Assembly: GCA_017942025.1 (NCBI GenBank) | Contig: JAGAVH010000017.1 | Span: 1-38,537 of the forward strand | DNA length: 38,537 bases | Source of the DNA: Ruminiclostridium sp. | GTDB lineage: Bacteria; Bacillota; Clostridia; Oscillospirales; Ruminococcaceae | Direction: 5' to 3' | Part shown: positions 1 through 38,537 of the stretch, in pieces | Position numbering within the stretch: the first letter of the stretch is position 1 | Layout of the letters: every line of letters starts with the position of its first letter | Position numbers and translations under genes: made by a program | Notes under the pieces: generated by a model | Seen by the model: only the letters and a program-made list of their open reading frames with translations | What the model was told of the DNA's origin: nothing | The model's database searches: none

Positions 1-501
1 TGTCACCCTCAAAACAGTGTTCGGTATCTGCGTGATAACAAACGCCGTCTATCATTTTGTAGAGATGCTCAATCGTGGGATTCTCTCCGGCTTCACGGAA
101 GCCGCCCTCAAGCAGTAACTGGCGGTACTGTTCCACGGCTTATTTTGCACGAAAAGTGTTTCCGTTAAAGTTTACGGAAAAGGTTGTGAATCCGTCATAC
201 ACTTCGATCTCAAAATGTGATCCTCCGCAATTCCATTTCGGATATTGTGGGAGCTGCTTATCCCGCTTTGACATTACCGAAGCATGATCATCCGCATGCA
301 TCTGTTCCTCCTGAACGGCAACAGGGAGTTTGGTTCCGCAATCCTGACAGAATTTCGTACCTATGACATTCTGCTTTCCGCACGGATGGGCTTGGTCGTA
401 CAAACTGCAATGCCGGAGACGTCGCAGAAAAAGCGGTAGCGGTTGCCTCCCGAATCGGCAATGATCTTGTACTTGGCAGTAACGTGATCGTTTTTTGCCA
501 T
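1..501 (-). pseudogene. Decayed zinc-ribbon hypothetical gene of mobile-element type
   Basis: A good ribosome binding site (GGAGGA) precedes an ATG at 501, reading MAKNDHVTAKYKIIADSGG and then a RYRFFCDVSGIAVCTTKP stretch, but the frame stops after 46 codons at 361-363. A second frame continues with a CxxC half zinc ribbon (FCQDCGTKLP) and a region ending NGNTFRAK, then an in-frame TAA at 140-142. The same frame stays open beyond that stop to the window edge (VEQYRQLLLEGGF, then HLYKMIDGVCYHADTEH). So one ancestral protein is broken by at least one frameshift or internal deletion and one nonsense codon. I recall this kind of small zinc-ribbon protein from conjugative elements of Clostridia, but that family link is from memory. 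The 3' end lies outside the window. Confidence 0.6.
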
Positions 502-555
502 TGGCTGTCCTCCCTTCGTCACACAAATTTCGTTTTTCTTTTTGGTCGCAGACTA

Positions 556-584
556 TTGAAATATTATCCCGTCTGTGATATAAT
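556..584 (+). promoter_or_regulatory. Sigma-A promoter (TTGAAA, 17 nt, TATAAT)
   Basis: TTGAAA at 556-561 and TATAAT at 579-584 are separated by exactly 17 bases, with a TG just before the -10 (extended -10 form). Transcription would begin near 591 and run into a series of palindromes and then toward the binding-protein gene at 875. It lies upstream of, and divergent from, the broken gene at 1-501. Confidence 0.7.
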
Positions 585-590
585 GGATAT

Positions 591-704
591 AAGCATATCG
601 GGATACCTCCGGTTCGGCTTCGGCTGACGGAGGTGTTTATGTTGGTACAGAGTACCAACATAAAGGGATATCCCTTTAACTTTTTCGGCGCTTCGGGGCG
701 AAAA
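591..704 (+). other. Run of four hairpins: candidate small RNA or structured leader
   Basis: Four inverted repeats lie head to tail just downstream of the sigma-A promoter: 605-611 with 628-634 (7 bp, G-rich); 640-648 with 652-660 (perfect 9-bp stem, 3-nt loop); 661-678 (perfect 18-bp palindrome, followed by CTTTTT, so it could act as a terminator); and 682-687 with 699-704. If 661-685 terminates, the product would be a roughly 95-nt structured RNA. If not, this is the leader of the 875 gene. The palindromes could also be protein-binding operators. No RNA family is recognised. Confidence 0.4.
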
Positions 705-874
705 TTTTGATTTGCCCGGCCACCTTATGTCTATCATTATACGGATTTTTTCGGTTTTGTCCCTACCCCAAATTGCGATTTTGGTAGGTAATTTGAAAAA
801 ATTCGTGTTTTTCTCGATTTTTTCAAAATTTCGCGTAGGTAGGGGTAGTTGACGCCGTGACGGAGGTTTTTGCA
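705..874 (+). promoter_or_regulatory. Structured leader/regulatory region of the binding-protein gene
   Basis: This non-coding stretch contains an 11-bp inverted repeat (792-802 with 817-827), a GTAGGTA element present at 784-790 and 835-841, and a CTACCCC/GGGGTAG pair bracketing the whole (near 763-769 and 843-849). A weak promoter candidate is TTGCCC at 712-717 with CATTAT at 735-740 (17-nt spacer). The symmetry suggests a regulator-binding region, plausibly for one of the two LuxR-type regulators downstream, but that link is inference. Confidence 0.3.
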
Positions 875-2200
875 ATGAAGAAGTCCATCGCACTCATTTT
901 GACCTTGGTTTTGATCCTTTCGGTGCTGCTGACCGGATGCTCAAGCTCTGTTCTCGATCCGAAAAATCCCATCACCCTCACCATGTGGCACAATTATGGC
1001 GGGGATATGCAATCCACCATGGATTATCTGATCGACGAGTTTAACGCAACGGTCGGAAAGGACAAGGGCATCATTATCAACGTGACTGCCATATCCTCCA
1101 GCTCGGAGCTGAACAAAAGCCTGGACATGATCGCAAACGGCGATCCCGGCGCACCGGATATGCCCGACATATTTACGGGATATCCCAAGGTGGCGATACA
1201 GTTCCAGGAAAAAGGAATGCTGGTCAACTTTGACGATTACTTTACCGAGGACGAGCTTTCCGCTTACGTAGAGGATTTCGTTGCGGAGGGCAGACTTGCC
1301 GACGGCGGTCTTTACGTATTTCCCATTGCCAAGTCCACCGAGGTGCTTTACGTCAATCAGACCTTGTTTGACCGCTTCTCGGCAGCGACCGGAGCGAAGA
1401 TGGACGACCTTGCCACCTTTGAGGGCATTGCGCGGCTTTCCGAGCAGTATTACGAATACAGCGGCGGCAAGCAGTTCTACGCAGCCGATTCCTGGTTCAA
1501 CTATGCCGAGGTAGGTATGGCACAGCTTGGCACCAGCATTTTTAACGGCGAAGCTCTTTCCCTTGCGGGAGACAGCTTTTCCCATATCTTCAACACGGTA
1601 TATACCCCTGCGGTGGAGGGCGGCATTGCCATCTACGACGGCTATTCCTCCGACCTCTCCAAGACCGGAGACATTGTTTGCTCTACCGGTTCGTCTGCGG
1701 GTATTCTGTTCTACGGCGATACCATCACCTATACCGACGGCACGGTGGAGAGCGTGGAATACAGTATCCTGCCGTATCCCGTATTTGAGAACGGCTCCAA
1801 GACCGCCCTTCAGCGCGGAGGCGGCTTGATGGTTGCCAAGGGCGACGAGAAGAAGGAATACGCCGCCTGTGAGTTTATCAAGTGGCTGACCGCCTCCGAG
1901 CAGAATATGAAGTTTATCGACGAGACGGGTTATCTGCCCGTTACCAGGCAGGCTTTTGAAAACGATATGACGACGCACCTTGCGTCCATTGAAAACGCCG
2001 GCGTTAAGAAGATGCTCACCTCGGTTCTTTCGATGTATGAGGACTACACCTTCTTCTCCGCGCCGACCTATTCGGGCTTTGACGACGACTGCGACGGCTT
2101 TGAGGAGGATTTCTTCAAGCTGCTTACCGACGAACGCAATGCTTTCCTCGCAGGAGAGACGGTCAGCGCCGCCGATGCGCTTGCAAAGCTCAGAAAATAA
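875..2200 (+). CDS. ABC transporter substrate-binding lipoprotein (family 1, sugar type)
   Basis: Predicted lipid-anchored solute-binding protein of about 441 residues. The start is ATG 875, with GGAGG 8-10 bases upstream; an in-frame GTG at 857 is further from any ribosome site. The signal peptide has an N-terminal MKKS, a long hydrophobic core and a lipobox LTGC with Cys22. The mature part begins with the TLTMWHNYGG pattern seen in family 1 extracellular solute-binding proteins and carries later family features (FIKWLTASEQNMKF, GYLPVTRQA). No permease genes follow. Instead, the next two genes encode regulators, so this protein may serve as a sensor partner rather than an uptake component; that is inference. 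The substrate cannot be read from the sequence. Base composition is GC-rich compared with genes to the right. Confidence 0.85.
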   Translation: MKKSIALILTLVLILSVLLTGCSSSVLDPKNPITLTMWHNYGGDMQSTMDYLIDEFNATVGKDKGIIINVTAISSSSELNKSLDMIANGDPGAPDMPDIFTGYPKVAIQFQEKGMLVNFDDYFTEDELSAYVEDFVAEGRLADGGLYVFPIAKSTEVLYVNQTLFDRFSAATGAKMDDLATFEGIARLSEQYYEYSGGKQFYAADSWFNYAEVGMAQLGTSIFNGEALSLAGDSFSHIFNTVYTPAVEGGIAIYDGYSSDLSKTGDIVCSTGSSAGILFYGDTITYTDGTVESVEYSILPYPVFENGSKTALQRGGGLMVAKGDEKKEYAACEFIKWLTASEQNMKFIDETGYLPVTRQAFENDMTTHLASIENAGVKKMLTSVLSMYEDYTFFSAPTYSGFDDDCDGFEEDFFKLLTDERNAFLAGETVSAADALAKLRK

Positions 2201-2241
2201 CCGTGTGATCCGAATACTGCCGGAAAGGAGGGATATGCCGG

Positions 2242-3957
2242 ATGCTGAAAAAAGCAATAGCGCTTTGGAAACAGGAGCGCAAGCACAAGGGAACGACGCT
2301 GCACCGCAGACTGCTGATCTTCTTTATCAGCGTTTCGGTGGTGCTGATCCTGCTCTTTACGCTGCTTCTGTCCATATTCGGAATCGACGGCAAGCAGGAG
2401 CACAGCGTACAGGCACAGCTCACCACGCAGCTTTCCATGCTTGCAGACAGCGTTGAGGATGACTTCGGGCGTATCTCACTGGACGGTATCGGCATTGCCG
2501 AGGATTTGGCGGCACGGAGTGACCGTTTCTTTTCCGATAACGGTATCTCTGCCGACGGGCTGCAGGAGCATCCCGAACTGATAGAGCCGCTTCTTGATCA
2601 ATATATGCAAACGCTCGTAAATACCGTCAAAACCCGCTATTGCGGCGGTGTATTTGTGATGCTGGACGCTTCGGTACGGCAGGACTCCGAAACCGCCAAG
2701 GCGGGCATCTTCCTGAAAAAGACACAGCCCACCGCTACCGAAAACGTGGGTGTGGATATCCACTGTCTGCGCGGCCCTGCACAGCTTGCCCGTGACAACG
2801 GTATTATGCTGCTGGGACAATGGAAGATGGAATACGACATCTCCGATCAGCCCTTTTGGAACGAGGTCATGCAGACCGCAAGGGATAACCCCGATCTGCC
2901 GTTGTCCCGTCTGTATTACTGGTCGGGGCGTGTGGTGCTGAAAGGAAACAGCGAAGCGGGATTTCTGCTTTGCGTTCCGATGATCAGCAAGGACGGCACG
3001 GTATTCGGCGTATGCGGTATTGAAGTAAGCGATCGTATGTTCAAGCTCCTGTACACGCCGGAGAGCGACTATTTTGACGAGATCTTTACCGTTGCGGCTC
3101 CTGTTTGCGAGGGTGGAATCTGCACCTCCAAGGGACTGCTTGCGGGTAATAGGTTCCTTTCGGGAACCAGATGGGACGAGGACTTGAAGATCACCGACAG
3201 TCACGACGGCTTTGTTCACTATTCCGGTGCTGCCGACGATTACGGCGGTAAGGCCGTTTCGGTGCGGTTGTATTCCTATGATTCTCCCTACAAGGATCGG
3301 GAATGGTCGGTATCTCTGCTGATGCCGCAGGACATTCTGCACAATGCCGTGGAGGGCAACCGATACATTTTCATTACCGTTGTGATCGGGTTGCTTATCC
3401 TGGCGATCACCGCTTCGGTCATTATCTCCCGCCGTTACATCAAGCCGGTCAACGAAGCCTTTGAACAGATCCGCAGCAAGGGCTATCACGAAAGCAGTGC
3501 GACGACACGCATCCCCGAAATCGCCGACCTGTTCGCATTCCTTGCACAGCAAGACCGTGAGCACGAGGATCAGATGCAAACGCAAAGGGAACGCACCGAA
3601 ACCCTGCAAAGCGAGGTAGAGCGTCTGCACGGCGAAAAGACCGCATTGCAATCTCAGGTGGAGATGGTAAAGACCGACAATACCCGTCTTGCTTATCTGC
3701 GCAAGGACGAGGTCGATCCCGACAGCTATGCGCTCTTTTTGGAATGTATGCGCTCGCTTTCCAAGCGTGAGAGAGCCGTTTTCGATCTGTACGTTGAAGG
3801 CAAGACCGCAAAGGAGATTGCGGAGATCCTGGGCATTACCGACAACGGACTGAAATACCACAACAAGAACATTTACTCAAAGCTCGGTGTATCCTCCCGC
3901 AAGGAGCTTTTGAGATACGTAGCCATTTTGAAGCAAGAGCAAGGAGGTAATGTGTAA
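2242..3957 (+). CDS. Membrane-anchored sensor with Cache-like ectodomain and LuxR HTH
   Basis: Protein of 571 residues with one transmembrane helix near 24-46, an extracytoplasmic region to about 370 that resembles a double-Cache sensor, and a second helix near 374-396. A charged coiled coil lies around 440-490 and a C-terminal LuxR-type helix-turn-helix at about 506-563 (LSKRERAVFDLYVEG, KTAKEIAEILGI). There is no kinase or receiver domain, so it looks like a one-component regulator that binds DNA from the membrane. The start is ATG 2242 after GGAAAGGAGGG. It follows the binding lipoprotein by 41 bases and precedes another LuxR-HTH gene by one base, so the three probably form one operon. A plausible model is ligand sensing, perhaps with the lipoprotein, controlling this operon; the target is unknown. 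Confidence 0.75.
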   Translation: MLKKAIALWKQERKHKGTTLHRRLLIFFISVSVVLILLFTLLLSIFGIDGKQEHSVQAQLTTQLSMLADSVEDDFGRISLDGIGIAEDLAARSDRFFSDNGISADGLQEHPELIEPLLDQYMQTLVNTVKTRYCGGVFVMLDASVRQDSETAKAGIFLKKTQPTATENVGVDIHCLRGPAQLARDNGIMLLGQWKMEYDISDQPFWNEVMQTARDNPDLPLSRLYYWSGRVVLKGNSEAGFLLCVPMISKDGTVFGVCGIEVSDRMFKLLYTPESDYFDEIFTVAAPVCEGGICTSKGLLAGNRFLSGTRWDEDLKITDSHDGFVHYSGAADDYGGKAVSVRLYSYDSPYKDREWSVSLLMPQDILHNAVEGNRYIFITVVIGLLILAITASVIISRRYIKPVNEAFEQIRSKGYHESSATTRIPEIADLFAFLAQQDREHEDQMQTQRERTETLQSEVERLHGEKTALQSQVEMVKTDNTRLAYLRKDEVDPDSYALFLECMRSLSKRERAVFDLYVEGKTAKEIAEILGITDNGLKYHNKNIYSKLGVSSRKELLRYVAILKQEQGGNV

Positions 3958-3958
3958 A

Positions 3959-4435
3959 ATGACGTTAGCTGACAGATTAAACCGGATTATTAACGAACAG
4001 CAGATCAGCAAGGCAGAATTTGCACGGCGGATCGGCGTGACACCGCAGTACGTTCTTCTGCTGACAGGCAACGCCAAGGCACGTCCCGAAAGCATCAAGC
4101 CTGCCCTTGCCAAGCTGATCGCTTTGGAGTTTGATTGCGACTACGATTGGCTCCTTCATGGCAAGGAGCCGGAGCCGACAGAGACCGCAAAGCTGAATAA
4201 ACGCACCTGTGAGGGGCCGCTTCGCGCCTACGGCATTTCGGTTCGAGAAAAGGAAGTCCTGACGCACTTTGCCGAGGGCAAACGCATCAAGCAAATTGCC
4301 GAAGAAGACAGTATCACCGTCAATACAGCGAACTATTATCTCCGAATGGCGTATAAGAAGCTGAACGTCCACAGCCGTGAGGAGCTTGCCGAGCTGCTCG
4401 AAAGCATAGGTATTACCCCAAATATGAACTCATAA
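3959..4435 (+). CDS. Two-headed regulator: XRE-type HTH plus LuxR-type HTH
   Basis: A 158-residue cytoplasmic protein. Residues 1-60 match an XRE/Cro helix-turn-helix (ISKAEFARRIGVTPQYV), and residues about 90-150 a LuxR helix-turn-helix (REKEVLTHFAEGKRIKQIA, then KKLNVHSREELAELL). The start is ATG 3959, ten bases after AAGGAGGT. The alternative ATG 3950 sits only one base from the ribosome site and is rejected. The gene starts one base after the stop of the membrane LuxR protein, so the two are translationally linked. Two DNA-binding domains in one short protein is unusual. The LuxR halves of this and the preceding protein could form a mixed dimer; that is inference. Confidence 0.75.
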   Translation: MTLADRLNRIINEQQISKAEFARRIGVTPQYVLLLTGNAKARPESIKPALAKLIALEFDCDYDWLLHGKEPEPTETAKLNKRTCEGPLRAYGISVREKEVLTHFAEGKRIKQIAEEDSITVNTANYYLRMAYKKLNVHSREELAELLESIGITPNMNS

Positions 4436-4440
4436 AAGCC

Positions 4441-4478
4441 AAATAGCTCGGAGATCGTTGTGACCTCGGAGCTGTTTT
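4441..4478 (+). terminator. Intrinsic terminator after the regulator operon
   Basis: The stem is 4441-4449 with 4469-4477 (one wobble pair), extended internally by GAG/CTC after a 1x1 mismatch; the 3' arm runs into TTTT. It begins six bases after the stop codon of the XRE-LuxR gene. Confidence 0.55.
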
Positions 4479-4549
4479 CATCTGTATATAAAGAAAAATC
4501 CGACCATCTTTTGTTCTGCCCCAAATTATACGGACAGCACAAAAACACC

Positions 4550-4577
4550 CCTATGGTTTTTCTAATTATACCATAGG
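4550..4577. other. Hairpin in the gene-free stretch 4479-4798
   Basis: A perfect 8-bp inverted repeat, CCTATGGT (4550-4557) and ACCATAGG (4570-4577), encloses an AT-rich loop. It could be a weak bidirectional terminator or a protein site. No convincing gene is seen in 4479-4798. Confidence 0.3.
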
Positions 4578-4629
4578 TGGGAAAATCGTCGCATATTCAC
4601 TTCGTGTAAAAAATTAATCCTTAAATTGT

Positions 4630-4740
4630 GTGTTAAAATTTGTGTCATTTTGCCTTAAAAGGCGTGTTATAGTTTGTGTTAAACGAAACTTTTAAAATCT
4701 TATCGAAACGCTCAAATTCCTGTCAACGGTGTTAAAAATT
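4630..4740 (+). repeat. Direct repeats around a small hairpin, next to the tRNA scar
   Basis: GTGTTAAAATTTGTGT (4630-4645) recurs as GTGTTATAGTTTGTGT (4664-4679), 14 of 16 bases identical and 34 bp apart. A GCCTT/AAGGC hairpin (4652-4663) lies between them, and a third partial copy GTGTTAAAAATT is at 4729-4740. Iterated sites close to a tRNA scar resemble integrase arm sites, but no integrase gene is in the window, so this is speculative. Confidence 0.3.
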
Positions 4741-4798
4741 CGATACGAAAAATCAAATTTTTGCCTATTTAATACGGGTTCCAGGGGTGTTGGGGTGG

Positions 4799-4834
4799 TA
4801 GAGGTCGCAGGTTCAAATCCTGTCACTCAGACCA
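4799..4834 (+). pseudogene. 3' fragment of a tRNA gene (putative att site)
   Basis: The sequence reads as the last third of a tRNA: T-stem GCAGG (4807-4811), T-loop TTCAAAT (4812-4818), T-stem CCTGT (4819-4823), acceptor strand CACTCAG (4824-4830), discriminator A, then CCA (4832-4834). The matching 5' acceptor strand (CTGAGTG) and the D and anticodon arms are absent upstream. A tRNA-style terminator follows directly. Such fragments are typical of the far end of an element integrated into a tRNA gene, the intact tRNA lying at the other end, here outside the window. On that reading the element lies to the left. Confidence 0.6.
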
Positions 4835-4835
4835 T

Positions 4836-4890
4836 ATCGAGTGTTCATAACCAACTTGAATGTTGGAAATGAGCACTCGATTTTTTGTTT
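4836..4890 (+). terminator. Strong intrinsic terminator of the former tRNA gene
   Basis: A 13-bp stem, 4836-4848 with 4869-4881 (one G-U pair), has an inner CCAAC/GTTGG helix and is followed directly by TTTTTTG. It sits one base after the CCA of the tRNA fragment, as expected for the terminator of the original tRNA gene. Confidence 0.75.
4842..4855. repeat. Left copy of a 14-bp inverted repeat flanking the HSDR_N gene
   Basis: TGTTCATAACCAAC here is the exact reverse complement of GTTGGTTATGAACA at 6339-6352, immediately after the stop codon of the nuclease-like gene. The left copy overlaps the 5' arm and loop of the tRNA terminator. The pair brackets a 1.5-kb AT-rich segment. Confidence 0.5.
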
Positions 4891-5039
4891 TCATTTTTTG
4901 AGTAGGTTTACCCCTACTCTTTTTATTACACACTTTTTTCAAAGTGCGTAACCCACTATGACACTTTCCCGCTGTGCAAAGATGTCAGTCGTTTTATTTT
5001 TAAAATCAAAATAGCACTACATAGACAGTCTCTTATCCC

Positions 5040-5068
5040 TTGAAGACAACTATATTTTGTGATATAAT
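5040..5068 (+). promoter_or_regulatory. Sigma-A promoter of the HSDR_N gene
   Basis: TTGAAG (5040-5045) and TATAAT (5063-5068) are separated by exactly 17 bases. Transcription should start near 5075, giving a leader of about 50 nt before ATG 5127. Confidence 0.65.
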
Positions 5069-5126
5069 AACTATAAATATCATGAACCTCGTAAGATACT
5101 ATACTTTCAAAAGGGGAAATTGTATA

Positions 5127-6338
5127 ATGAATGTACAAAATCAGTTAACAGAAATAACCTTACCCGATATATACAACCGTGAGAATAAAAATTGTTATTA
5201 TGACACATATAGAAAAAAGCTGATTGAAATCACTCCAGAAGAAACAGTGCGACAAAAAATAGCTAAATTATTCGAACTTAAATATGGTGTTCCAAAAGAA
5301 ATGATATCCTTAGAAGTGCCTATGTCGCATTATGTAGAGAAAGCGAGTGGTAGAGCAGACATAGTTATACACGCTTTTGACCAAGCATCCAATGAAATTT
5401 ACCCACTAACAGTAATAGAATGTAAAAACGAAGAGGTTTTCTTAACGGACGCTGTGGTCGAACAGGGAATCCGTTATTGTGACACTCTCGGCGGGAAATA
5501 TCTCGTGCTTACAAATGGTATTGAGATAATGTTTAGTGTTTATGATGAAGAAAGCGAAAATTATGTATTTATTGACGAGATTCTTTCATATAAAAAGATG
5601 CTTAATAACAACTTTTCTTTACCTCAACAGCACACCAAAGAATTCCTTAGATTTACTATGGATGAATTACAACAACAACAATTATTAGAAGAATATAATG
5701 ACGCTGACACTTGGATTTTTGGAAAAGAAACAAATGAACAATTACGAACATTTGCTGTAAATTTCTATCAGGCACTTTTGGACACAAAACACACTTTACC
5801 CAAAGTCAAAAATAATGTTTTCGAGATAATCGAAGATATTGGACAAAGATATATGGATTATTCAAACGCAGGTGGTGGACATTATAACGGTATTTACAGG
5901 GCTTTTTTGGTTAAGGATAGATTTAATGAAACACAAATAGTATCGCTCTCTATTTTTGGAACTGATCCTGATTTTCGAGGAGAAAACAGAAATAGTTATA
6001 CATCTCTCGTTGTAGCTATAGACCGTTTTAAAACCAGCCACAACTCTCTGCAATATAATGTCGATAGATTTACCCGCTTCTTACCAAACAAAAAAATTCG
6101 TTTTATACATAACGGGCAAATAAGTAACCATAAAAACACAGAAATATTAAGTGCGATTTCAGCAATCGGTAATAATCTTTCAGTTGCTTCCAATGTTATC
6201 TCGCTTGGTGAAATTGATTCGGACAGAATTTTATATTTGGATAATCCAGATGTAGCCCAAATGATTTACAACTTTATTGAGTATGCGCTTATACGCGAGG
6301 AAGTGCGAAATAACTCGAAAAGAATTTCTCACATTTAG
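5127..6338 (+). CDS. Stand-alone type I restriction HSDR_N-like nuclease-domain protein
   Basis: A 403-residue protein whose first ~150 residues resemble the N-terminal nuclease domain of type I restriction R subunits. It has a conserved opening (ETVRQKIAKLFELKYGVP) and then a PD-(D/E)xK-type core with SGRADIVIHAF followed by VIECKNE. No helicase motor, HsdM or HsdS gene is present, so it is not a complete type I system. The start chosen is ATG 5127, after AAAGGGG and behind its own promoter; an upstream in-frame ATG at 5040 lies inside the promoter. The C-terminal half is not recognised. The gene is AT-rich relative to its left neighbours, has its own terminator and is bounded by a 14-bp inverted repeat, all pointing to an acquired single-gene cassette, possibly for defence. 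Confidence 0.7.
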   Translation: MNVQNQLTEITLPDIYNRENKNCYYDTYRKKLIEITPEETVRQKIAKLFELKYGVPKEMISLEVPMSHYVEKASGRADIVIHAFDQASNEIYPLTVIECKNEEVFLTDAVVEQGIRYCDTLGGKYLVLTNGIEIMFSVYDEESENYVFIDEILSYKKMLNNNFSLPQQHTKEFLRFTMDELQQQQLLEEYNDADTWIFGKETNEQLRTFAVNFYQALLDTKHTLPKVKNNVFEIIEDIGQRYMDYSNAGGGHYNGIYRAFLVKDRFNETQIVSLSIFGTDPDFRGENRNSYTSLVVAIDRFKTSHNSLQYNVDRFTRFLPNKKIRFIHNGQISNHKNTEILSAISAIGNNLSVASNVISLGEIDSDRILYLDNPDVAQMIYNFIEYALIREEVRNNSKRISHI

Positions 6339-6352
6339 GTTGGTTATGAACA
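6339..6352. repeat. Right copy of the 14-bp inverted repeat
   Basis: GTTGGTTATGAACA directly follows the stop codon of the HSDR_N gene and is the exact inverse of 4842-4855. Confidence 0.5.
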
Positions 6353-6360
6353 ACCGCACC

Positions 6361-6403
6361 AATAAAACGGATTGAACATCAGTTCAATCCGTTTTATTTT
6401 TTT
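6361..6403 (+). terminator. Intrinsic terminator of the HSDR_N gene
   Basis: A long stem, 6363-6377 with 6382-6396 and tetraloop ATCA, is flanked by A and T tracts (T run 6397-6403). Confidence 0.8.
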
Positions 6404-6479
6404 GTGCCGCAGATTTTAACCTCTTCCGAAGCCCCGTAGTCTCAAAGTCTCGCAAAGCCTTTAATAAAGCCAAAAGCCC

Positions 6480-6660
6480 GTAGCAGTACGCAAAGCGTAC
6501 TGCGATAATTGCCGCCTGTCAGGTTGATGATGTGCACAATACCCGTAGCAGTTTGCTTTGCAAACTGCGATAATTGCCGCCTGTCAGGTTGATGATGTGC
6601 ACAATACCCGTAGCAGTTTGCTTTGCAAACTGCGTCAATTGCCGACCGTCAGGGCGGCAA
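6480..6660. repeat. Three tandem 65-bp repeats, each with a perfect hairpin
   Basis: The units begin at 6480, 6545 and 6610 (65-bp period); the third diverges after its hairpin. Each has a 9-bp perfect stem with a 3-nt loop: 6483-6491/6495-6503, 6548-6556/6560-6568 and 6613-6621/6625-6633. In the first unit the inner stem is TACGC/GCGTA, in the other two TTTGC/GCAAA, so both arms changed together and pairing is kept. The rest of the unit (AATTGCCGCCTGTCAGG and GATGATGTGCACAATACC) is nearly invariant. The stretch between the terminator at 6403 and this array holds no gene I can support. Confidence 0.75.
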
Positions 6661-6675
6661 TATTCACTCCAGGCC

Positions 6676-6712
6676 AAAAAATCGGTCAGCCTTTCGGCTG
6701 ACCGATTTTTCT
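6676..6712 (+). terminator. Terminator hairpin opening the locus A promoter block
   Basis: A 15-bp perfect stem, 6677-6691 with 6696-6710 and loop TTTC, ends in TTTTT. The hairpin (core CGGTCAGCC/GGCTGACCG) is the first part of a block repeated before loci A and C and before the orphan gene at 36573. Confidence 0.8.
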
Positions 6713-6763
6713 TTCCCTCACTTTCCCTGTTGAAAAATTTTTTTAAAAAAGTTATTATAAAAT

Positions 6764-6794
6764 GGGAACATTTTAATAAAAAAGCTACACTTAT
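6764..6794 (+). promoter_or_regulatory. Putative ECF sigma promoter of locus A
   Basis: GGGAACATTTT at 6764-6774 and ACTTAT at 6789-6794 recur with near-identical spacing before ECF locus C (29588-29617) and before the orphan gene (36439-36469). The GGAAC-type -35 is what ECF factors commonly recognise (established knowledge). A conserved AT-rich tract (GTTGAAAAATTTTTTT then AAAAAAGTTAT) lies just upstream. It would allow the sigma factor to switch on its own operon. Confidence 0.6.
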
Positions 6795-6826
6795 CAATAT
6801 AGAAAACCATAGGGAGATGATATACC

Positions 6827-7381
6827 TTGCATATAGATGATGAGAAAATTATAGAAATGCTGTTTGACAGAGACGAACAGGCATTAAAAATTGCCGATAA
6901 AAAGTACGGACCGCTTTGCAGAAGGGTTGCCTATAACATAATAAAGAATCACGAAGAGGTAGAAGGCTGTGTCAATAACTCGCTCTTTCAGTTATGGAAC
7001 GCTATACCGCCTGCACGCCCAAAATCTCTCAAAGCGTATATATGCGGTATTGTCCGCAACGTTGCGGTAAAGATATGCAGAGAGCAAGCCCGTTATAATG
7101 AAAATCAAACGAATTTTTCAGAGCTTATTGAATTATTCAGCGGTGGAGAAAAAATCGAGGAGCAGCTTGACAGCAAAATACTCGGTGGTTATATAAACGA
7201 ATTTTTATCTTCTATTGATAAAACAAACCGAAAAATCTTTGTAATGCGGTACTACTACAATCTGCCTACAAAAAATATCGCATCGGTGCTGAACATAAAC
7301 GATACCACCGTCAGAACAAAGTTATTCAGAACAAGAGAGGAGCTTAAAATCTTCCTTATAAATAAAGGCTACAGGCTGTAA
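6827..7381 (+). CDS. ECF-type RNA polymerase sigma factor, locus A
   Basis: A 184-residue sigma-70-family protein with only regions 2 and 4. Region 2 includes NNSLFQLWNAIPPARP and SLKAYICGIVRNVAVK; region 4 includes NRKIFVMRYYYNLPTKNIA and the DNA-reading helix NDTTVRTKLFRTREELK. No ATG in this frame gives a full protein; the start is TTG 6827, after AGGGAG, as in its locus C paralogue. It is followed after 15 bases by the anti-sigma-like gene, the usual pairing. It likely drives the GGGAAC promoter upstream. From base 7001 onward the DNA is nearly identical to locus C, while the first ~58 codons differ more. The precise ECF group cannot be assigned by eye. Confidence 0.85.
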   Translation: MHIDDEKIIEMLFDRDEQALKIADKKYGPLCRRVAYNIIKNHEEVEGCVNNSLFQLWNAIPPARPKSLKAYICGIVRNVAVKICREQARYNENQTNFSELIELFSGGEKIEEQLDSKILGGYINEFLSSIDKTNRKIFVMRYYYNLPTKNIASVLNINDTTVRTKLFRTREELKIFLINKGYRL

Positions 7382-7662
7382 GGAAAGGAGTATATTATGA
7401 AAGAACTACACGATATTATAGCATCTGCCATAGATTATCTTGACGAAGAATATTCAGTCGAAGCGGCAGATTGCTTTCCTTTAAAGAAAAGCGGAACTTT
7501 AAGACAAAGCTTTGTAAATGCGGAGGATCTTGTTGAAATGAAAATTAAATCAAAAAAATCAGGCTTTATAGCAAAAATTGTAGCCGTAGCGGCGGCATTT
7601 GTGTGTGTTGCGACGGTTTCGGTATTTCTTATTGTGAATAATAATAAGGTGCAGGTGCTGGG
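7001..7662 (+). repeat. 662-bp block nearly identical to 29835-30496
   Basis: The block covers the 3' two-thirds of the sigma gene, the ribosome site and the anti-sigma N-terminus through the membrane helix. By eye there are about 20-25 differences and no indels (constant offset 22834). Flanking sequence on both sides is clearly more diverged. Confidence 0.8.
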
Positions 7663-9631
7663 TAATATGGAATCTGTTCTGTCGGGAGCAGAAGAGTCAT
7701 CAAATGAAAGCTATACCCATCCTAGAGATGAAAATAACAATTACGGTTATAGCATCGGCTATTGTGGCGATATTCCCACAGAATATAACGGCAAAGAGCT
7801 TACGCTTGATATAGAAATGTCCAATCAGGGGCAGGAGATCAAGTATGCGTATTTTGTCTATGTAAACGGAATAATCACCGAATATAAAACATCTGAGAAC
7901 GGAGAAAAGGCACTTTTCCACAGATTTTCAAATGAAGAGAACGCTTCTAAAACCACAAGGCTTTATTTCACTCCTGTGAACTGTAAAAAGGGCGAAAAGG
8001 CTACCATATGTGTAGCACTTATGATAAAACCCGACTTTATGCTGCCTGATACAAGCTATGTGAAATTTATCCCGAATCACAATATCACTTCTATTATGCC
8101 TTTAGAAATAGCTATAAATGTGGACTCACCGACAGACGAAAAAGCCGAAATAGCCGATTGCATGGAAAAAACGCCTGTAACAAAAGAATTTGAAGCAGAG
8201 TTTGCCACACCTCAGCCGGATGATAAGGATAATAATATGCTGGATCACCAGACTATATTCCAGTTGTATCAAGATGATCCTATGGAGAGTTATCTGAAGG
8301 GTGATGATATAACAACGGCGAAAATAAGGGCGATGGGACAACCGGGAAAGTATATTTTAAGCCTTTATGTAAATCACGAGATGGTGCCTTGCTTTGACGG
8401 TAAATATTACACAATATGCGATGTGGAAAGAGAAAACATAACAGAATATACCGTACAGTTTGATTCTTCAAATCTTCCTTCTTTAAATCATATTTATATA
8501 ATGGCAATACCCTATGTTAAAGACGGTATTTCTTGGCCTCATAAGACAGCAACAAAGCTTCTTAGCTTAGGAGAAGAAGACAAAACAGAAACAACAACTG
8601 AAAGTGTACCATCCGTTCCCAAAACTGACGAGCCTTCTGAGAATGCGGAAATGATAGTTACAAGAGGTACTCCGGAAAAAATAATTTCAGGTGGCAACGG
8701 AAAGCTTTATCTGCAATACTCTAATTCCTTCGCTTTGTACAGCGAAAGCAACGGCAAGGAAACCTCTCTTGTCAGTCGCAAGGCTACAGAAAACCTTATA
8801 CCTATGAAAAACGGCTTTGCAGTGTATGACCGTGATGGTTCGTATATGAAAATGTATGATAATAGCGGCAAGCTCCTGAATGAACATAATTTCTCTATCC
8901 CCGAAGGTTTATATCATAACAAATTTGCTATAAGCGGCAATGAAACTGAAATCCTGTTTGCCTATACCGATAATTCCAATCGTATAAGCCGTCTTGTCGT
9001 GTACGACGTACATACCTTGGAGGAAAGAGTTGTTACCGAATTTACCACGATCGGCGAAGACGTTTTAAAGTCGGGTAATATAGTCTCTATTTCAGATATT
9101 TACGGAGCGGATAAAAATACGGCTACGTTGTCGGTAATAAGGATAAAGGATTACGTAGACGGCGACGTCGAGACCGAAGAGGTTATTATGACCATTGACC
9201 TTCAAAGCGGCGAATACGTTCTGCACGAATTTGAGGATAAATACGAAGCCTCAAACAGCAATTTCCAGACCTACCAGAAAAACTACCTTGTTCTTATAAA
9301 TCAGAGCCCGTCCAATCCTTATCATGAGTTTGACGGAATAATCCGATATAAAGGTTACGCTGATAAGAGCTTCAGCGAATTCAAGTGCGAGACCGGCAAC
9401 GAAACCTGCGTAGCGGCATTGTCCGAAAACGGAAAGTATTTAGCCACGTATGACGATAACGCTATAACGGGAGAGGTCACCATAAGAGTTTATGACGTGG
9501 AAAGTGGCAAAACAATCTATACGACCGATAAGCATAGCTATGATTTCAGTTCAATGCAGATAGACGAGCAAACAAGAACGATATACATAGTAAGCCCTCG
9601 TAACTGGTCGATTTACGTCTACAGATTCTGA
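7397..9631 (+). CDS. Anti-sigma-like membrane sensor with beta-rich ectodomain, locus A copy 1
   Basis: A 744-residue single-pass protein. Residues 1-57 are cytoplasmic (MKELHDIIASAIDYLDEEYS...), the likely sigma-binding part; a membrane helix lies near 58-80. Outside are a beta-sandwich-like region (~115-255), a second beta region (~285-405), a Thr/Glu/Pro-rich linker (~405-440) and a C-terminal repeat region resembling a beta-propeller (~440-744, with repeated VYDVESGK, LSENGKYLATYDDNA patterns). A strong site (GGAAAGGAG) precedes ATG 7397. The position right after an ECF gene and the topology support an anti-sigma role, but no named anti-sigma domain is recognised. The ligand is unknown. 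An internal GGAGG with ATG 7538 could give a form without the cytoplasmic part. Confidence 0.7.
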   Translation: MKELHDIIASAIDYLDEEYSVEAADCFPLKKSGTLRQSFVNAEDLVEMKIKSKKSGFIAKIVAVAAAFVCVATVSVFLIVNNNKVQVLGNMESVLSGAEESSNESYTHPRDENNNYGYSIGYCGDIPTEYNGKELTLDIEMSNQGQEIKYAYFVYVNGIITEYKTSENGEKALFHRFSNEENASKTTRLYFTPVNCKKGEKATICVALMIKPDFMLPDTSYVKFIPNHNITSIMPLEIAINVDSPTDEKAEIADCMEKTPVTKEFEAEFATPQPDDKDNNMLDHQTIFQLYQDDPMESYLKGDDITTAKIRAMGQPGKYILSLYVNHEMVPCFDGKYYTICDVERENITEYTVQFDSSNLPSLNHIYIMAIPYVKDGISWPHKTATKLLSLGEEDKTETTTESVPSVPKTDEPSENAEMIVTRGTPEKIISGGNGKLYLQYSNSFALYSESNGKETSLVSRKATENLIPMKNGFAVYDRDGSYMKMYDNSGKLLNEHNFSIPEGLYHNKFAISGNETEILFAYTDNSNRISRLVVYDVHTLEERVVTEFTTIGEDVLKSGNIVSISDIYGADKNTATLSVIRIKDYVDGDVETEEVIMTIDLQSGEYVLHEFEDKYEASNSNFQTYQKNYLVLINQSPSNPYHEFDGIIRYKGYADKSFSEFKCETGNETCVAALSENGKYLATYDDNAITGEVTIRVYDVESGKTIYTTDKHSYDFSSMQIDEQTRTIYIVSPRNWSIYVYRF

Positions 9632-9648
9632 CAGGCAGGTGATAATTA

Positions 9649-9702
9649 TGCTGAGTGTAAAAAATGTAACCAAAAGCTATGGAAAGAACAAAGCTTTGTA
9701 AA
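9649..9702 (+). pseudogene. 17-codon remnant of the ABC ATPase gene start
   Basis: The reading is MLSVKNVTKSYGKNKAL then TAA. Apart from a few silent changes it equals the start of the intact ATPase gene at 11835, including the preceding GACAGGCAGGT leader. It stops where the duplication junction switches into anti-sigma sequence. If translated, it could couple ribosomes to the next start at 9722. Confidence 0.85.
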
Positions 9703-9721
9703 TGCGGAGGACTTTGTTGAA

Positions 9722-11818
9722 ATGAAAGACAAATCAAAAAAATCAGGCTTTATAGCAAAAATTGTAGCCGTAGCGGCGGCGTTTATATGTGTTGCGGCGG
9801 TTTCGGTATTTCTTATTATGAACAATAATAAGGTGCAGGTGCTGGGCAATATGGAATCTGTTCTGTCGGGAGCAGAAGAATCATCAGACGAAAGCTACAC
9901 CCACCCCAGAGATGAACACCATCGCTATGGTTATAACATCGGCTACCGTGGAGATATCCCCACAGAATATAACGGCAAAGAGCTTACGCTTGATATAGAA
10001 ATGACCAATATCGGAGAAGACATCAAATATACATATTTTGTCTATGTAAACGGAATACTTACCGAATATAAAATGTCAGCGGAGGGAGAAAAAGCTCCTT
10101 TTCACACTTTATCCAATGAAGAAGGCAATGTAAAAACCACAAGACTTTATTTTACTCCCGTGAACTGTAAAAAGGGCGAAAAAGCTACTATATGTATAGC
10201 GTTTATGATAAATCCTGAATATATGCTACCTGATACAAGCTATGTAAATTTTTTCCCAAATCACAACATCACTTCCATTAATCCTTTGGAAATAACTATC
10301 AATGTGGATACACCGACAGACGAAAAATCTGAAATAGCCGATTGCATGGAAAAAACGCCTGTAACAAAGGAGTTCGAAGCAGAGTTTGCCGCACCTCAGC
10401 CGGATGATAAAAATTACAACAGGTTAGATAAACAAACTATATTAGAATTATATCAGGACTATCCTACGGAGGACTATCTTAAGGGTGATGACATAACGAC
10501 GGCAAAAATAAGGGCGATGGGATTACCCGGAAAGTATATTTTAAGCCTTTACGTAAACCACGAGACGGTGCCTTGCTTTGATGGTAAATATTACACAATG
10601 TGTGATGTGGAAAGAGAAAATATTTCACAATGCAATGTACAGTTTGATTCGTCTAATTTGCCTTCTTTGAGCCATATTTACATAATGGCGATACCATACA
10701 TTAAAGACGGTATTTCGTGGGCTGATAAAACAGAAACGAAGCTTCTGAGCTTAGGAGAAGAAGACAAAACAGAAACAACAACTGAAAGTGTACTATCCGT
10801 ACCGGAAATTGATGAGCCTTCAGAGAATGCGGAAATGATAGTTACAAGAGGCACTCCGGAAAAAATAATTTCAGGTGGCAACGGAAAGCTTTATCTGCAA
10901 TACTCTAATTCCTTCGCTTTGTACAGCGAAAGCAACGGCAATGAAACCTCTCTTGTTAGTCGCAAAGCCACAGAAAATCTTATACCTATGAAAAACGGCT
11001 TTGCTGTGTATGACCGTGATGGTTCGTATATGAAAATGTATGATAATAGCGGCAAGCTCCTGAATGAACATAATTTCTCTATCCCTGAAGGTACGAGAAA
11101 CAATTCGTTTGCTATAAACAGCGAAGAAACTAAAATTCTGTTTAGTTATACTGATTATTCCAACAAGGTGAGTCGCCTTGTTGCATACGATATACATACC
11201 TCAAAGGAAAGTGTCGCTGTCGAATTTGCCACGATTACTGAAGACAGCTTAAAGTCAGGCAATATAGTCGGAGTTTCGACTGTTTACGGGGCAGATAAAA
11301 ATACAGCTACTTTAAAAGCAATGAGTATAAAAAACTTTGATACAAACGGGAATATCGATATTGAAGATGTTATTATGACTATCAACCTCGAAAACGGCGA
11401 ATATATTCTGCATGAATTTGAGGATAAATATGAAAACTCGAACATCAATTATCTGATAAATCAGAAAAATTATCTTGTGCTTTTAAATGACAGCCCATCT
11501 GGTGCTTATCATGAGTTTGACGGAATTGTCCGCTATAAAGGATTTGCTGATAAAAATTTCAGCGAATTTAAGTGCGAGACCGGCAACGAAACCTGCCTTG
11601 TGGCATTATCGGAAAACGGCAGATATTTAGCCACATATGATGATAATGTTATAACGGGAGAAGTTACTGTAAGAGTTTATGATGTAGAAAGCGGTAAAGT
11701 AATCTACACCACAGATAAACACAGTTATGAAGTAACGGGAATGCAGGTAGATGAGCAAGCCAGATCGTTATATATATTAAGCCCAATCAATTGGTCGATT
11801 TACGTCTACAGATTCTGA
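9722..11818 (+). CDS. Duplicated anti-sigma-like sensor lacking the sigma-binding end, locus A copy 2
   Basis: A 698-residue paralogue of the 7397 gene, made by tandem duplication. It begins at MKDKSKKSGF, so the first 47 cytoplasmic residues are missing. The remaining N-terminus is about ten basic residues, then the membrane helix (~12-33) and the same ectodomain order: beta-sandwich, second beta region, linker and propeller. The start ATG 9722 uses GGAGG at 9706-9710, which was internal coding sequence in the parent. It cannot bind the sigma factor in the same way, so it may be a co-sensor or decoy forming complexes with copy 1; this is inference. The frame is intact over 2.1 kb, which argues for selection. 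It ends 16 bases before the ABC ATPase. Confidence 0.75.
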   Translation: MKDKSKKSGFIAKIVAVAAAFICVAAVSVFLIMNNNKVQVLGNMESVLSGAEESSDESYTHPRDEHHRYGYNIGYRGDIPTEYNGKELTLDIEMTNIGEDIKYTYFVYVNGILTEYKMSAEGEKAPFHTLSNEEGNVKTTRLYFTPVNCKKGEKATICIAFMINPEYMLPDTSYVNFFPNHNITSINPLEITINVDTPTDEKSEIADCMEKTPVTKEFEAEFAAPQPDDKNYNRLDKQTILELYQDYPTEDYLKGDDITTAKIRAMGLPGKYILSLYVNHETVPCFDGKYYTMCDVERENISQCNVQFDSSNLPSLSHIYIMAIPYIKDGISWADKTETKLLSLGEEDKTETTTESVLSVPEIDEPSENAEMIVTRGTPEKIISGGNGKLYLQYSNSFALYSESNGNETSLVSRKATENLIPMKNGFAVYDRDGSYMKMYDNSGKLLNEHNFSIPEGTRNNSFAINSEETKILFSYTDYSNKVSRLVAYDIHTSKESVAVEFATITEDSLKSGNIVGVSTVYGADKNTATLKAMSIKNFDTNGNIDIEDVIMTINLENGEYILHEFEDKYENSNINYLINQKNYLVLLNDSPSGAYHEFDGIVRYKGFADKNFSEFKCETGNETCLVALSENGRYLATYDDNVITGEVTVRVYDVESGKVIYTTDKHSYEVTGMQVDEQARSLYILSPINWSIYVYRF

Positions 11819-11834
11819 CAGGCAGGTAACAATT

Positions 11835-12710
11835 ATGCTTAGTGTAAAAAATGTAACCAAAAGCTATGGAAAAAACAAAGCTTTGGATAATGTCAGTATC
11901 AGCTTTGATAAAGGCATTTACGGAATACTCGGCCCTAACGGTGCAGGTAAAACAACGCTGATAAGCATAATAACAAAGCTCTTAAAGGCAGACAGCGGAG
12001 AGGTGCTGTATAACGGCTGTGACATAAAAAGAATGGGTACTGACTACCTCACAAAATTCGGCTATATGCCACAGTATCCGATGTTCTATCCTAATTTTAC
12101 GGGTCTTCAGATGATGGAATATATGGCAGCACTTAAAGGCGTAAAGGATAAAAGCATCATAGAAGAACTTCTCACCTTTGTAAATCTGCAGGCAGACAAA
12201 AACAAAAAAGTGGGAGCATATTCGGGCGGTATGAAGCAAAGACTCGGCATAGCGACAGCTATGGTGCATAGCCCTGAAATACTTATTCTTGATGAGCCGA
12301 CTGCAGGTCTTGATCCAAAAGAAAGAATGAGATTCCGTGGTACGATATCCGAAATATCCAAAAACACAACAGTCCTGATTTCTACTCACATAATATCAGA
12401 TATAGAGTATATGGCAAACAGTGTGGTACTGCTTGGTGGCGGTAAGGTGTATGAACAGGATTCGCCCGAAAATCTATGCAGGAAGCTGAAGGGAAAGGTA
12501 TGGAACGTAACAGTAGACAGCGAAAAGGATGCTGAATATATTGAAGATAATTTCCTTGTCAGCAGTATATCCCATAGCGACAGCTATAAAATAAGGCTTA
12601 TTTCGGATGAAATAACCGATTTTAGCGCTGAACAGACAGAACCGATGCTGGACGATGTATTCCTTTACTATTTTTCTGATAAGAGGACTGTATGCGATGA
12701 CTGTATTTAA
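11835..12710 (+). CDS. ABC transporter ATP-binding protein, locus A
   Basis: A 291-residue ATPase with all motifs in order: Walker A GPNGAGKT (~residues 33-40), Q-loop region GYMPQYPMFYPNF, signature SGGMKQRLGI, Walker B ILILDEP and the switch histidine in STHIISD. The ~70-residue C-terminal tail ends in LDDVFLYYF, matching LEDVCIYYF and LEDVCIYHF in the locus C and B copies; family members of this type serve ABC-2 exporters. AGGCAGGT precedes ATG 11835. It overlaps the next permease by 14 bases. It would power the two permeases downstream; the substrate is unknown. Confidence 0.9.
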   Translation: MLSVKNVTKSYGKNKALDNVSISFDKGIYGILGPNGAGKTTLISIITKLLKADSGEVLYNGCDIKRMGTDYLTKFGYMPQYPMFYPNFTGLQMMEYMAALKGVKDKSIIEELLTFVNLQADKNKKVGAYSGGMKQRLGIATAMVHSPEILILDEPTAGLDPKERMRFRGTISEISKNTTVLISTHIISDIEYMANSVVLLGGGKVYEQDSPENLCRKLKGKVWNVTVDSEKDAEYIEDNFLVSSISHSDSYKIRLISDEITDFSAEQTEPMLDDVFLYYFSDKRTVCDDCI

Positions 12711-13920
12711 GCTCACCCGTTTTGAACTAAAAAAGCTGTTTGCAAGAAAAAGCTTTATCATTCTTTTTGCGGTAATGTTTGTTGTCGGACTTGTAAATGT
12801 CGTAAGATATTACGAGCGTTATCATAGCGGCGATAAGCTTATGAATGACGGCAGATACCGAATCTACAGCGTTTTTAAGGGAGAGCTTACCGAGGAAAAG
12901 CAAAAGAAGATAGAAAAGCTTTATAACTATGCAATAGAGCTGAAAAACAGCGGTAATTTCGATAACGAATATAACCCCGAAAAATACTATTCAGGCTATG
13001 CCTACGGAGAAGCTAACCTCTTTATAGAGCTTTATAGCGAAATGAACAGGATATTAAGCTACGGCGATGATATCACTAAGATTGGAAGCGAAGGCAAAGA
13101 GCTTATAGAAAATAACAGCGGTATGAATGAGTATCTTGTAAGTCTCAATAATATGATATGCGATACGTATGGCGACAGAGAGCTTTCAGCTTTGAGTCAC
13201 AACAGCGGCGTAGCGGAATTTTTGGATTATAAATTTTCTGTTATTCTTATAGCAATGCTCCTTATTATCGGTGTTTCTTCTATCTTTATGGCAGATAAGA
13301 ATTACGGCTGCAGGGCATATCTTAAAACCTCTCTTTACGGAAGCGCTACCACCACCTTTGCAAAGCTTATGGCAACTGCCTTTTATGTATTTTCTGTATT
13401 ATTTATCTTTTTCATAACAGATTTTATCTGCTTTTGTGGATTTCTCAATATTGATGGACTTGATAAGCCTCTTTATTATCTTGCCGATTACTTTTATTCT
13501 CCTATAGAGCTTGATATATGGCAGGTGCTGATAATCGTCTTTTTCTGCAGATACATAGGACTGCTATGTTTAAGCTTTATGATAGCACTTATAACAAGGC
13601 TTTTACAAAGGTCTGTACCATCCTTCTTATTATCGGTTTTCTTATTTGCAGGCTTTATGTATCTTATGCTGATATGCACGACAGACAGCAGTAAGCTGAT
13701 ACGGATGCAAAATCCCATTAATCTGATTTTATGTCATAACAGCTTTAAGGATTTCGATGTTATAAATATCGGGGGTACACCCGTTTTAAGCTGTTTTGTA
13801 TCGGCTGTTGCAGTTTTGTCCTTATGCCTGTTGGCTGTTATCTTAATAATTCTCCCCGATATAAGTCATATAAGCTTTAAGAAAAGAGGTGACAGATATG
13901 ATAAAGCAGGAGCTGTATAA
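12697..13920 (+). CDS. ABC-2-like permease 1, locus A
   Basis: A membrane protein of about 407 residues, with one helix near the N-terminus (SFIILFAVMFVVGLVNVV), a long extracytoplasmic loop of ~170 residues, then five more helices. The loop carries FKGELTEEK and YYSGYAYGEAN, motifs conserved in the locus B and C paralogues. The start is ATG 12697, preceded by AAGAGGA, and it overlaps the ATPase stop, so translation is coupled; the frame also extends upstream to 12655 without a ribosome site. It ends 23 bases inside permease 2. It likely pairs with permease 2 as an ABC heterodimer. Confidence 0.8.
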   Translation: MTVFKLTRFELKKLFARKSFIILFAVMFVVGLVNVVRYYERYHSGDKLMNDGRYRIYSVFKGELTEEKQKKIEKLYNYAIELKNSGNFDNEYNPEKYYSGYAYGEANLFIELYSEMNRILSYGDDITKIGSEGKELIENNSGMNEYLVSLNNMICDTYGDRELSALSHNSGVAEFLDYKFSVILIAMLLIIGVSSIFMADKNYGCRAYLKTSLYGSATTTFAKLMATAFYVFSVLFIFFITDFICFCGFLNIDGLDKPLYYLADYFYSPIELDIWQVLIIVFFCRYIGLLCLSFMIALITRLLQRSVPSFLLSVFLFAGFMYLMLICTTDSSKLIRMQNPINLILCHNSFKDFDVINIGGTPVLSCFVSAVAVLSLCLLAVILIILPDISHISFKKRGDRYDKAGAV

Positions 13921-15505
13921 GCTGTTTATCAAAAATAAAATGCTTTTGGTATCTGTCCTTTTTCTTATCATAAGTACGGCTCTTACTCTTGTTGACGCTC
14001 TTTTTATATCCCGTCCTGACGGATGGTGTATGGAATATATTTATGTAAACGAAAGCGGAATCAACTGGCTGCTTATTTTTGTGATAATGATAGCCGTAAG
14101 ACAAAGCTATGTAATCGAATTTGAAAGCAGAATGGATAGCTTCCTGCTGACAAGCAAAAAAGGTTATTTAAGTCTTAATTTAATCAAGATACTCACTATA
14201 CTTTTTCTTACCATTATACTTTCTTTAGCAAGCGGATTTATAACACTTTTTATATACGGAGCAAGGTACGGCGTTGGCAATATCCTTATATCAGAGTGCG
14301 GCTTTGAATATGAAATCACAGTAAGGAGTCTGTCCGCTTTGTCGGCTTGTATTTATTCCGTATTGATAAACGCTGTAGGCTATGCGACGTATTCTCTTAT
14401 CTGTATATTTTTAGCTACAGTTTTAAGAGAAACGGTAATATTTATGACAGTTTCTTTATCGGTTATAATTGCACCTGTTTATCTTGTACAGAATATTTCC
14501 GACAGAATAAGACTGCCTCTGCCGACTTCCCTTATAAGCGGAACGGCATTGTTCAGAGGCTCTTTATCCTATATTGACGAACACGGAAACGAGAGCTTTT
14601 TATATAAAGAGCTTGGCGATAATGAAATTATCTCGAATATATTATTACTTACCGTTATAGCAGTAGCGTTAGTTCTTATAGCGATGCTTATTTTCTGCAG
14701 AAAGGTCCCGAAAATAAAGTTCAGAGCTTTGTCTTTGCTTGCTGTATTTGTATTTTCATTCACGCTTACGGGATGCAGTACCGAAAAGCTTTGCCCATCA
14801 GATGAAGTAAAGTATTACGTAAAGCCGGGATCTTTTGATGAGATCTGTGATATAGAAAGCGGAAAAGAATTTTCCATAAGCGTAACTCCCTTTTCAAAAA
14901 AGAAGCTGAAAAGTATTTACGGAGAGTATGCGGCAGTCACAGAGCCGATAAAGGACAGCACCGAAGCCAGCGAAATTAAGCTTGTAAATCTTACCGATTT
15001 TTCGGAAAGGGTGATAATGACTATAGGTACTAACCTTAATACCGACGGCCTTCTCGGACTGGAGGACGTTATAGGGATACCAAACTTCTTCAGATATGAT
15101 AATAGCGGAGAGCTCGCCTCATCGCAGATGGTATTGTATCAGGATAAGCTGTATATTGCTCATAATAACGAGATTATCGGGATTGACATAAACCTGAACA
15201 CGCAAACGACATATAAAATGCCATCTGCAGTAGGAAATCTTAAAATTTCGGATAACGGCTTTTATTACGTGAATGAAGAAGGTGAGCTTTATAACGATGA
15301 TAAGGCTCTTAACATCTTCCCCGAAAGATATTATATCTATGGCGAAAGAATTTTCTGCACCTTGCGGGATGAAGAAGGCTTATTCTGCTTTGCAGACGGC
15401 GGGAGGACAAAGCTTTCGGATGATGTGGTAAGAGAAATTCTGTATGCTGACGAAGAAAACCTCTACTGCTTTGACGGTAAAAAGATACTTGAAATAAAAT
15501 ATTAA
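13898..15505 (+). CDS. ABC-2-like permease 2 fused through an internal lipobox to an ectodomain, locus A
   Basis: A 535-residue protein. Residues 1 to ~270 hold about six membrane helices. A basic stretch (CRKVPKIKFRA) and a hydrophobic segment then end in a perfect lipobox, LTGCS, with Cys293, followed by about 240 extracytoplasmic residues with propeller-like beta repeats (VLYQDKLYIAHNNEIIGID, then ISDNGFYYVNEEGELYNDD). The whole is one open frame. The start is ATG 13898 after AAGAGGTG; the in-frame GTG 13889 is part of that site. Unlike the B and C copies it lacks the large first extracellular loop. It is either an uncleaved hybrid or one processed internally into permease and lipoprotein. 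A bidirectional terminator follows. Confidence 0.75.
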   Translation: MIKQELYKLFIKNKMLLVSVLFLIISTALTLVDALFISRPDGWCMEYIYVNESGINWLLIFVIMIAVRQSYVIEFESRMDSFLLTSKKGYLSLNLIKILTILFLTIILSLASGFITLFIYGARYGVGNILISECGFEYEITVRSLSALSACIYSVLINAVGYATYSLICIFLATVLRETVIFMTVSLSVIIAPVYLVQNISDRIRLPLPTSLISGTALFRGSLSYIDEHGNESFLYKELGDNEIISNILLLTVIAVALVLIAMLIFCRKVPKIKFRALSLLAVFVFSFTLTGCSTEKLCPSDEVKYYVKPGSFDEICDIESGKEFSISVTPFSKKKLKSIYGEYAAVTEPIKDSTEASEIKLVNLTDFSERVIMTIGTNLNTDGLLGLEDVIGIPNFFRYDNSGELASSQMVLYQDKLYIAHNNEIIGIDINLNTQTTYKMPSAVGNLKISDNGFYYVNEEGELYNDDKALNIFPERYYIYGERIFCTLRDEEGLFCFADGGRTKLSDDVVREILYADEENLYCFDGKKILEIKY

Positions 15506-15512
15506 AGTTTAA

Positions 15513-15534
15513 CGGTCAGCCCCACGGCTGACCG
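15513..15534. terminator. Bidirectional terminator between convergent loci A and B
   Basis: A perfect 9-bp stem, CGGTCAGCC (15513-15521) and GGCTGACCG (15526-15534), lies in the 31-bp gap between two converging operons. It is the same hairpin core as at 6676 and 36358. Confidence 0.7.
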
Positions 15535-15536
15535 CT

Positions 15537-17561
15537 CTACTCCTTATCAAAACTGAAAAAGAAAACCCCATCCCTACTGTGACAGATCAGTTTTCCGTTT
15601 AAAAGCCATACTGTATCCTTATACTGAAAATCCGTCTGCTTGCCGTCTTTTGTAATGAATACCCCGTCTGAAGAAATTGCATTTCCGTCATAAACAGAAT
15701 ATATTTCGCCTATATCAAGGAATTTCTCTTCCGAAAGATCATCAGCGTTATATCTGTAGGTCATATTGTCGTTTGTGCAGTAAACGTATTCTCCGTCAGA
15801 GCATATACCAAAGAATATTCTGTCTGACATAACAGTCTTTTCACCGTCAAAGCACACCGGGTTACCGTCTGAATTTATATAAAATATCTTACCCTTTGCC
15901 ACACATATATCATTCATATAGCTTTCTTTAAAAAGCAGGGTGCGGACACCTGTAGCCACGTCTATAGAATATACTCCATACTCTTCGGTAAGAATACAGA
16001 GCTTGCCGCCGCAGGTGAACATTTTACGGATGCACCCCGTATCCGTAAGACCGTCGTTCCATATTGTAAGGGTGTCAAGATACTTGCTGACGTTATTTGA
16101 GTCATCGGAGGTATAAACAAGCTCCTTACGGAAGGTTTTAAGGTCGATGCGGTGTATATAGTGCGGCATCGCACCTTTTTTCTGACCCCAATAATAGAGA
16201 TATCCGTCAAAGCAGAGCATATCATTTATATCCTCGTCTTGAAAGACCTCTCTTAAAATATCATCGTGAATAATTTTAAGCTCGCTATCATACATCTGTA
16301 TTTTGTAGCCTGTCGGCGAGCTGTGTTTGTCGGTTTCGGTTACAAGATTATAGTAATTTATACCGTCTGTACACAAGCGGGAAGAAACGACCTCCTGCCC
16401 GCCTTTACCATTATAGGAACAGCCTGACATCAGCAGAATAAACATACTTAAAGCGACTGTAAGAGTTGCTTTATTTTTTATTCTGAAAGCCTTTACACTG
16501 CCCAGATAGATCATAACCGCCGTAACAATTAAGACTATAGCTATAAGGATAAGCAGAACAAATACAGTAGTCGGAACAGCGTTATGCTGAAGCATTACAA
16601 GATTTCCCACCGTTATATAATAATCTCCCGTAAAATAGGGACTGCCAAGCACCAGAGAAAAAGGCGAATAATAGGTCACGTTATTCGGAGAAAAGAGATA
16701 TATCCACACGCATACAGCCGCTAACGGCGCAAATAGTGATAATGGGAGATTTTTTGTAAGGGTACACAGGATAATGCAGACCGAGGCTAAAAGAAGATAG
16801 CCGATAAGCTTTGTAAACTGTATCAATGCAAATCCGCCTGCGATATCAAGGGATGGGTAGGGAGTATGCTCGAAAGCACTTAACGAGCCTATGCCGCATA
16901 GCATATTTTCAGCACCGAGGATGCTTATAACCGAAACAAATTCAGTTATGAGAAAGGCAAGCCAGCATAAGAAAATAAGCGAAAATAAGGCGGTAAGTCT
17001 GTAAAAAGCCGACCTTCTGCCCTTTACCGCAGTTTTTGTGAGTGGGACTGTCTTTCTTTCATAATAACACATCATTGCTGACAGATAGCATATAAGAATT
17101 ATAAGAAGATATTCTGCACCCACCGTCATTCCGTTTGCGTCAGAGGGGAGCATAAGCAGATTTTCTTTATCACGGCTTACCCTTTTATAATTTTCATAGA
17201 GCAAAGCTATAGCGTCATACTTTTCTATGATATCGGGTACTTCGCTCATAGCCTGCATAAATTCTTCGGGAGTTTCATATTCTCCCCTTGTTCTTTTTTC
17301 CATTATCTGCGTCTGCAAGGCTTTTGCAGACTGTACCTCACCGTAAAGAGAGAGTATCTCCTGCTCCTTGTCATCGGTTATTCTGCCGCCATATTGCTCC
17401 ATATACTGAAGATAATATTCCTGCTGAAAATGGTCTAAATGACTGTAGCTTGTTTCGTAAAGAAAACCGCTTGTAGCGAGCTTTATAATAAATACAATAA
17501 GGGCGAGAACAAGTCCGTACTGCTTTATAAAGAGCTTTTTAAATTCAGCCTTTAACAGCAT
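15537..17561 (-). CDS. ABC-2-like permease 2 fused through an internal lipobox to an ectodomain, locus B
   Basis: A 674-residue protein with the same plan as the locus A and C counterparts. An N-terminal helix is followed by a large extracellular loop (YGGRITDDKE, then SRDKENLLMLP) and five further helices. A basic KAFRIKNKA stretch and a hydrophobic segment end in LLMSGCS with Cys381, then ~290 extracytoplasmic residues with propeller-like repeats (LCFDGYLYYW, KGKIFYINSDGNPVCFDG, CSDGEYVYCTNDNMTYRYN). AAGGAGG precedes ATG 17561, which overlaps the stop of permease 1 by ten bases. It is the last gene of the locus B operon. The lipobox Cys and upstream basic/hydrophobic pattern look like an intact lipoprotein signal inside a polytopic protein. 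Confidence 0.75.
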   Translation of the reverse strand: MLLKAEFKKLFIKQYGLVLALIVFIIKLATSGFLYETSYSHLDHFQQEYYLQYMEQYGGRITDDKEQEILSLYGEVQSAKALQTQIMEKRTRGEYETPEEFMQAMSEVPDIIEKYDAIALLYENYKRVSRDKENLLMLPSDANGMTVGAEYLLIILICYLSAMMCYYERKTVPLTKTAVKGRRSAFYRLTALFSLIFLCWLAFLITEFVSVISILGAENMLCGIGSLSAFEHTPYPSLDIAGGFALIQFTKLIGYLLLASVCIILCTLTKNLPLSLFAPLAAVCVWIYLFSPNNVTYYSPFSLVLGSPYFTGDYYITVGNLVMLQHNAVPTTVFVLLILIAIVLIVTAVMIYLGSVKAFRIKNKATLTVALSMFILLMSGCSYNGKGGQEVVSSRLCTDGINYYNLVTETDKHSSPTGYKIQMYDSELKIIHDDILREVFQDEDINDMLCFDGYLYYWGQKKGAMPHYIHRIDLKTFRKELVYTSDDSNNVSKYLDTLTIWNDGLTDTGCIRKMFTCGGKLCILTEEYGVYSIDVATGVRTLLFKESYMNDICVAKGKIFYINSDGNPVCFDGEKTVMSDRIFFGICSDGEYVYCTNDNMTYRYNADDLSEEKFLDIGEIYSVYDGNAISSDGVFITKDGKQTDFQYKDTVWLLNGKLICHSRDGVFFFSFDKE

Positions 17562-18709
17562 TTTCTTCCCCTCCTTATTGCAAAGGCTATAAAGATAACC
17601 GACAAAAGAGCTACCACAAAAAGAGCCACAACAAAGCTGAATACGGGAAAGCCCAGCACGTCAGTCAGCTTTACTCTGCTGAACATATCCGATGTTCCTA
17701 TAAGGGACGTGGGACTTATTTCTGACGGGATATGCTCTGACAGAATTACAAGCAGAAATGCCGTTCCCATAGAAACCGCCATTGAAGCTATCTCGTTTTT
17801 TGATAATGCGGATATAAAAACCACCATAAAGCTAAAGGTCAATAAAAATGTAAGCCTTAAAAGATAGGTCATAAATACCGCACCTATAAAAGTAAGCTCA
17901 AAGGGGCAGTTTTTAAAGGCTTCTATAGCGTATATCGGAAGATTTAAACCGTCAAAGCCATATATCTGCTGATAGTAAATTACATCCGATGCAAACAGAA
18001 TAAAGGAGCTTATAACGGTAAAAAAAGAAGCGGTAATAATTTTCGCTATCATTACCCGTGTTCCCTTTCCCGTTGATACTATCAGTCTGTCATAGCCTAT
18101 ACTTTTTTCCTTTGCCACAATGGGAGAAATGGCAAGAATGATAATAAGCATAGATAGAATCGTAGAAAACTTATAGTCAAAAAGAGCGCTATATGCTCTT
18201 GTCCTGCAAAAGCTATCAACTGCTCTCGACTTATAGCAATCTGCCAAAAGCAGATTTTTCCGATAGTCATAATCGTTTATGCCTTTAAAAAATTCAGCAT
18301 TGGAAAAAGCCTTTTCAGAAAGACTATTACTGTAATCCGAATACAAGATAGCATATTCGTAGGCTTTGATAATATCCTTTGTTACGTTTACGTCACCGTA
18401 AGGATAACCCGTGTAGCTATCCTCTATCGGCTCTTCTATAATGCCGTATTCCTTCAGCTTTGCTTCTGCGGTTTTAAGCTCTGCTTTCAGCATTTCTATC
18501 TTTTCATCTGTAATCTCGCCACGGTATTTTTCATACAGAATTTCTTCTCCGATAACAGTTCTGTCCTTACCGCCAAAAAGAACGTTTCTGCCGCCGCCCG
18601 TATAATAATATATCTCCAGCACCTTTACAAGATTTATCAAAAGAAAAACCGAAAGAGAGATAATTATTGACGGCTTTAATATGTATTTCTTTATTTCGTA
18701 TTTAAGCAT
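17552..18709 (-). CDS. ABC-2-like permease 1, locus B
   Basis: A 385-residue protein with one N-terminal helix (SIIISLSVFLLINLVKVLEI), a long extracellular loop with YRGEITDEK and SYTGYPYGDVN, and five C-terminal helices; it is paralogous to 12697 and 33400. It starts one base after the ATPase stop and overlaps permease 2 by ten bases, so the three are translationally coupled. Confidence 0.8.
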   Translation of the reverse strand: MLKYEIKKYILKPSIIISLSVFLLINLVKVLEIYYYTGGGRNVLFGGKDRTVIGEEILYEKYRGEITDEKIEMLKAELKTAEAKLKEYGIIEEPIEDSYTGYPYGDVNVTKDIIKAYEYAILYSDYSNSLSEKAFSNAEFFKGINDYDYRKNLLLADCYKSRAVDSFCRTRAYSALFDYKFSTILSMLIIILAISPIVAKEKSIGYDRLIVSTGKGTRVMIAKIITASFFTVISSFILFASDVIYYQQIYGFDGLNLPIYAIEAFKNCPFELTFIGAVFMTYLLRLTFLLTFSFMVVFISALSKNEIASMAVSMGTAFLLVILSEHIPSEISPTSLIGTSDMFSRVKLTDVLGFPVFSFVVALFVVALLSVIFIAFAIRRGRKCC

Positions 18710-18710
18710 A

Positions 18711-19568
18711 TTATCCTATCTCTCCGAAATGATAGATGCAGACGTCTTCCAGTGACGGCTGAACTGATACTGCGTCCTCTGTCGGCTTTTCATCCGATAC
18801 TACTCTGACGTTAAACAACTCGCCCTCGCTTACTACGTTGCTGACACGCTTTTCTTTCATCAGCTCCATGCCTTTGTCATAATCGGTGACTGTTTCCCAC
18901 ACCTTGCCGTAGATATTACTGCAAAGCTCTGTCTGGGATGCACAGTCTATCATTCTGCCCCTATCCATAAGTACGACGTTCTTTGCGATAAAGGCAATAT
19001 CCGTTACAATGTGGGTTGCAAGAATTACAATCTTGTCATTTGCAAGGGAAGAAATAACGTTGCGAAAGCGTATTCTTTCCTTCGGGTCAAGACCTGCCGT
19101 CGGCTCGTCAAATATGACTATCTTCGGCTCGCCCACAAGAGCCTGGGCAATACCAAGCCTTTGCTTCATACCGCCTGAATGTGCGCCCACCTTCTTATTT
19201 CTGTCATCATAGAGATTCACTCTTTTCAGTATCTCGTCAGCATAGGTCTTGGGATCATCCGCCTTTACGTCCTTTAACGCCATAGAATAAAGTATCATCT
19301 CTCTTGCGGTAAAGTTAGGATAAAAGTCCTGATTCTGCGGTAAAAAGCCAAGCCTTTTCATATAATCCCTGTCGCCGTTATCATCAAAAATTATACTGCC
19401 GCTATCGGCTTTTATTATCCCCGTTATGCAGTTTATAAGGGTGGATTTTCCTGCACCGTTAGGGCCTAAAATTCCGTACACACCCTTTTCTAAGGTAAGC
19501 GTAAAGCTGTCAAGTGCCTTTTTGCCTTTAGAGTAGGCTTTTGAAAGCTCTCTGATCTGTAACGTCAT
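18711..19568 (-). CDS. ABC transporter ATP-binding protein, locus B
   Basis: A 285-residue ATPase with Walker A GPNGAGKS, LGFLPQNQDFYPNF at the Q-loop, signature SGGMKQRLGI, Walker B IVIFDEP and switch ATHIVTD. The C-terminal extension ends LEDVCIYHFGEIG. CCGGAGGAT precedes ATG 19568, 17 bases after the lipoprotein gene stop. It is closest by eye to the locus C ATPase (shared LASDKIVILATHIVTDIA-like stretch) rather than locus A. Confidence 0.9.
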   Translation of the reverse strand: MTLQIRELSKAYSKGKKALDSFTLTLEKGVYGILGPNGAGKSTLINCITGIIKADSGSIIFDDNGDRDYMKRLGFLPQNQDFYPNFTAREMILYSMALKDVKADDPKTYADEILKRVNLYDDRNKKVGAHSGGMKQRLGIAQALVGEPKIVIFDEPTAGLDPKERIRFRNVISSLANDKIVILATHIVTDIAFIAKNVVLMDRGRMIDCASQTELCSNIYGKVWETVTDYDKGMELMKEKRVSNVVSEGELFNVRVVSDEKPTEDAVSVQPSLEDVCIYHFGEIG

Positions 19569-19585
19569 ATATCCTCCGGAAATTC

Positions 19586-21718
19586 TTATTCAAAATCAAA
19601 CTTATATTCATAGCGTACAGTATTGACGTCCCTTACAATAAAGCCGTCATTATATACTACAAGCGTTGTAAACCAGAAGGGTTTTTCTTCTGTAAATTCC
19701 TTTATCACTTCTCCTGTAGCAATATCGTAAATTCTTACTGTATTTATGCTTCCGAGATATTCGGTCTGATTTTCATTAGTTATATCCTCTACGTTTACGG
19801 CAACGGCATATCTGCCATTCGGAGTAAAGCGTATCAGGGCGGCTTCCTTAACAGTTTTTGGCTTAAAAATAAAAAGTTCGTCCTTTTCGGTATCATAAAC
19901 AGCTACCTCGCCTGTAGTTAAAGGCTTATTACGAAAATCCGTTCTCTGACTTGGGAGCATATAGATGTATTTTCCTGCTCTTTCGGTATGGATAGCGTTA
20001 TATTCATTGCCTATGGTTTTTTCGTATAAGGTATTTCCCTTTAAATCCACCACCAGAAGAGTATCCTCCATAGGATGCAGCTTCTGTTTTCTTATGATTA
20101 TTCTGTCATCCTCGGCATATATCTGACCGCCGGTATAATTATCAACGTTAAGGAATTTTTCTTCGTTGCCGTTTTTATCAAAGAAGGATATTATACGCTC
20201 GTCGCTCTCATTATCCTGATAGCACACTACATATCTTTCTGATTTTTTATGATATGCCGCACTTAAAACGTATTTTATGCCGTAGTCATTGTTGGGGTAA
20301 TAAGGAATTTCTATCCTCCCGATTTCCTTGCACTCTTTATCGTAATTTATTACGTATGCGAGGTAATCTTCATCGTTACTATCCTGTTTTGAAAAACGGT
20401 ACTTAAGCAATGTAAAAATACCATCTCCGTAGCTTATTATCGGCTCGCCTGTATCATATTCCGTTATCGGAGCAGAAAAGCGTTTTTCCTGCTCGTTATA
20501 GACTACTATTTCATAATCTCCGATACTGCCTTTATAAAGCAAAAGGTAGTTCATCTCATCGTCAATATATCCCATAGGGGTATAGCTGTATAATTTGTTT
20601 TCATCCATATCATCCTGAAGGGGAGTGCTTTCAGCAGGCTTTGTAGTCTGTTCAGGCGTGTTGGGAGCTTCTCCCGTTATAATACTGTCATCAGGTGAAA
20701 AGGCAACCTTACTACCTGATTTTGCTATACTCGCTTTAAGATAATCTTCTACCCTGGGTACAGCTATAGCGTATATAATATCATGATTGTTTATATTTTC
20801 AAGCTTTGCGTTAAGTATCGGTACAAATCCGGATTTTGCGTTTACAGTAGCATAATCTTTACCGTTGACACTTATGCGCTGGTGATTTTTATAAAAATAT
20901 ATACGGTAATTGTCAAAGTTCATACCGTCAAAAACAACATCACAGTTTAGTGTATTTCCATCTAAAATCAGTCTATCTGTTTTATTCCCATCGCTGAACA
21001 TTTTCAGAAGATATGAGCCCGTATGAATCTCACCTGCATTATTAAGTGGGTAATTCTGAATAGATTTATCTGAAGCGGTAATATAATCAGATTCGGTATA
21101 TGTAAAGTTATCTGTTACCTGAGGTGTTTTATTCAGCTTAAGCTTTCTTGAAAGGAAAGTACTGCCATAATGTATATTACCAAAACTAAATCCCAGATAC
21201 TGTTTTTGGGGAATGTAGTCTACACTATGCATTGTTACAAGCTGGAGCGGTAGCTCTTTTTCGTTTTCCATATCCTTTGTAATAACAGGAGCAAATTTAA
21301 TAGATACTCTTGTTTTTTCATTATCGGGGAAAGGGACGGCTACAAATTCTGCTTTTTCACCACCATTTGCAGAAATCTTCTGCGGCACTCCGCCAAGATA
21401 CAGCATAAATCCCTCTGTAATTGTTCTTTTATTGTCGTTTGTTGTAAGAGAGAAAATTATCTCTACCTCTTCTCCATTATATTCGATAACAGTTGAATCA
21501 CCCATTTCGGAGAAATCTGTAGAAGCGCCGCCGGTCTGATATTTTCCGTAAAGCTCATAGCGTTCATCTGTCGGTATGCTTTCGTCGGTGCTTTCTTCTA
21601 CCTTACTTGTTTCAAAGGGATTGGAAACCTCTGTGTGACTTGACGTCACCTTTTCAGAGCAGGAGCAAAGTAAGACTGTGATAAGTGTGACAACTAGAAT
21701 AAAGAATAGTTTTTTCAT
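19586..21718 (-). CDS. Lipoprotein with beta-sandwich and propeller domains, locus B
   Basis: A 710-residue predicted lipoprotein with lipobox LCSC (Cys20) after a hydrophobic signal. After a Ser/Thr/Glu linker comes a domain (~60-215) that matches in layout the first ectodomain region of the anti-sigma proteins of loci A and C (IEYNGEEVEIIFSLTTND compared with TEYNGKELTLDIEMSN). A second beta region (~235-345), a linker with EQTTKPAESTP, and a propeller-like end (~375-710) follow. It is thus an anti-sigma ectodomain anchored by lipid instead of a sigma-binding helix. AGGAGG precedes ATG 21718. Its propeller is closely similar to the whole of the neighbouring 391-residue lipoprotein. Confidence 0.75.
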   Translation of the reverse strand: MKKLFFILVVTLITVLLCSCSEKVTSSHTEVSNPFETSKVEESTDESIPTDERYELYGKYQTGGASTDFSEMGDSTVIEYNGEEVEIIFSLTTNDNKRTITEGFMLYLGGVPQKISANGGEKAEFVAVPFPDNEKTRVSIKFAPVITKDMENEKELPLQLVTMHSVDYIPQKQYLGFSFGNIHYGSTFLSRKLKLNKTPQVTDNFTYTESDYITASDKSIQNYPLNNAGEIHTGSYLLKMFSDGNKTDRLILDGNTLNCDVVFDGMNFDNYRIYFYKNHQRISVNGKDYATVNAKSGFVPILNAKLENINNHDIIYAIAVPRVEDYLKASIAKSGSKVAFSPDDSIITGEAPNTPEQTTKPAESTPLQDDMDENKLYSYTPMGYIDDEMNYLLLYKGSIGDYEIVVYNEQEKRFSAPITEYDTGEPIISYGDGIFTLLKYRFSKQDSNDEDYLAYVINYDKECKEIGRIEIPYYPNNDYGIKYVLSAAYHKKSERYVVCYQDNESDERIISFFDKNGNEEKFLNVDNYTGGQIYAEDDRIIIRKQKLHPMEDTLLVVDLKGNTLYEKTIGNEYNAIHTERAGKYIYMLPSQRTDFRNKPLTTGEVAVYDTEKDELFIFKPKTVKEAALIRFTPNGRYAVAVNVEDITNENQTEYLGSINTVRIYDIATGEVIKEFTEEKPFWFTTLVVYNDGFIVRDVNTVRYEYKFDFE

Positions 21719-21740
21719 AGCGTTTCAGTCCTCCTGACGC

Positions 21741-22916
21741 TTATCCGAACTTATATTCGTATCGTACATCATCGGCATTCTTTACAATAAACCCATCATC
21801 GTATACTATCAGTGGTTCAAACCAGAAGAGCTTTTCTTCTGTAAATTCCTTTACCACTTCTCCTGTAGCAATATCGTAAATCCTTACCGTATTTATACTT
21901 CCAAGATACTGAGTCTGATTCTCTTCAGTTATATCCTCTACGTTTACGGCAACGGCATATCTGCCGTTCGGAGTAAAGCGTATCAGAGCGGCTTCCTTAA
22001 CAGTTTTTGGCTTAAAAATAAAAAGTTCGTCCTTTTCGGTATCATAAAAAGCTACTTCGCCTGTAGGCAATGGGCTATGGCGAAAATCCGTTCTCTGACT
22101 TGGGATCATATAAATATATTTTCCTGCTCTTTCGGTACGGATAGCATTATATTCATTGCCTATAGTCTTTTCGTATAAAGTGTTACCTTTCAAATCCAGC
22201 ACCTGTAAAGTATCTTCTGTGGGGTGATGTTTTTGTTTGTGAATAATTATCCTGTCATCCTCGGTATACATCTCAACAGCGCAATATTCTTTGCCCTTCG
22301 CTATCTGTTCTGTTTCTTCGCCGTTTTTATCAAAAAAGGAAATCACATGTTCACCGCTTTGACTATCCTCATAACAAACTACATATCTGTCAGATGCTTT
22401 ATGATAAGCAACGCTTCTTACAGCTATATCCTTGTCGGCTGTAAGCGGCAGATTTGATATTCTACCCACCTCTTCGCACTTTTCGTTATAGCTTACTGCA
22501 TACGTATCAGTAACCTCTTTTCCGTCCTCCGAAAGCTCGTAGCCAAAGAGTGTAAAAATACCGTCGCCGTAGCTTGCCGTAGGGATAACCGAAACTACGT
22601 TAATAGGATCTGACAAGCATTTTTTCTGCCCGTCATAGATTACATACTTACAATCCATACTTTTACATTTATAAAGCAACAGATAATTCATTTCATCATC
22701 AATATATCCCATAGGGGTATAGCCGTATAATACGTTTTCATCCGCTTTGCTCTGTTCGGGAAGGCTTTCGGCAGGCTTTAAGGTCTGCGTAGTGGTAGTT
22801 TCTTCAGCATGTGATATTTCGGAAGCGTCAACAGAACTATTCTGTACTTTTTCAGAGCAGGAGCAAAGAAAGACTGTAATAAGAGTGATAATTAAAATGA
22901 GAGAAAGCCTTTTCAT
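21741..22916 (-). CDS. Short propeller lipoprotein, locus B
   Basis: A 391-residue predicted lipoprotein (lipobox LCSC, Cys20). After a short linker (TTTQTLKPAESLPEQSK) it goes straight into the propeller-like module that begins YTPMGYIDDEMNYLLLY, the same words used in the 710-residue neighbour. It is that neighbour with the two N-terminal beta domains missing. The C-terminal ~110 residues are almost identical between the two. AAGGAG precedes ATG 22916; it lies 9 bases after the anti-sigma stop and 22 bases before the next gene. It probably arose by duplication and internal deletion. Confidence 0.75.
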   Translation of the reverse strand: MKRLSLILIITLITVFLCSCSEKVQNSSVDASEISHAEETTTTQTLKPAESLPEQSKADENVLYGYTPMGYIDDEMNYLLLYKCKSMDCKYVIYDGQKKCLSDPINVVSVIPTASYGDGIFTLFGYELSEDGKEVTDTYAVSYNEKCEEVGRISNLPLTADKDIAVRSVAYHKASDRYVVCYEDSQSGEHVISFFDKNGEETEQIAKGKEYCAVEMYTEDDRIIIHKQKHHPTEDTLQVLDLKGNTLYEKTIGNEYNAIRTERAGKYIYMIPSQRTDFRHSPLPTGEVAFYDTEKDELFIFKPKTVKEAALIRFTPNGRYAVAVNVEDITEENQTQYLGSINTVRIYDIATGEVVKEFTEEKLFWFEPLIVYDDGFIVKNADDVRYEYKFG

Positions 22917-22925
22917 AAAATCTCC

Positions 22926-24566
22926 TTAATTATTTATTTTGTCAAGCTTCTTTTCAAGTTCCTCGCCGTATAAGTCCACCGCTTCTTTATAGCTCATTTC
23001 TTTACGCACGGGAGATATCACTATCAGATAGTCAGCATTGTCCAGACCTGCGCAGACGTCAGGGGTGTGATTATAGTTAATCATTCCGAAAAACATATCT
23101 ATCACAGGATTTAACTTTGCCTTCTGATATACATCTGAAACCCTCTGGAGCTGCTCGCTGTTCAGTCCTGCATTTTTCAGAAGCTCCATATTATAGCTAT
23201 CTGTAAGTCCGTTATTATAGGAAATAAGGCAGGCATTTATAACGGCTGTGAAATTATCTGCATTTCCGCCCTTACACAAATAATATCCGTCTGCATATAC
23301 GGGATAATAATGCTCTGTCTGGTTATCCTTTTTTGGTACAGGGACAATACCTAAATCACCCTCTGATATATCGCCACGCCCGATATAATTTGTGATTTCT
23401 CCGTATTTTAAAGCACCCATCTGTAAAAAAAGTGTTTCGTTATCCACAAGTTCCGATACTTTAGTATAATCGTAGACATTTATTCTGTAGCTACTTATAA
23501 GCTCTTCCAAAAAATCCATACAGGTAACTGTTTTTTCGTCTGTCAGCTTACTTACAAGTCTGCCCTTTTGCATATCTATAAAGCCTATACCAGAAGCCGA
23601 AGCAAAGGCTTCTGCTAACAGATAAGAGCAGGAGGAAAGATAAGCGGTTCCGTCACCGCTATCGGAATGTAAATCAGCGTATTCTGAAAATTTATCCCAG
23701 GTCCATTCGCCACTTATATAAAGCTCATAAGGGTCGGAAAGTCCGTATTCTTCCATACGGGATTTTTTATACCACAGAAATTCTCCCGAGTCATAAAGCA
23801 GAGTGGTAGAGGTTATAGCGGCATATTGCTTATCACCTGTCGTAAACTTTTCGTTCATCCATCTGACCTTGTCCCAGAGCGGTTCGTTTATATCAATGAC
23901 GTTATCTATCGGCTCAAAGAGTGATTTTCCGTTATCGTTATAACCGTATCTTGCACAGTATTCGCCCGAATAATGATCGGAGTGAATAAAGAGGCTGATA
24001 TCGGGTGAATCACCTGAATTTATTGCCTTGCTCAGTTTTTCAAACCGTTCGTAATAGCCTGTGAGCTTAATAGCAAATATATCATCCTTTTTCGCTTCAT
24101 AACCATCGGGGATTATTTCAGGCGTGCCGTAAAGCTCTCTGAACGTCTTAAAGGCAGGATGCTCCTTATCCGGCTCGTAATAGGCCATAAGCTTTATCTT
24201 TTCCTTTATCTCTATATCGGGTACAGATGCATAGTCAGAGGAAGATTCGTCTGACGAGATATCATCTTCCGATGATGAAAACAATCCGCTTACAAAGGAG
24301 GAGTAGCTATCGGCTACGGGAATTTTGTTTAAAGAAATTGCCGCTACAAGCGACATAACCGCAATCACCACGGCAACCGAAGCGGCGGTAAGCGCAAAGA
24401 TACTGAGTCGGCTTGCCTTATGGCTTTGTGCCTCACATTCGACAAAATCATCCGCTGAAATACTTTCCGTTCTTTTTTCGTCTGTCATAACTTCAAGAGC
24501 AGACTCTATAAATTTTTCATCCAGCATATCAAGTGCCGATAAAAAATGCTCCGTATTCTTATCCAT
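22926..24566 (-). CDS. Anti-sigma-like sensor with a solute-binding-protein ectodomain, locus B
   Basis: A 546-residue single-pass protein. Residues 1-50 are cytoplasmic (MDKNTEHFLSALDMLDEKFI..., SADDFVECEAQ, matching the NAEDLVEM position in locus A), followed by a membrane helix at ~54-78 and a Ser/Asp-rich linker. From about 115 on, the ectodomain resembles a family 1 extracellular solute-binding protein (SGEWTWDKFSEYADLH, LGIVPVPKKDN, YPVYADGYYLCKGG). AAAGGAGA precedes ATG 24566, 14 bases after the ECF gene. This predicts an ECF factor controlled by binding of a small extracellular ligand, perhaps a sugar or peptide. The anti-sigma role is inferred from position and topology. Confidence 0.75.
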   Translation of the reverse strand: MDKNTEHFLSALDMLDEKFIESALEVMTDEKRTESISADDFVECEAQSHKASRLSIFALTAASVAVVIAVMSLVAAISLNKIPVADSYSSFVSGLFSSSEDDISSDESSSDYASVPDIEIKEKIKLMAYYEPDKEHPAFKTFRELYGTPEIIPDGYEAKKDDIFAIKLTGYYERFEKLSKAINSGDSPDISLFIHSDHYSGEYCARYGYNDNGKSLFEPIDNVIDINEPLWDKVRWMNEKFTTGDKQYAAITSTTLLYDSGEFLWYKKSRMEEYGLSDPYELYISGEWTWDKFSEYADLHSDSGDGTAYLSSCSYLLAEAFASASGIGFIDMQKGRLVSKLTDEKTVTCMDFLEELISSYRINVYDYTKVSELVDNETLFLQMGALKYGEITNYIGRGDISEGDLGIVPVPKKDNQTEHYYPVYADGYYLCKGGNADNFTAVINACLISYNNGLTDSYNMELLKNAGLNSEQLQRVSDVYQKAKLNPVIDMFFGMINYNHTPDVCAGLDNADYLIVISPVRKEMSYKEAVDLYGEELEKKLDKINN

Positions 24567-24580
24567 GCTATCTCTCCTTT

Positions 24581-25129
24581 CTATATATCGTAGCCCTTGC
24601 CCGAAAGGAAGCTTTTAAGCTCCCTTTTAAGTCTTTGCAGGTGGGATTTCACCGTTGATTCATTCATCTTCAGCATATCTGAAATGTCTTTTAAAGAATA
24701 ATTGAAATAAAATCTTAAAACAAATATTTTCCTTCTGTTATCCCTTTGTTGTGACAGAAATTCATTTATAAAGCCGCCGAGCAATCTACTGTCGATAATG
24801 CTTTCAATATCCCTGCCGTCGCTTATTTCTGCAAGCTCCGATGCAAAGGGAACGTCGTCTCTTCTGCTCCTTCTTTTAAACATCGCAAGGGCGGTATTCC
24901 GCACTATAGCACACAGATACGCCTTTAACGAATCAGGTCTTGCGGGCGGGATAGAATTCCACAGGCTGAAATAGGAGGAATCCACACATTCTGAAACGTC
25001 CTCCTTATTATGTAGGATATTATCCGCAACCCTTCTGCACAGATCTCCGTATTTCTTTTCGGTATATGATAAAGCAAGCTCGTTTCTGTCAAAAAAGAGG
25101 CTTACTATTGCTTTGTCTTCAGGATACAT
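24581..25129 (-). CDS. ECF-type RNA polymerase sigma factor, locus B
   Basis: A 182-residue ECF sigma factor with region 2 (VDSSYFSLWNSIPPARPDSL, AYLCAIVRNTALAMFKRR) and region 4 (RRKIFVLRFYFNYSLKDIS, NESTVKSHLQRLKRELK). It is clearly paralogous to the locus A and C factors but more distant. It starts at ATG 25129 after AAAGGAG, unlike the TTG starts of its paralogues. It heads the seven-gene operon running to 15537. Confidence 0.88.
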   Translation of the reverse strand: MYPEDKAIVSLFFDRNELALSYTEKKYGDLCRRVADNILHNKEDVSECVDSSYFSLWNSIPPARPDSLKAYLCAIVRNTALAMFKRRSRRDDVPFASELAEISDGRDIESIIDSRLLGGFINEFLSQQRDNRRKIFVLRFYFNYSLKDISDMLKMNESTVKSHLQRLKRELKSFLSGKGYDI

Positions 25130-25162
25130 TCTTTTCTCCTTTCATTTTCGATTCTATATTAT

Positions 25163-25191
25163 ATGAGTGTTTTTTTCTTAAAAAAGTTGCA
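25163..25191 (-). promoter_or_regulatory. Possible ECF promoter of locus B (diverged box)
   Basis: On the minus strand TGCAACTTTTTTAAG is followed by ACTCAT 16-17 bases after the AAC, resembling GGGAACATTTTAA ... ACTTAT of loci A and C. It lies 34-62 bases before the start codon. The GG of the -35 is not kept and the spacer is 1-2 bases shorter, in line with a more diverged sigma factor. Confidence 0.4.
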
Positions 25192-25347
25192 GTTTAAATA
25201 TAACATAGATTTACAAGTTATACAATGATAAGTGGCAAAATGGGTGATGGAAATTCAGGGGATTTAACAAAAGTTACTGATATCACACTTTTATCGAGCT
25301 TTATCTTTATTTTTGCCGCTCGTCTTGGTCACTTTTTAATTATACCC

Positions 25348-25376
25348 TTGACTGACTTCTGGTAAAATGCTATACT
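25348..25376 (+). promoter_or_regulatory. Sigma-A promoter of the LytTR/GHKL operon
   Basis: TTGACT (25348-25353) and TATACT (25371-25376) have a 17-base spacer. The start codon lies 35 bases downstream of the -10. Confidence 0.75.
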
Positions 25377-25410
25377 TTAAAAGTACATGACAACAGAAAG
25401 GGGAGATACT

Positions 25411-26130
25411 ATGCTGCGTATCGCTGTGTGCGATGATGAAAAGCGTCTGGCAGAAGAAAACAAAACTGTGCTGGAAAAAACGCTGGCAGAGCTTTGTGTA
25501 GCCGCTGAGATAACCGTATATACAGACAGCCGCAACCTGCTTTACGATATTACAGAGGACGGTTTTCATTACGATCTTCTGCTTTCTGATATCGAAATGC
25601 CTGAAATTTCAGGCATGGAGCTTGCGGAAAGGATAAAGCCCTTTCTGCCCGATATACGTATAATTTTTATTACCTCGCATATCGAATACGCCATAGACGC
25701 TTTCGAACTGTCTATATTCAGATATGTGCCAAAATCCGACATTGCGAAACGCTTGCCTGCCGCAATAAAGGACGCCGTTTCGCTTATAAATCTTGAAGCT
25801 GATAAAAGCTATATGATACAGGTAAAAGGCAGATTTGAAAAAATACCCTTCAGGGATATCCTGTATATCGAGCGTGACGGAAAGAATGCCGCAATAAATA
25901 CTGCCGACGGAGTGTCAAAGGTGCGCAAGAGCTTACAGACTGTTTTTGACGAGCTTCAGTCGGAAGAATTTATATTCATCGACAGAGGATATATCGTAAA
26001 TCTTATCCACATCATGCAGATAAAGAACAGCACCGCCATGCTGAAAAACGGAACAGCGCTTCCCATCAGCCGTTCTCATCTTCAGGAAGTAAAGGAGCAG
26101 ATAAATAATTACTGGGGGAAGCTGATATGA
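25411..26130 (+). CDS. LytTR-family response regulator
   Basis: A 239-residue protein. The N-terminal receiver (~1-120) has the acidic pair CDDE at the first strand, the phospho-acceptor in LLSDIEMPEISG, the T/S switch in IIFITSH and a lysine in YVPKSD. The C-terminal LytTR DNA-binding domain (~138-235) includes DILYIERDGKNAAI, FIFIDRGYIVNLIHI and GTALPISRSHLQEVKE. The start is ATG 25411, after GGGGAG; an in-frame ATG at 25387 lacks a site. It overlaps the kinase by four bases (ATGA), the classical AgrA/AgrC-like arrangement. It probably controls the ABC genes downstream. Confidence 0.9.
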   Translation: MLRIAVCDDEKRLAEENKTVLEKTLAELCVAAEITVYTDSRNLLYDITEDGFHYDLLLSDIEMPEISGMELAERIKPFLPDIRIIFITSHIEYAIDAFELSIFRYVPKSDIAKRLPAAIKDAVSLINLEADKSYMIQVKGRFEKIPFRDILYIERDGKNAAINTADGVSKVRKSLQTVFDELQSEEFIFIDRGYIVNLIHIMQIKNSTAMLKNGTALPISRSHLQEVKEQINNYWGKLI

Positions 26131-27365
26131 CTATTATTTCTGAATTTCTCGTTTCCTTTATCCGCATAATTCTTTGTCTGTTCTTTATTACAAAGGAAAA
26201 GCCGTGCTTTAAAAATCTGCTTATTTCTGTGGCAGGTGCGGGCTTATCGTGTGTTGCACTGCTTTTTACGGATATGCCGCTATTGTACGTGCCTCTTTGC
26301 GAGATAATTGCAGTTTTGCTATGCCTTGAGCTATACGGTAACACGGACAGAAGAAAAAATCTCTTTTTCTGCATTATGTATGAAATTGCCGTTTTTCTCT
26401 GGAGCTTTATTTTCGGAGAGGCACTTGCCGTATTTTCTGCTATAAATGATTTTTCGGACAGAAAAACACTTTTGGGACAGCTTCCTTTATGGATAGTAAA
26501 CGTCGCTGTGATAATCGTTGCCGCAGCTATTTACAAAGGCGTAAAAATAACCGTTAAAGTAGTTTCCCTTGGAACAATTCTCACAATTTTCGCAGTCGTT
26601 ATTTTATCGGACAGACCAGGCGTTTCAGAGGATATGGCATTTATATATCTTGTCTTTTCTCTTATTCTTATCGCAGGAATTATGGTTTACAGGCTGAGCA
26701 GGCAGTATGAAACAGAAAAGGAGCTTGCCGAGCTTAAAGAAAAACAGGCTGATTTACTCGAAAGAGATTATAACCTGCTGAACAAGGCGTATTCGGAAAA
26801 TGCAAAGACCTTTCACGATATGCATAACCATATAGGCGCTGTACGTAGTCTGCTGACTGCAAAAAAATACGACAAGGCTATCGAATACCTTGACGACCTG
26901 CAAAAGCCCGTAAGCGGTATTGCTTCAACTGTATGGACGGGTGACGAGACTGTTGATTACCTTATAAACAGCAGGATTGCCGCTGCACAGAACGAAAACA
27001 TCAGCTTTGAAACGCATATTGAATTTCCGAAGAACACCGATATATGCGGTGCAGATTTATGTGCGGTGCTGGGCAATTTACTGGATAATGCCTTTGACGC
27101 TGTACGAAAGGACAGCCGCAGGGAAAACCGCCGTATAAGTCTTACCATCAGAAGAATAAACCGTATGCTTATTATAAAGGTTGTGAACACCTTTAACGGC
27201 GAAATAAATATTTCGGGCGGTAAGCTGAAGACTACCAAAACAAGTGGCGGTCTTCACGGCTGGGGCGTGGAAAGCGCAAGAACTGCCGCCGCTAAATACG
27301 ATGGAACAATTACGACAACCGCAGAGGATGACGTTTTTACGGCGGTTGCTACTCTTTCATTCTGA
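26127..27365 (+). CDS. GHKL sensor histidine kinase, AgrC-like
   Basis: A 412-residue protein with about six N-terminal membrane helices (1 to ~190), a coiled segment, a phospho-acceptor box TFHDMHNHIGAVRSLL near 230, and a GHKL ATP-binding domain with the N-box LGNLLDNAFDAV and a glycine loop around SGGLHGWGVES. It pairs with the LytTR regulator it overlaps. Kinases of this type often sense peptides or membrane stress, but no peptide gene is visible nearby. Confidence 0.88.
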   Translation: MTIISEFLVSFIRIILCLFFITKEKPCFKNLLISVAGAGLSCVALLFTDMPLLYVPLCEIIAVLLCLELYGNTDRRKNLFFCIMYEIAVFLWSFIFGEALAVFSAINDFSDRKTLLGQLPLWIVNVAVIIVAAAIYKGVKITVKVVSLGTILTIFAVVILSDRPGVSEDMAFIYLVFSLILIAGIMVYRLSRQYETEKELAELKEKQADLLERDYNLLNKAYSENAKTFHDMHNHIGAVRSLLTAKKYDKAIEYLDDLQKPVSGIASTVWTGDETVDYLINSRIAAAQNENISFETHIEFPKNTDICGADLCAVLGNLLDNAFDAVRKDSRRENRRISLTIRRINRMLIIKVVNTFNGEINISGGKLKTTKTSGGLHGWGVESARTAAAKYDGTITTTAEDDVFTAVATLSF

Positions 27366-27386
27366 ACAATTCACGGACAAAAAACT

Positions 27387-27424
27387 GCCGTTTGCGGACA
27401 TTTCCGCAGACGGCTTATTTTTAT
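27387..27424 (+). terminator. Terminator or attenuator between kinase gene and ABC genes
   Basis: A 12-bp stem, 27387-27398 with 27403-27414 (one G-U pair) and loop CATT, is followed by a T-rich tract. It separates the two-component genes from the downstream ABC set. Confidence 0.7.
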
Positions 27425-27470
27425 GTTATTATGTAATCACAACAGAAACACACAAACGGAGGAAAAATTT

Positions 27471-27638
27471 ATGAGACACATTATTACAAGAACAATTATC
27501 GGAATCATCTGGCTTATCGTTGCAGGATATTGCCTTTTTACCGCAAACTATCTGATGACAGTTATAGGCGTTGCCGCAGGACTTGTATATTTAAGCTCTG
27601 CATACAATATGAGAAATAAGGAAAAGGAAAGCAAGTAA
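27471..27638 (+). CDS. Small two-helix membrane protein
   Basis: A 55-residue protein of basic N-terminus, two hydrophobic segments (TIIGIIWLIVAGYCLFTA and MTVIGVAAGLVYLSSA) and a charged tail (RNKEKESK). GGAGGA precedes ATG 27471; the frame extends upstream to 27423 without a ribosome site. Its stop overlaps the ABC ATPase start (TAATG). It may be an accessory part of the transporter; the family is not recognised. Confidence 0.7.
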   Translation: MRHIITRTIIGIIWLIVAGYCLFTANYLMTVIGVAAGLVYLSSAYNMRNKEKESK

Positions 27639-28345
27639 TGAGTGAAAACATCTTACAGATAAACGGGCTTAACTGCTGGTACAAAAAAGGAAACAACATT
27701 CTGTCGGAGCTTTCCCTTGGGCTTCAGAAAAATGAAATAGTAGGTCTTATCGGACTCAACGGCGCAGGAAAAACAACGCTGATAAAGATACTTTCGGGAC
27801 TGCTTGACAGCTATAACGCTGACATCATCTGCTTTGACGGAAATCCGATAACATTCCGTGACAGCAAGTTCAAAACGATGCGATACACCGTTTTTTCAGA
27901 GGACAGCTCTTTCGGCTACTTCACTTTCAGAGAGTATCTGTCCTATGTATTTACGGCTTATGGGAAAAAGCTCCCCGACGTTTCGGAGCTTGTAAAGGGA
28001 TTTCACTTCGAAGAGTATGAGAACAAGCTCCTTAAAGACCTGTCAATGGGTAACAGGCGCAAGGTAAATCTGATAACAGCCTTTGCGTTGAAAGCTCCGC
28101 TCCTGTTCCTTGATGAGCCTGTAAACGGTCTTGATTTTCAGAGTACGGAGTTTTTGTACAGCCTTATCTCAGGCTACAAGGAACACGGAACATTGCTGTT
28201 TTCGTCCCACATACTTGAAAGCATCACACTCACATCGGACAGGGTAATGGTGCTTGAAAACGGCGGTATATCACGCATATTTACAGGCAGAGAAATAACC
28301 GCTGACAGCGTAAGAAAGGTTTTAAAGCTTGACAATGTTATTTAA
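27638..28345 (+). CDS. ABC transporter ATP-binding protein of the LytTR operon
   Basis: A 235-residue ATPase with Walker A GLNGAGKT, a variant signature LSMGNRRKV, Walker B LLFLDEPVNGLD and switch SSHILES. It is a different lineage from the sigma-locus ATPases (no LEDV..Y tail, variant signature). It overlaps the preceding small gene by one base and the permease by 11 bases. Confidence 0.88.
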   Translation: MSENILQINGLNCWYKKGNNILSELSLGLQKNEIVGLIGLNGAGKTTLIKILSGLLDSYNADIICFDGNPITFRDSKFKTMRYTVFSEDSSFGYFTFREYLSYVFTAYGKKLPDVSELVKGFHFEEYENKLLKDLSMGNRRKVNLITAFALKAPLLFLDEPVNGLDFQSTEFLYSLISGYKEHGTLLFSSHILESITLTSDRVMVLENGGISRIFTGREITADSVRKVLKLDNVI

Positions 28346-29447
28346 TGTATTCAGAAGAAAGCTTTTTTGCAACGGCTTTGAAAAGGTATTTAAATATATA
28401 GTTATCTGCACGGCTGTTTTCTTCGGACTGTATATGGCGGAAATAAATGTAACTATTGCACCGTTTATAAAATACCTGATGTCCGGTACATTCACCGCAG
28501 GCATCATGTGGCACTCGCTGTCCTCTGACAATTCCGCAGAGCTTAGTGGCATAGCCGCACTTCCTTTCAGAAAGCACGACTTTACCTTTTCGTACATTTG
28601 CGCTTACGGACTTTATACCATAATTACAAAGTCGGTGCTTTTGATGGCTGTGATGTTTGCGGTATCCGCAACTGATATCACAGAGATCATCGGCTCGTTT
28701 ATCTGTATGCTGGGCGGCGTTTTTGTAACTTCTGCTGTATTCGCTATGAAAAAGCACCGTATCGTCGGTTTGGCATGGGCGGCAGTTTCGGTTGCGGCTG
28801 TATTTTCGCAGTACGCTGTTGTTCTTCTTTCGGCAGACCTTATCATTGCGATTATCGTACTTCTGACCGCTGACCCTTATAATTTCATCAACAGCTTTAC
28901 GGCAACAGCTATTCTAAAAAGCTCCCAAAAGCACAGCGTATGGAAATATCTTTTCCGCTATATGACCGCCCGTAAGAATTATCTTGTAAATTCATTTGCA
29001 ATGTGGGGTGTAGCGGTAGCTTTTCCTTTTTTATTAAGGGAAAGCGGAGCCGATGCCTTTTTGCCTATAGGCTTTGCCATCCTTTCGATAAACACTCCGC
29101 TGTGCGTGCTTGTTTCGGCAGATAGCTCTATGAGAGAAGCTGTGCATTTTCTCCCCTGGGCAAAACGGATGTTCTGCCTGCCTTATTTTTCTTTCATAGC
29201 GTTAAATAATGTCATCGCCTATACATTTTATCTCGCAAGCTTCGGCTTGCAAGCAGGTGGTCTTGAGCTGAGAAACATTGTGCTTGCAGTAGCATTTGCT
29301 TTGCTCGGTGCATCAGGCTCGGTCGTTATGGAAATGAGATTTCCGCTTACAGAATGGAAGACAGAGAGCGACCTGTGGCATCACCCGAGAAAGTATATCG
29401 TTCCTGCGATACTGATGCTTATTGCAGGTTTGATATGTGTTGTGTGA
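28335..29447 (+). CDS. ABC transporter permease of the LytTR operon
   Basis: A strongly hydrophobic 370-residue protein with about ten predicted helices and few large loops. The start is ATG 28335, inside the ATPase 3' end; an upstream in-frame TTG (28329) is possible. It is not similar by eye to the sigma-locus permeases. A terminator lies about 55 bases downstream. Confidence 0.75.
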   Translation: MLFNVFRRKLFCNGFEKVFKYIVICTAVFFGLYMAEINVTIAPFIKYLMSGTFTAGIMWHSLSSDNSAELSGIAALPFRKHDFTFSYICAYGLYTIITKSVLLMAVMFAVSATDITEIIGSFICMLGGVFVTSAVFAMKKHRIVGLAWAAVSVAAVFSQYAVVLLSADLIIAIIVLLTADPYNFINSFTATAILKSSQKHSVWKYLFRYMTARKNYLVNSFAMWGVAVAFPFLLRESGADAFLPIGFAILSINTPLCVLVSADSSMREAVHFLPWAKRMFCLPYFSFIALNNVIAYTFYLASFGLQAGGLELRNIVLAVAFALLGASGSVVMEMRFPLTEWKTESDLWHHPRKYIVPAILMLIAGLICVV

Positions 29448-29501
29448 TATCCGCAGATTCACAACGGGCTGAATTGTATCAATTACCGCAATCTTTGCCA
29501 A

Positions 29502-29542
29502 AAAATCGGTTAGCCTTTCGGCTAACCGATTTTCCTTTCCCT
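29502..29542 (+). terminator. Terminator hairpin opening the locus C promoter block
   Basis: A perfect 14-bp stem, 29502-29515 with 29520-29533 and loop TTTC. Compared with the locus A hairpin, GTCAGCC/GGCTGAC has become GTTAGCC/GGCTAAC: both arms changed, pairing kept. It is followed by the shared CCTTTCCCTCAC tract. Confidence 0.8.
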
Positions 29543-29587
29543 CACATTCACAGTTGAAAAAATTATTTAAAAAAGTTATCAAAAAAC

Positions 29588-29617
29588 GGGAACATTTTAA
29601 AAAATTTTTTGACTTAT
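29588..29617 (+). promoter_or_regulatory. Putative ECF sigma promoter of locus C
   Basis: GGGAACATTTT (29588-29598) and ACTTAT (29612-29617), with the shared AT-rich tract upstream. The sigma gene starts 44 bases after the -10. Confidence 0.6.
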
Positions 29618-29660
29618 TTAATAGAAGGGTTTTAAGTTTTTCAGAAAGGAATGATGCGTT

Positions 29661-30215
29661 TTGGTAATAAGCGATGAGCGTATTATAGAAATGCTTTTTG
29701 ACAGAGATGAGCAGGCGTTGACCGTTGCTGATGATAAATACGGATCACTTTGTCAGAAGCTTGCATATAAGATAATCGGAGATTATGACGAAGCAAACGA
29801 ATGTGTAAATAATTCGCTTTTTCAGCTCTGGAATGCTATACCGCCTGCACGCCCAAAATCTCTCAAAGCGTATATATGCGGTATCGTCCGCAACGTTGCG
29901 GTAAAGATATGCAGAGAGCAAGCCCGTTATAATGAAAATCAAACGAATTTTTCAGAGCTTATTGAATTATTCAGTGGTGGAGAAAAAATCGAGGAGCAGC
30001 TTGACAGCAAAATACTCGGCGGATACATAAACGAATTTTTGTCTTCTATTGATAAAACAAACCGAAAAATCTTTGTAATGCGATACTACTACAATCTGCC
30101 TACAAAAAACATCGCATCGGTGCTGAACATAAACGATACCACCGTCAGAACAAAGCTATTCAGAACAAGAGAGGAGCTTAAAAGCTTCCTTATAAATAAA
30201 GGCTACAAGCTGTAA
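29661..30215 (+). CDS. ECF-type RNA polymerase sigma factor, locus C
   Basis: A 184-residue ECF factor, paralogue of the locus A gene. Residues from ~59 onward differ from it at only one or two positions, including all of region 4, so both should read the same -35 element. The N-terminal part differs more (VISDERIIEMLFDRDEQALT). The start is TTG 29661 after AAAGGA; the nearby ATGs at 29651 and 29654 are out of frame. The anti-sigma-like gene follows after 15 bases. Confidence 0.85.
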   Translation: MVISDERIIEMLFDRDEQALTVADDKYGSLCQKLAYKIIGDYDEANECVNNSLFQLWNAIPPARPKSLKAYICGIVRNVAVKICREQARYNENQTNFSELIELFSGGEKIEEQLDSKILGGYINEFLSSIDKTNRKIFVMRYYYNLPTKNIASVLNINDTTVRTKLFRTREELKSFLINKGYKL

Positions 30216-30496
30216 GGAAAGGAGTATATTATGAAAGAACTACACGATATTATAGCATCTGCCATAGATTATCTCGACGAAGAATATTCAGTCGAAGCGG
30301 CAGACTGCTTTCCTTTAAAGAAAAGCGGAACTTTAAGACAAAGCTTTGTAAATGCGGAGGACCTTGTTGAAATGAAAGACAAATCAAAAAAATCAGGCTT
30401 TATAGCAAAAATTGTAGCCGTAGCGGCGGCGTTTGTCTGTGTTGCGACGGTTTCGGTATTTCTTATTATGAACAACAACGGAGTGCAGGTGCTGGG
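29835..30496 (+). repeat. 662-bp block nearly identical to 7001-7662
   Basis: Partner of the locus A block: sigma 3' part, intergenic ribosome site, and anti-sigma N-terminus through the membrane helix. Identity ends sharply after GTGCAGGTGCTGGG, where the ectodomains begin. Confidence 0.8.
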
Positions 30497-32519
30497 CAGC
30501 GAGTCGCCGCATTATAGTGACAGCCGGATAGACAACCCTTTGACAAGTGATAAGGAAACGATAAAAAACGAATATGCAGATACACTTGGCAAGTACTCGA
30601 AGGGCAGCTGCGAATGTATTATAAATAACCAAAGCGAAATTATATACACAGGTGATAAAGTAACGATACCCGTATCTATTACTGCAAGCAAAAACAACGA
30701 ATATGACGATATGTCTATCGGTCTTTCGGCTGTAATAAACGGTACTGTTCAGACTCTGTCAGTCGACGGTATGAAAGAAACCAATATGCTTATTTTTAAA
30801 GACCTTGCACCAGGAGAAACAATCAACAGTACAATATCTTTTATTCCCGTAGTTGATATAGATAATAAGGACTGCAAAAAACTGCCTATCCAGTTTTTCG
30901 TATATCATAATCCTTTATATATAGCAAGCGAAAGCTATCCCACCTTTGGTAATACCCACGACGCAAGCTATCGCCTTGCTACCACCATCACGTTTGAAAA
31001 AGAACCTGATATTATTGATTCAAAACTAAATGCAGAAATAACCAAAGAGCTTATAACTGACAGCCTGCTGACAAAATATTCCGATAGTAACGGCACTCCA
31101 TTGAAGCTCAGCGGAAACACAAGAGTGTATATGTATCAGGATAAAAAAACCGATACGGGTGTTTTAAAGCTATCCGAGGATGGTAGCTTAAAGCTCGGGC
31201 TTATGCTTTACGTAAAAGATTTCAGCGGAAAATACAGAATCTCTCTTTTCAAAAACGATGAGCTTATATCATTAGACGGCAGATCTTATATAGATACAGA
31301 GCTTAACGAAGGCTATCTTTATACCACTACGTTAAATCTCACAGATGTGAAAAGAGGAGATTATATCCATGCGGCATTATACAAGCTGGATGATAAGGCA
31401 ACAAATCCATACCCTATTCACGATATAACTGCACCACAGCTTATAGTAAACAGCGATTTTACGTCTACAGACCATCGTGAGCCTGAATCTGAAACTTCAT
31501 CGCCTGACAGCAAACCGTCGCAAATAACGGATAGTGCTATTGTAAAGGGTGACATTCTCTCAATAAATATTATAGGCTATATCAGAGATGGTGATAAAAG
31601 ACTTGCAGTGCTTGAAAATTATAAGAAAATATACGTTTCTGATATTGACGAAAATAAGCGTATAAGCGAAATTGTAGATTACGAAAAGCTCGAAGAAGAA
31701 GGATATTTTATTCCGAGTATGACTGCGGACGGCAAAAAGCTGACAATTAACAAAGAAATTATATCAGACAACGAAGCTGTAGAAGCGATTTATTATCACA
31801 TTTTTGATAAGGACTTATCTGTTATAAAGGAAATACCCGCACCTAAAAAAGGGGAATGCTGGTATACCGACGGGGTTATATCAGACGATACCAGGTTACT
31901 GAAGCCCGACTACAGCGAAAATGAAGGCGGCAAGCTTTATTTATGCGACTACGATGGAGCAAATAAAGAAATTATCTATAATTTTGAGTATCAGCATTAC
32001 GCCTACAATCTTTCAGGCGATAGTGAGTATGTGTATTTCCGTGAGCGTGATCAGATAAACGGCACAGAAACCGCAGTAGTAATAGATTTAAAGAATAACA
32101 ACGCAATAAAATACAATGGCAATGCATTAGAAGAAAACGGTGGAGCGTATATCAGCAATGAAGGGAATTTCATTCTTTTTCCTGATACTAAAAGTATGTC
32201 AGGAAAGCTCGTCATCTATGACAAGAGCAAAAATGAGTTCCGTGAGATTTCGACAAAATACAATTCCGAAGGCTCATTAAGTACGGCTCTTTCTCCCGAC
32301 GGAGCTTTTATCCTGACGTCTGTCAGCGAGATAAGCGAAGCTGACGGCAAAACTCCGACGGGCACGTATTTACGAGTGTATGCCTGTGATAGCGGTGAGC
32401 TTGTGTTTGAAGAAAAAATAAACGACACCAAAACAAAATCAGGGGGTACTTTAATTGTCGGTAATGAATATGCGGTTATATCCACAACAGCCGCAGATTA
32501 CAGAATAAAGTACAGATAA
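30231..32519 (+). CDS. Anti-sigma-like membrane sensor with distinct ectodomain, locus C
   Basis: A 762-residue single-pass protein. Residues 1-80 (cytoplasmic part and membrane helix) are almost identical to the locus A protein, but everything outside is highly diverged. The same architecture can be followed: beta-sandwich-like region (~125-260, with GDKVTIPVSITASKN and LIFKDLAPGETINSTISF), a second beta region (~290-410), a Ser/Pro/Glu linker (PESETSSPDSKPSQ), and a propeller-like end (~445-762, with LKLSEDGS-, YISNEGNFILFP- and LSPDGAFILTS-type strands). This is the clearest case in the window of one signalling base carrying different sensor heads. It has the same ribosome site as 7397. 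Confidence 0.72.
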   Translation: MKELHDIIASAIDYLDEEYSVEAADCFPLKKSGTLRQSFVNAEDLVEMKDKSKKSGFIAKIVAVAAAFVCVATVSVFLIMNNNGVQVLGSESPHYSDSRIDNPLTSDKETIKNEYADTLGKYSKGSCECIINNQSEIIYTGDKVTIPVSITASKNNEYDDMSIGLSAVINGTVQTLSVDGMKETNMLIFKDLAPGETINSTISFIPVVDIDNKDCKKLPIQFFVYHNPLYIASESYPTFGNTHDASYRLATTITFEKEPDIIDSKLNAEITKELITDSLLTKYSDSNGTPLKLSGNTRVYMYQDKKTDTGVLKLSEDGSLKLGLMLYVKDFSGKYRISLFKNDELISLDGRSYIDTELNEGYLYTTTLNLTDVKRGDYIHAALYKLDDKATNPYPIHDITAPQLIVNSDFTSTDHREPESETSSPDSKPSQITDSAIVKGDILSINIIGYIRDGDKRLAVLENYKKIYVSDIDENKRISEIVDYEKLEEEGYFIPSMTADGKKLTINKEIISDNEAVEAIYYHIFDKDLSVIKEIPAPKKGECWYTDGVISDDTRLLKPDYSENEGGKLYLCDYDGANKEIIYNFEYQHYAYNLSGDSEYVYFRERDQINGTETAVVIDLKNNNAIKYNGNALEENGGAYISNEGNFILFPDTKSMSGKLVIYDKSKNEFREISTKYNSEGSLSTALSPDGAFILTSVSEISEADGKTPTGTYLRVYACDSGELVFEEKINDTKTKSGGTLIVGNEYAVISTTAADYRIKYR

Positions 32520-32535
32520 CGAAAGGAAATGCGTT

Positions 32536-33399
32536 ATGCAATTAGTTCTTGATGGTATTACAAAATCCTATACCAAGGGTAAAAAGAGAAAGAATGCACT
32601 TGAGGATTTTTCTCTCACTATGACCGAGGGCGTTTACGGCCTGCTCGGTCCTAACGGCGCAGGTAAATCCACACTTATAAACATTATCACAGGCATAATC
32701 AGCAGGGATAGTGGCAGTATAGCCTTTGATGATAACGGAAACAGCGATTTTGTATCTCATCTCGGCTTTATGCCGCAGGGTATGGATTTTTACCGCAATT
32801 TCACCGCCAAGGACTATATAAAATACATAATGGCATTAAAGAAATTCAGTACAGATAATGACAACGAATATGCCCTTGATATTCTTACAAGAGTAAATTT
32901 AAGAAATGACGCTGATAAAAAGATAGGTGCATTTTCAGGCGGTATGAAGCAAAGGCTTGGCATCGCCCAGGCGATAGTGGGTAATCCTAAAATCCTTATA
33001 TTTGACGAGCCGACGGCAGGTCTTGACGCAAAGGAAAGAATCCGCTTTCGAAACGTTATAAGCTCCCTGGCATCAGACAAAATAGTAATACTTGCTACTC
33101 ACATAGTTACCGATATTGCCTACGTTGCAAAGACGGTTGTACTTATGAATGAAGGGAAAACAATAAAGACGGGAACACAGGAGCAGCTTTGCTCTGATAT
33201 ATCGGGTAAGGTATGGGAATGCAGGGTAAAGCCGGATGAGGTAATGGACTATATGTCAAGAATGCGTGTATCCAATGCGGTTTCTGACGGTAACAAGTAC
33301 ACCCTACGCATTGTATCCGACGCCTCTCCTGTAGAAAATGCGGTATCGGTAGCGCCGAATCTTGAAGACGTGTGTATTTATTATTTTGGAGATATGTAG
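32536..33399 (+). CDS. ABC transporter ATP-binding protein, locus C
   Basis: A 287-residue ATPase with Walker A GPNGAGKS, LGFMPQGMDFYRNF, signature SGGMKQRLGIAQAI, Walker B ILIFDEPTAGLDAKE and switch ATHIVTD; the tail ends LEDVCIYYFGDM. GAAAGGAAA precedes ATG 32536. The stop is directly followed by the permease ATG (no gap). Confidence 0.9.
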   Translation: MQLVLDGITKSYTKGKKRKNALEDFSLTMTEGVYGLLGPNGAGKSTLINIITGIISRDSGSIAFDDNGNSDFVSHLGFMPQGMDFYRNFTAKDYIKYIMALKKFSTDNDNEYALDILTRVNLRNDADKKIGAFSGGMKQRLGIAQAIVGNPKILIFDEPTAGLDAKERIRFRNVISSLASDKIVILATHIVTDIAYVAKTVVLMNEGKTIKTGTQEQLCSDISGKVWECRVKPDEVMDYMSRMRVSNAVSDGNKYTLRIVSDASPVENAVSVAPNLEDVCIYYFGDM

Positions 33400-34578
33400 A
33401 TGAGGCTGTTTAAATATGAACTTAAAAAGAATATACTGCGTATATCGGTGCTTTTGCTTCTTCTTGCTTTAGTTCTTGTCAATGCATATAAGCAATACGA
33501 AACTGCAAAATTTTTAGGAGAAAGCGGAATAGCAACAGGCGTGCAGTATAAATCCGATTTAGGCAGACCTATGTATGAGGCCTTCAAGGGTGAATTATCT
33601 ACCGAAAAATTAGAAGAAATAAAAAGTTATCACGAAAAAATGGGAGAGCTTATCCATAGCGGTGATTTTAAACCTACAAACGAGAGTGATGACAGGTTTT
33701 ATTCAGGCTTTGCTATGGGGGACTTCAACGAGTCATCCCGAACCATTGACAGAATGATGTACGCTTATACATATCCCAATCTTATGATAGAGCTTAAAGA
33801 ACGGGCAAATGAAAATATAGCATTTTACGAGGGCAGAAGCGATTATGAGGTAAGAAAAAACCGTCTTGTAGCCGAGCTTTACATCGGCAGAAAAATAAAC
33901 GTATACGGAAATTACGGAGCATTCAAGCTGTACTTTGATTACGAATTTTCCACCCTTGTTATTATCGTTATGCTGATTTACGCCTTCGCAACCTCTTTCA
34001 CAAATGAAAAAGCGACAGGTACAGACAGAATTATCCGTTCCTGTCATAGAGGGAAAAGCGTTTATCTTACAAAGCACGCCGTAATGTTACTTTATATTTT
34101 TATATCAGTTGTTTTATTCACGTTGCTTGACGTTGTCCGATTCTGCTCCTTTTATGACGGCACGTTTATAAATCAGCCTCTTTATGCGATAGAAGAATAC
34201 AAATACACGCCCTTTAATATTACCATACTCGGTGCAATAATATTATCAACGTTTGTAAAGCTTATTGCACTTAGCTTTGTGGGAGAGCTTGTATTTGTAA
34301 TCTCCTCCTTCACTAAAAATGCAGGACTTGCTATAGCCTTAAGCTTTGCGTCAGCAGGTGCGGTTATCCTGATAAGTGAGCGTATTCCTTCGGTGTTTTC
34401 GCCGCTTTCACTTGTAAATGCAGAGTCCTGGCTTAAAGACCCTCAGTTTATAAATATACTGGGACAGCCCGTGCTGAGTTTCTTTGTACAGCTTATATTT
34501 GCGGTAGTGATAACGATAGCTCTTGCAATAATCTGTTATTTAAAAACTGCATATAAAAAAAAGGAAAAGAGAATTTGA
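33400..34578 (+). CDS. ABC-2-like permease 1, locus C
   Basis: A 392-residue protein with an N-terminal helix (ISVLLLLLALVLVNAY), a long extracellular loop with FKGELSTEK and FYSGFAMGDFN, then five helices from ~180 on. It is paralogous to 12697 and 18709. It begins on the base after the ATPase stop, and permease 2 begins one base after its own stop. Confidence 0.8.
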   Translation: MRLFKYELKKNILRISVLLLLLALVLVNAYKQYETAKFLGESGIATGVQYKSDLGRPMYEAFKGELSTEKLEEIKSYHEKMGELIHSGDFKPTNESDDRFYSGFAMGDFNESSRTIDRMMYAYTYPNLMIELKERANENIAFYEGRSDYEVRKNRLVAELYIGRKINVYGNYGAFKLYFDYEFSTLVIIVMLIYAFATSFTNEKATGTDRIIRSCHRGKSVYLTKHAVMLLYIFISVVLFTLLDVVRFCSFYDGTFINQPLYAIEEYKYTPFNITILGAIILSTFVKLIALSFVGELVFVISSFTKNAGLAIALSFASAGAVILISERIPSVFSPLSLVNAESWLKDPQFINILGQPVLSFFVQLIFAVVITIALAIICYLKTAYKKKEKRI

Positions 34579-34579
34579 T

Positions 34580-36349
34580 ATGGTTTTTTTATTTGAGCTT
34601 AAAAAAATTCTTTTAAAACAGCACGCCTTACCTTTATACCTTCTTGTTATAGCTGTTGCCTTCTTCTCTATGCTGTTTGCCAAGCCGCAGAATTATGGCT
34701 TTATATCATCAGCTGAAAGAAACGATTATCTTGAAGCTATATCCCCTTTTGAAGGTGCGCTTACAGAGGAAAAGGAAAAGGGCATAATAGCACTTAAAGA
34801 GGACTTTCTTGAAGTAAAGGCACTATTCTCAAAGCTGAATGACGAATATATGGCAGGCAATATTGACGAAAAATATTATCAGCAGATGCTATATAAGTAT
34901 AGCGAAGCCTTAAACCGTCAGAGCATTATAGACACTGTCTTTGAAAGATACGAATACGTATCAGCGGATAAGGAGAATCGTATGCTTATACCTGCGGAAA
35001 ACGTCCCTGTTATGAGTGATATTTCGGTAAATTATCTCTTTTTACTGTGCATCGCTTTTTGCTGTGCCTATGCTGTGATGATAGAATATACAGGAAAAAC
35101 GAACTATATTCTTGTTACAACTAAAGGCGGTCAGAAAAATGTGATGGAGTCAAAGGTCATTATTTTGCTTACACTTACCGCACTTACAAGTATTATCATT
35201 TCAACTTTCGATCTTGTGCGACTTGCAAACGAGCTTCCCATAAAATACTGGGATTATAGTCTTTGCTCTATCCCTCATTTTGAAACTACAGAATTTTCTA
35301 TCAGCATAATAGGAGCGTTTTTAATTTCTCAGCTTATAAAGCTTTCAGGCTATCTCTTTATCGCCGTTTCGGCAATGCTTACCGCCCATTTTACAAAGCA
35401 TTACGTAGCAAGTGTATTTCCTTTTATCGCTGTTCCTGTGGTGGCGGATTATCTTGCCGAGAAAAACAGTCAGGCGTTATTTTTACCTACCGGCTTTCTC
35501 AAAGGTATAGGTTACTTCTTTGGTGATGAATTTTATAAAGGTGCCGGAGCAGGTGCCGAGCCTGTTGTCAGCTTTTATCACGTACCGCCGATATATACTT
35601 TGATTATGGCGATAGCTATTCTTATATTTATTGTTATAGGTGGCGTTATTCTGATAAAATCAGGAGAAAACCGACTTTTACGGGGGAGGCGTAAATACAG
35701 GCATATCATCCCTGTTACCTCCCTGCTGTTTGTTTCGCTTCTCTGTACCGCCTGCACGTCTGTAAGCGAAGGAAAGACAGTTGATGTCCTCAATTGTAAC
35801 GAAAATGACAGATATAAATTTGAAATAATTTATTCTGATAACAATGAGAGTATCCAAGTAACCGATAAAACAAACGGAGAGAGCTTTTTTATACCTGAGG
35901 ATGTTTTTCCGAAAGATCACTATTCTGTTATCGATATATTCCCGACAGAAAATTATCTTTATTACCTGATGGGTATTGGTAGCAACGGCGATTCGCTTTA
36001 TCGCATAAGGCTTTCGGGTATGACGAAGGAAGAGCTTATAAAGCCTATGGATAGTATCCCTAAAACAGCCCTCGGACTTGCCTTTGTCGATGTCGATGCA
36101 GAAAACAGAGTACGGGTAAATAAGCTCTTTACCGATGAAAAAAATATATTTTTTATAGACTTATACGGCAGAGTGCTTATGTTAAACCCTTTTGCAAAGA
36201 CTCTGAACGACTGCACCTGCATAATAGAGGAGGACGTCGGCACGGATATCAAATTTGACGGAAAAAGTATCCGCTACACCGACAAAAAAGGGGTAGAAAA
36301 AAGGTATGATATAGCAGCAAAAACAATTACAGAAAATCCTTTAAAATAA
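34580..36349 (+). CDS. ABC-2-like permease 2 fused to an ectodomain through a lipobox-like site, locus C
   Basis: A 589-residue protein with an N-terminal helix, a large extracellular loop (FEGALTEEKE, later SADKENRMLIP), and five more helices. A very basic stretch (RLLRGRRKYR) and a hydrophobic segment end in LLCTACTS with Cys392, then ~200 outside residues (YLYYLMGIGSNGDSLYRIRL, ENRVRVNKLFTDEKNIFFI). The lipobox is weaker than in A and B because position -3 is Cys rather than Leu. The N-in basic stretch plus hydrophobic segment plus Cys arrangement is nevertheless the same in all three loci. Confidence 0.75.
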   Translation: MVFLFELKKILLKQHALPLYLLVIAVAFFSMLFAKPQNYGFISSAERNDYLEAISPFEGALTEEKEKGIIALKEDFLEVKALFSKLNDEYMAGNIDEKYYQQMLYKYSEALNRQSIIDTVFERYEYVSADKENRMLIPAENVPVMSDISVNYLFLLCIAFCCAYAVMIEYTGKTNYILVTTKGGQKNVMESKVIILLTLTALTSIIISTFDLVRLANELPIKYWDYSLCSIPHFETTEFSISIIGAFLISQLIKLSGYLFIAVSAMLTAHFTKHYVASVFPFIAVPVVADYLAEKNSQALFLPTGFLKGIGYFFGDEFYKGAGAGAEPVVSFYHVPPIYTLIMAIAILIFIVIGGVILIKSGENRLLRGRRKYRHIIPVTSLLFVSLLCTACTSVSEGKTVDVLNCNENDRYKFEIIYSDNNESIQVTDKTNGESFFIPEDVFPKDHYSVIDIFPTENYLYYLMGIGSNGDSLYRIRLSGMTKEELIKPMDSIPKTALGLAFVDVDAENRVRVNKLFTDEKNIFFIDLYGRVLMLNPFAKTLNDCTCIIEEDVGTDIKFDGKSIRYTDKKGVEKRYDIAAKTITENPLK

Positions 36350-36357
36350 GGCTTTAT

Positions 36358-36392
36358 CGGTCAGCCTCACGGCTGACCGCTCTTTCTTTCCC
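36358..36392 (+). terminator. Terminator hairpin opening the orphan-gene promoter block
   Basis: A 9-bp stem, CGGTCAGCC (36358-36366) and GGCTGACCG (36371-36379), is followed by CTCTTTCTTTCC. It ends locus C and starts the third copy of the conserved promoter block. Confidence 0.7.
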
Positions 36393-36438
36393 TCACTTTC
36401 CCTGTTGCAAAAATTTTTTAAAAAAGTTATCAAAAAAC

Positions 36439-36469
36439 GGGAACCTTTTCAGAAACAGCGCTGTCTTAT
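36439..36469 (+). promoter_or_regulatory. Putative ECF sigma promoter of the orphan sensor gene
   Basis: GGGAACCTTTT (36439-36449) and TCTTAT (36464-36469, within CTGTCTTATT) have a spacing like locus A. A longer leader of ~100 bases follows, with a TGACAG/CTGTCA hairpin (36526-36531/36540-36545). The block indicates co-regulation with loci A and C although no sigma gene follows. Confidence 0.55.
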
Positions 36470-36572
36470 TTTAAAAGGGCTTATATTCTGACGAATAAAG
36501 GCTTTCGGATAAATGCGCTATCGGATGACAGGGTGTATTCTGTCAGTCCATGATTAAGAAAGGAAATCCGCT

Positions 36573-37892
36573 ATGAAGGATAAATTTGATATACCGTCTG
36601 AAGTGTCAGACGGCTCAGCTGAAACAAGGTCACACACAAAAAAGTCAGGCTTTATGCCGATGCTTATAGCAGTTGCGGCATCGTTTATATTCTTTGTCAC
36701 AGCTTTGTGCTTTGCAATCATAAATAACAATAATAATAATAATATAAATAACAACGATAATAAAGTGCAGTCTGAAAGCAGTCAGCCTGTCAATACAACG
36801 ACAAGTCAGAGCGAGGCTTCATCAGATGAGCCGTCTTCTGAAAATCAGCAGAGCAGCGAGCCTACAGAAAGTAAGAACAGTGACAGACTTATCGCTGTCA
36901 ATCTGCCAACCGGTCTGAATTTCCGCGATATGACAAAAATAGGTGAGGATACGCTTCTTGCCAGGTGCGACGGAGATTTTATACTTTTTGACATCAATAG
37001 CTATGAGATAAAAAACCGGATAAGCCGGCCGGACGGTATGCGGTATCAGAAAATTGACAATGGCTTTGTGATTATAGACCCGGGAAGGGAAAGCTATTCC
37101 TATGACATATATGATGTTGACGGGAATCTTATAAAGCACGTAGATTTTCCTACAAGAAAACTCGAGGGCGAACAGCTTGATAGGTATTCTGTTACAGAAT
37201 TACCCACTATATCACCTGATACGTTTGTGGTTTCCGCAGATGGTAAAAAGGTGTTTTATGCAAGCAGCAAAGGGTATTGTACAAACACCGTTGACCTTGA
37301 CGATGAAACCGTTATACAGCCTGCAAAAGACTTTAACGGCGGATTTGAGGAATTCTATCAGATGTCGTCTCCTGTTCTTTACAAGGATGATATCGTCTAC
37401 GGAACGGCAAGTATATATAATCCCACAGAAGCTAAAAACGAACGTTATTTTGCAAGCTTCAATTTAAAAACAAAGGAGTGGTCTGCTTATTACAAATACA
37501 AGAAGGATCAACAGCTTTTTGTTATGGATAATTTTGTTGAGGACAGCTTTATAATCGGCGATATGGGTGCGGACCAGAGATTCACGGAAGGAAAGCTTTA
37601 CTATATGTCGGTAGGCGATAAGGAGCTGAAGGAACTTCAATGTGAAGAGTCTATTGAAAGCGTGAACTATTATATCTCAGGTAATGCAAAATACATACTG
37701 ACAGCCTATGAGCATCAGGAAGAAAATACAGGTATAGACCTTGACTGGGGTATAAAGCTATACGATACAAAAACAGGAGAAATCCTGCTGAAAAAGGAAA
37801 TCTTTTTCTACAGACTTATCGTATATATAGACGAAGCTACGAGAAAGCTTTATATCGAGAACGGAACACAGTTTTATGTTCTGGACTTTTAA
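36573..37892 (+). CDS. Orphan anti-sigma-like propeller membrane protein
   Basis: A 439-residue single-pass protein with a ~25-residue cytoplasmic start ending HTKKSGF (compare SKKSGF before the helix in loci A and C), a membrane helix at ~28-49, an Asn-rich tract, a Ser/Glu/Pro linker to ~105, and a propeller-like domain to the end. It lacks the beta-sandwich domains and most of the sigma-binding tail of its larger relatives. AAGAAAGGAAA precedes ATG 36573. It follows locus C on the same strand but has its own GGGAAC block, so it is likely another target of the same sigma factors, perhaps a co-sensor. Confidence 0.7.
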   Translation: MKDKFDIPSEVSDGSAETRSHTKKSGFMPMLIAVAASFIFFVTALCFAIINNNNNNNINNNDNKVQSESSQPVNTTTSQSEASSDEPSSENQQSSEPTESKNSDRLIAVNLPTGLNFRDMTKIGEDTLLARCDGDFILFDINSYEIKNRISRPDGMRYQKIDNGFVIIDPGRESYSYDIYDVDGNLIKHVDFPTRKLEGEQLDRYSVTELPTISPDTFVVSADGKKVFYASSKGYCTNTVDLDDETVIQPAKDFNGGFEEFYQMSSPVLYKDDIVYGTASIYNPTEAKNERYFASFNLKTKEWSAYYKYKKDQQLFVMDNFVEDSFIIGDMGADQRFTEGKLYYMSVGDKELKELQCEESIESVNYYISGNAKYILTAYEHQEENTGIDLDWGIKLYDTKTGEILLKKEIFFYRLIVYIDEATRKLYIENGTQFYVLDF

Positions 37893-37905
37893 AAGGATGA
37901 ATGAG

Positions 37906-37939
37906 AACCCGGTCAGCCTTTTTTGCTGGCCGGGTTTCT
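37906..37939 (+). terminator. Intrinsic terminator after the orphan gene
   Basis: A 12-bp stem, 37906-37917 with 37925-37936 (one wobble pair), has a T-rich loop and TTTCTG downstream. Confidence 0.7.
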
Positions 37940-37979
37940 GTATTTATGTGGCTGTTTTGTATCGGAACAGCGGTAACTA

Positions 37980-38008
37980 TTGACTTTTTGAATAAGTTAA
38001 GTTATAAT
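37980..38008 (+). promoter_or_regulatory. Consensus sigma-A promoter upstream of the 196-bp repeats
   Basis: TTGACT (37980-37985) and TATAAT (38003-38008) are separated by 17 bases, one of the best promoter matches in the window. No protein gene follows; transcription would enter the tandem repeats at 38054. Confidence 0.7.
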
Positions 38009-38163
38009 AGTACTGTTGCTTCTTCATAGTGAGGCAGATTATAGTGCAAGGGGAAGAAATAAGGAGAAGTGCGACGGCGACTGCCGAGCAATGCGACTAT
38101 ATTTCTGACCGTATATGAGCAGGTCGCCGACCTGCATACACAAAACTAAAATAATAATTAAAT

Positions 38164-38241
38164 ATGCCCCAGTAGCACAGATGGTAGTGCAGCTCATTTG
38201 CTGAGAATGCGACCGCCGCCAGTGGCGGAAAAAGGGAGCAT
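38164..38241 (+). ncRNA. tRNA-like element, repeat copy 1
   Basis: The 5' half looks like a tRNA (GCCCCAGTAGCACAGATGG, TAGTGCAGCTCATTTG). The D-arm pairs GCAC (38175-38178) with GTGC (38187-38190); the usual tRNA words there would be GCTC and GAGC, so both sides changed together. Next come CTCA/TGAG (38193-38196/38202-38205) and CCGCC/GGCGG (38216-38220/38224-38228). ATGCCCC (38164-38170) can close with GGGAGCAT (38234-38241, one bulge). There is no normal T-loop, acceptor or CCA. It could be a structured RNA or a degenerate tRNA; an alternative helix GAATGC/GCATTC competes. Confidence 0.4.
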
Positions 38242-38359
38242 TCGAAGGGAAGAAATAAGGAGAAGTGCGACGGCGACTGCCGAGCAATACGACTATATTT
38301 CTGACCGTATATGAGCAGGTCGCCGACCTGCATACATAAAACTAAAATAATAATTAAAT

Positions 38360-38437
38360 ATGCCCCAGTAGCACAGATGGTAGTGCAGCTCATTTGCTGA
38401 GAATGCGACCGCCGCCGGTGGCGGAAAAAGGGAGCAT
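38360..38437 (+). ncRNA. tRNA-like element, repeat copy 2
   Basis: Same element 196 bp further on. The only change seen is in the loop of the third hairpin (AGT to GGT), leaving every proposed stem intact. Confidence 0.4.
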
Positions 38438-38537
38438 TCGAAGGGAAGAAATAAGGAGAAGTGCGACGGCGACTGCCGAGCAATACGACTATATTTCTGA
38501 CCGTATATGAGCAGGTCGCCGACCTGCATACACAAAA

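Follow-up and report, generated by a model that had tools for sequence, protein, structure and literature searches.

Introduction

Fusions of a transporter to an outside binding domain are already known. OpuABC is an ABC importer with a substrate-binding domain fused to its permease, and a 2002 review by van der Heide and Poolman is said to cover such fusions of permeases and binding proteins. Lipoprotein signals, by comparison, are defined and generally predicted as N-terminal features. In Lachnospiraceae, TAXI-GltS fusions join a transporter and a binding protein naturally (PMC12344293). They share with the proteins described here an origin in gut Firmicutes, and their binding protein is of a class that often occurs as lipoproteins; because their binding domain is N-terminal, an internal signal is unnecessary (PMC12344293). 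The lipobox itself is given as [LV][ASTVI][GAS]C in a review on lipoprotein maturation (PMC8048626).

Here, we describe a family, found in gut Clostridia, of ABC permeases with a complete lipoprotein signal and an outside beta-propeller-like domain. As in ABC-2 type permeases, ATPase, permease 1 and permease 2 are encoded in a row, and there are six hydrophobic segments with a large loop past the first; the difference is that in the proteins of the window a lipoprotein signal and then an outside domain follow the permease. OpuABC-type importers are alike in that an outside domain that is free elsewhere has been joined to the end of a permease, whereas the fusions described here have a beta-propeller-like domain, belong to an ABC-2 type transporter and carry a lipobox Cys in 52 of 52 cases. 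Free beta-propeller lipoproteins such as BamB and the DUF5050 proteins differ in turn, since the lipoprotein here starts inside another protein. Among the matches listed from the open-licence literature, judged by title and opening of the abstract, none describes an internal lipobox in a polytopic protein.

Methods

The window, i.e. the whole stretch of DNA that was analysed, is the entire contig C39 (38,537 bases) of a Ruminiclostridium sp. genome of 2.5 Mb in 80 contigs (83% complete). A full-length alignment (A1), whose seed included two extension-less permeases, was used for a profile search of 396 family and 394 order genomes. An alignment of the extensions (A2) was used for a profile search of 71 genus, 396 family and 394 order genomes, these sets being overlapping. 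Sixty-six regions were fetched, and 60 of them together with the window were scanned for fusions. Most regions had been picked by a profile match across the junction or the extension, so that extensions without a lipobox may be under-sampled; inside the fetched regions, candidates were selected by permease domain and tail length alone.

Our strict lipobox test combined the motif, for which G/S/A at position -1 was demanded, with a hydrophobic core and two basic residues, and 51 of 53 candidate ORFs passed it. L149|4037 (MVGC) fails this test and was counted as a fusion, while L116|12208, not being a fusion, was excluded. ORFs with short tails (up to 80 aa; 14 cases) were left aside, among them a fusion truncated by a contig end (L160, lipobox LCSC). 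This ORF, a fragment with LSGC at a contig edge (L092) and the G809:C48 match all lie outside the 52 fusions.

Results and discussion

Three operons with the common gene order ATPase, permease 1, permease 2 were found in the window, each preceded by an ECF-type sigma factor gene and at least one large protein gene (Table 1). The extension is present in permease 2 of all three loci and absent from permease 1 of all three. In case of locus 1, the ATG start of permease 2 is preceded by GAGGTG; the longest ORF begins at GTG 13889.

The initial annotation had pointed to three ORFs with Cys residues at positions 293, 381 and 392, and these are as it stated. Its description of a Cys that ends the last hydrophobic segment and is preceded by a basic stretch is likewise borne out, the segment being an extra signal-type helix that follows the permease segments. 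Structure models of loci 2 and 3, both of low confidence (mean pLDDT 62.8 and 56.8, respectively), place six permease helices before a basic link. This link consists of 10-16 Lys/Arg-rich residues between the permease segments and the signal segment, with CRKVPKIKFR (locus 1), KAFRIKNK (locus 2) and RLLRGRRKYRH (locus 3) ahead of the signal, and the signal segments end in LTGC, MSGC and CTAC. The 200-290 outside residues that had been claimed compare with 242, 293 and 197 residues past the Cys, and no more hydrophobic segments follow there. With six helices ahead of it, the link would be cytoplasmic and the domain past the seventh segment would lie outside, so that this segment is oriented like the signal of a lipoprotein.

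Both the basic n-region and the hydrophobic core of a lipoprotein signal are thus found before the lipobox. With respect to the published lipobox pattern, G/S/A occupies position -1 in 52/52 fusions, while Met (locus 2) and Cys (locus 3) are found at position -3. The signal is N-terminal in the free lipoprotein homologues and internal in the fusions. The locus 2 extension is modelled as a beta-propeller, and in the structure-model comparison propeller matches filled the list, with the permease fold absent among the matches listed. A sequence search of solved structures with the A1 alignment gave nothing significant. In line with an ABC-2 permease, 49 of the 52 fusions have a permease 1 gene immediately upstream, and an ATPase gene is present at every locus of the window. 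None of the three permease 2 proteins of the window is assigned to a Pfam or NCBIfam model, and among 14 aligned members the Pfam matches to ABC2_membrane_3 and ABC2_membrane_4 are weak (E ~1e-4) and confined to one and two members, respectively.

Table 1. Positions and strands of the operon parts in the window.
Feature	Locus	Position	Strand	Remarks
ECF-type sigma factor, upstream	1	6827..7381	+	match to profile built partly from same protein
ABC ATPase	1	11835..12710	+	Pfam / NCBIfam search
Permease 1	1	12655..13920	+	without extension
Permease 2	1	13898..15505	+	535 aa; permease part ~1-266, then basic link, lipoprotein-type internal signal and outside domain
Internal signal	1	14726..14773	+	hydrophobic core and lipobox LTG
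Cys293 codon	1	14774..14776	+	invariant lipobox Cys
Outside domain	1	14774..15505	+	242 aa past Cys; weak PorZ propeller match, below cut-off
Permease 2	2	15537..17561	-	674 aa; layout as locus 1
Outside domain	2	15537..16421	-	293 aa past Cys; predicted beta-propeller, residues 388-674
Cys381 codon	2	16419..16421	-	invariant lipobox Cys
Internal signal	2	16422..16469	-	hydrophobic core and lipobox MSG
Permease 1	2	17552..18709	-	without extension
ABC ATPase	2	18711..19568	-	match to profile built partly from same protein
ECF-type sigma factor, upstream	2	24581..25129	-	match to profile built partly from same protein
ECF-type sigma factor, upstream	3	29661..30215	+	Pfam / NCBIfam search
ABC ATPase	3	32536..33399	+	match to profile built partly from same protein
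Permease 1	3	33400..34578	+	without extension
Permease 2	3	34580..36349	+	589 aa; layout as locus 1
Internal signal	3	35705..35752	+	hydrophobic core and lipobox CTA
Cys392 codon	3	35753..35755	+	invariant lipobox Cys
Outside domain	3	35753..36349	+	197 aa past Cys; beta-rich, low-confidence model

Other arrangements of these parts were seen in the fetched regions. L099:3942-6179 and L101:6022-8172 encode double permeases of 717-746 aa, in which permease-1-like and permease-2-like parts are fused without a long tail and which adjoin an operon containing a fused lipoprotein. Many further A1 profile matches are ORFs of 700-870 aa and may resemble these double permeases. L099:11070-14111 and L166:1420-4437 have approximately 650-660 residues past the permease, about twice the usual extension length.

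Permease 2 with an extension was found in 52 proteins from 35 genomes and four families of the order, based on the 60 regions and the window. Relatives of locus 3 in named records come from metagenome bins of Clostridia, including one of Ruminiclostridium sp. from the colon of a roe deer. The initial annotation had proposed the conservation of the lipobox Cys as a check, and all 52 fusions keep it in one alignment column; a homologue with the extension and without the Cys does not occur among these 52, a sample mostly chosen by junction or extension match. Three columns of the alignment are invariant, namely the lipobox Cys and two permease Gly, at median pairwise identities of 21% (permease) and 17% (extension). 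The Cys is kept in 30/30 clusters below 70% permease identity, and when 28 extensions and three free lipoproteins were aligned it was the sole invariant column of 434. In a first batch with tails longer than 100 aa, the lipobox was present in 35/35. At -1, 34 of the 52 fusions have G, 12 have S and 6 have A; these residues were part of the strict test, yet no fusion failed on the -1 residue. Among the 51 strict matches, position -2 is mostly S or T, position -3 is L in 37, and position +2 is mostly S or G.

A lipobox arising by chance at the end of a helix was considered and rejected. Control hydrophobic segments, taken from the other segments of the fusions and from 59 permease-1-type ORFs, had a lipobox-like motif in 15/659 cases, where a motif near the segment end sufficed and no core or basic-residue condition was applied, compared with 52/52 fusions. 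A scan of the 560 fetched-region ORFs with a length of 200 aa or above gave 47 with an internal lipobox-like signal, all 47 belonging to the 52 fusions; here the thresholds were tighter and had been set after the fusions were known, and 5/52 fusions failed them. Further, the signals were scored with a position matrix built from 80 N-terminal lipoprotein-like signals of the same regions, each of which was left out in turn. Median scores were 19.0 for the internal and 22.0 for the N-terminal signals, while non-signal windows reached 9.9 (best other window of the permease part) and 8.7 (permease-1-type proteins). The internal signal was the top window of its protein in 50/52 fusions. In case of the window, scores of 21.3, 8.9 and 12.4 were obtained for loci 1, 2 and 3, and the signals of loci 2 and 3, with Met and Cys at -3, do not reach the score of 14.3 that marks the 10th percentile of the N-terminal signals.

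Split versions in related genomes, for which the initial annotation had suggested looking, do exist. In a genome of the same genus (G803), ATPase, permease 1 and a 368-aa permease 2 are followed by the gene of a 321-aa lipoprotein with a signal ending in LCGC; the start codon of this gene and the stop codon of permease 2 overlap in the sequence ATGA. In a profile comparison, this lipoprotein aligned with the extensions from the signal onward (probability 99.3%, E 1.5e-20); a BLASTP comparison of the locus 3 extension with it was not significant, the kinship being visible by profiles only. Contig C38 of the window's own genome and G778 have a further permease 2 of 384 aa that ends in the link just past helix 6, and both clusters contain three free lipoproteins each (254-280 aa) that are homologous to the extension. 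One of these six (L147:11450-12250) has Pro at -3 and fails the lipobox test.

In a tree of the extensions (49/52 fusions and seven free proteins), the six free lipoproteins form one clade (100/99) inside the fused extensions, and this nested place rests on midpoint-rooted trees with long branches. In the permease tree, which was rooted in the same way, the two split permeases and 14 fusions form a 16-row clade (100/100). The simplest history would be that the C38/G778 lineage came from a fused ancestor, whose extension was detached and then functioned as a lipoprotein through the same Cys. The nesting suggests that a once-internal signal became N-terminal in the free lipoproteins of C38 and G778. 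Such a detachment would have been favoured by an internal signal that had remained a good one. We are unsure where the G803 split form is to be placed in this history.

Several other matches concern the extension alone or in part. In G010, an extension-less permease is accompanied by a 324-aa lipoprotein approximately 200 bp downstream (L110), which we do not count as a proven split because this lipoprotein has no extension-profile match. A free 329-aa lipoprotein of G265 (L200:8459-9445) covers most of the extension profile (E 4e-12); since its contig is without an ABC gene, it may be a free homologue of distant kinship. In G137, a 191-aa fragment that lacks a signal matches the extension profile (E 2e-23), and partial matches were found in G062, G371, G768 and G804, the one in G371 covering little beyond the signal.

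These results confirm the observation that the permeases run through a lipobox into an outside domain. An old permease-lipoprotein fusion had been offered as one reading of it and internal cleavage and lipidation as another. The former is well supported by the ATGA pair of G803 and by the extension-less permeases and free lipoproteins of C38 and G778, and the two readings are compatible. Lipidation and cleavage of the fusions are strongly suggested by the conservation described above. We consider it likely that an ancient permease-lipoprotein fusion carries a working internal type II signal and is lipidated and cut into two products. One gene would then probably yield a membrane permease and a lipid-anchored surface protein from a single chain. 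That the released domain works beside the transporter is something we infer, and its role as a sensor is a guess.

In mechanistic terms, permease 2 would join, in frame, a six-helix ABC-2-type permease with cytoplasmic ends to a complete lipoprotein comprising n-region, hydrophobic core, lipobox and beta-propeller-like domain, and the seventh hydrophobic segment would act as a type II signal that starts mid-chain. The nascent permease would insert into the membrane and the seventh segment would enter with its basic end inside, followed by export of the outside domain, addition of diacylglycerol to the lipobox Cys by Lgt and cleavage immediately ahead of this Cys by LspA. Each chain would give two products in 1:1 numbers, a 7-helix permease retaining the signal and an N-terminally lipid-anchored domain beside the ABC transporter, both under the same sigma-factor operon. 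We lean towards seeing in permease 2 a natural bacterial polyprotein matured by Lgt and LspA, so that each chain would give an ABC permease, in which the used signal remains as helix seven, together with a single partner anchored by lipid.

The enzymes of this pathway are represented in the source genome by one LspA match and two Lgt matches. To our knowledge, all known Lgt and LspA substrates have N-terminal signals. The review describes that Lgt takes the lipobox of a membrane-embedded signal arriving via a side cleft, and that the cut by LspA falls between position -1 and the lipid-modified Cys (PMC8048626). Nothing in the mechanism as reviewed appears to need a free N-terminus. We know, however, of no test of Lgt or LspA on a signal behind six helices, and on balance regard lipidation with cleavage as likely, lipidation without cleavage as rather unlikely, and the absence of both as improbable.

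Were Lgt to acylate the Cys and the protein to stay one chain, the seventh helix and the lipid would together tether the outside domain to the permease. The gene fusion alone already yields such a 1:1 tether, and we know of no internal lipoprotein signal that is an LspA substrate; however, the scissile -1 residue is G/S/A throughout the 52 fusions, an LspA gene is present in the genome, and the split forms have both parts as separate chains. If the protein was neither lipidated nor cut, an ordinary seventh helix would anchor a C-terminal outside domain, comparable to other ABC families in which substrate-binding domains are fused to permeases, and the Cys would be kept by descent or for another role. 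The low matrix scores of two window signals would fit this, but the Cys is invariant while median identity elsewhere is 17-21%, its surroundings vary inside lipobox-like limits, and in the free homologues this Cys is likewise used, there following a signal at the N-terminus.

An internal translation start, i.e. a second start codon before the signal that would give a free lipoprotein besides the full-length protein, seems very improbable. Thirty-five of the 52 fusions were examined, and ATG, GTG or TTG is found 13-40 codons ahead of the Cys in 28 of them, but ATG in just 16, and a Shine-Dalgarno-like stretch precedes such a start in 1/35, on which ground this explanation was rejected. Two genes joined by a sequencing error in annotation or assembly can practically be dismissed because the same in-frame join recurs in 52 proteins, 35 genomes and four families of the order, even though many genomes are fragmented and the members L087, L109, L151 and L152 are interrupted.

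If internal signals work as proposed here, predictors reading only protein starts overlook such surface proteins, and Lgt and LspA must take substrates that are attached to six helices. A working internal signal would also be a simple route to a permease and its surface partner in 1:1 numbers. Should permease 2 indeed be a polyprotein, LspA would be a processing enzyme for membrane complexes, beyond removing N-terminal signals. An invariant Cys, fused and split pairs within a genus and paralogues in one genome make the question open to direct testing.

Further observations concern the surroundings of the three operons. Positions 6673-7662 and 29497-30496, covering the sigma factor and the start of the next gene, are 88% identical over 1 kb, and the two tandem genes behind the locus 1 sigma factor (7504-9698 and 9688-11885) are 84% identical over 2.2 kb. 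We read these high identities between operon parts as signs that the operons have recently undergone duplication or gene conversion. The gene at 22926-24566 (-), which comes immediately after the sigma factor gene of locus 2, encodes a protein with a hydrophobic segment close to the N-terminus and a domain resembling solute-binding proteins (SBP_bac_1, E 1.6e-5, narrowly short of the cut-off), while the other loci carry an unlike kind of protein at this position. It is possibly an anti-sigma factor with a binding-protein sensor. At the contig end (38051-38537), 291 bases recur as a direct repeat with 98.6% identity and a shift of 196 bases, and this tandem repeat may have ended the assembly there.
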